This document shows positions 1-64,000 of a stretch of 64,000 nt of DNA, piece after piece. This DNA is from a virus: IMG/VR virus record IMGVR_UViG_3300048837_000984, positions 124,001-188,000 of that record. One strand, 5' to 3'. Below the pieces are notes generated by a model. The model was not told the origin of the DNA, did not search any database, and worked only from the letters and a program-made list of their open reading frames with translations. Each line of letters starts with the position of its first letter. The first letter of the stretch is position 1. A program made the position numbers and the translations under genes.

Positions 1-951
1 TTCATATGCCGCGTCGCCAATCTGTGACCGCAGCGCCTCGACGTCGCGGCAGGGCCGAACATTACCAGGGACGGCCTTCCCGATGGTGGCCCAGGCCGGG
101 AAGTTCGCTGGCCTGCCTTGGCTCAGCCAGGCGTTCACACGACTGACCAGAGCCCGGCGGAATTCCGGGCTCTCTTCCGGCTGCACCGTATCCTCTTCTG
201 GAAAGAGGAAATAGGTCGCCGGGAAGGGCACGACCTCCGACCAGTTGCTCTGTGTAAGCAACGTTTCGATCTCCATGTGGAGAAGGATGGCTGCCTCCAC
301 GGACTCTGGGTGGGCCAGGTTCAGCGCCGCCTGGTCTTTGTTCCATCGCCCTTTAGGGGCGAAGTTGGCCATCCTGGCTGCAATCGTGCGGTTTTGCCCG
401 CCGACGAGAATTTCGCCGGTGGTCTTGTCCGAACCCAGCAGGTGGACCTTAAAGTCCAGTGCGTGGAACGGTCGGCCGGTGTGGCCAACATGACGCCGCG
501 ACACCAGCGTCACGCACCGGACGTCCTCCAGACCATAAAACCCTCCGATGGGCCAGTTGACACGGGCATGCGCCTTGATCCAGGACATGCTCAGCATGCC
601 ATAGGACCGACGCTTGATGTCAGCTGGCACAGCGATCACTTGGAACGCGTGCCAGAGGACCAGACGGTCCTCAAGAGACAGCCCGGCCACAAGGGCACGG
701 AACTGCTCCCGCACCGCCCGGAGCAGCAGCACGGCATCGTCGCCGCGCACCTGGTCCAGGCTGTAACCGCACATGGGGCTTTCGGCCCCGACAACGGTCG
801 TACGAAGCCCGGTCTCTTCGAAGACCTTGCCTCGGTCGAACTGGCCCAACTTCAGCAGCTTGGACACCTGAACTTCGTCCAACGGCCGGCCGCGCTCAGC
901 CGCCAGACGGATCGAAGTTGCGAGACCATCGTCCAACATGACTGGATTCAT
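1..951 (-). CDS. hypothetical protein, C-terminus beyond the window
   Basis: The frame is open from ATG at 951 to the left edge (317 codons without a stop), so the gene is complete at its N-terminus and truncated by the window. AGGAGG lies 7 nt before the ATG, which fixes the start. I recognise no domain. The codons are richer in G/C at third positions than most neighbours, resembling thyA further right. It is the most downstream gene of the left minus-strand run, and a nested hairpin sits just before its ribosome site. Confidence 0.75.
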   Translation of the reverse strand, partial: MNPVMLDDGLATSIRLAAERGRPLDEVQVSKLLKLGQFDRGKVFEETGLRTTVVGAESPMCGYSLDQVRGDDAVLLLRAVREQFRALVAGLSLEDRLVLWHAFQVIAVPADIKRRSYGMLSMSWIKAHARVNWPIGGFYGLEDVRCVTLVSRRHVGHTGRPFHALDFKVHLLGSDKTTGEILVGGQNRTIAARMANFAPKGRWNKDQAALNLAHPESVEAAILLHMEIETLLTQSNWSEVVPFPATYFLFPEEDTVQPEESPEFRRALVSRVNAWLSQGRPANFPAWATIGKAVPGNVRPCRDVEALRSQIGDAAYE

Positions 952-970
952 GTTGGTTCCTCCTGGTATA

Positions 971-1011
971 TCGGCAGACGTCAGCCGACTGGCTGACTCT
1001 TAATCTGCCGA
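971..1011 (-). terminator. nested hairpin between genes
   Basis: Two nested inverted repeats: an outer 8-bp arm pair (971-978 with 1004-1011) and an inner 7-bp arm pair (980-986 with 991-997, four-base loop). It follows the stop of the 74-aa gene and precedes the AGGAGG of the next gene. There is no T-run, so it may be an RNA-processing or attenuating structure instead of an intrinsic terminator. Confidence 0.4.
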
Positions 1012-1020
1012 CACGAGACC

Positions 1021-1245
1021 TTAGCGGAACGAGCGCCTTACGGCCTGCTCGTAGACGCTTTGGTCAATAAACAAAATGACCCCCTGGCTTCCCCGGGGGC
1101 CGTTGTCATCGATGATGACCTTGATTTTGCCATCAAGTTTGACAGCTCGCTTAACCTTCCTGCCTTTGTAGACGGAAAGGTCGACCGTATTACCTGTTTC
1201 GGTTACTCCCTGCCCAAGGCCCGAGAGAATACGCAATTGAGGCAT
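1021..1245 (-). CDS. small hypothetical protein (74 aa)
   Basis: Unrecognised 74-residue basic protein, probably a compact beta-rich domain, with a central IKVIIDDNG segment. GGAG lies 7 nt before the ATG. The start lies inside the end of the upstream membrane-protein gene (43-nt overlap), so the two are likely translationally coupled. No catalytic motif is visible. Confidence 0.65.
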   Translation of the reverse strand: MPQLRILSGLGQGVTETGNTVDLSVYKGRKVKRAVKLDGKIKVIIDDNGPRGSQGVILFIDQSVYEQAVRRSFR

Positions 1246-1433
1246 ACGATCGCTCCAGTAACGGCCCAGGCCACAGCGTGGTAGCCCCAGCTACCACTGA
1301 GAACTCCCCACCCGAAGGTAAGGAGAAGCGCCCCCGACACCGGAATGTCCAGGAGCGCGAACTCGACAGAGGGACCAGCAGGGGCTGGCTCCTCATACTT
1401 TCTCGGTTTCCCTTTGAAGTTGTTTTTCCTCAT
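1203..1433 (-). CDS. small two-segment membrane protein (76 aa)
   Basis: A basic N-terminus (about 20 residues) is followed by two hydrophobic stretches, about residues 24-45 and 48-68, consistent with two transmembrane helices. AGGAGG sits 11 nt before the ATG. It could belong to lysis or envelope functions but carries no signature of a known holin. The 3' end overlaps the next gene. Confidence 0.65.
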   Translation of the reverse strand: MRKNNFKGKPRKYEEPAPAGPSVEFALLDIPVSGALLLTFGWGVLSGSWGYHAVAWAVTGAIVCLNCVFSRALGRE

Positions 1434-1451
1434 GGGAAAAAAATCCTCCTA

Positions 1452-1488
1452 AAGCCCTTTAACGCGCGACGTGTGCGTTAAAGGGCTT
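1452..1488 (-). terminator. strong hairpin, putative terminator
   Basis: A perfect 14-bp inverted repeat (1452-1465 with 1475-1488) with a 9-nt loop, in the short gap after the stop of the 124-aa gene and just before the AGGAGG of the membrane-protein gene. It lacks a clean T-run on the minus strand. Confidence 0.55.
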
Positions 1489-1519
1489 CAGATTAAATTG
1501 ACACGAAAACAGGTTGTTT

Positions 1520-1894
1520 TTAGACCGTGTCTTCGCCTTCTGGCGCAGGAGGTGGTGACGGCGGCGCTTCTTCTTCCAGAAGCTTGGCGTTCAGTTTCTG
1601 GTAGTTCGAATCGATAGAAGAGCCAGATATGCTACCGCTCTCGTCGATCTCACCCGGAACATCTGGTTCGAACAGCGGAATCGGATCCTGCCCGGGAATG
1701 ACCATGAACTTTCGAGCACCACGCGTTAACCGGATAGGTTGCCCGTAGAAAAGGAAAACCTGCACATCATTGTCCGATGTCTCGGCCAAGAGACCCTTGA
1801 CATACGAAGTTAGGTAAAGAAGCGAAGTGAACGACTTCACCGACGCGTAGCCGTTCAGGACAGTGACAGCGGAGTAGCTTTCAGTTTCCGACAT
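1520..1894 (-). CDS. hypothetical protein with proline-rich acidic tail (124 aa)
   Basis: I place the start at the ATG at 1894 because AGGAG lies 10 nt upstream and this leaves only a 14-nt overlap with the preceding gene; the frame is open further upstream. The first ~75 residues look like a folded domain; the last ~20 are an acidic, proline-rich tail (PPSPPPAPEGED). The upstream neighbour also ends in an acidic proline-rich tail. Function unknown. Confidence 0.65.
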   Translation of the reverse strand: MSETESYSAVTVLNGYASVKSFTSLLYLTSYVKGLLAETSDNDVQVFLFYGQPIRLTRGARKFMVIPGQDPIPLFEPDVPGEIDESGSISGSSIDSNYQKLNAKLLEEEAPPSPPPAPEGEDTV

Positions 1895-2195
1895 CTGTAG
1901 CGTTCTCCTGCGATTCTGGTGGCTCTGGCTCGTCTTCGGCACCTGGTGGGGCCGAGTCAAAACCAGGGTCGACCGGCTTTAACGGTTGAAGGAGAAGTCG
2001 ACCGTCGCTGGCGTTAACTGACAGGATGAAGCTTCGGACGTTGCCGGCCTTACCCTCCACATCCAAGTACGCCACAGTCTTGACCTTCATGCCCTTGACA
2101 AATGATGGGCTAATCAAGACCTCTTCGACCGGCGGCTTGCTGTTGACCTGGACCTCAGTTCCAGGGTCAACCGGTAACGATAGACGAATCTTCAC
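1881..2195 (-). CDS. hypothetical protein (104 aa)
   Basis: GTG start with GGAGAA four nt upstream, inside the end of the larger upstream gene. About 80 residues of probable beta-rich domain are followed by an acidic proline-rich tail. It forms a tightly overlapping trio with its neighbours, suggesting coordinated translation and possibly a shared complex. No family recognised. Confidence 0.65.
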   Translation of the reverse strand: MKIRLSLPVDPGTEVQVNSKPPVEEVLISPSFVKGMKVKTVAYLDVEGKAGNVRSFILSVNASDGRLLLQPLKPVDPGFDSAPPGAEDEPEPPESQENATDVGN

Positions 2196-2814
2196 GGCCT
2201 TCTCCGCGTGTAAGTAGTGATCTTGTGAACTCCAGTGTCCGATTGTCTGGCGCCACCTTCATCAGAACGGGAAAAGCGGGCCACGGCTTTTCGTCCCTGG
2301 AGACAAGAAAGATGCCGTCGTTGGCAGCAACAGTAAATACCTGGATGGCAGCTTCTGGTTTATCATCACCACGAACCAGGTTCTTTTCAATGGCGAGAAC
2401 GTCTGGAATGAAAGCATTCTGCAAAATTGTCGACCAGGCCCTATTTCTCGCTGGATCGACAGCCGAGGTAGCTTGCAGGTGCTTCTTGACCTGGTCCCAC
2501 GAGGCGCGTTCGACTGCCCACAGTCCACTAAGCAAGTCAATAGACGCCGGGGGCAGCGTCGTCCTGGTGCGAAGAAACTGAATGCCGAGATTCACCCACC
2601 CGACCTCGATATCCGGGTTGATCTCCAGAAACTCGTCGAGCGGACTGCGATCCAGACCACCGCAGACGTGGAGGAGAGCGGTCGAGAAGATGACGAAGTC
2701 GTGAGACAGTTCTCTGAGCGTCGCCTTGGGGGACATAATTTTTTTGTTGATGGCATTCAGTGAAATCTTCGGCACGTCTGCCGTTGAGATTCCTTCTTTC
2801 TTGGGTAGTCCCAT
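2167..2814 (-). CDS. hypothetical protein (215 aa)
   Basis: Soluble 215-residue protein, ATG with GAGGG upstream. The central part is helical by composition and the C-terminal ~70 residues look beta-rich. It starts right after an intrinsic terminator, so it probably needs its own promoter or read-through. An AT-rich copy of the dispersed motif (2731-2747) falls within codons near its N-terminus. No recognised domain. Confidence 0.65.
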   Translation of the reverse strand: MGLPKKEGISTADVPKISLNAINKKIMSPKATLRELSHDFVIFSTALLHVCGGLDRSPLDEFLEINPDIEVGWVNLGIQFLRTRTTLPPASIDLLSGLWAVERASWDQVKKHLQATSAVDPARNRAWSTILQNAFIPDVLAIEKNLVRGDDKPEAAIQVFTVAANDGIFLVSRDEKPWPAFPVLMKVAPDNRTLEFTRSLLTRGEGREDSSIVTG

Positions 2815-2825
2815 GTCGCCCTCGC

Positions 2826-2857
2826 AAAAAAGAAATTCCCGGCCAGAAGGCCGGGAA
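2826..2857 (-). terminator. Rho-independent terminator
   Basis: 9-bp GC-rich stem (2836-2844 with 2849-2857), four-nt loop, followed on the minus strand by a T-rich run (ATTTCTTTTTTG). It closes the run ending with the RuvC-like gene. Confidence 0.85.
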
Positions 2858-2880
2858 AGGTGAGGAGAAAACTCAGTTTC

Positions 2881-3393
2881 TTAGCAAGCCGGACTGAAAG
2901 TTCTTCTCCCGTACTCGGCCAAACATACTGCGTCTGCTGCACCGTCGTGGTCTTCGTCATCTAGCCGAATGTCGAAACCTGGATACAGGTTGCGAACAAA
3001 GGCTATCGTCGCTTTCTTATCCTTCGCCGTGCCTTTCAGGACGTTAGCTTTCCAGACTGTCGGCAAGACGGCAAGAATTGGTATGGTCTTCCTGGCTGCG
3101 ACGTAACCGCGTATCTCGCCGAAGTTTCTGAAAAGAGCCGCAGTTGCAAAGACACCGTTTCCTGGAATGAACGGCGGGTGCTCTACAACTACCAGGTCTA
3201 CACCCTCACAGTACTCGTCCAGAACCTTGACCATGTCCGGCAAGTGGACTTCCTTCTTGGCCCTGGCCTTGCCACTTGCCCGTTTGCCAGAAGAGACGTC
3301 GACAGCCGGCATCGGTGTCCACTTTTCTGGCTTGTTGTCACGAAAGAGAACAATAGCTCCCTTGTTACCCGGGTCGATCGCGCAGATCAGCAT
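2881..3393 (-). CDS. RuvC-like Holliday junction resolvase
   Basis: 170-residue RNase H-fold nuclease of the RuvC type, expected to cut four-way DNA junctions before packaging. Visible catalytic acidic positions are D7 in AIDPGNKGA, E71 in VVVEHPP, and D150/D154 in HDGAADAVCLAEY, in family order. Length matches RuvC. The 5' end overlaps the end of the DnaQ-like exonuclease gene by 29 nt and an intrinsic terminator follows the stop, so resolvase and exonuclease share a transcript. The ribosome site is weak, suggesting translational coupling. Confidence 0.85.
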   Translation of the reverse strand: MLICAIDPGNKGAIVLFRDNKPEKWTPMPAVDVSSGKRASGKARAKKEVHLPDMVKVLDEYCEGVDLVVVEHPPFIPGNGVFATAALFRNFGEIRGYVAARKTIPILAVLPTVWKANVLKGTAKDKKATIAFVRNLYPGFDIRLDDEDHDGAADAVCLAEYGRRTFSPAC

Positions 3394-4168
3394 CAGTCAG
3401 TTCTCGCATCTTGTTGAACAGAAGATGGGTCACATAAGCGTCAAACCCGGCGTCGTGAGCCTCATTGACATCAAGATCGTGATCAGTAGCCAGATCATAC
3501 TTGGGGATGCAGTGTCGGTCGAGAGACCAGTGTACGCCCTTCAACCGACTGGCGGCGATCCTTTGCGCAAAGCTACGAGGCGTATCACCTTCGCGAACGC
3601 CCATCAAAGCCTGGGAGGCCTTCTCTACCATCCCCGTATCGAAGACCTCGTAATCGTTGAACCTGAAGATACCGCCGAGGGTTCGCTCAAAAGCTTCCTC
3701 AATGAACTTGCAATCGAACTGGTACCCGTTGTGGGTCAAAAAGAACAACCGGTCCTGGCGAGATTTCGTGAGAAGCTTCCAGTACCGGTCTAAGACTACT
3801 TTGGCCGGCTCTCCCGCCGCAACCTTTTCTACAGTGAGCTGGCTCTTGCGTCCTGAAGCCTCCATAGCGCTCGCCAGCTTGCTGATTCTGTTCACCAACC
3901 AGAGTCGATCGGTGGCTGGGTCGTCAAGCCAGTTGATAACGAACGATCCTTTGTCTTGCACTTCCCCGTCGTTAACAAGACAGTGACCGATCTGCCAAAT
4001 CAGATCCGACCTGCGGTCTAGGCCGGTCGTCTCTAGATCGAACACCAGGTAGGAGTTAGGAAAACAGGTAAAGTTCCTGGCGCTCATAAGACTCAGTAGA
4101 TCGGTCACCGTTTTAGCTAACAAGTCAGTCTCCCTGATTACCGGGTTCGGACTGTCCTCTAGCCGCAC
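3365..4168 (-). CDS. DnaQ-like 3'-5' exonuclease (DEDDh)
   Basis: 267-residue exonuclease with all DEDDh positions visible: D44 and E46 in VFDLETTGL, D152 in THNGYQFD, H238 and D243 in EAHDAGFDAYVT. It probably degrades or proofreads DNA 3' ends; RNA cannot be excluded. The GTG start at 4168 has GAGGA about 8 nt upstream and overlaps the preceding gene by 44 nt. An internal ATG at 4087 has no good ribosome site. The polymerase here has its own exonuclease domain, so this one may act in repair or host DNA degradation. Confidence 0.85.
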   Translation of the reverse strand: MRLEDSPNPVIRETDLLAKTVTDLLSLMSARNFTCFPNSYLVFDLETTGLDRRSDLIWQIGHCLVNDGEVQDKGSFVINWLDDPATDRLWLVNRISKLASAMEASGRKSQLTVEKVAAGEPAKVVLDRYWKLLTKSRQDRLFFLTHNGYQFDCKFIEEAFERTLGGIFRFNDYEVFDTGMVEKASQALMGVREGDTPRSFAQRIAASRLKGVHWSLDRHCIPKYDLATDHDLDVNEAHDAGFDAYVTHLLFNKMRELTDADLRDRPG

Positions 4169-4616
4169 GGTCTTCTTCCTCGAGAGCCTTCATCAGAGCT
4201 TTACCGGCCGCAGCCAGTTGCTCGACGTCGTAGTTAGTTTCCCCGAGCATGTAGGCGGACCGGACGCCATGATGGAACATTCCGGTTGACACCATGCCCA
4301 GCTTGTAGAAAAACGCCATGACAGCGGCAGGGTGCAAAGTGAACCAGCCGATGTCATGAAGGAGTTTCTGGGGGTCTTTCTGCGCCGGATCCATACACCG
4401 CTCGAGAAAGCGGATGTAGGTCGTCGCGGTAAGGAACAGATCGTACTGAGAGATGCCCTTGTCGCAGAGGAAGGCCTCCATGACAGAGTCCCAGTTTGCC
4501 CTCTCGAAACCACTCATGCAACTCGTCACCATGTGTGACCAGTTGTGAGCGATATCTCGCGCTGGCGACACACGAACTTCGCGCCCGTGGGCGTCTCGCA
4601 TCACAATCTGCGCCAT
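4125..4616 (-). CDS. hypothetical protein (163 aa)
   Basis: Unrecognised, largely alpha-helical protein with an acidic C-terminal tail. It shares one base with the upstream gene's stop and its own end overlaps the exonuclease start, so it belongs to the same translationally coupled run. No motif supports a function. Confidence 0.65.
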   Translation of the reverse strand: MAQIVMRDAHGREVRVSPARDIAHNWSHMVTSCMSGFERANWDSVMEAFLCDKGISQYDLFLTATTYIRFLERCMDPAQKDPQKLLHDIGWFTLHPAAVMAFFYKLGMVSTGMFHHGVRSAYMLGETNYDVEQLAAAGKALMKALEEEDRAARGQSEPGNQGD

Positions 4617-4849
4617 TAGCTTCTCCAGAACTCCTCGCTTCGAGCTGCTTCAGGGATACCGAACTCGGCAGCCGTTGGCAGTCGAACGATCTTACGGATA
4701 CGCATTTCCGAACCCAGCTCGGAAATGAGATGGCGACGAGCTTCCGTTTCGCTCGTCGCCACGACGTCAGCTACACCGATGTTGTTCTCTTCGGAATCAA
4801 TCCGGAACACCAATCGGAATAACTTTTCCACACCGTCTCCTTCTCGCAT
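4616..4849 (-). CDS. small hypothetical protein (77 aa)
   Basis: Small alpha/beta protein with hydrophobic strands (LFRLVFRID) and a central helix. The ATG at 4849 is preceded only by a weak GGTG; a GTG at 4831 has AAGGAG five nt upstream and may be the true start. It is the first gene after the DHFR hairpin and has a possible promoter just upstream. Confidence 0.6.
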   Translation of the reverse strand: MREGDGVEKLFRLVFRIDSEENNIGVADVVATSETEARRHLISELGSEMRIRKIVRLPTAAEFGIPEAARSEEFWRS

Positions 4850-4867
4850 GATCGCACCTTCATACCA

Positions 4868-4898
4868 ATAATCTGCGACAGAGCGTCGACATTGTCAA
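4868..4898 (-). promoter_or_regulatory. possible sigma70-like promoter
   Basis: On the minus strand a perfect TTGACA (4893-4898) is followed after 19 nt by GATTAT (4868-4873), ending about 20 nt before the 77-aa gene. The spacing is long and the -10 imperfect. A second TATAAT occurs at 4912-4917 without a good -35. Confidence 0.3.
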
Positions 4899-4917
4899 CA
4901 CCAGATAGCAGATTATA

Positions 4918-4940
4918 GCGCGCCAAGGTGCAGGGCGCGC
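4918..4940 (-). terminator. GC hairpin right after the DHFR stop
   Basis: 7-bp GCGCGCC/GGCGCGC stem (4918-4924 with 4934-4940), beginning immediately after the TAA of the DHFR gene and followed by TATAATCT on the minus strand. A plausible weak terminator or 3'-end stabiliser. Confidence 0.45.
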
Positions 4941-5498
4941 TTAAACACTCAGAGCCTTGGCCAGAAACAGTCGCAAAGAACCTTGGCGCGCCTCGCCACG
5001 GCCCATCTGGATGAACGTGTAAGGGACTGAAACGCCTTCGCCCGAGCAGTACTCCTGGCGGGTGACCCCCCAATTCGATCCCTCGGGAAGAAACCCAGGA
5101 AAGAAAGTGTCGCCCGCATAATGCGGCTCGACCACAGAAAGGTACAGTCTCTCAGCCAGAGGCATGAAAGCGGTGTACACCTCAGCCCCACCCGCGATCA
5201 TCACCTCGTTGTCGACGCCGCGAAGTTGTTCGGCTAGGTCCAGCGCAGCGTTAACGCTGTGTGTCGGCCAGAGCCTTTCTACATCCGACGGGACAGAAAA
5301 GCCGTTCGTAAGAACGATGGTGTCGCGACCCTCCAACGGCCTGCCGATCGACTCATAAGTTCTTCGACCCATGATCACGGGCTTCCCCAGGGTCAGTTCT
5401 CGGAACCGCTTCAGGTCGTGTGGGATATGCCAAGGGATGCGACCCTGGTTAGCGATCACCAGGTCGCGGGTTAGGGCCGCAATCATCGAAATCTTCAC
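4941..5498 (-). CDS. folA: dihydrofolate reductase
   Basis: Reduces dihydrofolate to tetrahydrofolate with NADPH, regenerating the cofactor used up by thymidylate synthase encoded just upstream. The N-terminal block MIAALTRDLVIANQGRIPWH, W23 and the catalytic acid D28 (PHDLKRF), PVIMGRRTYESIG, and the NADPH loop IAGGAEVYTAF are all family-typical. At 185 aa it is slightly longer than bacterial enzymes owing to a C-terminal extension of about 20 residues. GTG start with AAGGAG seven nt upstream; 11 nt separate it from thyA. Confidence 0.95.
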   Translation of the reverse strand: MKISMIAALTRDLVIANQGRIPWHIPHDLKRFRELTLGKPVIMGRRTYESIGRPLEGRDTIVLTNGFSVPSDVERLWPTHSVNAALDLAEQLRGVDNEVMIAGGAEVYTAFMPLAERLYLSVVEPHYAGDTFFPGFLPEGSNWGVTRQEYCSGEGVSVPYTFIQMGRGEARQGSLRLFLAKALSV

Positions 5499-5509
5499 GG
5501 TTGGGCTCC

Positions 5510-6340
5510 TTAGATAGCCACCGCCCCGACGATGGCCGGGTGCGGGTTGTAACCTTCGAGGCGAAACAGGTTGGAGGTCAGCCCCTCCAGGCTGGTGATG
5601 CGCGGGTCAAGGATCAACCGCGGCAACGGACGTGGCTCCCGGCTCAACTGCTCGCGCACCTGATCGAAGTGGTTCTCGTAGATGTGGGCATCGCCAAAGG
5701 TGTGGATGAACTCGCCCACCTCCAGGCCGGTCACCTGGGCCAGCAGGTGCGTCAACGTGGCATAGCAAGCGATGTTGTACGGCACCCCCAGAAACAGATC
5801 GGCCGAGCGCTGGTACAGCTGGCACGAAAGCCGGCCCTCGGTCACGTCGTACTGCGACATCGTGTGGCAAGCCGGCGGCGCGACCTCCGGCATGTCCGCT
5901 GGGTTCCATGCTGTCAGAATCAGGCGACGACCCGCTCCCGAACGCGGGTCGGCCTTGACGGCATGAATGCCCTCGATAAGTTTCGCGATCTGATCGACCT
6001 GCCCCTGCGGGCCTTCCCAGCGACGCCACTGCTTGCCGTAAACCGGACCAAGTTCGCCCGTCTCCGGATGAGCCCACTCATCCCAGATGGTCACCCCCCG
6101 GGCGCGCAGATCGTTGTTATTTGTGGAGCCCTCGAGGAACCAGAGCAGTTCCTCGACGATGTAACGAAAGTGGATCTTCTTGGTAGTGACGAGCGGGAAG
6201 CCGTCCTGAAGGTCGAATCGCATCTGCCGACCGAAAACGGCCCGCGTGCGCAAATCCTGCCCGTCGGCCGTGCGACCGCGCTGAAACTTCAGCGTGCCGT
6301 TGGTCATCACATCGGCCAGCAGGTCGAGATACTGTTTCAA
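5510..6340 (-). CDS. thyA: thymidylate synthase
   Basis: Methylates dUMP to dTMP using methylene-tetrahydrofolate. The 276-residue protein matches cellular ThyA from its first residues (KQYLDLL). FGRQMRFDLQDGFPLVTTKK, TIWDEWA, GPVYGKQWR, the catalytic C158 in PACHTMSQYD, the dUMP-binding QRSADLFLGVPYNIA, and HTFGDAHIYENH are all present. Start is TTG with GGAGAG upstream. It forms an operon with folA and, with dCTP deaminase and ribonucleotide reductase elsewhere in the window, a dTTP supply line. Codons are more GC-rich than neighbouring genes, hinting at separate acquisition. Confidence 0.96.
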   Translation of the reverse strand: MKQYLDLLADVMTNGTLKFQRGRTADGQDLRTRAVFGRQMRFDLQDGFPLVTTKKIHFRYIVEELLWFLEGSTNNNDLRARGVTIWDEWAHPETGELGPVYGKQWRRWEGPQGQVDQIAKLIEGIHAVKADPRSGAGRRLILTAWNPADMPEVAPPACHTMSQYDVTEGRLSCQLYQRSADLFLGVPYNIACYATLTHLLAQVTGLEVGEFIHTFGDAHIYENHFDQVREQLSREPRPLPRLILDPRITSLEGLTSNLFRLEGYNPHPAIVGAVAI

Positions 6341-6352
6341 CGAACTCTCCGT

Positions 6353-7255
6353 TCAAATAAGCTCTTTTCGACAATCGACACAAACCCCTTCCATCGTCTC
6401 TGGATCGGACCAGCTCTGCTTCTTGCATCGACTACAGATAACCTGAACGAAGTTCCGAGCGTGACAAGCGGCACTGCACTGCTCCCAACCCACCGGACAG
6501 TGGTGGCACATGATCTGCAGGTTGTAGGGGCAAGTAAACCCTACACGCTGTCTACGCTTCTGGATCGTCTGGTTCCACTTCACGAAAGCTGGCGGACAGC
6601 GAATGTCCCTGGCATCGAACGTCGGTTGGTCTCGAAACGTTTCCTTCAGGACTTTCGCTACAAACCTGAACCGGCCGATTTCCCGTATATCGTGAAGCGG
6701 CAGGTTCAGTTTGCCGTTAGCGCCTCCGTAGCTGTACCGGTTAGCGTCAAACGCGCTAAACCCGAGAGTCCGCCGATAGTGTCTGACCATGACGTCTGAC
6801 CAGAACCGTTCAACGAGCTTGCCGGCTGGAAAACCGGCCAAGAAGCGGAACACGATAATGGCACCGCTTCTTGTCTTGATGCCCGGTTTCTTTGACTTGA
6901 GTGTCTTTGGCCAGACAGACTCAACTCGGATAGGCGCCCACTCCTCTTCCAGCTGTCTGGTCCAGACCGGAACAGGGATACCTTTCTTCAGTCTGGGGAG
7001 GTTGCCGGCAAGACGCCAGGCAAGGTCCTCAGCCAGCTTTTCCGATAGCTCGACACCGAGGATGTTCTTGATTGAGTCCGAGATAGCGGACTCTGGGACT
7101 TCCTTAGGAAGGACTTCCTTGATTCTGGAAACCAGTTCAAGGAAGTCCTGCCCGGAAAACTTGTTGCCTATGTCTCCAAGCATCACCTCGTCTGTGAGCT
7201 TCTGCCGGAGTGTGATGATCTTGGCTAGATTGAATGTGGGTAGCTTTTTAGCCAT
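6353..7255 (-). CDS. cysteine-rich zinc-binding hypothetical protein (300 aa)
   Basis: About 210 residues of unrecognised helical domain are followed by a C-terminus with about ten cysteines and histidines arranged as two probable zinc clusters: CPYNLQIMCHHC then C...CH, and a treble-clef-like CSRCKK...CVDC at the very end. Such ends bind nucleic acid or protein. It ends 13 nt before thyA and begins at the stop of the upstream gene, so it is co-transcribed with nucleotide genes. A nucleic-acid role is likely; the family is unknown. Confidence 0.7.
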   Translation of the reverse strand: MAKKLPTFNLAKIITLRQKLTDEVMLGDIGNKFSGQDFLELVSRIKEVLPKEVPESAISDSIKNILGVELSEKLAEDLAWRLAGNLPRLKKGIPVPVWTRQLEEEWAPIRVESVWPKTLKSKKPGIKTRSGAIIVFRFLAGFPAGKLVERFWSDVMVRHYRRTLGFSAFDANRYSYGGANGKLNLPLHDIREIGRFRFVAKVLKETFRDQPTFDARDIRCPPAFVKWNQTIQKRRQRVGFTCPYNLQIMCHHCPVGWEQCSAACHARNFVQVICSRCKKQSWSDPETMEGVCVDCRKELI

Positions 7256-7256
7256 C

Positions 7257-8024
7257 TCAGACCAGCTGAGCTTCAGCTTCCTTTTTCTTTGCCACGATCT
7301 TTTTGGCTTCGTGCAGGTCGTTGAGGAGAGCAGTCAGGCTCGCGATAGCTGCCTGAGCCCGCTCGATATCGTCCTCTAGCCGATGTTCGACTTGCTCGTC
7401 GACTTTATCTGCCGGCAGGTCATAAGCATCGGACAAGATCCCATGACCTTCAGCAGCCCAGATCGCGTCGTTGTTTCTTAGTAGAACTGTCAGGACTTTT
7501 GACAAGTTGTCGAGTTTCCCTGTCAGCGAGCAAGGAACTTTGACCGGTCGGCCAGTCTTGCCGCTCGCTCCCTTGGGATATCGTTCTCGGATCAGTTCGC
7601 CCAGGGCAGCTGGAGTTAAATCTTCATCGACAATTCGGTCGATCAGCATCTCTCGGTCGTCAGCCGGGACTTCTAGCAGGTAAAGGACGTGGTTCCAGAT
7701 AATCGGCTTCTTAGTCTTCGACAGCCGCGATTCCGTCAGAACTCCCAGCATCTCCTCACTGAACTCATTGTGAAAACGCAGGATCTTTCGAGCGTAGTCC
7801 TTCGTGTAACCGACCACGGCGTTGATCTTGCCGACCGGGTCATCGCCGTACTTGCCCGTAGTATCTGCGTAGACCTGGTTGATCTCCTTCCCGATAAGCC
7901 ACTTGCGTTTCAGCGTTGACGATGCGTCCATGGCCAGCTGCACACGGATCCTCTTGACAGCTTCCTGCAGCGCAGGCGGCATCTTGTCCACGACCTTCGC
8001 GATCTCTACTGGTGACGGTTCCAC
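7257..8024 (-). CDS. hypothetical protein with coiled-coil C-terminus (255 aa)
   Basis: I start it at GTG 8024, with AGGAG seven nt upstream; the frame is open further upstream but would run into the previous gene. The N-terminal ~110 residues (helices with LIGKEINQVYADT and YARKILRFHNEF) loosely resemble the DUF1016/DUF3102 helical domain found in plasmid and phage DNA-binding or nuclease proteins. A helical middle region is followed by a charged coiled coil (about residues 205-255). A ParB-like or DNA-binding role is possible but not shown. Confidence 0.65.
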   Translation of the reverse strand: MEPSPVEIAKVVDKMPPALQEAVKRIRVQLAMDASSTLKRKWLIGKEINQVYADTTGKYGDDPVGKINAVVGYTKDYARKILRFHNEFSEEMLGVLTESRLSKTKKPIIWNHVLYLLEVPADDREMLIDRIVDEDLTPAALGELIRERYPKGASGKTGRPVKVPCSLTGKLDNLSKVLTVLLRNNDAIWAAEGHGILSDAYDLPADKVDEQVEHRLEDDIERAQAAIASLTALLNDLHEAKKIVAKKKEAEAQLV

Positions 8025-8034
8025 GGCAATTCTC

Positions 8035-9117
8035 CTAGTAACGTCCGGCCAGGATGCGGTATGCAGCCTGTTCGACGCGTTCCCGTTGCGGAATGGAAAG
8101 TTGTTTGGCTTGGTTACCGAGACTGTTATACAGGTCGACCAGAGACCGGTCTTCCCAAGCAGCTGGTGGCACTGCTTCAAGTCCAGCATAGACAGCCTTA
8201 TTGTCACTCCCGCACAGAACGCAGGAATGAACGGCCTTCTGGGCTACCGTATGACCGACGCCCAGCTTCTTTAAGCGCAGACTGACCTTTTCCATCTTCT
8301 CGGCCTGCCTTGAGAACGACTCGGCTGGAGCGAAGATACGACTGTCTTCCATGGCTTGGAAAAAGTCCTCATACGATCCAGAGTTTGTCGAGTCGTCAAT
8401 CTTTTGAAGGAGCCTCTGTAGCTTGGCTTCGAAGGAGTTACCCCGATGCGGGACTTTATTTTTAAGTCCCATCGGCTGGATTGCTGCCGTCCACGTTTTG
8501 TCGCGAAAAATGGCGCCGGCAGCACGTATGCTGCTAGCGCCAGCTTCGTTGTTTGAAAAGTGGTAACCGGCGTAGTAGAGGTCGTTACCGAAAGAAAAAC
8601 TGGGGTGTTGTCTCCTGTACCGAAGCATCAACCAGCGACCGACGATCACGGCACCCAAGAATATTACGCCATGGTGTTGTACGGCAAAAGATATCCTTTT
8701 GTGCAGCTCCTCGCTCGGCAGCCACCGATAACCAGAACCTACTATACCGTCAACTACCCCAGTCGATTCGTCAATAATTAGCTTCTTCCCGTAAAGCCTG
8801 TCGAACCTTGCCCTTAGGATATTTCTCAGCGAAGAAACAGCGATTGACAGACTTTGAGAAGATTCGTCAGTCAGCAAGTCGTTGACGACCCTGTGTAAAC
8901 CTGAACAGGTTCCCTGACAGAGCTGGTAGAGAGCCCAGTCAGAGAACCTGTACCCATCAGCCTCTGTTCTGCCTGTGTCGTCGATCAGAACTTCCCTTAC
9001 ATCCCCTATCGCAACCAGATTCGAGTTCTTGTGGATCCTCTCGAGTTCTTTCTGGAAGGCGTCGAGGCCGGAAGAGTTGAACTTGTGGACCTTAGGCGTA
9101 ACAGATAGCGATCTCAT
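8035..9117 (-). CDS. DUF932-like phage/plasmid protein
   Basis: The start is ATG 9117, overlapping the upstream stop as ATGA with GGGG eight nt before. The 360-aa protein shows a layout like DUF932 (TIGR03299) phage/plasmid proteins: an N-terminal FSDWALYQLCQG block and a central GYHFSNNEAGASSIRA block like that family's FSNSE-GASA motif. DUF932 proteins are common in phages and plasmids without an established biochemical function. The middle CVLCG could hold a metal. It lies between two unknown genes downstream of recA-like. Confidence 0.65.
   Translation of the reverse strand: MRSLSVTPKVHKFNSSGLDAFQKELERIHKNSNLVAIGDVREVLIDDTGRTEADGYRFSDWALYQLCQGTCSGLHRVVNDLLTDESSQSLSIAVSSLRNILRARFDRLYGKKLIIDESTGVVDGIVGSGYRWLPSEELHKRISFAVQHHGVIFLGAVIVGRWLMLRYRRQHPSFSFGNDLYYAGYHFSNNEAGASSIRAAGAIFRDKTWTAAIQPMGLKNKVPHRGNSFEAKLQRLLQKIDDSTNSGSYEDFFQAMEDSRIFAPAESFSRQAEKMEKVSLRLKKLGVGHTVAQKAVHSCVLCGSDNKAVYAGLEAVPPAAWEDRSLVDLYNSLGNQAKQLSIPQRERVEQAAYRILAGRY
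8450..8470. repeat. copy of dispersed AT-core palindromic motif
   Basis: Perfect GGGACTT...AAGTCCC arms (7 bp) around an AT-rich centre, inside the DUF932-like gene. Related copies lie at 23149, 28998, 31967, 45137 and 53862. Confidence 0.5.
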
Positions 9118-9671
9118 GGCGACCACCCCAGCCGGTCAAGGAAGTAACTGAACGGCTGGATACCGAGACGTCGCCCTTCTTCATTCGCGACAGAAATGGC
9201 GGCATCTCGAGCAGAGGCGTCGTCGTGGACGATCCACAACGAGCCCTTGGCTCCGGAGTTAAGCCACTCGAACACAACCCCAACAGGTTGGTCCTCTTCG
9301 GTCCAGCTACCGGGAACTAGATCTTGAAACCGATTGTACGCCCTGAACAAAGCCAGGGACGCGTGGCGTTTGGGGTTGGCTAGCTTGTCAATGGTCATAT
9401 CGTGCGCGAAAGGGACGGGCCTTATCACCAGCCAAACAGGGAAACTGTTGTACCGATCGTGAAAGGCATGAAATGTCAGCCTGTGTCGCCCGGTTGTTTC
9501 AGCGACGCCGCGAACAAGGCTGGTTTGAATGTCCTTCAAACCGTAATGCTTCAACAGGAAGGCAACTCCTCTCTTCTCGAAACGAGCAAACGCCGGTTCG
9601 CGCCTGTTAGCGAATCCTTCGCTCCGGGTATAGGCATCCACAGCATCGTCAAGAGGAAACTCACTGCTCAT
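9114..9671 (-). CDS. hypothetical protein (185 aa)
   Basis: ATG at 9671 has GGAG six nt upstream and sits inside the last codons of the RecA-like gene (11-nt overlap). No recognised fold; central residues (RHRLTFHAFHDRYNSFPVW) look like a beta-rich core. Coupled to the recombinase upstream and to the DUF932-like gene downstream (ATGA), so it may assist recombination or replication. Confidence 0.65.
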   Translation of the reverse strand: MSSEFPLDDAVDAYTRSEGFANRREPAFARFEKRGVAFLLKHYGLKDIQTSLVRGVAETTGRHRLTFHAFHDRYNSFPVWLVIRPVPFAHDMTIDKLANPKRHASLALFRAYNRFQDLVPGSWTEEDQPVGVVFEWLNSGAKGSLWIVHDDASARDAAISVANEEGRRLGIQPFSYFLDRLGWSP

Positions 9672-11010
9672 CTGGGACTCCAGCAGTGCTCTTGTGACTG
9701 GCCTCGGCGATTCTCGCCAGCAAGGCACGGTAATCGAACCCAGGGCGATACATGAAACGTCTACGGATGCCCAGCACAGGATACAGGGCATCTCTCAGTG
9801 AAGGGTTCTTCTGAAGCTCTTGCTCCAGGAGGGCACCCATCTCCCTGGCCGAGATCTTTTCCTTTTCGGAAATGCCCAGGGTCTTACTCCAGCAATACCT
9901 CCGGTCAACTTTCTCGATGTGAAGGACGTCAGCCAGCAGACGGGACTGAGTTGTTTTCTCCTTCAGCAGTGAAACGACAATATCGACAGAAGCCGAGTCC
10001 CAGTCGAAGAACGTTCGCTGGGGGTAGATCATGACTGTCTTCTCTTCTCCACTCTCGTCGTCAAAGACGGTCTTTTCGACCTGCTCGGAGAAGTCCGTGT
10101 ACCAGAGCATCTCCACGTCTACAAAGGAGTGCGGTGCCGCTGAGTTCTTCATGATGCAGATACGCAACTCAATGCCGTCAACAACATTACCGTCTTCAAC
10201 CCGCTTCAGTTGCGAAGACTTGGTTGTCGGATTGACGGAAGAGACGCGGCGCATCTCTATCTCAGTCGTCTCGTGAAACTTGAGGCTGTACCCACCCGCA
10301 ATGTTTCGGACGTTGGTGCCCTGCTGGGTCTTGCCGATCTTTAAATGGTTGGTGCCGATGACTGAGAACGGGTACTCGTCGATCTCCTTGGTCAGAACTC
10401 GAACGTAATCGTTTAGCATGCCCGCGGTTACAGCGTAGTGCCGCTCAGGAATGCCTTCGGCAACCAGGCGGTCATATTCCTTCTCATCGATAGCTGCCAT
10501 GAGGCTGTCGATCGTAAAGCACACCGGTGCGATGCGACCGAACCCCTTCTCTTTTCCAGACCCATCCATCAACGTCTTGAACGTCTGGATCCAGTTGTTG
10601 AGCGCAGAGTTCCAACCATCCATGGTCTTGCACTTCTGGTAGTTGGCTGCCTTGTAATCGTAGTTCAGGATAGACCAGAACAGCTCTGGCGCTGGTTTGA
10701 ACTCAGTATCCAATAGGATGCCCTTGCCCTTACAAAGGCGGTGCCAGCGAAGGATCTCATAAGAGAAAGCTGACTTGCAGCTCTCTTGCTCCCCGACGAG
10801 CATGGTGAACCTACCCAAGGGCCACCCCTCCTGCTGGAGTAGGTACCGCACAGCCAGAGACGGAACTGGCAGGCAGATTAGTAGCTGTTCAGCTTCAGAC
10901 CCCGCAAAGATCTGGCCACTGTACCGTTTCTTGTTCTGCGACGTTGCTGAATCGAACATCTCGTCGATCGAGCTGGTGTCGAGCGTAGCTTGTTGCTTCT
11001 TTCTAGCCAT
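9661..11010 (-). CDS. RecA/UvsX-like recombinase
   Basis: Strand-exchange ATPase of the RecA superfamily, 449 aa from ATG 11010. P-loop GEQESCKS (residues 73-80), acidic GILLDTEFKP after it, Walker B VCFTIDSL (D168), and a loop-containing block FSVIGTNHLKIGKTQQGTN near 240 match UvsX/RecA order. In the P-loop the glycine before Lys-Ser is a cysteine, which is unusual. The start follows a terminator's T-run with no clear Shine-Dalgarno. It probably loads on ssDNA to drive recombination-dependent replication with the SbcCD pair and the SF2 helicase. Confidence 0.85.
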   Translation of the reverse strand: MARKKQQATLDTSSIDEMFDSATSQNKKRYSGQIFAGSEAEQLLICLPVPSLAVRYLLQQEGWPLGRFTMLVGEQESCKSAFSYEILRWHRLCKGKGILLDTEFKPAPELFWSILNYDYKAANYQKCKTMDGWNSALNNWIQTFKTLMDGSGKEKGFGRIAPVCFTIDSLMAAIDEKEYDRLVAEGIPERHYAVTAGMLNDYVRVLTKEIDEYPFSVIGTNHLKIGKTQQGTNVRNIAGGYSLKFHETTEIEMRRVSSVNPTTKSSQLKRVEDGNVVDGIELRICIMKNSAAPHSFVDVEMLWYTDFSEQVEKTVFDDESGEEKTVMIYPQRTFFDWDSASVDIVVSLLKEKTTQSRLLADVLHIEKVDRRYCWSKTLGISEKEKISAREMGALLEQELQKNPSLRDALYPVLGIRRRFMYRPGFDYRALLARIAEASHKSTAGVPDEQ

Positions 11011-11046
11011 AACAAAAACAAACCAGCCGGCCTTTCGACCGGCTGG
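11011..11046 (-). terminator. Rho-independent terminator
   Basis: 8-bp stem CCAGCCGG/CCGGCTGG (11023-11030 with 11039-11046) followed on the minus strand by TTTGTTTTTGTT. It ends the transcript of the 476-aa gene and lies directly against the RecA-like start codon. Confidence 0.85.
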
Positions 11047-11058
11047 CCTCACCTATGG

Positions 11059-12489
11059 TTACTTCTTTTTCTTCAAGAGCGCCGCAACATCATAAGCGGG
11101 GACCGGTTCCTCGCTCGCCTTGTCGAACATCTTCTCGAGGTTCTCGTCAGAGACGATCTCGTCGTCGCCGATGTCGACGTCCGGTACGACACTGTCACTG
11201 GTGCTTGAAGACATCGCTTGCCACAGCTGCGACATGTCACCCGTCTGCGAAGGGACAACGGGCGTGTTCAGCGTCGGCGTGGACTGCACTGGCTTCTGTG
11301 CCGGCTTCTGCACTGAGGCAGCCGGAACACCACCGAACGGGTTCATGCCCGACGGGGGCTGGACCACCTGGCCAAAGGCCGTCTGGTTACCGCCTTGCTG
11401 CTGTCCTGGGACCGTCCCAGGTACCGGAGCAGAGACAGCTTCCACCGACTTCTTCCGCACGTCCTCCGAGATCCAGTTTGGATAGTCGTGAAAGGCGTAC
11501 ACGATCGCAGAGGCAGGGAAGGCCTGCCCCAGGATGTGCGCCTGTTCCTCGTAGGTTGGGAAGAACAGAACATCTTCCCAGTCCCGCCACTTGTCCGCAA
11601 CGGTGGCCATCATGTCGGCCGAGATCACCGGACTAGCCCCAGAAGCGTTATCCGAGATGTAGATCCCGAAACCGTTTTCCGAGCTGCCACGGGTCTGGTT
11701 GGCATTCGGTGCAGCGCCGAAAGAACCACCCACAGGTGCCGCTGCATACTTCTGCCGCGGGTCATAACCTTTCTGGAAGAAGTGGATGAACCTGCCTCCA
11801 GTCAGGGACACCGGATCTCCGTAGACGTAGCGCTTCTCGAAGTCCGGATCCTCACCGTCCCAGTCGGCCCGTTCCTCGTTAAGCATCGCCACCAGGTCTT
11901 GGCCGACGGCAGAGCTCAGCGCGAGAATACAGGGTTTGTTGTTACCCAGGCCGATCGGGTCGAAACCGTTACCAGCGGTCGGCTTGCTGTTATGCACACC
12001 CAGGCAACCCTGGATGAGGAAACACTCAGAGGGACGCTTGAGTGACTGCCCCTTGGCGGTGTTCTTGCTGGTGATCAGATACCACTCAGGTTTGGCCGTC
12101 ATCGCCTTGCACGCCGCATTGATTGCGTTGTACAGGATCCCGAGTGGAGTCGAATTTCGGTCGTAAGAGTAATCCGTCGCCTCAGCCGGAGCCAGCAGGA
12201 ACGTGACCGCGGGGTCACCGACCTGCCATGCGCAGTCGTAACGCCGAATCCAGTTGCCGAAGCAGTCGTCTTCAGCCCACCGGTAAGGATAGACCTGGCT
12301 GCGGTTCTCGTAGTCGAGAGACGGATACGGACGAAAGATAGTTTCCGTCCCGTTCCAGGACGGTTTCTTGACAATGACACCAGACCCGCTCTTCACGATG
12401 CGCAGCCGGGTGTCGTCGAAACGAGTGGACTGACCGTGCTTGTTGAAGTCGTAAGCCGGTCGATTCGTTGGTCGATTTCTAGAAGACAT
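11059..12489 (-). CDS. hypothetical protein, candidate ssDNA-binding protein (476 aa)
   Basis: A ~340-residue N-terminal domain with many aromatic and basic residues is followed by a Gly/Gln/Pro-rich linker (about 345-420) and a short acidic helix (SDENLEKMFDKASEE) with a terminal lysine run. A core plus flexible linker plus acidic segment is how phage and bacterial ssDNA-binding proteins recruit partners, and the gene lies between recA-like and DNA polymerase. No sequence motif proves this. The RBS is AAGG about 7 nt before ATG, and an intrinsic terminator follows. Confidence 0.6.
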   Translation of the reverse strand: MSSRNRPTNRPAYDFNKHGQSTRFDDTRLRIVKSGSGVIVKKPSWNGTETIFRPYPSLDYENRSQVYPYRWAEDDCFGNWIRRYDCAWQVGDPAVTFLLAPAEATDYSYDRNSTPLGILYNAINAACKAMTAKPEWYLITSKNTAKGQSLKRPSECFLIQGCLGVHNSKPTAGNGFDPIGLGNNKPCILALSSAVGQDLVAMLNEERADWDGEDPDFEKRYVYGDPVSLTGGRFIHFFQKGYDPRQKYAAAPVGGSFGAAPNANQTRGSSENGFGIYISDNASGASPVISADMMATVADKWRDWEDVLFFPTYEEQAHILGQAFPASAIVYAFHDYPNWISEDVRKKSVEAVSAPVPGTVPGQQQGGNQTAFGQVVQPPSGMNPFGGVPAASVQKPAQKPVQSTPTLNTPVVPSQTGDMSQLWQAMSSSTSDSVVPDVDIGDDEIVSDENLEKMFDKASEEPVPAYDVAALLKKKK

Positions 12490-12575
12490 TGTTAAACCTT
12501 AGATCGAAGTTTCGTTAGAAAAAGCGCCTATAGATATTTAGCTAAAGACCGACTGTGTTTGTGCCAGCCACCTCC

Positions 12576-15500
12576 TTACTTCAGGTATTTCTCGGGGATA
12601 CCGAGTTTCAGTCCTTCCTGCTTGTCGATAGGAACACCCCAGTTCAAGTACAGGCCGTGTTCGACCGGCATATAGATTGGGTCTCGGCCTGGAGTTCGCC
12701 TCCCAGACAGGTCGCACTGGTACATAGGAATCCCAGACATGACGCGATGAAGGAAACCCGGATTGCCTGGGTCGCCTAGAAACCATTCCAGGCAGTCGGG
12801 TCGGACCTCGAACATGATGGCATCATGAATCTGAAGAATCAACCGATACTTCAGTCCACTAGCGTCACGGCGATCTGGTGCCCAGTAGAACTTATCCAGT
12901 GCCCGACTTACAAGGTCAGCAACGGCAGATTGGATGGGAAAGTTTCCGGCCTGCCGCTGCATTTCAGCCACAACCTTTTGGTCGGTAGACGGTTGGAAGC
13001 GTCGAGAGCGTCCGTAACAGTTGCGGAGCCAGCCCGGGTCGACGACCCGCTGCTGACAATTCCCGAAGAAGGTTTCCAGCTCAGGATACAGGTGAAAGAT
13101 CGTAGACCGGATGTTACCTACCTGCTCTGGCGTAGCTGTAATGCCCTCTTCCTCGATGGCACGCATGACAGCCTCGTCACCCCTGCCATAAGCAAGGCCG
13201 AACATTAACGTATTGTGGTTTGAAAGACCGTTGACCACCAGATGGTGGTTTCCACTTTCGACATCGTAGACTTCGTGATCGCCGACATCCTCTACAGAGG
13301 AAACACGAACGAAACGGCCACGCAGGGCAAGAAGGTTCCGTAAATGCTCTGCTGAGGCTACAACCGTCGTCGGTAAGTCAGCCGGCAGCGCAGCAACGAT
13401 CTCTGCCAGACGGCTCCGGTTGAGCCGGACACGGCTGTTAGTCCGTAAGCACTCGCGACACTTTTCCCGAGCCCGACCCTGGAGGTACGGAAACACGGTC
13501 TTTAAGTGATCGAGCTGGTTCGGATACACACTGACATCGGCGCTATACCCCGTGGCAGTCGCACACCTATCTCGCTTACTGGCCGTCACGAAGCCTACGT
13601 CGCTGAGGAATCGAGCTTGAGACCTCCTCGACACAGTAACAGTCCAGTAAACGCCGTCGCAGTCCTTTCTCCTTTCAGATCGAAGACGAGAAGCTATGCC
13701 GAGACCATCAAGAAGAATCTGCACGTCACGAGCCAGGGCAGAACTGCTGCTTGAATACTGGATGAGGAAACCGTTCCCATTGCGTTTGGCGGTGCCGTCA
13801 CCCTCGAACAACCACCGCAAAAAGGTTCGGACCAGCCTGTTTGGCCACTGAAACACGAAATCAGGAACGATTCGGTCCGCAGACAGTCCCGGACAGATTA
13901 TCCTCAGCCAGTCACACAGCTGGTTTGAAGCTACCAAGAAAGATCGTTGCCGCTGGCAACCCGGCAGAAACCTGGTTGCTACCTTCAGCCGGTGACCGAA
14001 TAGTCGGCGCAGCAGAGCCTCACTTGCCTCAGCAAACGACGGGTCTTTCTCTTCAGCGAGGCTGACAGAAAACGTACTGCTGGTTTTGCCTTTCAGTAAG
14101 CAACCCTCCGAAACATGAAGACCCAGAAAAGCCGCCCAGTCTTCCGTGAAGTGCTCCGGCACCTCGATCGGGCTCAAGTTCGATCGGTAACTGTCCGCCG
14201 CGGGCCAAAGCTTGAACGGCGGGTCCTCGTTGTCGCGACCAGAGTCAACGTCAACTGCGTAACCGTCGTAAACGATAGCCCAGTCGCCGACACGAATGTC
14301 TGCCGACCTAACCCAGACTAATCTACCCTTGTCGTCGACAGAACGGAACCGGTGCTCCACTGTACCAGTCACACTATGGCCGTCAGCCGTCGTCACGCGA
14401 ATACACGGCGAGGCTGGACCCCGGTACAAACCTTTCAACGGAGTCGGTCCCTCGTCGGTCACGAGGGTTAGATCGCCGTCGAACCGTTCTTGAGTGTCTG
14501 CGTCTAGGTGACCACACAGCTCCTCTACCCGAACCCAGCCACGTGACGTCAAAAGACGCGAACCAGCCACAACGCACTTGGCGACATCGCGGAGTTTAGC
14601 CTTTCCAGCCGCCTTCAGCCAGAACTTGAGTGGCGGCAGAGGATCGCCCACGGACAGGCCTAGATCTTTCGGATCCTTACCGAGGACCTTGGCGCCCTCA
14701 GCCAACACTTTCTCGTTCTCGATGGTCAGTCGGAAGGCCTGTACCGTTACCGTACTGTGAATGTCGTACTTGCGTGGATCTTTGTCGTCCAGCTCAGCAC
14801 GCATACAGTGGTCGACCATCGCGGCGGAACCAGACTGCAACGCCATGACCGCCAGCTCAGCGCCGATGTAGTCAGCTTCCACTCCGACCCACCCAGGTGA
14901 AGCACAGAGCATCGACCGAAGAGGGTACTGGTAGTCGTCACCGAGGATCTTCTTGTAGTCGGCTTCACGGCGTTTGCTGTTGCCGGTAACGGAAATCTTT
15001 CCGTTTCGACGAAAGATAACGAACTCTGACGGTACGGTTACACAGTAGACCAGATCGTCCCAGGGGACCTCCTTTTTGGTTAGACTTTTCGTTTGGGAGT
15101 AATCGCGGCGTCGGTGTAGCGAAGGAATATCAACGCAGTAGTGCGTACTGGATTTGGGGTTTCTATTCCAGTACTCGCGCATCCTTGCCCGCCAGCCGGA
15201 TAGACACCAGAGAATCTGGATCCAGTCAGCGTTTTCCTTGTCGCTGGAACTGTACTCAGTCTTCCTTGTCCACAGGCCGTCCCAGAAAAGAACTTCCTCT
15301 GCGATAAGATCCAGAGTAGCTCGATCGAAGTCCAATAGCCAAGGACCGAACTTCTTGTCCGGCATACGTTTCTTGGCCCAGACAGCCCACGGGTCGTTAG
15401 CTCCGACGTAAACGCTAGTGACGCCCGTCCCCCTCTCCGATGTGCGAAATTTCGCCCCAAGACGACCCAGGACGCCAGTCAGGGACTCGATTTTCCTCTC

Positions 15501-18221
15501 CTTGGAAAACGAAAACACGATCCCTCCGCCAGAGACATAAGAGCCGTCAGCCTGAACAGCGCACAGCCACTTAACTTCGTCCTCAGACAGGGAGACAACG
15601 CCACCGCCATAAATGCCAGCGTGAACCCACCTAAAGTCTCCTGATCTTGGGTTGATATCTTCTGCGTTGACGATAAGAGCCTTGTACGTCTTCCGTGAAC
15701 GGAGAAGGCATCTGTGATTGCTTGTAACGAACAGGTCTATCTGGTCGTTACCCAAGATGTGCTGCATGTTGCCGCGGTATCGCTGAACCTGGAGCTCTGG
15801 TTTGACAAAGTCTACAGTCCTGTTCGTTGTCCAGTACTGGGCGACCTCGTCCCTTTCGGTCAGGTCTTTGAGCTTTATAAACCCTCTCCTCGTAAGAATC
15901 TCGGTATCACCGTCAGCTGAAAGATTCTGAACCGGTGGCCTCGCCGACTTCGCTCGTCCAGTTTCTGCGGTCTGAAACAGGTGCGTGCGAATTCGGTTGT
16001 CGCTGTGGAGCCACGTCACCAGGCCCTTCTCGAACTCCTCCTCCCCATTGTCATCCGTTTCCGGCTCAAAATTGTCGTCGTTATGGTCGCGAACCTTCGG
16101 CGGACACACGACCTTCGACAGCACTGCTCGCACGAACCGAATGTTCCGAAGCAACTCTACGATACGCCGAGCCTTCTGCTGCTGCTCCGTCTCCGTAGGC
16201 ATGTTGGCCAGAAAGATGCCCAGAACTTCTTTCGAGGTAGAAGGACTGAACAGGTGCTCCTCACCTCTTCGACGAATCTGCTCCCAGTCCTTGCTTGGTT
16301 TTCCTGAACTAACGATGGGTTGAAGACAGAGGTTGACAGCGTCCGGTTTCGACAACTTGACATACGCGTTTGTCTCCTTGTCTCGCTTGCCGTTGTGCTT
16401 GTAACCGAAAAGAAGCTCACGGCACTGCGGGGTGCTGTTGGGATTGAAGTTTGGCCAGTTGATCTCCCGGCGAAGTTTTGTAAGTAGCTTGTCCTCGACC
16501 TTGGCGTAGGAAACGGCCAACTCAGACGACTTCTCTTTGTCAAAATAGACACCCGTCATTTCCATCTCTAGAAACGCTGGGCTAGCACGCATGGCAACCC
16601 AGAACGCCTTGCGGGCATCGTTGCCGTACATGTCGCTGTCCAGGAGACCTCCCGGCTTGTTCAGCAACTCGAACAGCTCTCGAGTACCCGCGGCGTCCCA
16701 TCCGGCGTAAGACTTGTGGTTGACCTCGCCGTCGTCGCCCATGAGGATATCGTCCGGACAGTCGCCGTAGCCCTCGAGGTCTTTCTCCTTTATTTTTCGT
16801 TCCGAGCAATAATCCTTTTTCCAGAGGATAAGGTCTCGATCCCATCTCGGGATCCCACAGTACTGGTTGCACAGGACTTCCAGCTTGTACCCAGAAGGCC
16901 CAGCCACTTCCTGGACAGAATGGACCGCCAGCATCGTATCGAAGCCGCCCGCGGTTCTGGTCTTCTGCCAGCCAAACAGGCGCTCACGGCCGTCCGGGTC
17001 TTCATCATGATCCGGAGCCGTGAACTGGTTCATGAGCGCTTCGCCAAGAACCGGGTCGAAGCTGTTGATCCACGGTAAGTCAGCACGAAGGTTGTGCCCG
17101 ATGATGCGGACTTTATTATTGTGTTCCGCCATCAACAGTCGCCGCAGTGGCTCCCTGGCCGCGTCGATGCCCGGACAGAAGGCCGTTTTTCCTCCTTGGT
17201 GCCGAAGGACGACGATGTAGGCGTGGCCTGGCTTATGGCTGAACTGGATCATCCGAAGCCAGGCTCCGGGCTCTGTTGGGTACTCTCCATGCCACTCAGA
17301 GTCGAGTGCGATGCAGTTACCCTCAGGGTCAGAAAGTATGTCGTCCACAACCCGGTCGAGATGGCGCCGGGTGTAGATCTTTTCCAGTTTCAGTTTGCGA
17401 TCTTCAACTTCCGAGCCGTTGATGGCATCGACGAACTGCTGCACGCCAGATAGCAGGGAAGGGTACTGATCGACACTTCTTGCCACGACCGCAGGATGAA
17501 TGCAAGTCATGACCTTGTAGCCAGACTCCTCCGTCGAGCCGTCCGGGTTGAAGTAGGTAACGGACTGTTCGAAAACACGGCCCTGGGTTGTCGTGACGCC
17601 ACCAACCGAGCCCAGAACAGCCTCGGAGGCCTCGTTGCCCAGGCACAGGATGAACTTGGGCCGGACAATGTTGATTTCCTGCCACAGAATAGGCAAGCAG
17701 TTGACGATCCACTTCTTGGGGAGTCGTATCGACGCGGGATCCACGTTCGCGTGCTTGACAACGTTCGTCACGTACCAGTAGTCCGTGTCGTCGACGCCGC
17801 ACTCCTCCAAGGCGCGCCGAAAGATATCGCCAGAAGGGCCGACGAAGTTTCGGCACTGCTGGAGTTCTTCTCGGCCGGGCCACTTACCGACAACCATGAT
17901 CTCGGCCGGACGCGGTCCGGGGTGACCGTTGGACCCCCAGATGTGCCCTGGCACGAAAGTAGCCTGGATGGGCTGACCCTTCAGCAGGACATTCAGGCGA
18001 AAGTCAGGTTGGTAGAGAGCCTCACGATAAAGCTTCTCAAGAACCGGCCCGCTCTTGAGAAGCTTCATGGGCTTGTCTTTCTTGTCAATCTTAGGCGCTT
18101 CGTCACCCAGGTTCATTGCCTCCGCAATGAAGTCTTCCCCAGGGATCGGCAAAAAGCTGGACGTAAGAGGCGAAAATGGAAGCAGATCCAGCTCTTCTTG
18201 CGAATAACGTAACCAACTCAT
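12576..18221 (-). CDS. UDG-domain / family A DNA polymerase with two inteins
   Basis: 1881-aa precursor giving a 1112-aa mature protein. Residues ~105-265 resemble a family 4-type uracil-DNA glycosylase (NFVGPSGDIFRRAL, YVTNVVK, CIHPAVVARS). Residues ~300-520 are a 3'-5' exonuclease (ALDSEW, IGHNLRADL, YAGWDAAGT). The polymerase has TGRAKSARPPVQNL, motif A (VEADYIGAELAVMA), O-helix motif B (RDVAK...TLMFGLAYG) and motif C as QIHDAI, where most relatives have HDE. Inteins interrupt before motif A and inside the O-helix. Start ATG has GGAG seven nt upstream and overlaps the primase stop as ATGA. This is the phage's replicative polymerase. Confidence 0.93.
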   Translation of the reverse strand: MSWLRYSQEELDLLPFSPLTSSFLPIPGEDFIAEAMNLGDEAPKIDKKDKPMKLLKSGPVLEKLYREALYQPDFRLNVLLKGQPIQATFVPGHIWGSNGHPGPRPAEIMVVGKWPGREELQQCRNFVGPSGDIFRRALEECGVDDTDYWYVTNVVKHANVDPASIRLPKKWIVNCLPILWQEINIVRPKFILCLGNEASEAVLGSVGGVTTTQGRVFEQSVTYFNPDGSTEESGYKVMTCIHPAVVARSVDQYPSLLSGVQQFVDAINGSEVEDRKLKLEKIYTRRHLDRVVDDILSDPEGNCIALDSEWHGEYPTEPGAWLRMIQFSHKPGHAYIVVLRHQGGKTAFCPGIDAAREPLRRLLMAEHNNKVRIIGHNLRADLPWINSFDPVLGEALMNQFTAPDHDEDPDGRERLFGWQKTRTAGGFDTMLAVHSVQEVAGPSGYKLEVLCNQYCGIPRWDRDLILWKKDYCSERKIKEKDLEGYGDCPDDILMGDDGEVNHKSYAGWDAAGTRELFELLNKPGGLLDSDMYGNDARKAFWVAMRASPAFLEMEMTGVYFDKEKSSELAVSYAKVEDKLLTKLRREINWPNFNPNSTPQCRELLFGYKHNGKRDKETNAYVKLSKPDAVNLCLQPIVSSGKPSKDWEQIRRRGEEHLFSPSTSKEVLGIFLANMPTETEQQQKARRIVELLRNIRFVRAVLSKVVCPPKVRDHNDDNFEPETDDNGEEEFEKGLVTWLHSDNRIRTHLFQTAETGRAKSARPPVQNLSADGDTEILTRRGFIKLKDLTERDEVAQYWTTNRTVDFVKPELQVQRYRGNMQHILGNDQIDLFVTSNHRCLLRSRKTYKALIVNAEDINPRSGDFRWVHAGIYGGGVVSLSEDEVKWLCAVQADGSYVSGGGIVFSFSKERKIESLTGVLGRLGAKFRTSERGTGVTSVYVGANDPWAVWAKKRMPDKKFGPWLLDFDRATLDLIAEEVLFWDGLWTRKTEYSSSDKENADWIQILWCLSGWRARMREYWNRNPKSSTHYCVDIPSLHRRRDYSQTKSLTKKEVPWDDLVYCVTVPSEFVIFRRNGKISVTGNSKRREADYKKILGDDYQYPLRSMLCASPGWVGVEADYIGAELAVMALQSGSAAMVDHCMRAELDDKDPRKYDIHSTVTVQAFRLTIENEKVLAEGAKVLGKDPKDLGLSVGDPLPPLKFWLKAAGKAKLRDVAKCVVAGSRLLTSRGWVRVEELCGHLDADTQERFDGDLTLVTDEGPTPLKGLYRGPASPCIRVTTADGHSVTGTVEHRFRSVDDKGRLVWVRSADIRVGDWAIVYDGYAVDVDSGRDNEDPPFKLWPAADSYRSNLSPIEVPEHFTEDWAAFLGLHVSEGCLLKGKTSSTFSVSLAEEKDPSFAEASEALLRRLFGHRLKVATRFLPGCQRQRSFLVASNQLCDWLRIICPGLSADRIVPDFVFQWPNRLVRTFLRWLFEGDGTAKRNGNGFLIQYSSSSSALARDVQILLDGLGIASRLRSERRKDCDGVYWTVTVSRRSQARFLSDVGFVTASKRDRCATATGYSADVSVYPNQLDHLKTVFPYLQGRAREKCRECLRTNSRVRLNRSRLAEIVAALPADLPTTVVASAEHLRNLLALRGRFVRVSSVEDVGDHEVYDVESGNHHLVVNGLSNHNTLMFGLAYGRGDEAVMRAIEEEGITATPEQVGNIRSTIFHLYPELETFFGNCQQRVVDPGWLRNCYGRSRRFQPSTDQKVVAEMQRQAGNFPIQSAVADLVSRALDKFYWAPDRRDASGLKYRLILQIHDAIMFEVRPDCLEWFLGDPGNPGFLHRVMSGIPMYQCDLSGRRTPGRDPIYMPVEHGLYLNWGVPIDKQEGLKLGIPEKYLK
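13212..14576 (-). mobile_element. intein 2 of the DNA polymerase (LAGLIDADG type)
   Basis: Precursor residues 1216-1670 (455 aa). Starts with Cys1 (CVVAGSRLLTSRG), has block B GTVEHRF, two LAGLIDADG-like helices (AAFLGLHVSEG and RWLFEGDGTA) and ends with canonical SNHN before Thr+1. It is inserted after the catalytic lysine region of the O-helix (RDVAK / TLMFG), so the polymerase should be inactive until splicing. The splicing residues are intact; both endonuclease acidic positions are plausible. Confidence 0.93.
14979..15920 (-). mobile_element. intein 1 of the DNA polymerase (Ser1, degenerate LAGLIDADG)
   Basis: Precursor residues 768-1081 (314 aa). Alignment with block A (x-L-S-Y-D-T-E-I-L-T pattern) puts residue 1 at Ser768, with GDTEILTRRG following; block B is VTSNHR. 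Endonuclease helices WLCAVQADGSY and EEVLFWDG are weak. It ends in VTGN before Ser+1, so the usual penultimate His is Gly. Splicing joins VQNL to SKRREADY, restoring the family A spacing to motif A. Confidence 0.88.
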
Positions 18222-19255
18222 GTCGTCTCCAGGATAACTCCCTGACGGTAGGCTTCAGAGAAAACAAAGTTTCGAAGGTCAGCGGTAGCCATATCACCAG
18301 GGTCAGACCCAGTTAGCTCCACCAAAGCCACTTGAAGCGACGCCTTGCCGCAATTTCGAAGGATGTCGTAAATCCCGACGCCATCATCAGAAGCGTCAGG
18401 ATCCAGAAGTACTACAACCCTATCCCAGTTAGCGGTTATCAGCTGCAACTGCGTTGACGAAGCTTTATGTCCGAGGATGGAAACAGCTTCTGGCCCGAAC
18501 CGCCACACGTCAGTTGGGCCTTCGGTTAGGACGACGAACTTTCGACTCCTGGCAACATCGAAGTTGTACAAGAGGGCCTTCTTCTTGACCTTCGGTGTCG
18601 TCCAGTACTTAACCACGCTCTTCAGTGGCGGTGTGCCGACATACCGTGCCTGCCACGCCTTCATCTTTCCGTGCATGAAGAGAGGTATGATAATCCGATC
18701 TCTCGCTATCCGGTAACGATTCTCAGCGCTAGTGCAGTACTTGACGCCCAGCGCGGACGACAGAACACTAACTGGGAAGTTTCTCGACTCCAGATACTGT
18801 ACAGCCGGATGGTCGGATGGTAACGAGTCTATCGGTACGACTTCACCAGGCCAATCTACTTGATCTGGCGTCTCAAGAATCTCTTCGTGGTTGCGGACCA
18901 GTTCGTCGTCAGTCGGAGGTAGCGTATCATCGTAGACCATGTCGAACAACTTTCGTTGTCGCTCGTAGGTCTGTAAACAGTTTTCGTTGTAGCAGATGCA
19001 GAGCCACAGGTTTCGTGTCCCAGTTTCAGGATGTTTGTAGCCCCACAAGTGGTTGATCCACAGTCGGTGCCTGGTGTCGGTACAGAACGGACAGTTGACC
19101 CGATAAGCCTCACCACGCTCCCTAACCTGAAGAGACTTCCGGTCTCCATCCTGCGAGACCCGCGCAACCATCTCTTCGTTTTCATTAGCAACCACGACGC
19201 CACCAAGCCTGCGGATCCGATTGAGTCGTCGATAAAGGTCTGGACGTAAGTGCAT
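18218..19255 (-). CDS. DNA primase with zinc finger and Toprim domain
   Basis: 345-aa primase of the DnaG/T7-like type that makes RNA primers for the lagging strand. A zinc-binding module (C55, C58, then C86/C88 and C93) lies N-terminal; the Toprim metal site shows E245 in VLTEGPTDVW and D285/D287 in VVLLDPDASDDG. It is shorter than DnaG and lacks a helicase domain; a DnaB-like helicase is encoded immediately upstream. Its stop overlaps the polymerase start, so primase, helicase and polymerase are co-expressed. Confidence 0.88.
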   Translation of the reverse strand: MHLRPDLYRRLNRIRRLGGVVVANENEEMVARVSQDGDRKSLQVRERGEAYRVNCPFCTDTRHRLWINHLWGYKHPETGTRNLWLCICYNENCLQTYERQRKLFDMVYDDTLPPTDDELVRNHEEILETPDQVDWPGEVVPIDSLPSDHPAVQYLESRNFPVSVLSSALGVKYCTSAENRYRIARDRIIIPLFMHGKMKAWQARYVGTPPLKSVVKYWTTPKVKKKALLYNFDVARSRKFVVLTEGPTDVWRFGPEAVSILGHKASSTQLQLITANWDRVVVLLDPDASDDGVGIYDILRNCGKASLQVALVELTGSDPGDMATADLRNFVFSEAYRQGVILETT

Positions 19256-19256
19256 G

Positions 19257-21002
19257 TCAGTTGTCCAGTTCGATGGATTTCTTCTTGGGTTTCTTGGGAA
19301 TAGACGGACCTAGAACGGGGTCGATATCCTCCTCGCTTTGAACGACTTTCTTTGTATTCTGGTCGACGGCGATGGTCGCCATGACCTTGCTTGTCTGTGC
19401 CATGAAGGAAGAGGCTTCCGTGACAGAGACGAACTTGCCCTGGAGTTCGTCGAAGAAGAAGTCCTTGCTGGCATCCACCATGGTCGAGAAGGCGCCGTCG
19501 ATCCTCAGGACGGCTGGAGTAGGAATACCCGCGCGACGAGCCTTTGTGCAGGTCATCGACAGGCAACGAGAAACGTCCTCTGGTACACCCATCTGGAAAC
19601 TGAACCAGAGGTTCTCTGCGAAGTTCTTCGCTTCGGCTGCATCCGAATGGTGCTGCTTCGACGACGGAGACCTTTTGTTCTGCGCAGCTGCCAGCTGATG
19701 CATGACCCACACAGGGCAAGAAAAGGGCGACGCGATCAGTCGACGACATTCGTCGCCAAAGTTTCCGACCAGGTGTCGTAACCGGTCATGAGGCAGGTTG
19801 TTGGCGTTCATGTAACGCCGAGAGCAGAGGCCGGCGTAGTCAATCACGACGACGCCAATCGACTGCCCTTTCGTCCAGGTTGCCAGGATCTGCGCGATCT
19901 CTTGAACATAGCCGGTCCCGCGCTTTGGACTGTCTGGCGGGCCGGACATATCCACGAGATGGATGTAGTTCTCGTAAAGTGAAAGGCCTTTCAACCGTTC
20001 CTGTTCACCGAGAAACGTCCCGGACTCGATCTTTTCTTTGAACCGGTCGCTCTCGTACGGTTTCGGTCCTTTCGCCGTCGAAGAAAGTTTGGACATGTCA
20101 AACTCCTGCAACTCCGTCCACGGGATGGAGCACAGGTGAGACCACGACCGGACCCGAATTTCTTCCTCCCCTGCTTCGTAATGGAAAAGATAACTGTGAC
20201 GAGGCTCGTACGTCTTCCCCTGCATGGCGAGAAGGTTCTTCTGCATCACCTGGGCCACAGCCGTTTGGGTTGCAATCTGTACACCCAGAACCGTCTTGCC
20301 CGAGCCATAAGCGCCCAGAATCCCGTACACCTCACCGTCGGCCTGACCACCACCGAGCATCTTGTCCAGAAATTCGACGCCCGTGGAGAACTTCTTCTGC
20401 GGTTTTGGTTGCCAGCCGCTGGGAGCTAACTCCCGCACCGGATTCACGTTAACCGAGTTGAATGACGATGATAGCTCGATGTGATGCTGAAGGATCGCTG
20501 GCAGGTTCTTGACGGATCGATTACCGCTGTCGGCAAGCGCCCGTCGCAAAGGTAGTTGGACGCCTCTCTCGTCCAAGAACTTCGACAGGTAGACTCTGGA
20601 ATACTTCGGATTGAGCTCCACCTCATCCGAAGTATATATCCAGGGAATTAAGCCCTGGGCCTTTGGCTCGTCGCTAAACAGCTGGTCAACGTACTCGTCG
20701 ATGATCTCGTCCGAGTTGTTCTCGACGTAGGTCCGTACCTCAGTTTCGACGAGAGTACGGACCTTCTTTGGGTCCTCGAAAAGGAAGGCACTGTTGTCCC
20801 CGTTGTCCTTGACGAGACGTTGGACAACCCTCCAGAGAACCCGATAATGGGGCTCTGAGGCGGCATGGAAGTGCTCTGGTTTCAGGTGGAAGTAGGCTGC
20901 AGCGAACAGCTCAGGAACCCGGAGCGTATCGCGCAAGATACAATCTATCTGTGCTTCAGAGACCGGATCATCGGTCTGTGGGTGCAGCATGTTGTTAGCC
21001 AC
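19257..21002 (-). CDS. DnaB-like replicative helicase
   Basis: 581-aa RecA-fold helicase. The N-terminal ~150 residues resemble the DnaB helical primase-interaction domain; P-loop GAYGSGKT (230-237), an acidic YLFHYEAGEE after it, Walker B VVVIDYAG (D388) and VWVMHQLAAAQN (sensor/H4-like) follow in family order. A basic tail (KKPKKKS) ends it. GTG start with GGGAG upstream. It unwinds the fork for the adjacent primase and polymerase. Confidence 0.87.
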   Translation of the reverse strand: MANNMLHPQTDDPVSEAQIDCILRDTLRVPELFAAAYFHLKPEHFHAASEPHYRVLWRVVQRLVKDNGDNSAFLFEDPKKVRTLVETEVRTYVENNSDEIIDEYVDQLFSDEPKAQGLIPWIYTSDEVELNPKYSRVYLSKFLDERGVQLPLRRALADSGNRSVKNLPAILQHHIELSSSFNSVNVNPVRELAPSGWQPKPQKKFSTGVEFLDKMLGGGQADGEVYGILGAYGSGKTVLGVQIATQTAVAQVMQKNLLAMQGKTYEPRHSYLFHYEAGEEEIRVRSWSHLCSIPWTELQEFDMSKLSSTAKGPKPYESDRFKEKIESGTFLGEQERLKGLSLYENYIHLVDMSGPPDSPKRGTGYVQEIAQILATWTKGQSIGVVVIDYAGLCSRRYMNANNLPHDRLRHLVGNFGDECRRLIASPFSCPVWVMHQLAAAQNKRSPSSKQHHSDAAEAKNFAENLWFSFQMGVPEDVSRCLSMTCTKARRAGIPTPAVLRIDGAFSTMVDASKDFFFDELQGKFVSVTEASSFMAQTSKVMATIAVDQNTKKVVQSEEDIDPVLGPSIPKKPKKKSIELDN

Positions 21003-21027
21003 GTTAGTCTCCCAGTTGTTTCGACAG

Positions 21028-21627
21028 TTACGGCAAAGATATCCCTATCTCGTCGTAGAGATTCTTCTGTAGTGAATACTGGGCAGACCCAGCTGCTCGG
21101 TATTTTTCTGCCAGGTCCGGTTGATTGGTTTCGACGGCCAGGATGTATCGCATCAGCGGCGATATCTGTGACCCAGGGGACAGGATCACAGATTTCCAGA
21201 TCTTCTTGTCATCCCAGTCGGTCGTTACCTGCAGCTCGAAATACTGCGTCAAGGCATACCTTCTCTCGCAGTCCATGCTGATCTTGAGTTCTTGCTTCTT
21301 CCTTTCCGCGTAGTCGTAGGACAGCGATATCGCCCGTTCCGAGATGATCTGTTCAGGTCCCGGGGCATCTGCCGTATCGCAGAAGTCGAACAAAGAGTTT
21401 ATTACAGATTCCGGATCGAGGCCCTTGGCCTTGAATATTTTGGCAGCCTTCAGCCAGAAGTTGGCGTGACGGGCGCCACGACTGTCAGTACCGCCGTCCC
21501 ACCGAGCCATGGCTTTCTTACTGCTGCCCCAGTCAGAGGGAAATCCAGTACGTAGCGAATCGTGGGCTCGGCGGTACTTGATGTAGATAGCCCGTATGGC
21601 GTTAGCCAGGACGTTTGTATCGGACAT
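21028..21627 (-). CDS. hypothetical protein (199 aa)
   Basis: Helical protein with an N-terminal YIKYRRAHDSLR block; no recognised family. It sits between SF2 helicase and DnaB-like helicase genes with only short gaps, so a helicase loader or accessory role is possible by position alone. ATG with AAAGGTG upstream. Confidence 0.6.
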   Translation of the reverse strand: MSDTNVLANAIRAIYIKYRRAHDSLRTGFPSDWGSSKKAMARWDGGTDSRGARHANFWLKAAKIFKAKGLDPESVINSLFDFCDTADAPGPEQIISERAISLSYDYAERKKQELKISMDCERRYALTQYFELQVTTDWDDKKIWKSVILSPGSQISPLMRYILAVETNQPDLAEKYRAAGSAQYSLQKNLYDEIGISLP

Positions 21628-21629
21628 GG

Positions 21630-23153
21630 CTACACCTTTCTGAACAACTTCGACTCTGGTGTAAACACCTCCCCAGCGGGGCCGGCATATTGCGACCAGC
21701 CCATGTCCCTATAATGCTTGACTCGCTTCTTGGCCCGCTGAGACGTCGCATGGTCGAACTGGTCGAAAAAGTCACAGACAATCCCGACGTTCTTGCCGCC
21801 ACTACTGTGGGTCCGGGAAACACGACCCGGAGCCTGAACGTCCATGATTTCGCTAGCTCCCGCATCGGCTCGAATCAGAGCCGTTAGCTGAGTCGGGTCA
21901 ATCCCCACAGCCCACACATTGGTGGTGATAACCTTCTTCAGCTCTCCAGCCTCGAAGGCCTTCCGATTCTCTTCCATCCGCTCGGACGTCATGAGCGGTT
22001 CGCCCGCCGGCAACAGTCCGTGCTTGATGTAGGCAATTCGATCCTCCGGCTTCATGTTGGCGTAGATCAGAGTGTACTCCGGAAGGTGCTGGCGCAGGAA
22101 CACAGCGTGCTCGATCGTCTCTACCAGAATCTGAACCTGTTCGTCTGGTCCGAACGTCCTCGCTTTCTGAGCAATGATCTTGTTTCTTTCGTCGTTCTGC
22201 CACAGCCCGTATCTCTTCTTTCTCGCCCCCTCCATGTTCTTGCACGGATTGGTCATCAGGCGAACGTCAGACCACTCAACCCGGATGGGAACAACCAGAC
22301 CCAGCTTCACAGCCTCGTCGTACGTTATGTGAAAGATCTTCGGTCCGAACACACTTTCCATACGTATGTCGGAACCGTCAGACCTTCCGGTCGGTGAGGC
22401 TGTAAAGGCAAAGTTTCGCGTATACAGGCTACTAACTAGGTACTTGCTGTACTTGTCGGAAAGGACCTCGTGCGCTTCGTCAACAAGCATGAAGTCCGCA
22501 TCGAATGGGCAGTGATGGAGGCTGGCCAACGTGTAGACAGTAATACGGCCGAAGTTACGACTACCGTCTCCAACCAGGCCGATGTTCGGCAGCCACTTGG
22601 ACAAGAAGGTCTGGATCTTGTGCGCCAAGGACCTTCGCTTGGTGACGATGATAAACTTCGCCTTGGGATATAGGAGGCAAGTCATCGCAATCATGACCAT
22701 CTTGCCAAAGCCAGTAACTGCGTGAACCAGGCCACACGAGTTCTGGGCTATGGCTAACAGGCACTCTTCCTGTTTCTCCCGAAACTTGAACCTGGACGTC
22801 ACCTCTTCAATATGCGGCTGAAAACAGCCCGGTCGCTCGCGCGGTGGATCCACGCTGCTGAACGTAAACGGCACCTGAAGGTCTGCCAAGATGCTCTTGA
22901 TGCGTGGTAAGAAGCCAAACCCGCAGACGAAACGTCGGAGCTTGTCGTACCGGTACAGGTGCTTTCGTGTTGTCAGGATACGCCGCGGCGTTCCGTCAAT
23001 GGACTCGGTATAGCGTCGCTGGCCGTACAGGTGTTCAATCTTGTCGTAGAAGAGAACCTCTTCCAGAGCGGTGCGTACCTTCCTTGGTAGCTCTCCGCCG
23101 TCGTGGCTGAGCTCAAGAATGTTCCCTGACTTGCGAATGAGAATGCTTGACAT
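21630..23153 (-). CDS. SF2 DNA helicase (UvsW-like)
   Basis: 507-aa helicase with SF2 motifs in order: motif I AVTGFGKM (residues 145-152), motif II DEAH (225-228), motif III TASPTG, and C-terminal TTNVWAVGID and QAPGRVSR (motif VI). Motif I ends in Lys-Met where Lys-Thr/Ser is usual. It resembles T4 UvsW, which remodels R-loops and recombination intermediates to control origin use. The start is ATG 23153; a GTG further up lies inside a hairpin. The start codon is part of the dispersed AT-core motif. Confidence 0.85.
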   Translation of the reverse strand: MSSILIRKSGNILELSHDGGELPRKVRTALEEVLFYDKIEHLYGQRRYTESIDGTPRRILTTRKHLYRYDKLRRFVCGFGFLPRIKSILADLQVPFTFSSVDPPRERPGCFQPHIEEVTSRFKFREKQEECLLAIAQNSCGLVHAVTGFGKMVMIAMTCLLYPKAKFIIVTKRRSLAHKIQTFLSKWLPNIGLVGDGSRNFGRITVYTLASLHHCPFDADFMLVDEAHEVLSDKYSKYLVSSLYTRNFAFTASPTGRSDGSDIRMESVFGPKIFHITYDEAVKLGLVVPIRVEWSDVRLMTNPCKNMEGARKKRYGLWQNDERNKIIAQKARTFGPDEQVQILVETIEHAVFLRQHLPEYTLIYANMKPEDRIAYIKHGLLPAGEPLMTSERMEENRKAFEAGELKKVITTNVWAVGIDPTQLTALIRADAGASEIMDVQAPGRVSRTHSSGGKNVGIVCDFFDQFDHATSQRAKKRVKHYRDMGWSQYAGPAGEVFTPESKLFRKV

Positions 23154-23165
23154 AATTTTTAAGTC
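23149..23165. repeat. copy of dispersed AT-core motif at a start codon
   Basis: GACATAATTTTTAAGTC. On the minus strand it directly follows a hairpin and contains the ATG of the SF2 helicase gene, a position suited to a promoter, operator or translation signal. Confidence 0.55.
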
Positions 23166-23170
23166 CGAAG

Positions 23171-23194
23171 ACCGGGCCACCGAAATGGCCCGGT
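23171..23194 (-). terminator. hairpin before the SF2 helicase gene
   Basis: 9-bp stem ACCGGGCCA/TGGCCCGGT with a 6-nt loop, downstream of the 72-aa zinc-protein gene. The tail is not T-rich until the AT-core motif 7 nt later. Confidence 0.55.
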
Positions 23195-23205
23195 CAAAGG
23201 GTGTG

Positions 23206-23424
23206 TTAGCTTTGTTTGTTCACATGTTCAGTAAACTCTTCGAGGTCTTTCAGAAACTTGGGCCACTTGTCCAGAATGGCCCGGATGGTCTGGATAGACG
23301 TCTCCCCATCACAGCATCTGAAGATGAAATGGACTTCACCTTCATCAGCCAGGTCGGAGATGTGGACAGTCATGCTAGCGTCTTCTTCGCCACACAAGGG
23401 GCACGGCATGTAAACGTTCTGCAT
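23206..23424 (-). CDS. small zinc-ribbon-like protein (72 aa)
   Basis: Starts with a CPLCGEE knuckle near residue 8 and has a CC pair near 37, making one four-cysteine zinc ribbon, then a charged helix. The fold resembles the zinc finger of primases and transcription factors but the function is unknown. ATG overlaps the upstream gene's end region. Confidence 0.65.
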   Translation of the reverse strand: MQNVYMPCPLCGEEDASMTVHISDLADEGEVHFIFRCCDGETSIQTIRAILDKWPKFLKDLEEFTEHVNKQS

Positions 23425-23425
23425 T

Positions 23426-23821
23426 TCAGACCTGCTCGTTCAGTAGAGTGATTTCTTTCGAGTTCAGCGGACTCAACAGAGCGTCCATCTTAAAGTGGAT
23501 TGACCGGTAGGCCTGCCCCGCTCGTAATGCAGCGAAGATGCGGCACTGGTCGAACACCTGGCGACGACGCTGTGCCGCCATGATGCCCAGAATGTTGATC
23601 CACCACAGCCTCTTGCGGCGCTCGTCGAGAATACGACAGGCCCTGTTCCAGAGGCGGCACTCCACATCGATCTGACCGGAAGCGTAGTTTACAGGCTCCA
23701 CAGCCGGCAAGCTAGCTGCAGCTTCGTGCAGTAAGTCTGTAAGCCAGTTCAGGTCAGGATGTGAAAAAAGTTTCGAGAAACTGGTCGCAAGCTTTTCCCA
23801 GGTAACTTCTTCGGTCGTCAA
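23426..23821 (-). CDS. hypothetical protein, paralogue of the 123-aa protein at 60.7 kb
   Basis: 131 aa with TTG start (GGAGG upstream) overlapping the preceding stop as TTGA. It shares a long pattern with the protein encoded at 60662-61033: WL.DLL..AA.SL, LWNRA, WW.N..GI, then F...R..A..R.GQ. The tail-region copy has an added hydrophobic N-terminus, this one does not. The conserved aromatic/basic core suggests a shared binding function; which is unknown. Confidence 0.7.
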   Translation of the reverse strand: MTTEEVTWEKLATSFSKLFSHPDLNWLTDLLHEAAASLPAVEPVNYASGQIDVECRLWNRACRILDERRKRLWWINILGIMAAQRRRQVFDQCRIFAALRAGQAYRSIHFKMDALLSPLNSKEITLLNEQV

Positions 23822-24720
23822 CGTCTGCCTCCAAGGTAGGAGTTGAAAGCCTCTAGAGTTTCTGGCTCGGAGAAAAAATACTCCGGAACAAATAGCCGGC
23901 CTCTATGTGGTGGCATCGCCACCTCGTTCAGCCAGCAGAAACGGGTGTAGGCTAGAAAGGTCTTAGACACAGAAAGGTCTGCCGAGAAGCTAGCACCTTT
24001 TCTATCCCACAGGCGCCAAAGAAACCGCCCAGCTGCCGAGTTGTCTGCTTCGGGGAGGTTCTTCCAGCAGTTCAGCACGTTCTCGTAGCGGCTGATCGAC
24101 GTGCTCTTTTCGTTACGCTCCCGCTTAGCCACAGTAACCGGACTGACGCCCAGGAACTGCTCCAGTCGAGACCCGCGGTTAGGGTGTCGTGGGTCTATGT
24201 ACCACCTGGGGTCAAGAACCGTACCCAGGAGTCGACAGGCCGCTAACTCATCGAGATCAGCGACAAAGGTCAGGTACTTCCAGACCGAATGGCTCTGAGC
24301 CACGAGCAGGAAGTCAGCCAGGTCGAGACTGTCAGCAATCGCGGACGCGATGACGTAGCAGATGCGGTCGTCGTCCGTAAAATCGTGCCAACCACCGAGG
24401 CTGGCAGGGACCGTCGCACCTCGTAGCTTGTAAAGGATCTGTTCCGGATCCTTCATCTCTTCTTTGGTGCAGAGAACGGGACTGCACACCTGGAGTCCCG
24501 CGATCTCGCCCTTCAGCCGCTTGTCAAAAAGGTCGACCAGGAGCCTAGCGTTCTCCCTGGACCCAATCACGCGACAGAGCTCCCCAGAAGAGAGCGACAG
24601 TAAGAAGCTTCGAACTTGTAGACCAGTCGAGTAAGGGAGACCGTTCCCTCTGAGACTCCAGACGACGCCAGAACTGTCGACGGTTATCTTTGTACTGATT
24701 AGATCTTCCGTGGACTGCAC
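23818..24720 (-). CDS. hypothetical protein (300 aa)
   Basis: Unrecognised 300-residue protein, GTG start with GGAGG upstream. No nucleotide-binding or metal motif is seen. It lies just downstream of the SbcC-like gene and overlaps the next gene by four bases, so it is co-translated with the recombination cluster. Confidence 0.65.
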   Translation of the reverse strand: MQSTEDLISTKITVDSSGVVWSLRGNGLPYSTGLQVRSFLLSLSSGELCRVIGSRENARLLVDLFDKRLKGEIAGLQVCSPVLCTKEEMKDPEQILYKLRGATVPASLGGWHDFTDDDRICYVIASAIADSLDLADFLLVAQSHSVWKYLTFVADLDELAACRLLGTVLDPRWYIDPRHPNRGSRLEQFLGVSPVTVAKRERNEKSTSISRYENVLNCWKNLPEADNSAAGRFLWRLWDRKGASFSADLSVSKTFLAYTRFCWLNEVAMPPHRGRLFVPEYFFSEPETLEAFNSYLGGRR

Positions 24721-24738
24721 GTCTGGCCTCCAGTCTTT

Positions 24739-26850
24739 TCATGAACCAGGCAGCTCGATAACGTGATCGAATAAACTCGAGATTGCCTTTTCGTGAGTAA
24801 CGATTACAACCTGCAGTCCGCTTGCGGCGGACAGTTCTCGAAGCTTCCGTACTGCCTTTTCGAGGCATAGAAGACTCCTCTCATCTAAGCCAGCTGTCGG
24901 CTCGTCAAGACACAGAAGTCCCAGGTCACCCGCAAACGCAGAGTTAACCGCGATGCGAAAGGCTAACGCAAAAACGGTCTTCTGGCCCCACGACAACCGA
25001 TTCACTGGCTGTACATTTCCGTTGTCGAATTTCACCTCAAACTGAAGGTTGGAAAGGATATCTGCACGCATGCCTGATTCGAAAAGGTCTAACGTCTCGT
25101 TCATGTCCTTCTTGAGCGTAGCCAGGTAGCTCTGGGTTACCAGCCTCGGAAGGTTGTCCCAGTGAAAGACCTTTCTGACTTCGGCGATGGTGTCATTCGC
25201 CTTCTTTGCGTGATCAGCCTGTTTACTTGTCGCTAGACAGGCTTCTAGTTGCTCCTTTCTTGTAAAGAGTTGTTGTTCGAGAAACTTCTTGCGGTCATGA
25301 AGGTTACACAGAACCAAGAAATCGTTCTGCTTTCGAGCCAGAGTGTTGCGCGCCGTGTCGACATCTTGCTCGACCCCCAACTTGTCAAGTCTCGCCTGCT
25401 CCTTGTTTGCCAGGTCTTCGAACGCATCTGGATTCAAACCGCTTGCGCGAGCCCTCAGGCTCTCTACCTGCGACCGGATCTTCAACGCTTCGTTTTCGCG
25501 TCTATGGTGTTCGACCAACCTGGCCCGAACCACTTCTTCCGGTTCTGCAGGTGCTGATACAGCCGCGAAAGCATCTAGATCTTTCTTGAGCCAGGCAAGT
25601 CGATCGGACTCTGTTCGAAGCCTGTTAGTCCGGATGCTTTCTTCTCTGTCGTAGCAAACACATTGCTTGTAGAGGTAATCCAGCGCGATGAGTTGTCCGC
25701 TGAGCTCAGCAATCTTTTCTCGAGCAGCAAACCTATCTTCCTCATCAACAACCAAAACTGACCCACAAGAACTACACTCGTAAGTCCCGGCAACAGCCTT
25801 CGCTTTGCGGTTCAGCGATTCGATTTCCTTGTTGGTCATCTCGATGCGAAACCGCACTGACGCCGGTTCATCAAAGTCAACCGGCCGATAAGTCGGCACA
25901 CAAAGGTCTGCGAGCGTTGACTCAGTTGTAGCAATGGCTGTCTTGAGACGTGCCAGGTTAGCTGCATTGGCGTTGTACTGCTTCCAAAGCTCGAGAGTCT
26001 CTTGGTCCTTCGGGAAGTTCCTCTTGTATGATTCTGAAGCTGCGTCTAGAAGCGCTAGCTCGCCGGCAAGAGTGTCGGCCTCTGCGGTCAGTTTGTCTTT
26101 CTTCTGTCTGTCCTGGATTGCGGCTGCTCGAAGGTTAGCCACTGAACTTTTCAGGGTTTCTCGCTCTCGGTAGCTCTCGATAACCAGAAACGCTGGATCA
26201 GATTGGTAGTTCCAATCCCGATCAACAGAAGTTATTGCTGCGGTGTCTCGCTCAATAGACTCTAGCTCGCCCTGAATGGACGCAATCTCTCTCGACAAAG
26301 ATTCAACATCGCCAGTAACAGCCGGAACGTCGATGCGGACGTCAGCCAACTTGTCATACACCTTCTTGAGTCGGTCGACACCGAACAGTTGATGGAAGGC
26401 GTCAGCTCTCTCTGCGTCCTTCATCTTGACGAAGTCGAATATCTCGCCCTGGGCCACAAAAACATACTTCATAAGTGTCTGATCTGATACACCCAGAAGG
26501 TCGAACAGTTCCTTACGAATCTCACTGTCTTTGAACACAGTCTTGCCGCCTACAACAAGCTTCTGCTTCGACGGGCGGAGCAGACGTTCGATAAGAACAG
26601 GCTCTCCGTTGTGCTCGAAAGCCAGAGACACGCCTGCAGTATCTCCGGGTTTAGCAGCGTAGTTTACGTTTGACTCCTTGACACCTGAGTTGCGAGAGAA
26701 GTCGTTAGTTAGCGCCGCGACAATGCCGTTGAGCGTGTTGGACTTCCCAGCACCGTTGGGTCCAACGATGCAGTTGAGTTCTGGGTGGAACTCGACGTCC
26801 ACATCCCTTAGCTGACAGAAGTTACGGTAGGAAGCTTTTAACAGCCGCAT
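24739..26850 (-). CDS. SbcC/Rad50-like recombination ATPase (gp46-like)
   Basis: 703-aa SMC-like ATPase: P-loop GPNGAGKS (30-37), VAQGEIFDF after it, two coiled-coil arms separated by a zinc hook CSSC (C359, C362), ABC signature LSWGQKTVFALAF, Walker B/D-loop DEPTAGLD (649-656) and the switch histidine VTHEK. With the SbcD-like nuclease upstream (29-nt overlap) it should form the complex that resects DNA ends and feeds RecA-like filaments. Length is close to T4 gp46 and shorter than bacterial SbcC. Confidence 0.93.
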   Translation of the reverse strand: MRLLKASYRNFCQLRDVDVEFHPELNCIVGPNGAGKSNTLNGIVAALTNDFSRNSGVKESNVNYAAKPGDTAGVSLAFEHNGEPVLIERLLRPSKQKLVVGGKTVFKDSEIRKELFDLLGVSDQTLMKYVFVAQGEIFDFVKMKDAERADAFHQLFGVDRLKKVYDKLADVRIDVPAVTGDVESLSREIASIQGELESIERDTAAITSVDRDWNYQSDPAFLVIESYRERETLKSSVANLRAAAIQDRQKKDKLTAEADTLAGELALLDAASESYKRNFPKDQETLELWKQYNANAANLARLKTAIATTESTLADLCVPTYRPVDFDEPASVRFRIEMTNKEIESLNRKAKAVAGTYECSSCGSVLVVDEEDRFAAREKIAELSGQLIALDYLYKQCVCYDREESIRTNRLRTESDRLAWLKKDLDAFAAVSAPAEPEEVVRARLVEHHRRENEALKIRSQVESLRARASGLNPDAFEDLANKEQARLDKLGVEQDVDTARNTLARKQNDFLVLCNLHDRKKFLEQQLFTRKEQLEACLATSKQADHAKKANDTIAEVRKVFHWDNLPRLVTQSYLATLKKDMNETLDLFESGMRADILSNLQFEVKFDNGNVQPVNRLSWGQKTVFALAFRIAVNSAFAGDLGLLCLDEPTAGLDERSLLCLEKAVRKLRELSAASGLQVVIVTHEKAISSLFDHVIELPGS

Positions 26851-27943
26851 TCAGTGGACCTCCTTTTAGTCGGTCAACCACAGAAGAAACTGCATCGTCG
26901 AGTCGATTGGCGAAGACAGCTTGAACAAGATCTGAGCAGACATCTCGAACCGCGCCCACAGCGGTAGCCTGCGTCAAGGCCTCCAGAGTCGCTGCTTCCA
27001 CGGAATTGACCCCGACAAAGTACTCCTGTTCTTTCTCGACCTTCTCCTTGACCGGCTGAAGAACCAGAAAGGCTCGGTCCGAAACAACAGACTTAACCGC
27101 AGAGAAGACTTCGATTTCTGTCTTGTGGTTGATGCAGACAATGGGCTTGCGTATGGCTTCCGGTAGCTCCATTCTCGGCAACGATAAGAATGCGTCAAGT
27201 TCGCTGACGAGGAGAGAAATCTGGTCTGGATGCATCAGCTGTCGGTAGAAGAAGTGACGCGTAACGAGTGGGTGAGAAGAGACAGAAAGGTCTTCATACA
27301 TCACAAAGAAGTACTTGTTCGGATCTTCCGACATTGACCGCAGACTGATGGAACCAGGACTTACTATTCTGGCCTGACGACCAGGCAGGTCAACCACAGA
27401 TGAGAAATGCTTGTGATAGTCACCAGTGATGATTGCCTTAACGTGCGGCACATCAGCGAACGAAGCCTGCGGATTAGCGACACTACCCATGATGTCGGCC
27501 CAGACCTGATGCGCCACGAGTACATCAGTAGTTGGCGGTATGTGCCTGAACTCTTCCTCAATGTTTTCCTTCCGTGTGAAGCTTAGACCATAGAACGTTC
27601 GTCCGCCTATCTCGGCAGAACCGCGGTGTAGATTTACAGAGCCGCTGGCTATTCCCAGCCACGGCATGTGAGACATCTCGTGCTGACCTTCAATGAAGTA
27701 AGTCTTTTGGTTCGTCCGCCGGTACAGGCCGGAAATCAGGCTCACAGCCTTGTGAACCGACATTGAGTCGGGCAAGCTGGAGTCGAACACATCTCCCGCC
27801 AAGATGACCGGAAGGTTCCTTGCCTCGGCGCAACGAAAGATCTGTTCCATCGAGAAGTAACTGTCGCCCTTGATACTGGCTCGGCCAGCCCAGGCACTGT
27901 GCCGCAGGTGACAGTCAGAGGATACCACAGCGATAGGCTTCAT
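26822..27943 (-). CDS. SbcD/Mre11-like nuclease (gp47-like)
   Basis: 373-aa calcineurin-like phosphoesterase with metal motifs SDCHL (9-13), GDVFDS (50-55), GQHEM in place of the usual GNHD/E, and GDYHKH. The variant GQHEM keeps the catalytic histidine but replaces Asn by Gln. Partner of the SbcC-like ATPase for double-strand end resection. ATG with GGAGGG upstream. Confidence 0.92.
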   Translation of the reverse strand: MKPIAVVSSDCHLRHSAWAGRASIKGDSYFSMEQIFRCAEARNLPVILAGDVFDSSLPDSMSVHKAVSLISGLYRRTNQKTYFIEGQHEMSHMPWLGIASGSVNLHRGSAEIGGRTFYGLSFTRKENIEEEFRHIPPTTDVLVAHQVWADIMGSVANPQASFADVPHVKAIITGDYHKHFSSVVDLPGRQARIVSPGSISLRSMSEDPNKYFFVMYEDLSVSSHPLVTRHFFYRQLMHPDQISLLVSELDAFLSLPRMELPEAIRKPIVCINHKTEIEVFSAVKSVVSDRAFLVLQPVKEKVEKEQEYFVGVNSVEAATLEALTQATAVGAVRDVCSDLVQAVFANRLDDAVSSVVDRLKGGPLNAAVKSFLP

Positions 27944-27955
27944 TTGACCCTCCGC

Positions 27956-27981
27956 AAGCTGGCTACCGAAGTAGCCAGCTT
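27956..27981 (-). terminator. hairpin with UUCG loop
   Basis: 11-bp stem AAGCTGGCTAC/GTAGCCAGCTT; the minus-strand loop reads C(UUCG)G, an exceptionally stable tetraloop. Placed after the 77-aa gene and just before the SbcD ribosome site, without a T-run. Confidence 0.6.
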
Positions 27982-27988
27982 GATCGGT

Positions 27989-28222
27989 TTACTTGACTGA
28001 GACGGCATTCAGTTCGCCGTCCTCGAGCCAAACGATGTCGACAAACGAACCTTCGTTGTCAAAAATCTTGAGCCCGACGATTACGGGCTGGTCGGATACT
28101 CGATTGACCGTGACGGCGTACTTCTTGTAAACGAACGCTTCGGCCGTCCACCTGGATGACTTTCCCTTTACCAGGCGGCGAAACTTGTCGGCCAGGCCAA
28201 CCTTTTCCTTAGCAGAAATCAA
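27989..28222 (-). CDS. small hypothetical protein (77 aa)
   Basis: Basic N-terminal half and acidic beta-rich C-terminal half; no recognised domain. TTG start, with AGAGGGG about 8 nt upstream. It is isolated by hairpins on both sides (28286 and 27956) and so may be a separately controlled small transcript. Confidence 0.6.
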   Translation of the reverse strand: MISAKEKVGLADKFRRLVKGKSSRWTAEAFVYKKYAVTVNRVSDQPVIVGLKIFDNEGSFVDIVWLEDGELNAVSVK

Positions 28223-28285
28223 GGGTAACCCCTCTACCTAAAGAAATAGACACCTTTCGGTGCCCACCGTAGCCACCCATTCTAG

Positions 28286-28301
28286 CCGGCCACGTGGCCG
28301 G
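28286..28301. terminator. 16-nt perfect palindrome CCGGCCACGTGGCCGG
   Basis: Perfect palindrome in the gap downstream of the zinc-finger gene. It could be a hairpin of a transcript end or a binding site for a dimeric protein; no T-run follows. Confidence 0.4.
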
Positions 28302-28318
28302 TAGATAGGACGGCAAAG

Positions 28319-28513
28319 TCAGTCAGATGTGTTACTTGACCGCCGTGAACGGCCTCCGAAGAAAGATGAGAACTGATATTCTTTCGCCATCGGGCGATCG
28401 TACGCCCAGCTGAACCGATTACAGACATCGCAAATCCGATTGCCAACACCCTTCGACTTAAACTTTTTGTCGCACCGCAAGCACTTTCGCTCGGTCGTGG
28501 TCTGTCTTCCCAT
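28319..28513 (-). CDS. small zinc-finger protein (64 aa)
   Basis: Has the pattern RKCLRCDKKF...NRICDVCNR (residues ~10-32), a four-cysteine zinc finger widespread in small phage and bacterial proteins. A basic serine-rich tail follows. GGAG lies five nt before the ATG, right after the upstream stop. Probably a nucleic-acid- or RNA-polymerase-binding modulator; that role is inferred. Confidence 0.75.
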   Translation of the reverse strand: MGRQTTTERKCLRCDKKFKSKGVGNRICDVCNRFSWAYDRPMAKEYQFSSFFGGRSRRSSNTSD

Positions 28514-28515
28514 GC

Positions 28516-29106
28516 TTACTCCACCACGTTGACAGATACGGTAATGTCGCCCTCCGCCGACGACATTGAATAGGAGTTCCGGAGATCCTCGTGTGGAGGT
28601 ACTCCAGCAAATGCACGACGACCGGCCATGACATAGATGTCAAACTTCAAGCCATCATCCGTCAAGACCAAGTCCAGGTAGCAAATCAGGGTCGGCTTCT
28701 TGGCGTGCGTGACCTGCTTGCGAAGCGGGATAAAGCCTTCCGGCTTATCTGCCAGGTTCGCCAAACAGGTAGCCTCGTTGAGCTCCTCTCTAGACAGGGT
28801 AAAACAGAAATCGGCACCGGACTCGTTTGCGGGCTCGTCGGGCGTCAGGGACTTGATAACAGAAGCGACGTAGGTCGTGAAGGTGTCGCGCAGATTCTTC
28901 TCCTCGACAGCGAGGCAAAGTAACCGGACAACCGATTCCGTCGAAAGGCCAGTATCTGCGGAGAACTTTCGAACAACAGTCGCGAACTGGTCGGGCTTCT
29001 TAATTTTTAAGTGCGGTGACAGGAATCCGCAGCAGACCATCAGCTGCCCTTCGGTGTCTACATCGCACCGACTGGCCAGCAGTGTCAGATTCTCATTTGG
29101 GGTCAA
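28516..29106 (-). CDS. hypothetical protein (196 aa)
   Basis: Unrecognised; helical N-terminal half and beta-rich C-terminal half (LICYLDLVLTDDGLKFDIY). TTG start with GGGAGG five nt upstream. A copy of the AT-core motif (28998-29012) lies about 100 nt into the gene. It forms a coupled run with the 62-aa gene upstream and the zinc-finger gene downstream. Confidence 0.65.
   Translation of the reverse strand: MTPNENLTLLASRCDVDTEGQLMVCCGFLSPHLKIKKPDQFATVVRKFSADTGLSTESVVRLLCLAVEEKNLRDTFTTYVASVIKSLTPDEPANESGADFCFTLSREELNEATCLANLADKPEGFIPLRKQVTHAKKPTLICYLDLVLTDDGLKFDIYVMAGRRAFAGVPPHEDLRNSYSMSSAEGDITVSVNVVE
28998..29012. repeat. copy of dispersed AT-core motif
   Basis: CTTAATTTTTAAGT-type copy (with a short interruption) inside the 196-aa gene; 14 consecutive bases are shared with the copy at 31967. 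Confidence 0.5.
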
Positions 29107-29281
29107 TGTTACCTCCCGGGTAAATTCGCAGCATGGGTAAAAGGGTCTCTTCGTGGTAACTGAGCCAGTAGACTTCGTCGTAAGTCGGGGCGCGCCCAGA
29201 GATAGATATCAGAATGATCTGTTTTCCGCGCCGGAACAGGCAGAAGTCATCCAGCGAAATCAGCAGTTCCAGTGTCTTCAA
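29093..29281 (-). CDS. small hypothetical protein (62 aa)
   Basis: Short alpha/beta protein, TTG start with AGGAAAA close upstream, overlapping genes on both sides (14 and 35 nt). The tight overlaps and conserved reading support a real gene. Function unknown. Confidence 0.55.
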   Translation of the reverse strand: MKTLELLISLDDFCLFRRGKQIILISISGRAPTYDEVYWLSYHEETLLPMLRIYPGGNIDPK

Positions 29282-30083
29282 TTTTCCTATCCCGTAAAAC
29301 GCCGTACCTGGCGGACATCCGAAAGTGAGGCGGACGGTCGTTCAGCATCTTAGCAAGACGGGCGATGTCGCAGTAGAACAGTTCCGCGGGGTACCGCATC
29401 AGCTTGACAACCGCGCCAGATAACTCTCTCCTGGTCGGCTTCTCGTACCTCTTGCTACGCCAGCCGTGTTCTCGGAGTTTCTGCGGTATCCGCTTGAGGT
29501 TGTCCAGAACAGCAACCCTGGAACGGACTTCCCAACCATAGTCAGTAGGGGCCACCGATATGGATCGGAAGCCACCAAAGAAGGGGCGTCGGCGCTTGGT
29601 GAATACTTTGGCAACGGATGCGACCTCGCGAGCGCAAAACGACCACGGGTCCTCGTCGAACGCTAGGCAGTACTTCTTCGCGAAGATGTTCAACGGAAAA
29701 ATCGCGCAGTCGTCGTCGTTAACCAGCTGACTCGTCAGTCGGCAGACGTCTCGCCCATAGCACCAGGGGCAAACTTGACTGAAGCCGCAGAAAAAGCGTT
29801 TGAACTTGCGACTACCTTTGGTGAAATAAATCGGCTCCGGCGAACAGTTCAGGCACCGACCGAACCGCGTGGAGTCTTGTATAGCTGCGAATCCAGCCGA
29901 GCGAAGAGCGGTGAAACGACCGCGCCACCGCGTCAAAATAGCCCGGCCGCATTCGATCGTATTGAGCTGACCCTGACCGACGGCATAGAGGATCGGTCGG
30001 ACAACAGCGAGCCTGGCTGTATGCGCCGACACAGAGGTTCGAAACGTAACAGCGTCTCGATAGGGCAATTTCTCGGTGGACAT
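29247..30083 (-). CDS. zinc-binding protein next to the repeat-rich region (278 aa)
   Basis: Start is ATG 30083 with AAGGAG four nt upstream; an earlier in-frame start lacks one. Residues ~75-110 hold a cysteine cluster (RCLNCSPE, FFCGFSQVCPWCYGRDV) like the zinc region of some plasmid and phage replication initiators. The rest is basic with many Arg/Lys. It directly borders the non-coding region of repeated GTGGGG..TTTATCC sites, as initiator genes often border their origins. No HUH or helicase motif is visible, so initiator is a hypothesis. Confidence 0.65.
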   Translation of the reverse strand: MSTEKLPYRDAVTFRTSVSAHTARLAVVRPILYAVGQGQLNTIECGRAILTRWRGRFTALRSAGFAAIQDSTRFGRCLNCSPEPIYFTKGSRKFKRFFCGFSQVCPWCYGRDVCRLTSQLVNDDDCAIFPLNIFAKKYCLAFDEDPWSFCAREVASVAKVFTKRRRPFFGGFRSISVAPTDYGWEVRSRVAVLDNLKRIPQKLREHGWRSKRYEKPTRRELSGAVVKLMRYPAELFYCDIARLAKMLNDRPPHFRMSARYGVLRDRKIEDTGTADFAG

Positions 30084-30148
30084 AAGTCTCCTTGTGCAGA
30101 AAAAGCACAAGCCAAGGACGTAACAGCCACGACAGATGAGTTACAGAT

Positions 30149-30164
30149 GTGGGGCAGTTTATCC
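30149..30164 (+). repeat. iteron-like repeat 1
   Basis: GTGGGGCAGTTTATCC, close to the consensus GTGGGGTTGTTTATCC. Confidence 0.6.
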
Positions 30165-30186
30165 AAGCGATTTCGGGAACCCTATA

Positions 30187-30200
30187 GTAAACACCCCTAC
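30187..30200 (-). repeat. iteron-like repeat 2 (inverted)
   Basis: Minus strand reads GTAGGGGTGTTTAC. Confidence 0.65.
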
Positions 30201-30242
30201 AATTTACACCGTAATGTACGCCTTTACACATACACCACCTAG

Positions 30243-30258
30243 GATAAACACCCCCACG
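30243..30258 (-). repeat. iteron-like repeat 3 (inverted)
   Basis: Minus strand reads CGTGGGGGTGTTTATC, the closest partner of repeats 2 and 4. Confidence 0.65.
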
Positions 30259-30317
30259 TTTTAGAAAGGCTGGTTTCAACAAAGATTACCGCAGTATACA
30301 GACATACACCGCGAAAT

Positions 30318-30333
30318 GTAGGGGTGTTTATTC
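30318..30333 (+). repeat. iteron-like repeat 4
   Basis: GTAGGGGTGTTTATTC; shares GTAGGGGTGTTTA with repeat 2. Confidence 0.65.
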
Positions 30334-30367
30334 TAATGTGCTTGCAGGTTTTTTTGCCGTCTAAACT

Positions 30368-30383
30368 GTGGGGTTGTTTATCG
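30368..30383 (+). repeat. iteron-like repeat 5
   Basis: GTGGGGTTGTTTATCG. Confidence 0.65.
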
Positions 30384-30429
30384 TAGTAAAGATGCAGAAT
30401 TTTGAGTAGATAAGCGCTGCGTGCGTAGG

Positions 30430-30467
30430 TCAGATACAGTAGCATGCTTGCATGCTACTGTATCTGA
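30430..30467. repeat. perfect 38-nt palindrome (17-bp arms)
   Basis: Arms 30430-30446 and 30451-30467 are exact inverse complements with a CTTG centre. No T-run on either strand, so a cruciform or dimeric protein site is likelier than a terminator. It lies between iterons 5 and 6. Confidence 0.75.
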
Positions 30468-30524
30468 AATCTTTGGTCAAGACTAATTCGGCTGTTCTTC
30501 GGTCCCTGCCGTGTTTGTAAAAAA

Positions 30525-30540
30525 CGTGGGGTACTTTAAC
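30525..30540 (+). repeat. iteron-like repeat 6 (degenerate)
   Basis: CGTGGGGTACTTTAAC; keeps GTGGGGT and the T-rich right half. Confidence 0.45.
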
Positions 30541-30564
30541 CTAGCAGGTCTGTAAATCCAATAT

Positions 30565-30579
30565 GTAGGTGCGTTATCC
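30565..30579 (+). repeat. iteron-like repeat 7 (degenerate)
   Basis: GTAGGTGCGTTATCC; one G shorter on the left, intact TTATCC on the right. Confidence 0.45.
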
Positions 30580-30618
30580 TATCTTTCTCTTCAAGAAAGA
30601 AGAGGTTAGCAATAATGA

Positions 30619-30658
30619 GGTATCCATCCTCCCAGCTCTAGTGGCTGGGATGGATACC
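30619..30658. repeat. bulged hairpin at the right end of the repeat region
   Basis: GGTATCCATC...CCAGC pairs with GCTGGGATGGATACC over 15 bp with a three-base bulge and a 7-nt loop. It may terminate transcripts of the 64-aa gene or bound the control region. Confidence 0.5.
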
Positions 30659-30722
30659 AATTATTGGTGGCAAAGCCACAGTTAAGACAAAGATGAAGAC
30701 AACAATATGAAAAACAACTTTC

Positions 30723-30917
30723 TCAGACCTTGTCTTCTTTCAACTCAGCCAGCGAGCCACAGACAGCGGCAAGAAGTTCTTCAAGCTTTTCGATGATCTT
30801 GTCCTTGTCAGGTTCAAGAACATGTCTGACGGTAAGCATCAAGGTGTGCCACTTCTCTTGCAGCGGCAACAAAGCTTCCTTGACGGGTGCGTTCTGTTGT
30901 TTGCTGGTCATCTTCAT
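30723..30917 (-). CDS. small helical protein (64 aa)
   Basis: Short amphipathic helical protein (LEPDKDKIIEKLEELLAAV) without a recognised family and with a poor ribosome site. It lies alone between two non-coding stretches on the side of the repeat region, where a small regulator would be expected. Moderate confidence that it is a gene. Confidence 0.5.
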   Translation of the reverse strand: MKMTSKQQNAPVKEALLPLQEKWHTLMLTVRHVLEPDKDKIIEKLEELLAAVCGSLAELKEDKV

Positions 30918-31196
30918 TTCTAAGGCCCTAGATTCGACGTATAAGCTCGATCAGCACACTTAGGTATGGAATCAGTCTTTCTCTCTTTGAAACGCTCTAT
31001 AAGCGATCCTGGTGCGTTCTAGCGGCATGATACTTTGTTCAGATATGCTAGTCTGGTGTGGGTCAAAGCTTCAACACAACCGACGGCTAGATTCAGAGGT
31101 GTGCCTTTTCTGCGCCCAGGATGGCCCTAGAAACGCAAACAGACCCAGAAGGCGTATCTTTGCCTATCTGAGTCTGTCAGGAGCTTGCAGAGCGTT
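30918..31196. other. non-coding gap
   Basis: About 280 bases between two minus-strand small genes. I see no tRNA, no strong terminator and no clear promoter; a minus-strand TTGACC followed by TATCTG has spacing too short to be convincing. A 62-codon plus-strand frame here has no ribosome site. Confidence 0.4.
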
Positions 31197-31424
31197 TTAG
31201 GCGGTCTTTGGCTGCTCGGTCTTGATCATCTTCTCGAGGCTCTTCTGGAGCTTGGAGAAGAAAGCGGATAGCTTCTTGTTGGTCTTGGTAGGCGTTTCAG
31301 ATGAGACGAGAACTTCAGCTGCGGTCTGGTCAACCATGTTCTTGGTCGCCTCAAGGTTCTGAAGGCGCTTGGCTCGTGCCTTCTCTTGGGTCTCCAGGAC
31401 CTTCTCAATCTTCTTGTCTGTCAC
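31197..31424 (-). CDS. small lysine-rich helical protein (75 aa)
   Basis: Highly charged, probably coiled-coil protein. GTG start with GGAGG nine nt upstream, inside the end of the NUDIX gene (20-nt overlap), so it is co-translated with it. No domain recognised. Confidence 0.6.
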   Translation of the reverse strand: MTDKKIEKVLETQEKARAKRLQNLEATKNMVDQTAAEVLVSSETPTKTNKKLSAFFSKLQKSLEKMIKTEQPKTA

Positions 31425-31938
31425 TTCGATAGTCCTCCAGCAAGATCTTGCTCAGTTCACCTGTCGTGTTTCTTAACAGCATGTCCAGGATCACTGGGTA
31501 CGGTGTCCAGAAGAACTGCGCTGTCGATGGGTCTGTCGCGCCTGAAATCTGTCGCAGGCCTCTCAGGCTGATCCATTCCCAACCAGAACACTTATCGGGC
31601 TCCTGAGCCTTCGGTTCGCCAGAAACGAGTTGGCTAACCATCCAGAAGGTAACAAAGCTACATCGTTCGGATTCCAGCGGAATCAGGTTGTGGTCTGTCA
31701 CCCCGATCACTCCACGAGTGAACGTGTGTTCTAATTTAGTCGACATAACCTCAGCGTGTACAGAGGTTTCTTCCAAAACTTCCCGGATTGCGCAGCTTTG
31801 CAGCGTCTCGTTTTCTTCGACGATTCCTCCTGGGATTGCTCGAAGTCCTTTACCTCGACGACAGCTTGGACCCCGGGTACCGATGAGGAACTGGCCTTTG
31901 TTGTTGAAGATGAACACTCCGACTCCGGCTCGTTTCAA
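31405..31938 (-). CDS. NUDIX hydrolase
   Basis: 177-aa hydrolase of nucleoside diphosphates linked to another moiety. The NUDIX box is G38-x5-E44-x7-R52-E-V-L-E-E, with Ser at the final Gly position. The PGGIVEENETL lead-in is typical. Substrate cannot be read from sequence: oxidised dNTPs, NAD-type caps or ADP-ribose are possible. TTG start with GGAGG about 10 nt upstream. An AT-core motif copy lies ~30 nt upstream, after the terminator of the dCTP deaminase gene, and may be its promoter. Confidence 0.88.
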   Translation of the reverse strand: MKRAGVGVFIFNNKGQFLIGTRGPSCRRGKGLRAIPGGIVEENETLQSCAIREVLEETSVHAEVMSTKLEHTFTRGVIGVTDHNLIPLESERCSFVTFWMVSQLVSGEPKAQEPDKCSGWEWISLRGLRQISGATDPSTAQFFWTPYPVILDMLLRNTTGELSKILLEDYRSDRQED

Positions 31939-31966
31939 GGTTGCGGACCTCCGTGTGACTGGTGTC

Positions 31967-31982
31967 GACTTAATTTTTAAGT
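31967..31982. repeat. copy of dispersed AT-core motif, upstream of NUDIX
   Basis: GACTTAATTTTTAAGT, between the dCTP deaminase terminator and the NUDIX start: the one clearly intergenic copy. Confidence 0.6.
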
Positions 31983-31988
31983 GCCAAC

Positions 31989-32016
31989 GAAGAAGGCCCC
32001 GATCGGGGCCTTCTTC
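31989..32016 (-). terminator. strong hairpin terminator
   Basis: Perfect 12-bp stem GAAGAAGGCCCC/GGGGCCTTCTTC with a GATC loop after the dCTP deaminase stop. Only a weak T-rich tail (CTTCTTCG). Confidence 0.75.
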
Positions 32017-32028
32017 TGTTCTCGGTTG

Positions 32029-32610
32029 TTACTTGACCATCGGGAGCGTTATCCCGAATTGGTCCTGGTACTTGCCGGCCTTGTCGTTGTAAGTCCTTTT
32101 ACACTGCTTGCTTGCAGCAAAGAACAGGACCTGAGCGATACCCTCTCCTGGGTAGATGATTACCGGAAGCGGTGTCGTATTGCTGAGCTCGATGGTCACC
32201 GTTCCGCGCCAAGCTGGTTCCAGAGGCGTGATATTCACCACTAGCCCCGCTCGCGCGTACGTCGACTTGCCCAGACAGATTGCCAACACGTTGTTTGGAA
32301 TGACGAGAGACTCGACGCTTTCAGCCAGTGCAAACCCGTGTGGCGGTAGAACAAACTGCTTGCCGGGTTCCACCTCGATGTCGACGAAGGCCTTAGGGTC
32401 TACCCTCTTTGGGTCGATAGCAACGCTGTGGACCGGACTGAAGATCTTGAACTTTCTTCCGATCCGCAAATCGTAGCCGTAACTGCTGAGCCCGTACGAG
32501 ATTGTACCTGGCGGACACGTTTCGATGAACGGGTCGATGAAAACGTGTTCCTTAATCTCGTAGTCAGCCAGAATGCCCATCGGCTCACTTTCATCCAGTT
32601 CTTCGTTCAT
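32029..32610 (-). CDS. dcd: dCTP deaminase
   Basis: Deaminates dCTP to dUTP (possibly onward to dUMP if bifunctional), supplying thymidylate synthase. 193 aa from ATG 32610, with GAGGAAGGT upstream. Family blocks: GILADYEI, SSYGYDLRIG, GKSTYARAGLVVN, LEPAWRGTVTIELSN with its catalytic Glu, and GEGIAQVLFF. The usual Arg-Ser-Ser is Gly-Lys-Ser here. No separate dUTPase is seen in the window. An upstream in-frame extension overlaps the previous gene and is unlikely. Confidence 0.9.
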   Translation of the reverse strand: MNEELDESEPMGILADYEIKEHVFIDPFIETCPPGTISYGLSSYGYDLRIGRKFKIFSPVHSVAIDPKRVDPKAFVDIEVEPGKQFVLPPHGFALAESVESLVIPNNVLAICLGKSTYARAGLVVNITPLEPAWRGTVTIELSNTTPLPVIIYPGEGIAQVLFFAASKQCKRTYNDKAGKYQDQFGITLPMVK

Positions 32611-33328
32611 ACCTTCCTCTGGTCCTCCTAGTCTTGTCGGCGACTGGGTCCGTAAAACAGATTCGACACCTGTCACAGGTCAGGCCTTCCGTTACACCGT
32701 TCTCAACGGGACACACCAGAGTCCCGTTGATCCGCTTGACGACGGTCCCTCTCACCTTACCGTCCCGGAAAAACAAGTCCACATCGTAGTCTGGGATATC
32801 GTCGTCGGCAACCTGCATGTAAGCCAGCCGAACTCGATTGGGAACTTCCGGTGGGTTTCCCGTATCTTTGTCGCAACTGAACCAGAGCTGGACGTGGTTC
32901 AGCTCGGCGATCTTCTTCAAGAGCGAAAACATCTCGAGGTCCTGCCAGGTCCTGGAGTAGAGCCAGACCCAAACATGCGGGATCTCTCTCAGGATCTGGA
33001 ACACCCTGTAGCCATAATCGGCGTTGTAGAAGTCACCAGAAACGTGCCAGCGGAGCAACGAGCCCGCGCTGTCGGCCAGAAGATTGACGATGACGTCCTT
33101 GAAGTCTCGCCGGCCAGTCAGAGCCAGGTTCTTCCACAAGCGTTCCTTGACCGAATTTGTGGTGAAGAACCCCTTGTCGGCGTAGCAGAGACTGCGGCAG
33201 GTTTCTGTGCTGCCCTTCCAGCAGGTGTGGACGGCTGGAAGGCTGAAAGTGAAGACTCTTTTCCCGAGTTTGGTGTTGCCTGTCCCGATAAAGTCCGTTA
33301 GCTCACACTCCTCCGGTGGAGTGTTCAT
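32591..33328 (-). CDS. GP88-family phage protein
   Basis: Resembles the phage gene-88 family (PF17338): TFSLPAVHTC...CRSLCYADKG near the N-terminus, RWHVSGDFYN in the middle, and a C-terminal cysteine cluster (CPVENG...CDRCRIC). The cysteines suggest metal or Fe-S binding. The family's function is unknown to me. I take ATG 33328 as start; earlier ATGs in frame overlap the upstream gene more deeply and the ribosome site is weak. Confidence 0.75.
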   Translation of the reverse strand: MNTPPEECELTDFIGTGNTKLGKRVFTFSLPAVHTCWKGSTETCRSLCYADKGFFTTNSVKERLWKNLALTGRRDFKDVIVNLLADSAGSLLRWHVSGDFYNADYGYRVFQILREIPHVWVWLYSRTWQDLEMFSLLKKIAELNHVQLWFSCDKDTGNPPEVPNRVRLAYMQVADDDIPDYDVDLFFRDGKVRGTVVKRINGTLVCPVENGVTEGLTCDRCRICFTDPVADKTRRTRGRYERRTG

Positions 33329-33734
33329 CAGCACCGTCAGCGGCATCCTCATCTTCGGGTTCCTCGATTTCCAGCTCGTGGTCGTGCTCACCTTGGTCTT
33401 CTCGAACCATGTACCACTCTTCGGTCGTCACCTTCCCGGTAGTGAGGTCGTAGATGATGTCGTCGCCATAATCGGTACCGTCGCCGGCGCCGCCGTAGGA
33501 GTAAGCACTCCAGGCCCAACTCTCGATCTCGTCCTCGAGCTTCTGGAGCGCATTGTTGTGAGAAACGTCTTGACTTCCGTTCAGGACGTAGCCAACGTCC
33601 GTAGTCGTGTCGATTTCTGTGCCGACGTTCAGCCAACCTTCGTCACTGACGCCTCTAAAGTTGAGAAAGATCTTCGAGACGCTCAGCCGTTTGGCTTCCT
33701 CGTAAATCTTCCTTGGCAACGGTTCAGGGTCCAT
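33303..33734 (-). CDS. hypothetical protein, possibly DUF6878-like (143 aa)
   Basis: Central block with GAGDGTDYGDDIIYDL and EEWYM, recalling a family of uncharacterised phage/plasmid proteins (DUF6878-like, tentative). A highly acidic ~30-residue tail ends it. ATG has GGAGGAAGG directly upstream and overlaps the end of the DUF6915-like gene. It belongs to an accessory run (DUF6915-like, this, GP88-like) seen together in mobile elements; function unknown. Confidence 0.65.
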   Translation of the reverse strand: MDPEPLPRKIYEEAKRLSVSKIFLNFRGVSDEGWLNVGTEIDTTTDVGYVLNGSQDVSHNNALQKLEDEIESWAWSAYSYGGAGDGTDYGDDIIYDLTTGKVTTEEWYMVREDQGEHDHELEIEEPEDEDAADGADEHSTGGV

Positions 33735-34086
33735 TTCCTTCCTCCAGTTCTGAAGACTTCTTGGCTACTCGTAACATCCACAGCTCAGGACCCTTCTTGA
33801 GAAGGTTGAGCCACGCCGCGGGTGTAGGCACAAACCCGCAGTCTTCTTCAATATGCTGTTCCGCGATCATCTTTACCGGGATGCGCTTCCCGTCGCTGTT
33901 GGTGATTGTGTGGCCGAACCGTTCTACAGCCCATTGGACACCCGCGGAGTGGTGCCTTAGAGCTCTGTGCGTCCAGTCGCCTGTGTACTGCTTGGTCTCA
34001 TCGAACCAGTCATGTATCCGGACATAGTCGTCCGGATGCCCGCCGAACCTCTTTGCGCTCGACACCGCGTGGTACCATGGTGTCAC
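33724..34086 (-). CDS. DUF6915-like protein (120 aa)
   Basis: N-terminal WYHAVSSAKRFGG, then IHDWFDETKQ, HRALRHHSAG and NSDGKRIPVK with EQHIEEDCG match the conserved layout of DUF6915 phage proteins, whose function is unknown. The many conserved His/Asp suggest a metal site. Start GTG 34086 has GGAGG ten nt upstream; the frame stays open above it. Confidence 0.7.
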   Translation of the reverse strand: MTPWYHAVSSAKRFGGHPDDYVRIHDWFDETKQYTGDWTHRALRHHSAGVQWAVERFGHTITNSDGKRIPVKMIAEQHIEEDCGFVPTPAAWLNLLKKGPELWMLRVAKKSSELEEGNGP

Positions 34087-34110
34087 GGACTCGGTTCCTC
34101 CAAATGGTCG

Positions 34111-34155
34111 AACCCGCAACGGGACGGACGTGATTTGTCTGTTCCGTTGCGGGTT
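34111..34155 (-). terminator. long hairpin after the BRO-N gene
   Basis: 12-bp stem AACCCGCAACGG/CCGTTGCGGGTT around a 21-nt loop, downstream of the BRO-N gene and just before the DUF6915-like ribosome site. Confidence 0.55.
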
Positions 34156-34174
34156 CTAGGGTTTGGCAAAGTAA

Positions 34175-34912
34175 CTAATTCTGCAGTGACGACCAGGCTT
34201 CTTCTAGAAGTCCTTCCGGGTAGGTGTTTACCAACCCGAACCTTGGGTCGCGGACCTGGTTAATACGGATGTCCCGTTGGCGACACATTCGACTAGCCCG
34301 GATTCCCAGTCGCTTGGCGTCGTTCAGTGATACCTCGTAACCGTTGACCTTCAGGAAGGCCAGGGCCGAGTAGTAGCCGAAGTTGCTTGTCTGGGTGTCC
34401 ATAGCAGCCTGAGCCAGGTGCTCGACATCGTCGATCTTCTCTTCCAGTGAAGCCTGCTTGTCGGCCAGCTCCAGGATTGCTACCTCCTGGTCGTAGATCC
34501 TCTGGACCAGTTGCATCAGCGCCATCGTCTTGCTCATGCGCGACTCACCGCTCGCTGGCGCTGGGTATCGCCCGTGGCGCATGATGCTTGGGATCACTTC
34601 CTTGGTGATCCACTTGCGGAACGGACGAGCCTGAGGCTTGTCGCTCCGGAGTAGAATTGTGTACAGTCCGGACTCGTTGATGAAGACTCTCGGCGGACCG
34701 CCAGCACCCTCATTCAGAGTGAGGGTGGTCTTTTCGTCGGCGTCCATCCGACTTGCGACCTGACTTGGATTGCCGATCTCCAGTACTGCACACACATCCG
34801 CCAGACAGAACAGCGGCTCGTCCATCGTGCCTGCCGTGCGGATCTTCACTCCGCTGGTATTTATCGTCTCAGGGACGACTAACTCGAAACCCAGAGTCAA
34901 ACTCGTACTCAC
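34175..34912 (-). CDS. BRO-N domain (antirepressor-like) protein
   Basis: 245 aa. The N-terminal ~110 residues match the BRO-N/Ant fold: LFCLADVCAVLEIGNPSQVA, then FINESGLYTILLRS, and ARPFRKWITKEVIPSIMRHG. A coiled coil (about 140-165) and a C-terminal domain follow. Such proteins bind DNA and often act as antirepressors or early regulators in phages. GTG start with GGAGAA upstream. No repressor/integrase partner is in the window. Confidence 0.88.
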   Translation of the reverse strand: MSTSLTLGFELVVPETINTSGVKIRTAGTMDEPLFCLADVCAVLEIGNPSQVASRMDADEKTTLTLNEGAGGPPRVFINESGLYTILLRSDKPQARPFRKWITKEVIPSIMRHGRYPAPASGESRMSKTMALMQLVQRIYDQEVAILELADKQASLEEKIDDVEHLAQAAMDTQTSNFGYYSALAFLKVNGYEVSLNDAKRLGIRASRMCRQRDIRINQVRDPRFGLVNTYPEGLLEEAWSSLQN

Positions 34913-34966
34913 GATAACTTCTCCGTTAAGGATGTAAAAACCACAGTTGTTTGGCTGTCTCAGGTC

Positions 34967-35458
34967 TCAGACAAGATCTTCTACCTTTCTTGGTAAGACG
35001 TCTCGGAACAATTTGGCTGGCTGCGGGTCGAAATACGGAGTCGGCAGCAACTTGGCGAAGAAGTCTATGGACTCTGAAATGGTTTTGAACTTGCCTTCTA
35101 GGAACGGCTGGTGACCAGCCGTCTCGAAACTGGTATTGAACATCAGAGGAAGAATAGCCATTCGCCATGTATCTCTGAAGTTACCCGAGTCTTTACGCGA
35201 AAATCCGTCGCAGTAACGACAGTAGAGGCAATAATTTCTGTAATCAGGGTTTCTGCAATACCAGAAGAACTGACTGTTAATGAAACTGCGTTGCGGCCAG
35301 TGATTCCATCGATACAGCCACCGCAAAGTATTCGATGTCTTCAGGTCACCCTGGTCTTCCAGGTAGTCTGAAATCACCAGGATCAGTCTCCAGTCTGGTT
35401 CCTTTCCATCTCGCTGCTCACACCAGGTGAGCGCTGGTACGTCTTCGAGTGAAAGCAC
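34967..35458 (-). CDS. TIGR02996-like hypothetical protein (163 aa)
   Basis: DWRLILVISDYLEDQGD followed by LRWL recalls the ADWLEE-GD motif of the TIGR02996 domain, known mainly from Planctomycetes and some phages. Downstream is a cysteine pair cluster (CLYCRYC). Start GTG 35458 has GGAG nine nt upstream; the longer frame would begin within the reductase terminator. Function unknown; the domain usually marks host-derived repeats. Confidence 0.65.
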   Translation of the reverse strand: MLSLEDVPALTWCEQRDGKEPDWRLILVISDYLEDQGDLKTSNTLRWLYRWNHWPQRSFINSQFFWYCRNPDYRNYCLYCRYCDGFSRKDSGNFRDTWRMAILPLMFNTSFETAGHQPFLEGKFKTISESIDFFAKLLPTPYFDPQPAKLFRDVLPRKVEDLV

Positions 35459-35470
35459 AGCACGAAGCTC

Positions 35471-35503
35471 CAAAAAGAAAGCCACCCCAATTGAGGTGGC
35501 TTT
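35471..35503 (-). terminator. Rho-independent terminator of the reductase gene
   Basis: 9-bp stem AAAGCCACC/GGTGGCTTT followed on the minus strand by TTTCTTTTTG, 18 nt after the reductase stop. Confidence 0.85.
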
Positions 35504-35520
35504 CACTGTTTCAGATTCTG

Positions 35521-38500
35521 TCAAATCTCGCAACCGTTAGCCGTACAGGCGTATGTCTGCGAGCTTACTGTCTGATCCTCCTTTTCGTAGTACCGGAGCT
35601 TGCTCCAGTCGATCTTCGGAAACGAAGCCTCGAGCCTGTTGTACTCCTCCTCAGTGATAGCCTCGTACGGCGGGAAGAACTCGCTGTACACACCATTATC
35701 CTTCGGCAGGAACGAAATACCGCTGATACTGTCGAAGTTCTCGTAAACCCAGTTCCCAGATTCCATCCACTCATGGTCGTCGATGTAGACCGTGCAGGAC
35801 ACCGAGTGTTCGGCCCAGAACTTCTTCCAGGACATCCAGTTATTGAGCATGTCCAGGGCGGAGAAGTCGTCGACTACCGGTGCGCCCTCTGGCGACTTGA
35901 TCGGGAAGTCGAAGACGTTGAGGCTGGAATCGAGCGGATCCAGCCGGTGCGGAACGCCCGCGTCTACCAGCAGCCTGCTTACTGGACTAGCGGCACTCTC
36001 TCGCACCCGACGGACATAGAACTTCGAGTAGCGCGCGTGAACACCACTGGAGCAGCCGAACAGCTGACTGGAATCACCCGACGGCTTCACACAGGTCAGC
36101 GCAGCTGGGTAGTTGATACCAAACCGTTTGGCGTAGGTGTCTGCGGTGGCCTCGACGACCTTGAACAGCCGCTGGAGAAGCTTGTCCTTGTCGGGAGCTC
36201 CGGGACGCAGCAGAGGACAGTCGACCTGGCCAGTGATATCGACACCCAGAAGACGTTCCTCCTCAGCGTTCTTCTTCCATTCTGGTCGGATGTACCTGTA
36301 GTTGGTCAGAGTCGACTGCATCATGCCGAACAGCGTTGCCAGCTTGACCTTGTGTTCCAGCGTATCGACCGTATCATCTGGCCTTGCGATGGCGATGGAA
36401 AGGTTGCAGAACGAGTGTGGCCGCAAAATTATCTCGGAACACTGCCCGGAAACTACGCCGTTAGCCAGCACCGTGTGCGTCTCTGGCTGGTTGAGACAGA
36501 AGACGTCGGAGACGCCGGCTGGTTCGACCGATGTTACCGTTGTTATGAACCTTTCCGGCTTCCGGCACTCGTGCCCCCTTTCTTGTAGAGTGTCTTCCAG
36601 TCTCTTAGCTTTACGACCGAACCAGGCGATTCGCTCTTGGAAACGGAGTGCGTTTGGTCGAGACAGGATCAGCTCGTAGTTGTCTACTTGCTGATAGACC
36701 TTAGTTCCTCCGCGGCCATCAGGCATGGGTGCGCTTCCAGCCGGTCTTCGCAGGTAAAGCCTGGAAACGACGCCGAAGTTGCTGAGTAGGGCCTGAACAT
36801 CCTCCAGCAGTGCCCGGTTACTCTGGTTGAGACGGAGCGAGACTGTTCTCGCCGCGCCCTTACCTGCCGCGTTGACTGTTCCGTCTGTATAGAACAGTCC
36901 GGCCAGGTATCCCTGAACACACTCACGCGACCCTCGCCAGACGCACTCAGGAACCCGAGACTTGACGTCGACAACGTTCTCGATACCGGCGACGGCGTTT
37001 AGCCACCGAGCCAGTCGAACGCCACCAGTCCTAACCTTGTCGACGGTCGCGATCTGGTTCGTCCACACGACTTCGCCATAGTCACGACCACTGGTCGAAG
37101 AAACCGCACCGACCAGGTTGTTGACGTAACCGCCGATCCTTTCTGCGTCGACGAGGTTATCGCCCCACAGGTCAACGAACGCGGCGTACTGTCCGTGCGT
37201 CTTTACCTTGCATACGGTACCGTCTCCGGTCAGAAGCCCGAGAACAACCCCAGCGCCGTAATCGCCGAACGATCCCCACTTCCCTTCGTCGGACTGGAGA
37301 AGGAGCGTATCGCCGGGTTCCAACTCAGACAGCTTCTTGCGTCCGTTTGTGGTTGGGAACTTGTGGTCAGCCGTACAGACAACGCGATGGCCGTGCGCCG
37401 TTCGCAGCTCGAAAACCGGCGCAGATCGCTGCGTCATCTCGACCTGGGTTGCTGCTCTGACCTGGGTGCCATAGGCCTTCGAGTCGAGAACATCACCGTT
37501 CCCGGCGCGGGTGTCTGTGACGACGTCGACTGGGCTGCCAGACAGGAACAGGTCTCCGATGCGTAGCAGACCTTCGGTCGTACTCAGCCGCGTGTCAGGG
37601 TGGAAGCACGGATTAGTCCCGAAGACATAATTTTTATTTCTTCGGGCCGGCATGCACTTGAGGACGGCCTCCCGGTTGAAGATGCCACGCTCGCCAGAGT
37701 TGCTCTTGGCTAGAGACAACCACTCTTCCATGAAGTCGATCGACGGGGGTTTCTCCGTATACACAGCCGAGTTGTTGGCCATGTTCCGCCACTTGGCTCG
37801 GTTGTACCAGTCGCCAGACTTAGCTTCGCGCATCTCTTCGTCGTCGAGATCCGACAGGCTGATGGTGCTTGCCCGCCGCACACCACCTACCTGAACGATC
37901 TTGGCAATCATGCAGGCAATATCGTGGCAGTCGATCGGACCCAGACGCTTACCGGCCTTGTTGCGCACAGTGTCGCGAACGAAGTTGAGCAGCGTTCGCA
38001 ACGGCTCAGGACCGGAAGAACGCCCTCCCTTAGTTTTCAGCCTGGCTCCAGCAGGCCGAATGAGACTGTAGTCGTAGGTCACATCGTGCCCGTCGAACCA
38101 GCGCTCCATGCCGACACGAAGTGCCTCACACCAGCCTTCTGTGTCATCGCTGATAACGATCTTCTCTGCCGTTGCCTTCTTGGGCTTCTTGACCCGATGA
38201 AGGCGGTTGACGTAGTCACTTTCCACAGAGAAACCGAACCCAGAGCCCTGCATGAGGATGTAGAGCATCTCAGCGAATGACTTGATGTCAGCGAGAGGGC
38301 TATAGGAGCAGTTGCCAGTAACGATGCCATCAGCGAGAACGAAAGAGCGGTCTTCTTCGACTTCCAGACACCACACGTCTTCCGTTCGCTCGCCTTCGAT
38401 TTCCCGAACAGAGTAATTCGAGCTTGGCGCATTTCCGAAAGCCTGGAGCAACCCAAAGCAAACCGTCTTGTCGCCTCTCTCGCCCAGATTTGTGGTACCT

Positions 38501-39828
38501 GTGATTTCCCGGACGTTGGTGATATATACACCGACAGCTGGAAAAGTTTCCTGCACGAAATCGATCACTTCCTGTCCCGTCACCTGAATGCCAGAAAAAT
38601 CGTTCGGGCTTGAGGTAAGTCGGTTGGTATTTTTGTTACCATCCGCGTCCAAAAACCCACGAACGAAGGCGCGAACCAGTCGTACCCCCTCGACAGCTAA
38701 CGACGGCAACTTTTTCAGGTAAGTTCCGGTGTAGACGATTGGCTCGCCAGAACACGACGGCGGATGACTGTGGTTGAAACCGAGTTCGGTGAATCTTTCG
38801 AGGTACTTGGCCTTATCTCCACACAGCCTGACCATCGAGCTTCTGACCTCACCGCCTTTTTTAACCAGCGTACCGTCACCATACGTGAATCCGTATGCCC
38901 AGTACAGCTTCTCGTCGGGTGGGGCAGCATCATACGACCAGGCTGCAAAGGGTGCTGGTGGCGTAATTAACCGGTCTCTCGTGCCGAGGTTTGTCGTTTC
39001 CGTACCGTCGCACTTAAGCCATCGGTGGTTAGCTGTAGCCCACACAGTCCTTCGTGTTTTAGACCGGCCGAAGGTAATCTTCCGTAGCGTGTCGGTCCCG
39101 TAGTTACGGACTACAGCCTCTCGCCAGTTACCGGTGTGAGACAGAACCGTAACTTTGTCCCCGTCTTGAAAATCGGCGAACGTACGGACGCCTCTGTCTG
39201 TAATAAAAGCCGTCTCGCGGCTCAGACAGTTGAAAGCCGCAACGTGACATCTGTTCAGCGCCGGTCCTGCCATCTGCAGGACACGCAACGCCGGTGAGAC
39301 TCGCAGGGCGTAGAACTCGTCCTGAAGCTCGTTCCACTCCCGCTCTTCCAGCTTGATGTGCTTGACAGACTTGAAGAAACGCATGACCCGGTCGACAGAC
39401 TCTTTCCAGGTCTCTCTCCGGCCAAGCTCGTCGCTCCACCGGGCAAACTTGGAGACCAGCTGGTAACGCTGGATTGGTGACTCGAAGACCTTGTCATCGT
39501 CAGCGAAGAGAATCCTTTCCTCTGGTGACACAGCACTGGCTTCCCGCATCAGGCGACGTTCTTCTCGATACAGCGTGTAGTGTTCGGCTGCTGCGTAGGA
39601 AGAGGCTGCCCACAGCTGCTGAATGACCAGTTGCTGAATCTCTTCGATAGAGACGCGCGCAGTCTTTCTTTTCTTGAGGATCGCTTCGACCCTCTCGGCA
39701 ATATCCCGACTTCCAGACTGAACATCGGTTTCGCTTGCGTTCACCTGCGTGAGGCAACGTTCAACCGCATGGACGATCTTGGCGGAATCGAAAGCTTCCA
39801 CCCGACCGTCCCTCTTGAGAACTTCCAT
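35521..39828 (-). CDS. nrdJ: class II (B12-dependent) ribonucleoside-triphosphate reductase with two inteins
   Basis: 1435-aa precursor; removing two inteins leaves 740 aa, essentially the length of the Lactobacillus monomeric reductase. An ATP-cone-like N-terminus (~1-95) comes first. Catalytic features: substrate-site cysteine block C507 (CSYSPLAD), QGSGFGFSV, active Cys1130 (NP/CSEIILR), CVKPSGDSSQLFG, GVHARYSKFYVRRVR and the C-terminal redox pair CTANGCEI. It makes dNTPs from NTPs using adenosylcobalamin, needing no oxygen or activase. An intrinsic terminator follows. GGAG before the ATG supports the start. Confidence 0.93.
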   Translation of the reverse strand: MEVLKRDGRVEAFDSAKIVHAVERCLTQVNASETDVQSGSRDIAERVEAILKKRKTARVSIEEIQQLVIQQLWAASSYAAAEHYTLYREERRLMREASAVSPEERILFADDDKVFESPIQRYQLVSKFARWSDELGRRETWKESVDRVMRFFKSVKHIKLEEREWNELQDEFYALRVSPALRVLQMAGPALNRCHVAAFNCLSRETAFITDRGVRTFADFQDGDKVTVLSHTGNWREAVVRNYGTDTLRKITFGRSKTRRTVWATANHRWLKCDGTETTNLGTRDRLITPPAPFAAWSYDAAPPDEKLYWAYGFTYGDGTLVKKGGEVRSSMVRLCGDKAKYLERFTELGFNHSHPPSCSGEPIVYTGTYLKKLPSLAVEGVRLVRAFVRGFLDADGNKNTNRLTSSPNDFSGIQVTGQEVIDFVQETFPAVGVYITNVREITGTTNLGERGDKTVCFGLLQAFGNAPSSNYSVREIEGERTEDVWCLEVEEDRSFVLADGIVTGNCSYSPLADIKSFAEMLYILMQGSGFGFSVESDYVNRLHRVKKPKKATAEKIVISDDTEGWCEALRVGMERWFDGHDVTYDYSLIRPAGARLKTKGGRSSGPEPLRTLLNFVRDTVRNKAGKRLGPIDCHDIACMIAKIVQVGGVRRASTISLSDLDDEEMREAKSGDWYNRAKWRNMANNSAVYTEKPPSIDFMEEWLSLAKSNSGERGIFNREAVLKCMPARRNKNYVFGTNPCFHPDTRLSTTEGLLRIGDLFLSGSPVDVVTDTRAGNGDVLDSKAYGTQVRAATQVEMTQRSAPVFELRTAHGHRVVCTADHKFPTTNGRKKLSELEPGDTLLLQSDEGKWGSFGDYGAGVVLGLLTGDGTVCKVKTHGQYAAFVDLWGDNLVDAERIGGYVNNLVGAVSSTSGRDYGEVVWTNQIATVDKVRTGGVRLARWLNAVAGIENVVDVKSRVPECVWRGSRECVQGYLAGLFYTDGTVNAAGKGAARTVSLRLNQSNRALLEDVQALLSNFGVVSRLYLRRPAGSAPMPDGRGGTKVYQQVDNYELILSRPNALRFQERIAWFGRKAKRLEDTLQERGHECRKPERFITTVTSVEPAGVSDVFCLNQPETHTVLANGVVSGQCSEIILRPHSFCNLSIAIARPDDTVDTLEHKVKLATLFGMMQSTLTNYRYIRPEWKKNAEEERLLGVDITGQVDCPLLRPGAPDKDKLLQRLFKVVEATADTYAKRFGINYPAALTCVKPSGDSSQLFGCSSGVHARYSKFYVRRVRESAASPVSRLLVDAGVPHRLDPLDSSLNVFDFPIKSPEGAPVVDDFSALDMLNNWMSWKKFWAEHSVSCTVYIDDHEWMESGNWVYENFDSISGISFLPKDNGVYSEFFPPYEAITEEEYNRLEASFPKIDWSKLRYYEKEDQTVSSQTYACTANGCEI
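36442..37608 (-). mobile_element. intein 2 of the reductase (ends in Gln)
   Basis: Precursor residues 741-1129 (389 aa). Cys1 (CFHPDTRLSTTEG), block B CTADHKF, LAGLIDADG helices GVVLGLLTGDG and GYLAGLFYTDG, C-terminal block VLANGVVSGQ before Cys+1. The last residue is Gln in place of Asn and the penultimate is Gly. Cys+1 is the reductase's active-site cysteine, so the enzyme cannot work until splicing. Confidence 0.9.
37624..37636. repeat. partial copy of AT-core motif
   Basis: GACATAATTTTTA, sharing 13 bases with the copy at 23149, within the reductase coding region just before intein 2. Confidence 0.35.
38311..39228 (-). mobile_element. intein 1 of the reductase (LAGLIDADG type)
   Basis: Precursor residues 201-506 (306 aa). 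Cys1 (CLSRETAFITDRG), block B WATANHRW, LAGLIDADG helices YWAYGFTYGDG and VRGFLDADG, end VLADGIVTGN before Cys+1. Splicing rejoins VAAFN with CSYSPL at the substrate-site cysteine. Penultimate His is Gly. Confidence 0.92.
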
Positions 39829-39882
39829 CAGAAACTCCGTAATGGCTATGTATCCGAGCAGAGTCGGATATTACTTAAAGCT

Positions 39883-40338
39883 CTAACTCTTAACAAGCTG
39901 GTCGGCGGTACACCTTTCTTTGCAGACCATCTCGTAACCGTCCAGATCTCCGAAGTGTCTCCGGCTCACGCCCACAGCCCTGAAGCCGTAGTTACGCAAG
40001 AAGAGCTGGAAATCTAGAAAGTCTTCCGGCACTACACAGCGGACTGGTTTCACCTTCCGGCGAGAGCATGAAGGGAAAAGCCGACTGATGAGGCGGCTAC
40101 CGACTCCCTGGTTGCGATGTTTTTCATCGACGGCAATGTAGGTCAGGCGAATGTCATCCTCATCAACGTCCCAGAAAGCGAACCCGATGAGTTCACCTTC
40201 GTCGTTGTCGTAAGCGACGCCAACAGTGTTTAGCTGCTTCATCCAGGTCAGGATCTCAGAGGCTTCCAGCCCCGTTTCCGTCTGTTGAGATATCTTGACG
40301 ATGGAGTGTAGATCTCTGGAAGTTATCCACCGGATCAT
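39883..40338 (-). CDS. GNAT acetyltransferase
   Basis: 151 aa from ATG 40338, with GGAGGG about 7 nt upstream. Acetyl-CoA motif A is IRLTYIAVDEKHRNQGVGSR with the R-x-x-G-x-G/A loop at 75-80, and a C-terminal NYGFRAVG matches motif B. RimI-like size. The acceptor is unknown; protein N-termini or small molecules are typical. The start overlaps the RNase H gene end by 83 nt, an unusually long overlap. Confidence 0.85.
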   Translation of the reverse strand: MIRWITSRDLHSIVKISQQTETGLEASEILTWMKQLNTVGVAYDNDEGELIGFAFWDVDEDDIRLTYIAVDEKHRNQGVGSRLISRLFPSCSRRKVKPVRCVVPEDFLDFQLFLRNYGFRAVGVSRRHFGDLDGYEMVCKERCTADQLVKS

Positions 40339-40975
40339 TTTCTTGCCCTCCATGATTGAAGTCGTAAACACTGTAGCCAGGTGGGACACCGACTGAGCTC
40401 ATAGCTTTGGCTGACTTAGCCGAGGCTTCCCGCATGGCTAACCTGCTGTTTCCAGCCAGGTAGTCTGCGAGAATGTTGAGCCCTGTCTTGCTGCGTCCCA
40501 GCCAGTGCCAATAGAACCTGTACCCACGATCGCAGAACGAGTCGATAGCTGCCCAGATCTCTCGGTTGGCCTTGCGGTTGTACTCTCCATTCCCTTGCTT
40601 GGCCGTTATCTCCGAGTCGGTAACGATGTGAATGGTAAGGACCTTGTTGTGATCTAACATCCTGAGGTCGTGAAGGCGTTTTTTGCCGGGACCGTTGGCG
40701 TACCAAAGCATGGCTTGCAGATAGGGAATGAGTTCAGCCAGGTTGTTTGTACCGTGACTGAACCCACCGTTGAAACACTTCCTGAGACTGGACTTACGCT
40801 CGTGGAGAATCGAAGACCAACCGCAAGGCTCACCCCAGGCTGTCCCAGACCCGTCACCAACGATCGCCACGTCCCATTGCGTTACCCCGAGCGATTTGAG
40901 AACTTCGTCAAGAGCCACCTGCAGGAGGGGGTCCGCTTGCTTCTGTGGCTTTCTTGAGCTCTTCGTCCTTTTCAC
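40256..40975 (-). CDS. RNase H-like nuclease
   Basis: 239 aa. Catalytic carboxylates in RNase HI order: D41 (IVGDGSGT), E81 (TNNLAELIPYL), D120 (IVTDSEIT), D171 (LADYLAGNS). Probably removes RNA primers or R-loops. A ~60-residue basic, Gln/Asp-rich C-terminal extension is extra. GTG start with GAGGAGG seven nt upstream. Confidence 0.85.
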   Translation of the reverse strand: MKRTKSSRKPQKQADPLLQVALDEVLKSLGVTQWDVAIVGDGSGTAWGEPCGWSSILHERKSSLRKCFNGGFSHGTNNLAELIPYLQAMLWYANGPGKKRLHDLRMLDHNKVLTIHIVTDSEITAKQGNGEYNRKANREIWAAIDSFCDRGYRFYWHWLGRSKTGLNILADYLAGNSRLAMREASAKSAKAMSSVGVPPGYSVYDFNHGGQENDPVDNFQRSTLHRQDISTDGNGAGSL

Positions 40976-41267
40976 GGAGTTGCCTCCTCAGGTCTTCGAG
41001 CTGTTTCTGGAAAACTTGGCTGACAAATTTCCCGTTCACGAACGACACCAGCTTCTGAAGCTGCTCGGAAACGCTTCCGATGAGCTTAGGGTTCAGCGGG
41101 TCGTCACCTTCACGGGTGACAATCGTCCCGAACGGGAATTCAGCTTGCCCGACTTTCCAGGAAATTGCCACCGAGATTGCAGCTGGCTCCCCGTATCGAG
41201 CCAGAATCGCTTGAGCGGCTTCCTGAATCTCGGAAATTACCAGCTCAGAAACCATCTTCGCGCTCAT
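40908..41267 (-). CDS. hypothetical protein with coiled-coil tail (119 aa)
   Basis: About 75 residues of alpha/beta domain, then a charged coiled coil (LEDLRRQLREKDEELKKA) and a Pro/Gly-rich end. GAGG upstream of the ATG. Overlaps both neighbours, so co-translated with RNase H and the membrane proteins. Function unknown. Confidence 0.6.
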   Translation of the reverse strand: MSAKMVSELVISEIQEAAQAILARYGEPAAISVAISWKVGQAEFPFGTIVTREGDDPLNPKLIGSVSEQLQKLVSFVNGKFVSQVFQKQLEDLRRQLREKDEELKKATEASGPPPAGGS

Positions 41268-41535
41268 CGTACAGGACCTCGAAAAGGTGAACTGCTGTCA
41301 ACCAGGTCGCCAGACTGCAGACAAAAAAATTAAGTGGCCAGACCCAGTACAGCAAGTTCACCAGGAAAGAGAAATAAACACCGAGGCAGGCCGGACAACT
41401 TATCGCATATTTCAGCAAGCCGTCGGGCCATGCCTCGACCCAGGCACGCCACGGTGCAAACAAACGCTCTCGAAACCATAGCCGCAAGAGGGCCAAGATC
41501 CCTAGAACAACGACTGTCAGATCAGTGACGTTCAT
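41245..41535 (-). CDS. membrane protein, DUF1360-like (96 aa)
   Basis: Three hydrophobic stretches (about 5-22, 48-66, 68-86) with SCPACLGVYFS between, similar to the CPxCxGxW signature of DUF1360 small membrane proteins. Placed next to two more small membrane proteins and the terminase. Holin or membrane-remodelling roles are possible but unproven. Confidence 0.65.
   Translation of the reverse strand: MNVTDLTVVVLGILALLRLWFRERLFAPWRAWVEAWPDGLLKYAISCPACLGVYFSFLVNLLYWVWPLNFFVCSLATWLTAVHLFEVLYDEREDGF
41321..41336. repeat. partial copy of AT-core motif
   Basis: Minus strand CACTTAATTTTTTTGT, inside the DUF1360-like gene. Confidence 0.3.
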
Positions 41536-41719
41536 CCTGAGTAGACCGCTTTGCCAGAGCGTTACAGAACACCAGGCCGAAGAACCATGCTATCAGAATG
41601 GGTCCGATGAAAGTCATCGCTTTCCACCCCAGGAGAATGAATAACAGCGCCGCGATCTGCAGCAGACCGCTACTAACGCTGTAGAAGAATCCCTCGACCC
41701 GGTTGCTCGAATCGGACAT
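41522..41719 (-). CDS. small membrane protein (65 aa)
   Basis: Two transmembrane stretches (about 14-33 and 35-53), short basic C-terminus. ATG 41719 has AAGG eight nt upstream. A holin-like layout beside another membrane gene; the assignment is by topology only. Confidence 0.55.
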   Translation of the reverse strand: MSDSSNRVEGFFYSVSSGLLQIAALLFILLGWKAMTFIGPILIAWFFGLVFCNALAKRSTQDERH

Positions 41720-41776
41720 AATAGGCACCTTGAGAGTCTTTCTCAGTTATTCGAGTCGCCACTGTGTGGATGACTC

Positions 41777-41938
41777 TTACCGTGGGCCGTTCAGTAGAGA
41801 CAGAACGGCCCGGAAAATATGGCACACCATTCCAGCGAGAGTCTGGATGACGAGCCACAACAACTCGATAACCGTACAAGCCAGGTCCTCGAGCCAATCT
41901 AGCCCGTTACCTGACTCCGGTTCTTCGAAGTTAGTCAA
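41777..41938 (-). CDS. tiny membrane protein (53 aa)
   Basis: Short gene starting at TTG 41938 with AGGAG six nt upstream and ending at TAA 41777-41779. An acidic N-terminus (NFEEPESGNGLDWLEDL) is followed by one long hydrophobic segment (about 20-49). It forms with its two neighbours a set of three consecutive small membrane proteins, divergent from terminase. A competing 74-codon frame on the same strand lacks a ribosome site. Confidence 0.5.
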   Translation of the reverse strand: MTNFEEPESGNGLDWLEDLACTVIELLWLVIQTLAGMVCHIFRAVLSLLNGPR

Positions 41939-41940
41939 GG

Positions 41941-43800
41941 ATGACTCCTGTGGAATCAGAAAATGACAGCATGGCCAGACTGGAGAAGTTCTGTCAGGCC
42001 ATACGAAGCAACGAAATACGCACCCTAGTTCCGCTCCTGCCGTTGGTTTTCAATCTTAACGACAGGCCTTACTGTTTGCGCGACCATCCGCCATTTGAGC
42101 CAGTGTTTCAGTCACGACTGGCACGACGGTTGTTGTTGAAGAGCGGTCGACAGGTCAGCAAGTCGACGTCTCTAGCAGCCCGCGGAATTATCCTTTCTGT
42201 TGCGATACCTCACTTCTCGACCCTTTACATCACACCACTCTACGAACAGATCCGTCGATTCTCTACGCAGTACGTTCGACCATTTATCGAGCGCTCGCCG
42301 GTCAAAGACATGTGGGTCGACAGCGGCACCGAGAACAGCGTCTTGATGAAGTCGTTCAAGAACTACTCCAAGATGATTTTCTCGTTTGCCTACCTGGATG
42401 CTGATCGTGTCCGCGGTATTTCTGCACACCAGATGTGTATCGACGAGTGCCAGGACATCGATCGAAACCTGATCCCGGTTATCGCCGAATCGATGTCGGC
42501 TTCCAGCTGGCGTCTACAGTTCTTCACAGGTACACCCAAAACGCTGGATAACACGATCGAAGGCCTGTGGGATCAGTCTAGCCAGGCAGAGTGGGCCATC
42601 CCGTGCCCATCCTGCAAGCGGCTGAACATCCCGCGTATGGGCTACGATCTGGAAAAGATGATCGGACCGGTACACGACGGCATCGGGCCTAGGGAGCCCT
42701 TCAAGATCCGCGGCAAGCGAACGCCAAAGGCCGGCGTCCCTGCAACCATCTGCGCCTCTTCATCGTGTCGGCACTGGATTGACCCCAGAGACGGTCGCTG
42801 GATTCACAAGCACCCAGATCGCCGCTGGACGTTTCCTGGCTACCACGTGCCGCAGATTATTCTGCCCATGCACTGTGAAGATCAGGAACGTTGGGGTGAG
42901 CTGGTTGCCAAACAGAACGGCTCCTTCAACTACACAGCAGCCAAGTTCTTCAACGAAGTCCTCGGGGAAAGCTATGACGTCGGCAGCAAGCTTATCAGCA
43001 AGACAGAAATAGAGCAGGCTTGCGTCTTGCCGTGGCAGAACAAACCGAAGGACCCTTACGAGCAGATCGGTCTATCTCGGAACTACGACCTGATTATCAT
43101 GGGAGTCGACTGGGGCGGTGGCGGTGAGGACGAGGTGTCCTTTACGACCGTTGCGATTCTCGGCTGGCGCGCCAGCGGGCAGATCGACGTTATCTTCGGC
43201 GAACGGCTCCTTACGCCACACGACCAGCTCGGCGAGGCCAACCGCATTCTGAACCTGTTCAACGCCTTCGGTTGCCACTTCATGGCGCATGACTACAACG
43301 GCGCCGGTTCTGGTCGAGAGACGATCATGGTCCAGGCCGGTATGCCTGCGGAAAGAATCATTCCCATCGTGTATTACCGTTCGGCTGCCGCTAACATGAT
43401 GGTCCACAAACCTGGTGTGGAGCAGCACCCCAGAGCCTACTGGCAGTTGGATAAGGCTCGAAGCTTGGTTACACTGTGTCAGGCAATCAAGCTAGGCGTT
43501 ATTCGGTTCTTCGCTTACGACCACAAGGGCGACGAAGACAGGGGACTTCTGCACGACCTCCTGGCTCTGGTCGAGAACAAGGTAGAAACAGCCCGCGGCC
43601 CAGACATCTACACAGTCCAGCGCAACCCCATGCTGACAGACGATTTCGCTCACTCCGTCAACTTCGCCGCCTGCTCTATCTGGCACAGAATGCAGGCGTG
43701 GCCCGATCTGGCCTCACTAGCTGGCATTCAGATGAGCTTGTCGCAGATGCAAGCCATGTACCCGGAAGCCGACTACTACGGTTACTTAGGGACGCCATAG
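41941..43800 (+). CDS. terminase large subunit
   Basis: 619-aa packaging motor, one of two plus-strand genes. ATPase: P-loop-like SGRQVSKS (68-75), Walker B MCIDEC (D168 E169), coupling FTGTPKT. A zinc finger CPSC...C-x4-C (222, 225, 271, 276) is inserted before the nuclease, which shows GVDWGGGGED (D390) and AHDYNGAG. The ATG at 41941 has AAGG too close; GTG at 41950 with AAGGA eight nt upstream may be the real start. It converges with the 824-aa gene, 15 nt overlapping. Confidence 0.93.
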   Translation: MTPVESENDSMARLEKFCQAIRSNEIRTLVPLLPLVFNLNDRPYCLRDHPPFEPVFQSRLARRLLLKSGRQVSKSTSLAARGIILSVAIPHFSTLYITPLYEQIRRFSTQYVRPFIERSPVKDMWVDSGTENSVLMKSFKNYSKMIFSFAYLDADRVRGISAHQMCIDECQDIDRNLIPVIAESMSASSWRLQFFTGTPKTLDNTIEGLWDQSSQAEWAIPCPSCKRLNIPRMGYDLEKMIGPVHDGIGPREPFKIRGKRTPKAGVPATICASSSCRHWIDPRDGRWIHKHPDRRWTFPGYHVPQIILPMHCEDQERWGELVAKQNGSFNYTAAKFFNEVLGESYDVGSKLISKTEIEQACVLPWQNKPKDPYEQIGLSRNYDLIIMGVDWGGGGEDEVSFTTVAILGWRASGQIDVIFGERLLTPHDQLGEANRILNLFNAFGCHFMAHDYNGAGSGRETIMVQAGMPAERIIPIVYYRSAAANMMVHKPGVEQHPRAYWQLDKARSLVTLCQAIKLGVIRFFAYDHKGDEDRGLLHDLLALVENKVETARGPDIYTVQRNPMLTDDFAHSVNFAACSIWHRMQAWPDLASLAGIQMSLSQMQAMYPEADYYGYLGTP

Positions 43801-46260
43801 GTCTGGGCGCTTAATGGCCTTCTTTTCCCACAGCCACATGGGGATTTTTATACTGCCGCGGTTGGTAGCATCCCTGGCGCGTCTTGTCCGCGTCAGGTAG
43901 TGCTCTACCTTGTCGGCATTCAGCAGCGGTAAGCCCATACTCAAGAAGACGTCGTTGATCTTGAGTGAAACGTAGATGCCGTCTTCCTTGGCCTTGAGCA
44001 AGTCGGAAAGTCCTTCCCTCCGATCTCGCTCAAGGGCGCGGAGGATCCCGAAGAAGGCTTCAGGAACGTCTGGGCGTCGGATAGCTCTTGTAGACCTGGT
44101 CACGGTAACACCGGAACCACCTACCGACTGCAGCCAGTCCGAGAACAGATTTCGGATACGGTGAAGCCAATTTCCCCTCGTCATGTTTGCAGAGAACTTC
44201 ACGTCATGCTGCAGAACGTAGTGGAGAAAGTTCGGGATGACGTACGGGATGTTCTCCAGCACGGCGGGAAATCGCTTAATGTGTTTGTGCCAGCTGTGAG
44301 GTATGCCAGCCTGGTTGGCGCGCCAGATCTCTGCCTCCAGCTCCGTAGCGCCGAAGACAACCAGGTTTCTTTCCGTCGTCGGTTCTTTTTTCAGCTGTCT
44401 GGTTGTGACTACAGATGGCCATCCGTCTTCGGATACTTTGCCGGTACACCCGACAGCCTCAACAATTCTTCTGGCAGCCTCCTCGTGGTTCAAGACCAGT
44501 ATTCGACAAGGCTTGAAACCGAACACGGGGGCGAGCAAGTTGTGACAAACGCTGATGACCAGGGACACGACGAACGGGTCCTTCAGCAGCCGAACATGGG
44601 TCGGAAAGGTTGGACGCGGTCTAGGCGACAGGTTCTTACGTTTGTCGGTAGATGTCGTAACGATCCGACCGCGGTTATCGATGAAGTAGCCTCGAAAAGC
44701 AAAGACCTGGCTGTCCTCGTGCCAGCCGCGGGTTTCTAGATCCTGAACAACCCGAATACAGCTAAGCCGCTTGGCGACGTCCAAAGCATATGCTTCAGCC
44801 TTGTTGCTGTAGAACGGCAAAACGCCGCCATTCTCCCTGGCCACGTGGTTTGCCAGCCAGAGAAGAGGTTTGCTCTCTAGCCGCTCAGCGGGCGCTAGAA
44901 AGTCAATCCGCTTGTCTCCGTGCCTAACCGTGCCGCTGTACTGTCTGACGCCTGTCTCATCAGAGTAAACCATGCGGTCGATTTCAAACGGGATTGTCGA
45001 GACCAGCTCGTTTGTTTTCTCCAGCTCCCAGCCTCGAGACGTCTCGACAACAACCTTGTCACCGATCTCCACTCGACGATGCATCTTGCAGGAGGCGTAA
45101 ACCCTGGCGAACCTTTCTCGGTACTCTGGTCTGGCGTAATTAAAAATTAAGTCCGCGTCGCCAGAGTCCAGCTTGATAACGTTGCAGAGGTGAGCCAGCT
45201 CGTCGTCCGTAAAGAGGTACATGTACTTGCCAACTGACTCGTACCACGGAAGGGATATTCGAGCCACTGTATCGAGCCAGACGTTCAATCCCCATTGCCG
45301 GATGTAGGCTAGCCCGTTGGTGACGCCGGTAGGAAAGGCTACCCGAGCGTTAACAGCTCTGGCATGCAAGATCAAGCTGCAACTGAGCTTGTCACCCCAC
45401 AACGTGATCGGACGCCCTCGACTTCCCTCTCGAAGGAACGGTGGTGGTGGCCCATCTGGCACTACACCGACGCACGGCAACGGTTTCTTCTGACCCGGAT
45501 TGTTCAGGTAAACGATCTGGACCTTAAGGGCCAAAATAGGATCCACGAAGCCAAAGATCGTGTCGCCAAACCGTTCCGAGGTCTCTTCCATCGTCTCCAG
45601 CATGAGCAAGCCAGAGAACTTGTCTTCCGGCCTTGTTGCGCCAACTTCTCGCCAGACAACGTGTTGACCGGAAATTAGAAGGAGGCCAGAGATTCTTCCT
45701 GGCAAATCGTGAAATGGGGATACCCAGGCCTGTCGCCAGTCCTTCCGACCAGCTCCGGTGAACATCGCCGGGTAGTCGGTAATGTTGGTCCAAATAACCC
45801 TTTCGATCTCCTTGTTGCCTGCGACACCTACAAAACGACCACCCCTTTCGCGCCACTGAATCATGTTGCGGCTTGACGTGCCCATGAACATGTCGAAGTA
45901 CGGGCTTAAGTCCGAGTTGGCTCGAACATCGTTTTCCTTAGCCCGCCGCCAAAATTCGTTGAGTTTCCTCCGGTCGTGAATCCGTTTCTCGGTGTAGATC
46001 TTCAGCTTCCGATCGTTTGCCCGCTCCGGAGGCAGGATACCGTAGTTGATCAGACGCTTGCCGGCTGTCTCAGGTGTCACTCGCCACACGTGTGCGGCTA
46101 ATTCCAGCAGGCAGCCGCTGTTTAGACAGGTCGGACAGTGGTACCATTGTGAGTGGCCTGTGGTATCCTGATAAATGGTCATAACCCCTTGTACGCACAA
46201 AGGACACTGACATGTACAGGGGAGGGTTTTGACGTCAAATTTCAGTCCCAGGACGTCCAT
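43786..46260 (-). CDS. large protein with primase-like zinc finger (824 aa)
   Basis: N-terminal CTCQCPLC...YHCPTCLNSGCLLELAAHVW resembles the CHC2-type zinc domain of primases. The following ~770 residues are unrecognised; no Toprim, Walker A or nuclease motif was found, though ILVLNHEEAARRIVEAVG and RNLVVFGATELEAEIW give an alpha/beta feel. Start ATG 46260 avoids overlap with the divergent gene. An AT-core motif copy lies inside at 45137. It may be a divergent primase or packaging-linked factor; family unknown. Confidence 0.65.
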   Translation of the reverse strand: MDVLGLKFDVKTLPCTCQCPLCVQGVMTIYQDTTGHSQWYHCPTCLNSGCLLELAAHVWRVTPETAGKRLINYGILPPERANDRKLKIYTEKRIHDRRKLNEFWRRAKENDVRANSDLSPYFDMFMGTSSRNMIQWRERGGRFVGVAGNKEIERVIWTNITDYPAMFTGAGRKDWRQAWVSPFHDLPGRISGLLLISGQHVVWREVGATRPEDKFSGLLMLETMEETSERFGDTIFGFVDPILALKVQIVYLNNPGQKKPLPCVGVVPDGPPPPFLREGSRGRPITLWGDKLSCSLILHARAVNARVAFPTGVTNGLAYIRQWGLNVWLDTVARISLPWYESVGKYMYLFTDDELAHLCNVIKLDSGDADLIFNYARPEYRERFARVYASCKMHRRVEIGDKVVVETSRGWELEKTNELVSTIPFEIDRMVYSDETGVRQYSGTVRHGDKRIDFLAPAERLESKPLLWLANHVARENGGVLPFYSNKAEAYALDVAKRLSCIRVVQDLETRGWHEDSQVFAFRGYFIDNRGRIVTTSTDKRKNLSPRPRPTFPTHVRLLKDPFVVSLVISVCHNLLAPVFGFKPCRILVLNHEEAARRIVEAVGCTGKVSEDGWPSVVTTRQLKKEPTTERNLVVFGATELEAEIWRANQAGIPHSWHKHIKRFPAVLENIPYVIPNFLHYVLQHDVKFSANMTRGNWLHRIRNLFSDWLQSVGGSGVTVTRSTRAIRRPDVPEAFFGILRALERDRREGLSDLLKAKEDGIYVSLKINDVFLSMGLPLLNADKVEHYLTRTRRARDATNRGSIKIPMWLWEKKAIKRPDLWRP
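45137..45153. repeat. copy of dispersed AT-core motif
   Basis: Minus strand reads GGACTTAATTTTTAATTA, in the 824-aa gene; 13 bases shared with 31967. Confidence 0.5.
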
Positions 46261-46300
46261 CAGGCTCGTCCACTGAATGTACCGGCTTATCGGAGGCACC

Positions 46301-47473
46301 ATGGATCAGTCTCGTGATCTGAACGGACAACAACTCTACCGGATCGTTCGGACATTCCCCGCTCCGGAGTTCGTAAAGACTGCGTCCACCGTCGAGTTGT
46401 GCGGGGAAAAGCTTGGCAGTCATATGTACGCGGACCCTGTCCGACGCCTTTTCCCTTGCCACACCCCAGCTGCGACCTGGACCAGCGCAGCTTTCTTTCT
46501 TACGAAGAAGGCTGACTTTTCACCGGAAGACCAGAGAGCGATCGAAGATCGTCTGTCCTATTTTGGCAACTTCCACCAGATTGGGAAGCAAATTCACGAC
46601 CTTCACGAGAAAGCGGCGGCGCTCAAGCCCAAAGAGGCGACCATCTCGGACGACGACTTTGCGATCGTCATCAAAGAGCGAGACGGTACTGTGACCCGCA
46701 AGTATCCGATCCGCAACGGGATGGAAATCAAAGCGGCCACAGACTACCTGCACAAGTACCGGGACGAAATGCCGTTTCGGGTTCGACAGGAGATCGCTGA
46801 AAAGATTCTCCAGAAGGCGGCTTCCCTGGGCGTCACCCTGGGAGACTCGGCTGATTTCGTTGAGAAGCAAGCTGGCTACGGTGCCTGCTCAGCCAAGGAC
46901 TGTGCCTCACTGATCACCGGGCGTGTAATCGCTAGCCGTAAGGGGCCTGGACCGGATGGTGAGCTCCAGCTAGAGATGCTCAAGCTGGCCAAGATCATTC
47001 TGGAAAAGCCATCGCAGCTGCGACAGTCTGGCAGCCTATACAAGGTAGCGGAGATCATCGACAACTTCGACCGTAACAACCGGCTTCAGGAATACGGTCC
47101 GGCCTTCCCTCGCCTGGAAGACGTCCTCTTTGGCGTCACCCGAGAGAAAATGGCTTCGGTGTCGAAGGACTACACAACGACCATCACGGGAAGCATCTAC
47201 CGACTAGAGGATCTGGAACGCGTCAAGCTGGCCGAGGTGCAAGCCTGGTTTGGCGAAGACATAGCTGAATCGGTTACCTCAGACGGCTTGCGTGTTGATA
47301 GCGAAAAAGCAGCGGAGGTACTCCCCACGCTTCCGCGTGGGGATGCTGAGCTCTTTGACCGTATGATGTCGGATTTAGGCCTTCAACCTGCGGCCAAAGA
47401 GGCTTCGCACTACACTACTGGTCTCAGCCGCGACTTCCTGAAGGAACTAGCGAAGCTGCACCAGCCTGGTTGA
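46301..47473 (+). CDS. hypothetical protein (390 aa), plus strand
   Basis: ATG 46301 has GGAGG four nt upstream; an earlier ATG at 46277 lacks one. Helix-rich soluble protein with no recognised motif. Being the only plus-strand partner of terminase it is a candidate late or structural protein, but nothing in the sequence confirms a capsid, portal or scaffold role. Its end converges with, and overlaps by 50 nt, the minus-strand 120-aa gene. Confidence 0.65.
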   Translation: MDQSRDLNGQQLYRIVRTFPAPEFVKTASTVELCGEKLGSHMYADPVRRLFPCHTPAATWTSAAFFLTKKADFSPEDQRAIEDRLSYFGNFHQIGKQIHDLHEKAAALKPKEATISDDDFAIVIKERDGTVTRKYPIRNGMEIKAATDYLHKYRDEMPFRVRQEIAEKILQKAASLGVTLGDSADFVEKQAGYGACSAKDCASLITGRVIASRKGPGPDGELQLEMLKLAKIILEKPSQLRQSGSLYKVAEIIDNFDRNNRLQEYGPAFPRLEDVLFGVTREKMASVSKDYTTTITGSIYRLEDLERVKLAEVQAWFGEDIAESVTSDGLRVDSEKAAEVLPTLPRGDAELFDRMMSDLGLQPAAKEASHYTTGLSRDFLKELAKLHQPG

Positions 47474-47786
47474 TAATCAGATCTGTCTTCTTCTGCCACC
47501 AGCCGGAGGCCTCAGGTTCTCCGGCTGGACAATTCGCCAGATAATCCTCTACCACGCTCTTCTCGAACGCCAGAGCTTCGTCCCGACGCCAGAACGGGCC
47601 GAACACCTGTTGACAGCCGAGAGGACTGATGTCGACATACCAGCTTCCGCCGTCACCCGGCTCCACGTAGCTGGCCCTGGTCGTCGTTTGCTCCCCAAGC
47701 TCCATGAGAGCCTCAGCCACATCGTCTTCGTAGACGAAACGAACCACGTCATTTTCGACGAACACTCGCACGGTTTCGGCTGACAT
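47424..47786 (-). CDS. hypothetical protein (120 aa)
   Basis: Compact protein with an acidic N-terminus, WYVDISPLGCQQVFGPFWRRDEAL and a Pro/Gly tail. GGAG upstream of ATG. It ends the downstream side of the DUF2997/DUF1257 cluster and overlaps DUF2997 by 38 nt, suggesting membership in that module. Function unknown. Confidence 0.65.
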   Translation of the reverse strand: MSAETVRVFVENDVVRFVYEDDVAEALMELGEQTTTRASYVEPGDGGSWYVDISPLGCQQVFGPFWRRDEALAFEKSVVEDYLANCPAGEPEASGWWQKKTDLIINQAGAASLVPSGSRG

Positions 47787-47943
47787 TCTGGAAGTACTCC
47801 TGCTTCCGAGTAGATTTCGTAACCTTACCGAGAGCTTCCTCTAGAGACCGAGTAAGCTCTTCGCAGGTCGAACCCTTCACGCCGTTGACCTCGACAGAGA
47901 CGTCACCGTTCTCGTCGATCTCGACCACCACTTCCTCAACCAT
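47749..47943 (-). CDS. DUF2997 family protein
   Basis: 64 aa with the family pattern VEIDENGDVSVEVNGVKG, then CEELTRSLEEALGKV. DUF2997 proteins are found next to DUF1257 (Ycf35-like) and Ycf46-like AAA+ genes in cyanobacteria and phages, which is the arrangement here. GGAGG about 8 nt before ATG; overlaps DUF1257 by eight bases. Function not established. Confidence 0.85.
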   Translation of the reverse strand: MVEEVVVEIDENGDVSVEVNGVKGSTCEELTRSLEEALGKVTKSTRKQEYFQNVSRNRASVRRK

Positions 47944-48403
47944 TGCCGGTCCTCCGGAACGAGATAACGGTCTTCCCGTTCGCCTTTACTGTGTTGTGGT
48001 GGTGAAAGCCCTTAGCCTTCAGCTTGTCGAGCTGTTTCTCGACGACCTTCTCAGCATAGGCTGACTTGATTTTCTCGCACCCCTTTCCCACCGCGGTCTC
48101 GATTGCTTTACCAGGCCCCCAGAAATCGTAGGTCAGAGTAAAACCGTCGCCAGAAGGGTGTTTTAGGACCCCGATTTCGTAACCACACCCGGGAACCCCG
48201 ATAACGTGTTCGCACTTGCCATAGTCCTCCGTGGCGATGCCGTGCTTGAACGCGGCGTCCTCGCCGTGGTAGTCATTTACCCAGCGGCCATACCAGGCGA
48301 ACTTGGTCTTGCCTTCGATGAAGGTAAGACCAAGTTCGGTAACGGCCTCCTTCAGACTGTCGAGATCCTTTATCTGGACCTCGATCGCGCGGACGTGAGA
48401 CAT
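47936..48403 (-). CDS. DUF1257 (Ycf35-like) protein
   Basis: 155 aa beginning SHVRAIEVQIKDLDSLKEAV, the classic DUF1257 start, then KFAWYGRWVNDY and a C-terminal VEKQLDKLKAKGF helix. Start ATG 48403 with GGAGG five nt upstream. Known as Ycf35 in plastids and cyanobacteria, of unclear function. Coupled to DUF2997 and in the same run as the Ycf46-like AAA+ ATPase, so all three probably act together. Confidence 0.87.
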   Translation of the reverse strand: MSHVRAIEVQIKDLDSLKEAVTELGLTFIEGKTKFAWYGRWVNDYHGEDAAFKHGIATEDYGKCEHVIGVPGCGYEIGVLKHPSGDGFTLTYDFWGPGKAIETAVGKGCEKIKSAYAEKVVEKQLDKLKAKGFHHHNTVKANGKTVISFRRTGNG

Positions 48404-48415
48404 ACAGACCTCCAG

Positions 48416-48437
48416 AGTGGGGCCAAAAGGCCCCACT
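48416..48437 (-). terminator. hairpin before DUF1257
   Basis: 9-bp stem AGTGGGGCC/GGCCCCACT with a four-base T loop on the minus strand, after the 108-aa gene. No T-run. Confidence 0.5.
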
Positions 48438-48447
48438 CAATCAACCG

Positions 48448-48774
48448 TTATTCGGGCACAACGTACTTCCGATTGATACCGAAGCCACCGACGTACTGCA
48501 AGGCTCCGTCCTTGACCATGAAGTAGATGGCATCCTGGATAATCGACCGCTTGCCCAGTTCGATCTTGTCCGTAAGTGAGTACTCAAGGACTTTCTTTAC
48601 GCCCTTGTGACGTCGAGCCCTGTAAGCGTACTTCTTTTCGAAACGCTCCAGGGCTCGCTCTTTCGTTATCATGTCTCGAACAAGTTCGAGAATCTCGGCA
48701 GTCGTCGTGGCTTCTCCCCTTTCCTTAATGTAAGCCACGATCTTGCGCCGATACACCACTTGCTTGTGTTTCAC
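48448..48774 (-). CDS. small basic protein, possible winged helix (108 aa)
   Basis: Strongly basic (KKYAYRARRHKGVKK) with an N-terminal helix-turn-helix-like stretch and a final beta hairpin (ALQYVGGFGINRKYVV), so DNA binding is plausible. GTG start overlapping the ParB-like stop as GTGA. Confidence 0.65.
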   Translation of the reverse strand: MKHKQVVYRRKIVAYIKERGEATTTAEILELVRDMITKERALERFEKKYAYRARRHKGVKKVLEYSLTDKIELGKRSIIQDAIYFMVKDGALQYVGGFGINRKYVVPE

Positions 48775-49793
48775 TCCACGGCCTCCAAGATGTCATTCGG
48801 CTGGATCAACTCCAGCTCGATTGCCCGCTTGAGAATCGTGATGAACGCCCGAGCTGCCGCAGCCTTGTCCTCGGCCGAAGACATACCGACGTTCGAGGCC
48901 GTTCGAGCACGAACCAGAGACTCGGTGAGACCGTTCACCTTGCGGAGAAACTTCTGCCGGTTCGTCAGTGAACCAGTCGTCTTGGTTTTGGTGCGCTCCC
49001 GGGTAGCCGCCATTTCAGCCCGGATAGCGTCCAGGGCCATCAAGGCCGAAGCCTGATCCGGGGCATCCTGGACCCGCTGCACGATACCGGGCAGATCTTC
49101 GCCGACTGGCTTGAACTCACAGATCAGTCGGGCCAGCTTGACCGTCACCGGGGTGTTGACCCGGCTTCCAGCCTGGACCTTAGCCAGGGCGTGAATGTGG
49201 TCGTGCGTCAGGCGGAACCGCGCGACGTCGACGCCTTCCTTGAGGACCAGCTGAGTGATGTTGCGCCGCTCTCGGTATTCCAACAGACTCGACCGAGAGA
49301 TCTGTACCGTGGCAGATGCGTCCGTGACGCTCAGACCCTGCTCATCGACCAGCTGAGAAGCGTAGATGCACCGCTCTTCGAAAGACACATCTCGCCCGTG
49401 GTTCAGGTTGAAAGCCATGGGCAGCTCTGCCACCGTCCGGTCGTCATCGCACTCGATAACGTAAGCCCGGATGGTCGCCAGCTTGAGAATCTTGGCCATC
49501 TCCGTCCGGTGATATCCGCTCAGGATGACTGGCTTCTTCCCCTTGCGGATGTTGACGACCGGATACGGGAACCGGTTCTCGTGGTGGATGGCCCCGTCAA
49601 CCATCTGGTCGACGTACTTCTGGTCGATACGACCGCCCAGAACTCGCCCGTTGTTGACCGTGGAAAAGTCGATGTCCGAAATCTTGACGTCGCGGACTTC
49701 CGCCGCAACCCCGTACTTTGCCATGACGCTCAGCGCGCCATCGTCAGGAATCCACAGGTCGTTACCGTTGACCTTCTTGCTCGCCTTCGACAT
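48771..49793 (-). CDS. ParB-like nuclease-domain protein
   Basis: 340 aa. Residues ~30-110 carry the ParB/Srx fold with PVILSGYHRTEMAKIL (GYHR at 93-96). A ParB-type helix-turn-helix (ASQLVDEQGLSVTDASATVQISRSSLLEY) follows, then a helical tail. ATG 49793 has GGAG seven nt upstream. No ParA partner is nearby; such phage ParB-like proteins may bind DNA, hydrolyse CTP or modify nucleotides. It sits in the AAA+/DUF1257 module. Confidence 0.82.
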   Translation of the reverse strand: MSKASKKVNGNDLWIPDDGALSVMAKYGVAAEVRDVKISDIDFSTVNNGRVLGGRIDQKYVDQMVDGAIHHENRFPYPVVNIRKGKKPVILSGYHRTEMAKILKLATIRAYVIECDDDRTVAELPMAFNLNHGRDVSFEERCIYASQLVDEQGLSVTDASATVQISRSSLLEYRERRNITQLVLKEGVDVARFRLTHDHIHALAKVQAGSRVNTPVTVKLARLICEFKPVGEDLPGIVQRVQDAPDQASALMALDAIRAEMAATRERTKTKTTGSLTNRQKFLRKVNGLTESLVRARTASNVGMSSAEDKAAAARAFITILKRAIELELIQPNDILEAVE

Positions 49794-49794
49794 A

Positions 49795-50709
49795 TCAGAT
49801 CTCCACACTGCGCTTTGGTCGTTGATTGAAAACTTCCGCGTTCTTGACGTCCTCGACAAACAGTCGAAGAGTCTTCACCAGTCCGGATGCGACGTCGCGA
49901 GAACCCTTACGATTGTCGTCGTTCAGGTCCTTGTGACCGACTTCGAGAAGATTCCGGGCACTCCGGATCTTCTCTTTAACTTCAGGAGACGTGACGAAGC
50001 CGAAAGACTCCATCTTCTCCAGCGCCAACTTGACCGCGGTCAGGTTACTTTCCTTGACAACCCCCTTGGTATCGATACGCTCGGTAAGAGTCGAAACCGC
50101 TTGCTTCAGTTCCTCCTCCATCGAACTAGCGATGACCTTGGCAGTCTCCTTGACCAGGCTCTGGACCTCGCGGACAATCTCACTGGCGTACTGAACCGCT
50201 TCCTCTCCGCTCAGTTTGTTTTCGCCGTGAGATAGAGGGAGCACGTAGCGTTTCGCTAAAAAACACTCTCGAAGAGCCGCCTCACTTTTTGGTAGATATT
50301 CTCGGATCTCCCGAAATTGGTGCTCTGTGTAAGCATTCTGAATGCTCTGAACAATTTCATCCCATTGAGATACGAACTCCTCAACCGCCGTCGCGAATTG
50401 CGTCTTGATGAGCATATCCGTGAGGTTGAAATACTCGACAGCCTTCGTAGCTGCGACCGCGCTGATCCCGTCGATCGGAAACGGTAGCGAGAACCTTCGA
50501 AGGAGACCTCTGAGTTCGGATTCGATAGATGAGAATCTCTTGTGCCACTTGTCAGGTAGCAACTTCCAGCGCGGGTTAGTCACGTTCGATTCGGCCACTT
50601 CCTCGCCAGAGACCTGGACTGAAGCGTTCCGAACCTTTCTCTGACCACGCCACCACTGGATTTTCAAATTAACCAGAACAACTGACCGATCAGTCTGGTT
50701 CTGCGTCAT
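49795..50709 (-). CDS. DUF3150-like hypothetical protein (304 aa)
   Basis: Layout like DUF3150 proteins: VLVNLKIQWWRGQRK at the start, a basic block LPDKWHKRFSSIESELRGLL, and a long helical rest. DUF3150 genes commonly lie near MoxR/CbbQ-type AAA+ genes, here a Ycf46-like one. The assignment is by motif impression. Function unknown; a partner or substrate of the AAA+ ATPase is inferred. AAGGAG directly before ATG. Confidence 0.65.
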   Translation of the reverse strand: MTQNQTDRSVVLVNLKIQWWRGQRKVRNASVQVSGEEVAESNVTNPRWKLLPDKWHKRFSSIESELRGLLRRFSLPFPIDGISAVAATKAVEYFNLTDMLIKTQFATAVEEFVSQWDEIVQSIQNAYTEHQFREIREYLPKSEAALRECFLAKRYVLPLSHGENKLSGEEAVQYASEIVREVQSLVKETAKVIASSMEEELKQAVSTLTERIDTKGVVKESNLTAVKLALEKMESFGFVTSPEVKEKIRSARNLLEVGHKDLNDDNRKGSRDVASGLVKTLRLFVEDVKNAEVFNQRPKRSVEI

Positions 50710-51088
50710 CTCCTTCCTCTCCTTTGGTTATCCCCTCGAAGAGAGCCTCGACAACGTCGTCGAGTTCGTCCACGGTAGGAGGCCCGTCTGGCCAGGTGTC
50801 GAACACACCGTCTTCGGTCATGTCCTTCAACTCGGCTTTGACCGCAGAGATGCCGAGCTGAACTATGCGGAACATCCTTGAGTTGAACTGCTCCTGTTCC
50901 TTGTCCGCTTCCTCGACGGAAATGTCGTTAATGCTGACAACGGGGCTAATGCCCCACACCCCCTGGTTCAGCAGGTTGGCCTCTTCTCCAGCTGCTATGG
51001 CTTCCTCGACAGTGGCAAAGACCTGGTTGTCCTTGTTGACAACGAAGTCGAAGCCGTTGTGAGGATCGCCGATGAGGATGATGTACAT
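50690..51088 (-). CDS. acidic hypothetical protein (132 aa)
   Basis: Begins MYIILIGDPHNGFDFVV, then highly acidic. ATG with GGAG upstream, starting inside the AAA+ stop (TAATG). It overlaps the DUF3150-like gene too, so all three are translated together. No recognised domain. Confidence 0.65.
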   Translation of the reverse strand: MYIILIGDPHNGFDFVVNKDNQVFATVEEAIAAGEEANLLNQGVWGISPVVSINDISVEEADKEQEQFNSRMFRIVQLGISAVKAELKDMTEDGVFDTWPDGPPTVDELDDVVEALFEGITKGEEGDDAEPD

Positions 51089-52917
51089 TAGTTGTCTCCG
51101 GGATTGATATGGGCCTGTCGGCCCTGTCGTTGGCTCGTGAACTGTGGCTTAGCCAAGCTCACTGGGGTAGCGTTGTTCTGACAGAAGTCCATGATAGCCT
51201 GGACACTCTTTGCTGCCAGCTTGTAAACAGGCGAAATAGTTTTGTGGGCCTGCAGGACGTCATCCAGGGTAGGCTGCAGTTCTCGCCGCTGTACGAAGGC
51301 TCTGCGCACGGACATGATGCAGATCTGTTCCAGCTCCGCACCAGTGAACTGGTTCGTACTGTCTACAATGACCTTCTTGTCTGCCGCCTTGAAAGTCGAA
51401 AAGCTTGCGCCGTTCTTCTTCATGTGGATGGTCAGAATCTCTTCCCGTTCCTGTGCAGATGGGAAGTCCGTGTAGAACGTTGCGTCGAGCCGACCGGTTC
51501 GGATTGACTCGACAGGTACTACCATCTTGCCAGTCACTGGGTCGGCCAGCTTGTTCATGGTCATGATAACGAACGCATCGCTATTCTCGTTCGCCATCCA
51601 GGACAGGAGTCGACCGAAGACCCGAAGGCTGACGCCACTGTCTCCGCTACCCTCGTCAATGCCGCCGAAAGCCTTGTCTGCCTCGTCGATCAGGACCACG
51701 CATGGACCTTGCGACTTGATGCGCTTCAAGGCCAGGCGCTGCCTCGTCTCGGACTCACCGACGATCCCGGCGAATACGCTGGAGAAGTCGTATTTGATGA
51801 GGGGTATCCGCATCGCCTTGGCTGTCGCCATGGCGACTGTACTTTTCCCAGTCCCGGCGATCCCCAGCAGGAGAACGCCCTTGGGCTTGCGTAGACCGAC
51901 CTTGGCCGCTTCCTCGGAGTAGCAGACCTTGCACTCCTCTACAAAATTGAGATAGTTCCTGTAGCCGCCGATATCCTGCATGGAGGCGATGCTCTCAGCG
52001 TCGATATATTCCAGAACATCGTCGTTCTTGAACGTAGCGGCCTTTTGGCGGTTGATAGTCGTTACCGCCTCAGGTGGAAAGCCGCGGTGACGGACACCGC
52101 ACAGGTAAAGAGCGTTGTTGGCTTCCGTACTGGTTAAGCCTCGAAGAGCTCGAACGATCTCGTATTTGGTGGCCTCGTCTGGTGGCTCGATGTTTCCGAC
52201 AAACCCGTTTGAGGTCAGGACTTCTTCGAGCTCCTTACGAAGCTGCGCCTCGGAAGGGTTCTCGAACTCCAAGCTGGCACAACAGTGCTTGATGTCCCCT
52301 GGAATACTCCACTCTGGCTGCATCAGCACGATTGGCCGCTTGAAAGAGGACGACACCAGAAGGTTGTTCTCGAACAGGTACCGAATCACTCGCTGGCACC
52401 GGGGATCCACGTCAGCCACATATCGGTGAATATCGTGGAACACGAAGATGCACCGCTTCGGGAACCGGGACGGGTCTGTGTCGATTGTCGACAGCAGCGC
52501 CTCGTAGGGATCCCCGACACAGGCGCCCTTCTCCAGGCCGGCAAAGCCACTTACGACGTCATAGGTTACGACCGAGTATCCGAAGGCTGACAGCAGATTC
52601 TCGATGCTGGAAACAAGATCCCGATACTTTGGCTGGTCGATAGAAGCTGCCCGGTCCAGGATCTTGATCATTAGAGGCGCGTCAACGGTCAAGACTGAGC
52701 CGGAAAACATTTCCTCGGCGGACTCGTCTAGCGATACCAGGCTAGCCTTAAACTCGCTGATGTCGATGTTGGCTGGCGTAAGGTCGACGGTCTTCTTGTT
52801 AGCGAGAAGCCAACCAGAGCGGCGGATCTCGTCCACCGCTCTGGTCTCTTCGGTTGTGTTGATATTGAGGATTGCGTAGCCGGCTTTGACGTGTTCAGTG
52901 AAATTCTGAATGAACAT
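51088..52917 (-). CDS. Ycf46/FtsH-like AAA+ ATPase
   Basis: 609 aa. An N-terminal ~300-residue domain begins like Ycf46 (KAGYAILNINTTEETRAVDEI), a helical bridge, then an AAA+ core: Walker A GIAGTGKST (352-360), Walker B VVLIDEADKAF (D411 E412), sensor MTMNKL, and an arginine-finger-type RTGRLDATF. No FtsH zinc-protease HExxH. It is probably a hexameric remodelling engine. Ycf46 associates with DUF1257/DUF2997 in other genomes, as here. Confidence 0.87.
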   Translation of the reverse strand: MFIQNFTEHVKAGYAILNINTTEETRAVDEIRRSGWLLANKKTVDLTPANIDISEFKASLVSLDESAEEMFSGSVLTVDAPLMIKILDRAASIDQPKYRDLVSSIENLLSAFGYSVVTYDVVSGFAGLEKGACVGDPYEALLSTIDTDPSRFPKRCIFVFHDIHRYVADVDPRCQRVIRYLFENNLLVSSSFKRPIVLMQPEWSIPGDIKHCCASLEFENPSEAQLRKELEEVLTSNGFVGNIEPPDEATKYEIVRALRGLTSTEANNALYLCGVRHRGFPPEAVTTINRQKAATFKNDDVLEYIDAESIASMQDIGGYRNYLNFVEECKVCYSEEAAKVGLRKPKGVLLLGIAGTGKSTVAMATAKAMRIPLIKYDFSSVFAGIVGESETRQRLALKRIKSQGPCVVLIDEADKAFGGIDEGSGDSGVSLRVFGRLLSWMANENSDAFVIMTMNKLADPVTGKMVVPVESIRTGRLDATFYTDFPSAQEREEILTIHMKKNGASFSTFKAADKKVIVDSTNQFTGAELEQICIMSVRRAFVQRRELQPTLDDVLQAHKTISPVYKLAAKSVQAIMDFCQNNATPVSLAKPQFTSQRQGRQAHINPGDN

Positions 52918-52919
52918 TC

Positions 52920-53615
52920 TTACCCCAGTCCCACCTCTTGCGCGTCCTTCAGCTTCTGTAAAGCCCCGGACACAAACCGTTTCATCGATTCTGTGTTGGC
53001 GTTCTTCAACCCAGCCTTCGACAGCTGGTTGACCAGAGCGAGCATTCGCCCGGTCACGATGGCGTTGATTGTTTCGGTTTTCGAAGTCTCCATGTCGAAC
53101 ATCGCGTTGAACATGACCGGATCGTCGGAGAAGTCGTACTGGACCCGGTCGACAAGCTTGTTGTCCCGAGTAGCGATCCGCAACACATCCGGAGGCGTGA
53201 TGATACCCTCAGCGTCCAGGACCTTACCCATAAACGCTGTAATCTCTTCGTTAAACGGGTTTTCTGTTTCCGGCGGAGACAGGAGAAGCGCTTCGGTCAC
53301 TCCCCAGGCGATATCGTCGGAGTCTGGTAGAGCCAGAATGTCGCTAGGAACGCTGTTGCCGGAGAGGATAACGCATAGCCTGGCAAAGTCGACTACGCTC
53401 AGGAAGAAGCTGTTTGTAGTCAGGATGGCGATTGCCGCCATCAGACGCTCGAAGTTCTCTCGCGGAATCTCCAGACCGTTGTCTTCCTCGATTTGGATTT
53501 CAATGGCCAGAGGCTCCCAGGACAGCGCTTCACTGCCGTAGGCGTCCAGGAACATCGCGACCAGAGTGGTCGCGAACATGCTAGGATCTTTCCAGAGCTG
53601 ATTTCCTTTGAACAT
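52920..53615 (-). CDS. hypothetical protein (231 aa)
   Basis: Unrecognised, mainly helical; ATG with GGAAGGAAAG upstream, and an alternative ATG 12 codons in. It sits directly upstream of the AAA+ gene and overlaps the next gene by 35 nt, so it is likely a partner within the module. Confidence 0.6.
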   Translation of the reverse strand: MFKGNQLWKDPSMFATTLVAMFLDAYGSEALSWEPLAIEIQIEEDNGLEIPRENFERLMAAIAILTTNSFFLSVVDFARLCVILSGNSVPSDILALPDSDDIAWGVTEALLLSPPETENPFNEEITAFMGKVLDAEGIITPPDVLRIATRDNKLVDRVQYDFSDDPVMFNAMFDMETSKTETINAIVTGRMLALVNQLSKAGLKNANTESMKRFVSGALQKLKDAQEVGLG

Positions 53616-54060
53616 CGGCGCTTTCCTTCCGTCGTTGCAGGGAGTCGAGCTTGCGTTTGGCCTGCAAAGCCAGTGCGCCGATATTATAAGTGATTACTTC
53701 GACAGGGGCTTCGTTCAAAGTTGGCCGGTGATCCCCGCTTGCCAGACAGAGAAAGCCGTCCCGACCGGACAGAACGGCATAACTGCGATCAAGGATGGCC
53801 AGTTGCATTATCACTGTTTCTTTGTCCGGCTGGAACTCGCAGCCGAACTTGACCAGATCGTCGACATAATTATTAAGTAGCAGGTCGACGGCTTCGGGAG
53901 AGATAGGCGACGACGAGGACAGCAAAGCAGCAAGCCAGACGAAGATAGACTCCCCAAAGCCCAGAGCCTCTTCATCCGTTCTCTTTAGCTGTCGCCACAG
54001 CTTTCGGATTGCTAGTGGAGACAGCTTCGGAAATAACTTTGCTGCCTCGTCGCGGGTCAT
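53581..54060 (-). CDS. hypothetical protein (159 aa)
   Basis: Helical protein with an EAVDLLLNNYVDDL segment whose codons contain an AT-core motif copy. ATG overlaps the upstream stop as ATGA; the end overlaps the 231-aa gene. Unrecognised. Confidence 0.6.
   Translation of the reverse strand: MTRDEAAKLFPKLSPLAIRKLWRQLKRTDEEALGFGESIFVWLAALLSSSSPISPEAVDLLLNNYVDDLVKFGCEFQPDKETVIMQLAILDRSYAVLSGRDGFLCLASGDHRPTLNEAPVEVITYNIGALALQAKRKLDSLQRRKESADVQRKSALERS
53862..53878. repeat. copy of AT-core motif
   Basis: GACATAATTATTAAGT, one base from the GACATAATTTTTAAGT copy at 23149. Confidence 0.4.
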
Positions 54061-54371
54061 ATCGCACCAAGACCAGAGTTCATCTCGTAAGTACAGTGCC
54101 AGCCGGCTGTCTTCTCGTGACCGCGGAGAAGGTCAGCTGTGGTTTGACCGGCCTCGTTAACCGGAGTTGGCGTCCGATCCAGGCCGAAGCCACGAACAGC
54201 GAAGCCGTTCTTGATGGCTTCTTCCTGTGCCTTAGCTCTCGCCGCCTTGGACAGAAGACTTTCTCGGTTACGCGCCTTGAGGACCACGACAGCATTGCAG
54301 GTGTCGACTCGCTTGAACGAGACCACCTCGAACTCGCTAGTATCTGCCGCCTTGTTGAAGTCGATCGACAT
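54057..54371 (-). CDS. hypothetical protein (104 aa)
   Basis: Start ATG 54371 with GGTGG nearby; ATG 54383 is an alternative. Short domain with VDTCNAVVVLKARN and a terminal HCTYEMNSG segment. It is the first gene after the structured RNA region and ends with ATGA coupling to the next. Function unknown. Confidence 0.6.
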   Translation of the reverse strand: MSIDFNKAADTSEFEVVSFKRVDTCNAVVVLKARNRESLLSKAARAKAQEEAIKNGFAVRGFGLDRTPTPVNEAGQTTADLLRGHEKTAGWHCTYEMNSGLGAI

Positions 54372-54391
54372 TTCACCACCCATAGTTAAAG

Positions 54392-55180
54392 ATAAGGGCC
54401 GGAAAGGCTTAATATCTAAAATACCAACCCCACTACCGCACGTCAGTAGAAAAGATAGAGAGCTACGTATGTAGCACTCCACCCAATCGACTGACTGTGC
54501 GGTAGTGAGGTTGTGATGTATTTGCCCTTTTCCGGTCATCCGGTTGGCGGGCTGCCTGTCCTTTTGTACGGTAGACTAACCGCCAGGGATTATCTGTTAA
54601 CCCTGGATCTTGTCCGGTCTATCCGGACTACGCGGGTCCAGTGCGGGGCCGCTACCCCTTCGCACCGCTGGCAGGCAAGATACATCCTCCACAAGCTGCC
54701 AGTCCTGTGGAGACTTGAGTGTCGGGCAGCATCGGGTTGCTAGGCCGATGCTGCACTCTCGCAACCTTAGTGGCAATAAGGCCTGCCGAGCCGGCTTTTT
54801 CTCTGGGAGCCACCCAGGCGGTTAAGCTTTACCGCAGCTGTCTTTACAGGGTCCCCCCTGGCCGTAAAGACAGAAACCGAGAACTTTTAACGCAGTTACT
54901 ATGCGGACTGTTACGGAAGTTCTACCGGAGCTCTGTCACCCAGACAGAGATGGCCGTGTTTTCTGGAACACGGAAAGAGACGCAGGCCAGCGCTGCGTCG
55001 CGCTTCCGGGTCGGTCGAGCGCGAACTCGACCGACCCGGTAATTAGCTGTTGCCAGCTATTTTCAGGTGACGACTGGAAACGATCCAGCCGCCACCCGGT
55101 CCCCCGGACACGCGTTGACACGCTCTCAGGTCTGGGAGTCAGAAACCTAAGGGCGTATCACCTTTAATTGACGCGTTTTT
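54392..55180 (-). ncRNA. candidate large ornate structured RNA
   Basis: About 790 bases without a supported gene, dense in stable stems: a 20-bp stem with one bulge and one mismatch (54426-54447 with 54490-54512), a pseudoknot of two 7-bp stems (54668/54696 and 54687/54706), 10-bp stems at 54726 and 54838, 7-bp stems at 54931, 54954 and 54979, a 14-bp perfect stem (55006-55019 with 55026-55039) and a 6-bp stem at 55044. On the minus strand two loops are GNRA (GCAA at 55050-55053; GGGA within the 54838 hairpin). Short frames exist but lack ribosome sites. Strand is inferred. It resembles in scale GOLLD/ROOL/OLE-type RNAs, some phage-borne; I cannot test class membership here. Confidence 0.7.
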
Positions 55181-55189
55181 GGTGAGTTT

Positions 55190-55450
55190 TTAGGTGAGTG
55201 TGACGTCTCGGCCGTTTGGTAAAAATACGCGGATGGCCTCGACCTTGAGAAGAGTCTTGAGCGTCTGGATTCCTTCGGTGGTGAGAGCTGCTGTGGCTGA
55301 CTTGATGAAGTCGTAGTCGGGTGCAATGGTTATCTTGCCGCAGCAGCCCGACTTCTTTATCGTCTTTCCGAAGAAAGGGAAGACCTTCCGGACCTCCCGC
55401 TTCTTGGCTAGAGACTTGATAGCCTGGTTATCCAGGAAGAGGCTTCGCAT
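55190..55450 (-). CDS. small hypothetical protein (86 aa)
   Basis: Basic, compact protein with a CCGK centre and an alpha/beta C-terminal half (ALTTEGIQTLKTLLKV). The ribosome site is weak. It is the last tail-region gene before the structured RNA, and its stop borders that RNA. Function unknown. Confidence 0.6.
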   Translation of the reverse strand: MRSLFLDNQAIKSLAKKREVRKVFPFFGKTIKKSGCCGKITIAPDYDFIKSATAALTTEGIQTLKTLLKVEAIRVFLPNGRDVTLT

Positions 55451-55453
55451 GAC

Positions 55454-55852
55454 TTACTGACCCGCTGTGTATATCTCTGGCGGACTCAGCCGGTCAGAGA
55501 TGTTGAGTGTCTCAATGAGCTGATCGACGTCAGCCTTGATTGCCGACCAACCCTCGTCAGCGTCAGCCAAGGTCTCGTAGAACAATGAAACACTATCAGT
55601 CCGATAGTAGATGCCGACCGTTGAGTCATAGCTGGTTGGGAGTGTATTCATCTCGACCGGCGTGCATATTCCTTCGTAAATGACTTCTATGTCTTCAGCG
55701 TCGTCGCTAAGTGTCAGGACACGTACACGGAAGACCCGGTCATCGATGTTATTGCCATCCGACGCGGAAACAACCAGACGGTAACCAGTTACTGAGGTAC
55801 TGGTGTCTGGGACCGTACTGGATCGGGTGAGCTTCAGAGTTCGACTAGCCAT
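55454..55852 (-). CDS. hypothetical virion-region protein (132 aa)
   Basis: Beta-rich, Ser/Thr/Asp-rich like tail accessory proteins. GAGG five nt before ATG. It lies in the tail run next to the collar fibre but has no recognised domain. Confidence 0.6.
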   Translation of the reverse strand: MASRTLKLTRSSTVPDTSTSVTGYRLVVSASDGNNIDDRVFRVRVLTLSDDAEDIEVIYEGICTPVEMNTLPTSYDSTVGIYYRTDSVSLFYETLADADEGWSAIKADVDQLIETLNISDRLSPPEIYTAGQ

Positions 55853-55906
55853 GCATGCCTCAAGAAGTTTTGGTACCCATCGGGGCTTATGGGCGCCTGG
55901 TTGCGA

Positions 55907-56428
55907 TTACCCGTCAAGCCAGTCATCGTCCCATTCAGCGAACGGATTTTCCATCATCACCGGGTTAGGGTCTAATAGTTCGGCCGTCTCGATCTCTTCT
56001 ATCACAGCTTGCACAGCCTCTTCCCATGTCCGGTTGCGGAGCCGTGGTGGAGTCGGCATCCCCGCAGCCTGGAGCGAGTCGGCCACCTGATTGCACCACG
56101 CCCGCGTTTCCACCAGCGACTTGTAAAGCACGCGAATAACCACTTTGAGACGTTCGGATTGCGTGTCAGTTGCTGCGAGTGATTCCACGAGCCGCTCGCG
56201 TTTGATCTGCGTCGGCGTCCGCGTGTCAACGTGGTCCGCGATCACTCTTGTCGCGACACCTGGATCGGTTCCGTCAGGCAGACGGAAGATTAGACGATCT
56301 TGTCCCGCGTAGATCGGCTTCAGTTCGCCTGGAAACTGTGGAACACCAGCTGCGATCAACTCTGTCTTGAGTCGACCGAAGTGCAGTTGCTTCAGAGGAA
56401 CGTTTACCTCGATCACGCTACACCTCAT
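55907..56428 (-). CDS. hypothetical tail-region protein (173 aa)
   Basis: The ATG at 56428 overlaps the fibre stop as ATGA; a GTG at 56416 has AGGTG five nt upstream and could be the true start. N-terminal beta strands, a helical middle, and an acidic, aromatic end (AEWDDDWLDG). Position directly after a fibre gene suggests a fibre chaperone or assembly factor, inferred only from position. Confidence 0.6.
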   Translation of the reverse strand: MRCSVIEVNVPLKQLHFGRLKTELIAAGVPQFPGELKPIYAGQDRLIFRLPDGTDPGVATRVIADHVDTRTPTQIKRERLVESLAATDTQSERLKVVIRVLYKSLVETRAWCNQVADSLQAAGMPTPPRLRNRTWEEAVQAVIEEIETAELLDPNPVMMENPFAEWDDDWLDG

Positions 56429-58344
56429 GTCTTGATGATGAAGTAGACCGCAGCCCATGGTTGCATATTGTTGTGGGCTGCCCCGCCACCCGTTGACGAA
56501 GACGTTACGAATGCTCCAGGAGGATCCGTACCGAAGTTGAGCTGAGGATAAGCAACGCCACCGCTGTCGCCGTCGTAGAAGACGTTGTGGGTGTGGGCGG
56601 GCATTTCACTCTCGACCAGGGTGTGGGTCTCGCTGCCGCCGGTCTGACCCAGTGTGCGTGCGGTCAAGCCTGAGCCGGTACCCACACCGATGGGGGCGCG
56701 GCCTTGCAGGTCTGGGACGTTGAAGGTGGTGGAGCCATTGCCAGCTCCCCAGGTGGTACCAACGACAGCAAAGAGATCAGCGTAAGTAGTTCGAGATACA
56801 GCAGAACCGTCACACAAAAGCCACCCTGACGGAATGCTTCCCAACGTGCCGCCAAACATCTGAATGGATCCTGCCGGTATAGCGCGAGCCCATTCGGGAG
56901 CACTGCCAGTTCCTCTTGTCGTCAAAACATATCCGTTAGTTCCCGCCGCAAGCCTTGTCCAGTCCGACGCCCCGCGATAAAGGATGTCACACGTTGCAAC
57001 CGAACCAACCATATCCAGAACTTGAGTCAGCGTACACTCTTCAACATCACCGGCGCCGGCTGTTCTACGTCCCAGGACACGCGACGTAGTTGAGACGTTT
57101 TGCATTTTGGCGTAGGTCACCGCGTCGTTATCGATTGTCCAAACTGTCCCGCCACTGCTAACTGTGATGTCACCCTTGTCACCGTCACTTACACTTACGC
57201 TAGATATAGCGTCGAGCGTTCCACCTATGAAAGTCAATCCAGAGCCTATAGTAACTGCACTCCACGTGTCAGCACCTGAGCGGTAGTAGATCGTGTCTGT
57301 CCCGCTTAGAGCCTCCAGAGCGGCTAGATCGTTAGCGAGTGCCAGCGTCATGTTGCCGGATGTCGTGACCGGAGATCCGCTGACTGAAATGCCTGCCGCA
57401 GGAGCGGTGATGCCGACGCTGGTAACGGTGCCAGATCCGCCGGTAGCCGTAAGCGTTCCGCTGCTAAACGATAATCCCGTGCCAACGGTAACCGCTGTCC
57501 ATGTGCTGTCCGCAGATCGATAGTAGATCGTGTTTGTTCCAGTCAACCCCTCCAGAGCGGCAAGGTCGTCAGCTAGAGCAAAGGTCCACACACCAGAGCT
57601 GGTGACTGGGTTTGTTCCGGATATGGTTAGACCGGCGCCGGGCTCTATATAACCGATACTCGTTACTGTGCCAGATCCGCCACCTCCGCCGCCGGCCGTA
57701 ACCGCTTCAAGGATGTTGTTGATCTTCAGGTAGAAAGTAGCTTGCCCTTGCGTAGCAGCGTCTAGATCGTCGCCACTGGAGGTTGCTCTGACCTCAAGAT
57801 CAACCGCAGAGCCGTAGCTAAAGATGTAAGCGTAAGGCGAATTGTAGTTGTAAGTGACGCCATCACTAGGCGCAGAGTTTACTTGTCTGGTGTTGCCCCA
57901 GGCGTTACCGTTGATGTATAGCTCAAGTTCGTAGTAGCTGATTGATCCGCCACTGAACGACTGCGTATGGTGAATCGCCATGGCTTCGACGAAGCCACCC
58001 GGGGCCAGGTCATCTATCTTGAAAAAGCTCTCTACGCCAGCTGTAGCGAAGTCTGCGTAGTCAACGTCGTACTTGACCCACTGAACTCCACCAGTCTGGG
58101 TACCGTCTGGCGACGTAAAGTTAACCAGGACTGTTCCAGACACTGGCTCAGATATGGAAAAACCGTCGTCCTGGTCGAACTGGATCTTGGCGACGGACGT
58201 GTAGGACGGTGTCCCATCCTTCTCTTCAACCGTCAACGCAGTTCCGCTAGAGGCTGGGTCATAGGTCGTCGGACACGCCCCCACAACGCTCAGTTCAGGC
58301 GGGTCGACGGTTGCAACGACCATGTTGGTGCAGGTTTTGGCCAC
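56425..58344 (-). CDS. tail fibre with phage tail-collar domain
   Basis: 639 aa. N-terminal ~210 residues form a beta-rich domain; a Gly run (218-224) leads to two tandem ~75-residue repeats (225-301 and 305-379) each with GTVTS, DDLAALE and TIYYRS blocks. The C-terminal collar domain (PF07484-like) shows IPSGWLLCDGSAVSRTTYAD, FNVPDLQGRAPIG and a terminal MPAHTHN, as in T4 gp12-type short fibres. It is probably the host-binding fibre. GTG start with GAGGG upstream. Confidence 0.88.
   Translation of the reverse strand: MAKTCTNMVVATVDPPELSVVGACPTTYDPASSGTALTVEEKDGTPSYTSVAKIQFDQDDGFSISEPVSGTVLVNFTSPDGTQTGGVQWVKYDVDYADFATAGVESFFKIDDLAPGGFVEAMAIHHTQSFSGGSISYYELELYINGNAWGNTRQVNSAPSDGVTYNYNSPYAYIFSYGSAVDLEVRATSSGDDLDAATQGQATFYLKINNILEAVTAGGGGGGSGTVTSIGYIEPGAGLTISGTNPVTSSGVWTFALADDLAALEGLTGTNTIYYRSADSTWTAVTVGTGLSFSSGTLTATGGSGTVTSVGITAPAAGISVSGSPVTTSGNMTLALANDLAALEALSGTDTIYYRSGADTWSAVTIGSGLTFIGGTLDAISSVSVSDGDKGDITVSSGGTVWTIDNDAVTYAKMQNVSTTSRVLGRRTAGAGDVEECTLTQVLDMVGSVATCDILYRGASDWTRLAAGTNGYVLTTRGTGSAPEWARAIPAGSIQMFGGTLGSIPSGWLLCDGSAVSRTTYADLFAVVGTTWGAGNGSTTFNVPDLQGRAPIGVGTGSGLTARTLGQTGGSETHTLVESEMPAHTHNVFYDGDSGGVAYPQLNFGTDPPGAFVTSSSTGGGAAHNNMQPWAAVYFIIKT
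57208..57432 (-). repeat. fibre repeat unit 2
   Basis: Codes for residues 305-379, near-identical in layout to unit 1; DNA segments such as CGGTAGTAGATCGTGT are conserved in both. Confidence 0.65.
57442..57672 (-). repeat. fibre repeat unit 1
   Basis: Codes for residues 225-301; partner of unit 2. Tandem repeats in a fibre can recombine and change fibre length. Confidence 0.65.
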
Positions 58345-58346
58345 TG

Positions 58347-59180
58347 TTATCCCTCATCTGGCAGTACGGACAACTTGGCCGAGTAAGTCGTTGCGTTTCC
58401 TGGCGACTGCGACCGGACCTTGACAACGTAAGACACGTAAGGTGGCCGAGCTGTGTCAACGTTAGCGGATGGGTCTAGCTTGTAACTGGCGCCGAAAGCG
58501 ACGTTGTTCTCCTGGTTGGCGCTGGTACCGAAGGCGTCGGTTACTTCTTCCCGAACAGTCAGGCCGTTGGCGCCACCGGTATTCTTAACCGTGCCAACTC
58601 CAATTACTCCGTTAGTAATCGACTGCGTGAATACGGTAACATCGCTGTCTGTGCTAGTGCCTGAGCCAGAAGACAACGCCGTCCCACGATACTCTCTCGT
58701 TTGTGGGCAAACCCAGATCTTGTTCGATGGTCCAGCAAACAGGACCATAATGGCAATCGCTGGCTTGGTATCAACAACCTCGCCGGCGTCAGCGTTGGAC
58801 AGCCAGTAAGGCCCGTAAACGAGAGCACCGCCCAGGGCGTTACTGATGTCTAGTTCGACAGCGCCGGCCAGCAATATGTCCCCGAGCGTGCTGTTCGTCT
58901 TGGAATAACAGATACCTACCACCCGCTCTTTGGCTGTACCATCCGCCAGGGCCTGCTCGTAGCGGCTGTTAGAGGTGTTGTAGTAGACCGGCTGCCCTAC
59001 CAGAACTGTGGATTCCAGTGTAGCGCTTCTATCGAAGATAGCCTGGCTGGCTGCCGTGTCGTCCAGAACCGTCTTCAGGAACTGGATGTTTTCCTGGAGC
59101 TGATTGATGGGTCGGTTGGTGATGCTGGCGTTAACGGCTTCGCCGTCGGCAATCACGTCGATAACGTCCCTGTAAGCCAC
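58347..59180 (-). CDS. putative structural protein (277 aa)
   Basis: A Ser/Thr/Ala/Gly-rich beta protein. It begins YRDVIDVIADGEAVNASITNRPINQLQENI, an anchor-like N-terminus of a type often seen in tail-fibre and baseplate proteins. GTG start with GGAGG. It immediately precedes the collar fibre and may connect it to the tail. Not assigned to a family. Confidence 0.65.
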   Translation of the reverse strand: MAYRDVIDVIADGEAVNASITNRPINQLQENIQFLKTVLDDTAASQAIFDRSATLESTVLVGQPVYYNTSNSRYEQALADGTAKERVVGICYSKTNSTLGDILLAGAVELDISNALGGALVYGPYWLSNADAGEVVDTKPAIAIMVLFAGPSNKIWVCPQTREYRGTALSSGSGTSTDSDVTVFTQSITNGVIGVGTVKNTGGANGLTVREEVTDAFGTSANQENNVAFGASYKLDPSANVDTARPPYVSYVVKVRSQSPGNATTYSAKLSVLPDEG

Positions 59181-59195
59181 ACCGCACCTCCAGGA

Positions 59196-60590
59196 TTATT
59201 CGATAGAACCGGCGTCATCGAGCATGACTGTGGACGAACCGCCTGAATTTTCAATATACAGGATAACCGCGCTATGCGGCGGTATCAACTTGCGCAGCAG
59301 TGCCAGGTTACTGAACGGAAGCGCGTCTTCTCCGACCTGGTCGGTCTTTATCTTCACGACGTAACAGTTGTGTCGAAAGACGTTCTCGAATAAGAACCGC
59401 AAAGGGTTGATAGTTGCTGGCAAGTTGGTGCTATTTGGTTCTTCCGTTGGGTTGTCTCTGACGTCCAGGCAGTCTGCCATCGTCACACCGGCCGCTATCC
59501 CTTTGGTGTGCATCTCGTCAAAGAAAGCGGTCACATCTGCCGCCGCACCATCCAGCGTCCAGGCTACTCGCAGTTTTCCGGTTACAACGCTGGTCGTGAT
59601 CGCCACTTCTTCGTTTGCAAAACCCAAGGTACCTGTAACAGCAGAGGACAGAAACCCGCCATCTAGGTCAATCTGGTCGATTTCCTCTGCAGTCGGATAG
59701 GATCCGCTGTTTGGCGCATATACCTTGAGCGTGTCGTCGAGCCATTCGCCAGGTGACAGCGAGTCACCCACACTGACCAGCAAAGTACTGTCTGGGTTAA
59801 CTTCGTAGACGTTCTTGTCCGTGATGACCTGACGTCGTCCGGTCGACTCGTAGATAACCTCAACTGTCTCGTAATCCTTGGCGAGCGGGGTGTCACATAC
59901 GGCGGATAGGATCTCGTTGATGGTCAAGTCACTGGTACCGCCGACGATGCTGTCCAGGAATCCGTTCACGGCGTTTCGGAAGGATTCTGTTGAGGCCCCA
60001 GACAGCTTCACTGCTGCGCCGTAGAGGTCCTGAACCCAGGTTCGGGTAAGGTCGACTTCGTACAGCCACAAAATAATAAAGTCCCGACCGTCTTCAGTCT
60101 CGACGGCAAAGCCACCGTCGAACGGGTCTTCTGCGAACAAAATCCGGCTATTTTCTGCGTCCAGGAACACGTCGAGTCCGTTAACCAGGATGGTTGTCGG
60201 CGTTACGATCTGGTCGCAGATGAAATGGAAGTTCTCCAGGTCTGTGTCGGCTGGGTAGTTGACGCTCCTGTCCTTGGGTCTGCCATACAAAACCGTTTCC
60301 CCGGTTGTCGGCTGACTTCCGTAAACGTATCCGGATCCGTAACTGACCGCGTCAGCGTACGAGAGTTCGTCCTGGTAGATCTTGAGGCTGTGCCAGCGGA
60401 CGCGACGAGCGAGAGGAACAGTAAACCGCGACTGGGACTCTACGAGCGTCTCGAGGTCACGGAAGTTTCGGACTTCTAGCTCAGATTTGGCACGAAGAAT
60501 GGCTGAAATGAGCTCCTTGTCGTCGTGGAGCTCGGTCCAGTAGTTGCCTAGAAGTTCGGCTAAGGCATTCGGGTCTTCTAGCTTGTTCAT
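59196..60590 (-). CDS. putative virion protein (464 aa)
   Basis: 464 aa; helix-rich N-terminus then beta-rich segments (YGSGYVYGSQPTTGET, ILVNGLDVFLDAENSRILF). The low-complexity, Val/Thr/Asp-rich composition fits a baseplate or tail protein. The ribosome site overlaps a hairpin. Unrecognised, but tail-region position and composition support a structural role. Confidence 0.65.
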   Translation of the reverse strand: MNKLEDPNALAELLGNYWTELHDDKELISAILRAKSELEVRNFRDLETLVESQSRFTVPLARRVRWHSLKIYQDELSYADAVSYGSGYVYGSQPTTGETVLYGRPKDRSVNYPADTDLENFHFICDQIVTPTTILVNGLDVFLDAENSRILFAEDPFDGGFAVETEDGRDFIILWLYEVDLTRTWVQDLYGAAVKLSGASTESFRNAVNGFLDSIVGGTSDLTINEILSAVCDTPLAKDYETVEVIYESTGRRQVITDKNVYEVNPDSTLLVSVGDSLSPGEWLDDTLKVYAPNSGSYPTAEEIDQIDLDGGFLSSAVTGTLGFANEEVAITTSVVTGKLRVAWTLDGAAADVTAFFDEMHTKGIAAGVTMADCLDVRDNPTEEPNSTNLPATINPLRFLFENVFRHNCYVVKIKTDQVGEDALPFSNLALLRKLIPPHSAVILYIENSGGSSTVMLDDAGSIE

Positions 60591-60596
60591 CTTGCC

Positions 60597-60633
60597 CTCG
60601 CTTTGAGATACGTCTAGTTTATCTCAAAGCGAG
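60597..60633 (-). terminator. hairpin overlapping the 464-aa gene's ribosome site
   Basis: 13-bp stem CTCGCTTTGAGAT/ATCTCAAAGCGAG. Its left arm holds the GAGG of the following gene's Shine-Dalgarno, so it can end transcription or mask translation. Confidence 0.6.
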
Positions 60634-60661
60634 TGCGAACGACACAACGCTGTGTCTCGTG

Positions 60662-61033
60662 TCAGGCCCGAATCTCGGCGACCTCAAAAGGCGTCAAAGA
60701 TTCGATTGGGCTAGCACCAGCCGCAGCCGCAAAGAACTGCCCGCGGCGGCGGTAAGCTGCTAGGCGGGCTTTTGTAAACTGCTTGACCTTGTGCCTGTGG
60801 GTCACGATACCCCACACGTTGAGCCACCAGATCTTCTCGCCCTGTTCGAGCAGCATTTTCTCAGCGCGGTTCCAGAGAGCTATCTCAGCTGCTTGTCCGT
60901 TGCTGGGGAACCCGGGAGGTAGGTTTTCGGCATCCAGACTTTTAGCTGCGTCATTCAGGAGATCCAGCAGCCACTTCAGCAGCAACGGGGCCAAGAACTC
61001 GATCAAAATTGCAGCCAGGCTAACCCAGGACAT
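60662..61033 (-). CDS. hypothetical protein, paralogue of the 131-aa protein at 23.4 kb
   Basis: 123 aa with a hydrophobic N-terminus (VSLAAILIEFLAPLLLKWLLDLL), LWNRA, WWLNVWGI and RRRGQFF, paralogous to the early-region copy. AAGGAG before the ATG; a terminator lies just upstream. The hydrophobic start suggests membrane or virion association, unlike its paralogue. Confidence 0.7.
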   Translation of the reverse strand: MSWVSLAAILIEFLAPLLLKWLLDLLNDAAKSLDAENLPPGFPSNGQAAEIALWNRAEKMLLEQGEKIWWLNVWGIVTHRHKVKQFTKARLAAYRRRGQFFAAAAGASPIESLTPFEVAEIRA

Positions 61034-61050
61034 CTGTGCTCCTTACAGAA

Positions 61051-61073
61051 AGAGACCCGCCAGCCGGCGGGTC
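61051..61073 (-). terminator. Rho-independent terminator
   Basis: 8-bp stem GACCCGCC/GGCGGGTC with a four-base loop; the minus strand follows with TCTTTCT, the plus strand with TTGTTGT, so it could work in both directions. Confidence 0.7.
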
Positions 61074-61081
61074 TTGTTGTG

Positions 61082-61426
61082 TTACTTGTCGCTGAGAAGC
61101 TCTAGAGCCAGCTTGTAGAGGCTCTCGATGAGAGTCTTCCAGGGGAACGCGATCGCAGCCACCACAGGTGTCTGTGCATTGACCTGGTGCTCGAGATTGG
61201 TCTGCAGCGTCTCCAGAAGAGAGCCCAGAGGAGCTGCCTCGAACGATCCGACTGGAGTCGGGTGGGTGGTCACGTTGTCCAGACCGTATCCGATGACGGT
61301 CCATACAGCGTTCAGCAGACAGTGCAGGTCAGCTTTGTTTCGTCCGGTAACGTGGTCGACCAGAACGGTCACCGCGGACAGGACCTGCGGTAGCGCTGGA
61401 TAGGGGTAGTTCACGGCTTTCTCCAT
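61082..61426 (-). CDS. hypothetical protein (114 aa)
   Basis: Helix-rich, moderately hydrophobic, no clear transmembrane segment. Weak ribosome site. It lies between two membrane-associated genes; function unknown. Confidence 0.55.
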   Translation of the reverse strand: MEKAVNYPYPALPQVLSAVTVLVDHVTGRNKADLHCLLNAVWTVIGYGLDNVTTHPTPVGSFEAAPLGSLLETLQTNLEHQVNAQTPVVAAIAFPWKTLIESLYKLALELLSDK

Positions 61427-61446
61427 AGGTAAAGGGTCTCTCGCTA

Positions 61447-62085
61447 CTATATTCCGGCAGTCTCACCCTCGTCAAGGACCGAGCGGATCCGATCAACCAC
61501 GAGTTGTACGTCTATTTCCGTCTTTCTTGAAAAGTTCGTAGTTCGGTAACTGCCAACGGAAATATAGATAAGCTCCGAATCCACCACACCGAGGTAGTAC
61601 ATCTGGCTGAACAGAACACCCTCACTCTCGTAATAAGCCTTTAGACGCGAATCGTTGGGCATCTTTTCAGTCACCTTGCTTACGACGCCCTGCGCCAGCA
61701 TCTCTTTCAGCATAGCCACATAGTCAGCGTCCACGCTTAAAGCGAAGTCGAATTTCTGGAGCGGGTCTTGTTTCTCTTTGTCGCTAGTCCAGCCATCGAT
61801 CGCTCGGACTGTGTAGGGTTTTCCAGGTACTGGGACTCCGCCACAGTTATGTCCTCGGAAAAGGACAACTCTCTGGACCTCTTCAATGTCGCGGACAGAC
61901 TCAACCAGGGCCAGAAATTTAGCGACGCGGCTGATGTGTGTAAGGTAGCTCTTTCGTCGCATGTTGTTAGTAACAGACCTGAACCAGGTCGTTACGACTT
62001 CTCTCAAGCCAGTGAAAACTATAGTTATCAAGCTAACCAGGCCTAGCGACAGGGCGGTTAGGACAGCTGCTTGCCATGTTTCCAT
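61447..62085 (-). CDS. membrane-anchored hypothetical protein (212 aa)
   Basis: One N-terminal transmembrane helix (about 5-27), then a soluble domain of ~180 residues without motif. GGAGGAG upstream of ATG. Probably anchored at the inner membrane or virion; the soluble part is unrecognised. Confidence 0.65.
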   Translation of the reverse strand: METWQAAVLTALSLGLVSLITIVFTGLREVVTTWFRSVTNNMRRKSYLTHISRVAKFLALVESVRDIEEVQRVVLFRGHNCGGVPVPGKPYTVRAIDGWTSDKEKQDPLQKFDFALSVDADYVAMLKEMLAQGVVSKVTEKMPNDSRLKAYYESEGVLFSQMYYLGVVDSELIYISVGSYRTTNFSRKTEIDVQLVVDRIRSVLDEGETAGI

Positions 62086-62161
62086 TGGCTCCTCCGTGGC
62101 CAGTATCAGCTAAACTGTAGCAATCTAACTGGTTTAGCGACGAATCCGTGGCCACGGTACG

Positions 62162-62677
62162 TTACAGAGGCCTCGGCTCGTCCTTGAACTTCTCGGTAAT
62201 ACGGCTCTCCAGACTCGGATACGATCGAATTCTGTTCTCTATCTGTTTGGCTGTCTGAAGCATGCAGTTGCATACTCCTATCGACACCTTGTTGACATCG
62301 ACGTTCTCGAATATGGCGTCACAGTATTCCCACTCGTGGTCCATTCGCAGTATGGCCAGGGTTTGGGTGATGTAGTCGATGGCGGCACCTTCAGATAAAC
62401 GATCAAGCGCGTATGTGTGTTCCAGGACCACCTCCTTTACGGACGTGTCTACCATCTCACGACGGACGCAATTTACAAAGCGTACCGCTGGTATGGCGGC
62501 AGCGGCGAGTACGAGAGCTATAGCCGAGACCCAGTACATACCTTCCCAAGCCGCGGTTACGGAGAGACCCAGAAGAAGTCCACTGGCTGCAACCAGCGTA
62601 CTGACTACAAGCCAGAAGAAGACCCGTGGAATGTCTCGCACGTTTTTGTCCATCGCAAAGCCCCTTAAGTGACGCAT
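62162..62677 (-). CDS. two-helix membrane protein (171 aa)
   Basis: Two adjacent hydrophobic segments (about 20-38 and 45-66) precede a soluble C-terminal domain with a helical cysteine motif (CNCMLQTAKQ). Start ATG 62677 has GGAGGG eight nt upstream; ATG 62653 with AAGGGG seven nt upstream is equally possible. Function unknown. Confidence 0.6.
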   Translation of the reverse strand: MRHLRGFAMDKNVRDIPRVFFWLVVSTLVAASGLLLGLSVTAAWEGMYWVSAIALVLAAAAIPAVRFVNCVRREMVDTSVKEVVLEHTYALDRLSEGAAIDYITQTLAILRMDHEWEYCDAIFENVDVNKVSIGVCNCMLQTAKQIENRIRSYPSLESRITEKFKDEPRPL

Positions 62678-62736
62678 CACGGGGTCCCTCCATACTAATA
62701 AACGTTTTACCGATTATCTACCGGGGCGAAGCGGTA

Positions 62737-62764
62737 ATGAAAAATGGGAGCCGCACGGGCTCCC
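62737..62764 (-). terminator. Rho-independent terminator
   Basis: 7-bp stem GGGAGCC/GGCTCCC followed on the minus strand by ATTTTTCATT, after the 79-aa gene. Confidence 0.8.
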
Positions 62765-62776
62765 TGGGAATCAGCG

Positions 62777-63016
62777 TCAGCCACCTGGCGGACACCACGG
62801 AACTGCCTGCGGGGCATAGATAGGGGCAGGATAGACCACCTGCGGGTAGACCACCGGAGCCGGGGGCACCCACGTCGGCGGCAGCGAGCCGATACGGTAG
62901 ATCACCTGTACAGGTTCCTCTTTGGGAACGTCATCCACAATCGGCAAAACCGTCTGAGGAGGACAAGGAGCCTGCGGAGGGGCAGATAGAATCAGCAGTA
63001 AGGTCATTGTCAGCAC
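62777..63016 (-). CDS. short secreted or anchored Pro-rich protein (79 aa)
   Basis: The start GTG 63016 has AAGGAGG five nt upstream. A hydrophobic leader (LTMTLLLILSAPP) is followed by a Pro/Tyr/Val-rich region (VVYPQVVYPAP), the layout of a signal-anchored or lysis-type small protein. It overlaps nothing and follows the protease gene. A lipobox Cys is not convincing. Confidence 0.55.
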   Translation of the reverse strand: MLTMTLLLILSAPPQAPCPPQTVLPIVDDVPKEEPVQVIYRIGSLPPTWVPPAPVVYPQVVYPAPIYAPQAVPWCPPGG

Positions 63017-63026
63017 GAGAGCCTCC

Positions 63027-63875
63027 TTACGCAGCCACGACGGTTCGCGTGCAGATTGCACCGTTGGGGATGGCCCGATTACCTTGAAGAACTGCCAGAC
63101 CGAATCGCCCCCAGTTCTTCCAGCTGTTCAGGATTAACAAGCCAAAAGATCCGGCTTCAACCTGAACGATGCGCAGAGCACATACCGAATGTCCCCACCA
63201 GTTGAAGTCGACAGCACATGGCTGGTTACCGAACAGGGCTGTGGCGACCTGGTCGAAGGCCAGGTTCTGGTAGTAGACCGGACGCGTCAAGTCTACCCAG
63301 TCTTCTACGATGCGGTACTTCTTCATGTTCTCGCGAAGGGCTGGCGTGTCGTAGGCGAGGTTGCGGGAGTGGAGTGGCCACTGCCCTGGACCGTTGCCCT
63401 CTTCAGCATAGCCCACCCTTCTCCCGAATTCGGCGGACAGCCCGCACCAGCCGCCCTCGTCAACGCCTCGCTTGATGATTGCAGCTACCGAATGGGGGTT
63501 GAGTCGGACCAATGGCTGATTGTCTCGCAGGCGTGAAATCATGACCGTGTGTCCGGTCGAGTACGCCCAGCAGTACCCGTGACCATTCTGGTCCAGGCAG
63601 GTGAACCGAGGCTGATTGCCAGAGGCACCCAAGTAGATGTGCTCCAGAGAAGCTTGCTGCTCTTGCTGTTCCTGGCACCTGGCAGCCCACTCCGAGCGAG
63701 GGATCACCTTCATTTCGCTCGGGGGAGCAAACATCTCTTCAGGATATAGGTTGTAGTCCCGTTCGACATATCCACGACCGAAGACGTTCCCATTCTCATC
63801 CTTGACGTTGAACAGGTCATCTACCGGCGTACTATCGTCAATGAGTGGAATTCCGTTCCACATCTTGTAAGCCAT
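63027..63875 (-). CDS. papain-like cysteine protease (C1 family)
   Basis: 282 aa. Q96 and the nucleophile C102 lie in QNGHGYCWAYS, H229 in NWWGHSVCAL and N250 in LILNSWKNWG, the C1 papain signature in order. There is no signal peptide or clear pro-domain; the N-terminal ~75 residues may be a pro-region. Unusual in phages; capsid maturation, host-wall digestion or head protein cleavage are candidates. It lies at the end of the virion run. Confidence 0.85.
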   Translation of the reverse strand: MAYKMWNGIPLIDDSTPVDDLFNVKDENGNVFGRGYVERDYNLYPEEMFAPPSEMKVIPRSEWAARCQEQQEQQASLEHIYLGASGNQPRFTCLDQNGHGYCWAYSTGHTVMISRLRDNQPLVRLNPHSVAAIIKRGVDEGGWCGLSAEFGRRVGYAEEGNGPGQWPLHSRNLAYDTPALRENMKKYRIVEDWVDLTRPVYYQNLAFDQVATALFGNQPCAVDFNWWGHSVCALRIVQVEAGSFGLLILNSWKNWGRFGLAVLQGNRAIPNGAICTRTVVAA

Positions 63876-64000
63876 TACTCGCCTCCGTATTTTTTCAGGA
63901 GCTTGATAGTTTCGTCCACGGTACCCGGTAGCGGCCCTTCGAAGCCCGTCTTACCGTTAGAGATGACGATCCAGGGGATCGATTTACGGTCTCGATTCAT
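63875..64000 (-). CDS. C-terminal fragment of a gene off the right edge
   Basis: Reads to a TAA overlapping the protease ATG (TAATG). The 41 visible codons end with PWIVISNGKTGFEGPLPGTV and a charged helix, resembling the tail of a small alpha/beta protein. A Met at the very edge may be internal. The upstream part is not in the window. Confidence 0.6.
   Translation of the reverse strand: MNRDRKSIPWIVISNGKTGFEGPLPGTVDETIKLLKKYGGE

Follow-up and report, generated by a model that had tools for sequence, protein, structure and literature searches.

A large, densely structured non-coding RNA predicted in an exchangeable cargo slot of a widespread phage group

Introduction

What occupies the longest non-coding gap (54,375-55,189) of a phage genome segment that is otherwise packed with genes? 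The stretch analysed here, referred to as the window, spans 64 kb and corresponds to positions 124,001-188,000 of a 193,694-bp virus contig; ~94% of it is coding, and coordinates below are those of the window unless a relative is named. Large non-coding RNAs (ncRNAs) of phages, among them GOLLD, ROOL and the ICP1 RNA, occur at high abundance, and for most of them no function is known. The original prediction had proposed a large RNA for this gap, one that recalls GOLLD, ROOL and OLE in size and density. We examined the gap for its coding capacity, its folding, its flanking signals and its counterparts in related phages.

Results

The gap is non-coding and strongly folded

Codon scores for the frames inside the region ranged from -0.03 to -0.21 bits per codon, compared with 0.15-0.40 for reference genes, and a ribosome-binding site (RBS) scan of the region detected no Shine-Dalgarno sequence with an ORF of at least 40 aa. 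The 160-aa frame at 54057-54539 consists of the downstream gene p54b and an upstream extension that scores as non-coding (-0.18 bits per codon). By codon scores and RBS scan, the predicted ncRNA unit has no coding capacity, and the claim of a gene-free stretch in a packed genome was borne out.

The minus strand of the region (811 nt) folds with a minimum free energy (MFE) of -385.4 kcal/mol, compared with -284.9 +/- 6.2 kcal/mol for dinucleotide shuffles (z -16.1), while the plus strand has a z-score of -11.3; the sense strand is preferred over the antisense strand only moderately beyond composition (-25.6 vs -9.8 +/- 7.2 kcal, ~2.2 s.d.). When the 64 kb were scanned in 150-nt sliding windows, the two most extreme minus-strand peaks both fell within the region (54351-54550, z -9.2; 54901-55200, z -8.7). 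The region contains four hairpins with 7 or more perfect Watson-Crick base pairs, against a mean of 0.22 and a maximum of three in 300 shuffles, so the dense structure with many stems, several of them perfect, that had been proposed from inspection of the sequence is indeed present.

On the minus strand, these elements include a 14-bp perfect hairpin (CCGGGTCGGTCGAG/CTCGACCGACCCGG, 55006..55039), a 10-bp perfect hairpin (54726..54754), a 10-bp perfect stem (54838..54873), and a predicted multi-branch domain (54518..54715) with closing helices GAUGUAU/AUACAUC and GCCUGCC/GGCAGGC that appears in both the MFE and the centroid fold of the single sequence. The previously proposed pseudoknot was not demonstrated, since we found only a 12-nt long-range complementarity (54577-54588 with 54813-54824) with which local hairpins compete. 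Of the two minus-strand hairpins said to carry GNRA loops, one has such a loop (GCAA, ~55,050), while the second was not confirmed.

Predicted promoter and terminator bracket the unit

Promoters were sought with a matrix trained on 13 promoters of the CTTAAT-17 nt-CATAAT type that lie outside the slot, elsewhere in relatives. On both strands of the 64 kb, the top-scoring site was 55,194(-), with a score of 13.9, followed by sites scoring 11.8, 9.8 and 5.3. The top site lies 4 nt before the end of the upstream gene p55a, which is the expected place: in most relatives, the same matrix predicts a promoter at a distance of 0-30 nt from the end of p55a, or further along where an insert (up to 200 nt) intervenes. 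The predicted promoter CCTAAAAACTCACCAAAAACGCGTCAATTAAAGGTGAT (55157..55194, minus strand) has a -35 element at ~55193-55188, a 17-nt spacer and a -10 element at ~55170-55165, and it overlaps the end of p55a; AAAACGCGTCA was found once in the 193.7-kb contig. In one relative, clusters of single-gene units alternate terminators with CTTAAT-17-CATAAT promoters (TGCGTCATAAT). From its sequence, the ncRNA unit is thus predicted to have its own promoter. Scanning IMG/VR with the promoter motif revealed no further slot. The same promoter class also occurs at 1524(-), where a perfect hairpin comes next, and then a Shine-Dalgarno sequence and a 76-aa ORF at 1203-1433 (all within 1203-1524, minus strand).

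At the other end, the predicted terminator (54412..54513, minus strand) comprises a long, almost perfect hairpin (54425-54513) and then GTATTTTAGATAT, which together represent one version of the hairpin-T-tract-TTAGCTAT arrangement of this phage group; the RNA would end with the long hairpin and then TATTTTAGATAT. A hairpin, a T-tract and TTAGCTATYAG occur at many intergenic sites of related phages, as an intrinsic terminator with a fixed tail, and the TTAGATAT form of the tail is also found in four relatives (L240, L255, L261 and L285). The terminator stem shows compensatory changes in 11 relatives. A role for TTAGCTAT as an RNA loop motif or promoter was considered and rejected, since it trails terminator hairpins across these phages. 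The long hairpin, T-tract and TTAGATAT are best read as a predicted intrinsic terminator belonging to the unit itself.

The bounds of the transcription unit, 54,412-55,194, are slightly wider at the 5' end than originally proposed. Within them, the predicted structured RNA (~0.74 kb, 54412..55158, minus strand) combines a fold z-score of -16 with no coding signal on either strand and a predicted promoter and terminator at its ends. A large structured ncRNA on the minus strand is well supported.

The unit lies in a conserved slot of related phages

The neighbouring genes described here are on the minus strand. Upstream lie two conserved small proteins, p55b (55454..55852) and p55a (55190..55450), the latter bordering the slot; downstream lie the conserved small proteins p54b (54057..54371, start ATG at 54371 or 54383) and p54 (53581..54060), the conserved protein p53 (52920..53615), and a phrog_8638-like AAA+ ATPase (51088..52917) with an IetA-like match in PADLOC. 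The four small proteins have homologues in relatives. The region had been placed between the AAA+ module and the virion genes, a position that we refine in that p54b, p54 and p53 separate it from the AAA+ gene.

Single-protein queries returned no relatives, while alignments used as queries did. A terminase alignment retrieved ~40 IMG/VR records with roughly 40-59% terminase identity, in 11 of which an AAA+ search detected the gene, and an alignment of p53 retrieved 62 loci; searching GTDB genomes yielded no relatives. The order p55b-p55a-gap-p54b-(p54)-p53 is kept in ~50 non-identical records, with p54b inverted in many of them. A strongly folded stretch is nearly always present in the gap; a predicted promoter marks the start of the gap, right behind p55a, and a predicted hairpin-T-tract-TTAGCTAT terminator marks its end. 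Unit length varies from ~90 to 890 nt and its content is variable, yet the downstream genes stay conserved. Cargo turnover is fast, because the flanking proteins of L184 and L185 are 60-69% identical but their units can be aligned only near the ends. Computation shows the region studied here to be non-coding and strongly folded, with conserved transcription signals on both sides and at a position that is itself conserved. As for whether its stems survive in homologous phages, the outcome was mixed: the slot and a structured element persist, but relatives carry other cargo in place of this RNA sequence.

Some relatives carry a ~130-nt insert with complementary ends directly behind p55a, which could be a MITE-like or structured element. 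It is present in L238 (~3660-3800), L239, L249, L252, L244, L256, L243, L233, L255 and L268, and absent from L241, L247, L261, L264, L269, L279 and L251.

The slot carries proteins, a tRNA or structured RNA

In ~20 records, a 123-146-aa protein lies between promoter and terminator. We rejected the idea that the same ncRNA fills the ~800-nt gap that can be aligned among some 20 relatives, since that gap encodes a ~124-aa protein. L184, L185, L229 and L231 encode a ~50-aa protein with a TATExYLxxLGxS-like motif, and the units of L184 and L185 have a structured leader ahead of a small ORF. The nearest relative, L177, encodes a 100-aa Csx3-like protein (2660-2962; PADLOC E 1.8e-7, Pfam score below its cut-off), which is a candidate for a phage-encoded ring nuclease that counters type III CRISPR. 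Type III CRISPR uses cyclic oligoadenylate messengers, which Csx3 (Crn3) cleaves (PMC7371418).

Three slots contain a tRNA-Met(CAT), alone in L199 and together with a 135-142-aa protein in L197 and L200. Directly upstream of this tRNA is a ~200-nt leader (L199 3622-3885, L200 6530-6790, L197 5138-5414), which shows about a dozen two-sided compensatory pairs outside the tRNA across the three sequences and is a candidate new RNA class. Searching the L199 and L200 slots against Rfam at E<=0.1 returned nothing except the tRNA, and a covariance model of the leader from all three phages had no match in the window.

A hairpin is the sole slot content of L192, L195, L196 and L198. ORF-less structured RNAs of unrelated sequence fill the slot in L182 (~0.76 kb, z -11.8) and L227 (~0.55 kb, z -8.8; 12 shuffles each), and L183 was left out of this RNA-only count because no convincing promoter was found there. 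L227 has a second, partly identical copy of its RNA behind p53: the structured module occurs twice within ~2 kb (3124-3384 and 4662-4899), with ~100 nt identical and repeated CCACGCGTGCGTGGATAAGGGG units, and is apparently duplicated or mobile.

The RNA has no detectable homologue or known family

No homologue of the RNA sequence was detected by blastn in the phages collection, its own genome or 43 related records, and nhmmer with the RNA against all fetched loci matched only the RNA itself, in searches from which records very close to this genome may have been withheld; covariation within slot contents was observed only in the other contents carried by relatives. Rfam gave no hit at gathering score in the 64 kb and none at E<=5 in 54000-55600, GOLLD, ROOL and OLE included, so the region is not a detectable member of these families and the suggested kinship is not supported. 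Sub-threshold Rfam hits to hairpins (symR and two miRNA models) were judged to be chance. The 64-kb window contains no tRNA, and the tRNA association that is frequent, though not universal, in GOLLD and ROOL was seen only as tRNA-Met in the slots of the three relatives.

Discussion

We consider it fairly probable that the region is an autonomous unit encoding a large (~0.74 kb), densely structured and lineage-specific ncRNA in an exchangeable cargo slot and that this RNA, like other cargo, acts in trans. Transcription of the minus strand would start at a phage-type promoter just behind p55a and stop at an intrinsic terminator before p54b, and the transcript would accumulate as a stable RNA of ~0.74 kb. 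Its folded body might bind or titrate a host factor, so that the RNA would act in trans during host takeover or counter-defence. We infer this role from what else fills the slot in relatives, a Csx3-like protein and a tRNA among them; as a reading of function, it draws on neighbours and analogy. The RNA is probably a new phage RNA tool.

The Csx3-like cargo of the nearest relative hints at counter-defence. A more specific proposal, which we regard as tentative and rather doubtful, is that the slot serves as a counter-defence cassette: the ~0.74-kb RNA would itself be the effector, and proteins such as a Csx3-like ring nuclease, or a tRNA, could take its place. If this were true, large folded RNAs would serve these phages as exchangeable tools against defence.

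It is unlikely that the structure works at the level of DNA (as a replication origin, or as a site of packaging or recombination) instead of as RNA. Inverted repeats are dense on both strands (plus-strand z -11.3) and the sense excess is only moderate, as a DNA element would predict, but promoter and terminator signals flank the slot at the same position also in relatives that carry a gene or a tRNA as cargo. Moreover, the stems are all different, iterons are absent from the region, there is no marked skew change, and the gap at 30,111-30,722, with inverted and direct TAAACACCCC repeats, is a better origin candidate.

Equally unlikely is that the RNA works in cis, as a long structured 5' leader of p54b and the downstream genes, and not in trans. 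The RNA does share its strand with p54b-p54-p53-AAA+ and immediately precedes them, and L184 and L185 have a structured leader before a small ORF inside the unit. However, a strong predicted terminator separates the RNA from p54b, and the unit varies in length (~90 to 890 nt) and content while the downstream genes are conserved.

We consider it very unlikely that the region is a diverged copy or member of a known large ornate RNA (GOLLD, ROOL or OLE), possibly an RNA cage. Its size, phage origin and dense helices are similar, and the slot variants with a tRNA-Met and structured leader recall GOLLD-tRNA associations (PMC12286853), but Rfam yielded no match at gathering score in the window or at E<=5 in the region, L199 and L200 matched only tRNA at E<=0.1, and the window lacks a tRNA. 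That the region is a cargo gene for a protein, decayed or simply unrecognised, is likewise very unlikely: a small protein gene does fill the slot in most relatives, but codon scores are negative in every tested frame, no ORF of 40 aa is linked to an RBS, and structure with a z-score of -16 would not arise by decay.

The preferred reading, a trans-acting ncRNA carried as cargo, can be compared with several known systems. GOLLD env-38 lies downstream of a Met-tRNA, and the linker of some GOLLD RNAs contains tRNAs (PMC12286853), a layout that resembles the slot variant of L197, L199 and L200. Like GOLLD, the RNA predicted here is a large, densely folded phage RNA with a tRNA association in those three slot relatives, but it has no covariance-model match and its window is without a tRNA. 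It shares its size class and phage setting with ROOL, but again has no covariance-model match and is not near a tRNA island. While not a detectable GOLLD, ROOL or OLE member, the RNA may work like them. Phage K, a large lytic phage, produces the long ncRNAs lnc001 and lnc002, the former with its own early promoter (PMC9241854); unlike the RNA predicted here, both adjoin tRNA genes, and they come from an unrelated phage with no sequence link in the phages collection.

The closest analogue is the ORF-less ~800-nt transcript between gp139 and gp140 of Vibrio phage ICP1, the most abundant transcript of that phage (PMC7567579). Both are phage RNAs of ~0.8 kb in a gene-free space of ~1 kb with no tRNA nearby and with a function that is not known. 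They differ in that ICP1 is another phage, with no sequence relation in the phages collection, and in that expression was measured there and is only predicted here.

Because the slot is shared with a Csx3-like protein, a tRNA and small proteins, it offers a testable route to function through a common host factor or defence. In addition, the promoter and terminator signatures allow more ncRNA units to be listed in this widespread phage group.

Other features of the window and of a relative

The second-largest non-coding gap of the window (30111-30722), a candidate replication origin, has lower G+C and several direct and inverted TAAACACCCC-type copies. A perfect palindrome of 18 bp spans 30430-30467 within it, and a promoter-like site lies at 30551(+). 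In the relative L182, the match to the AAA+ homologue (a 926-aa frame, 12425-15097) is split into two halves, as would fit an intein or some other insert. Read from their translations, the DNA polymerase frame (12576-18221, minus strand) and the ribonucleotide reductase frame (35521-39828, minus strand) of the window each look interrupted by two inteins.
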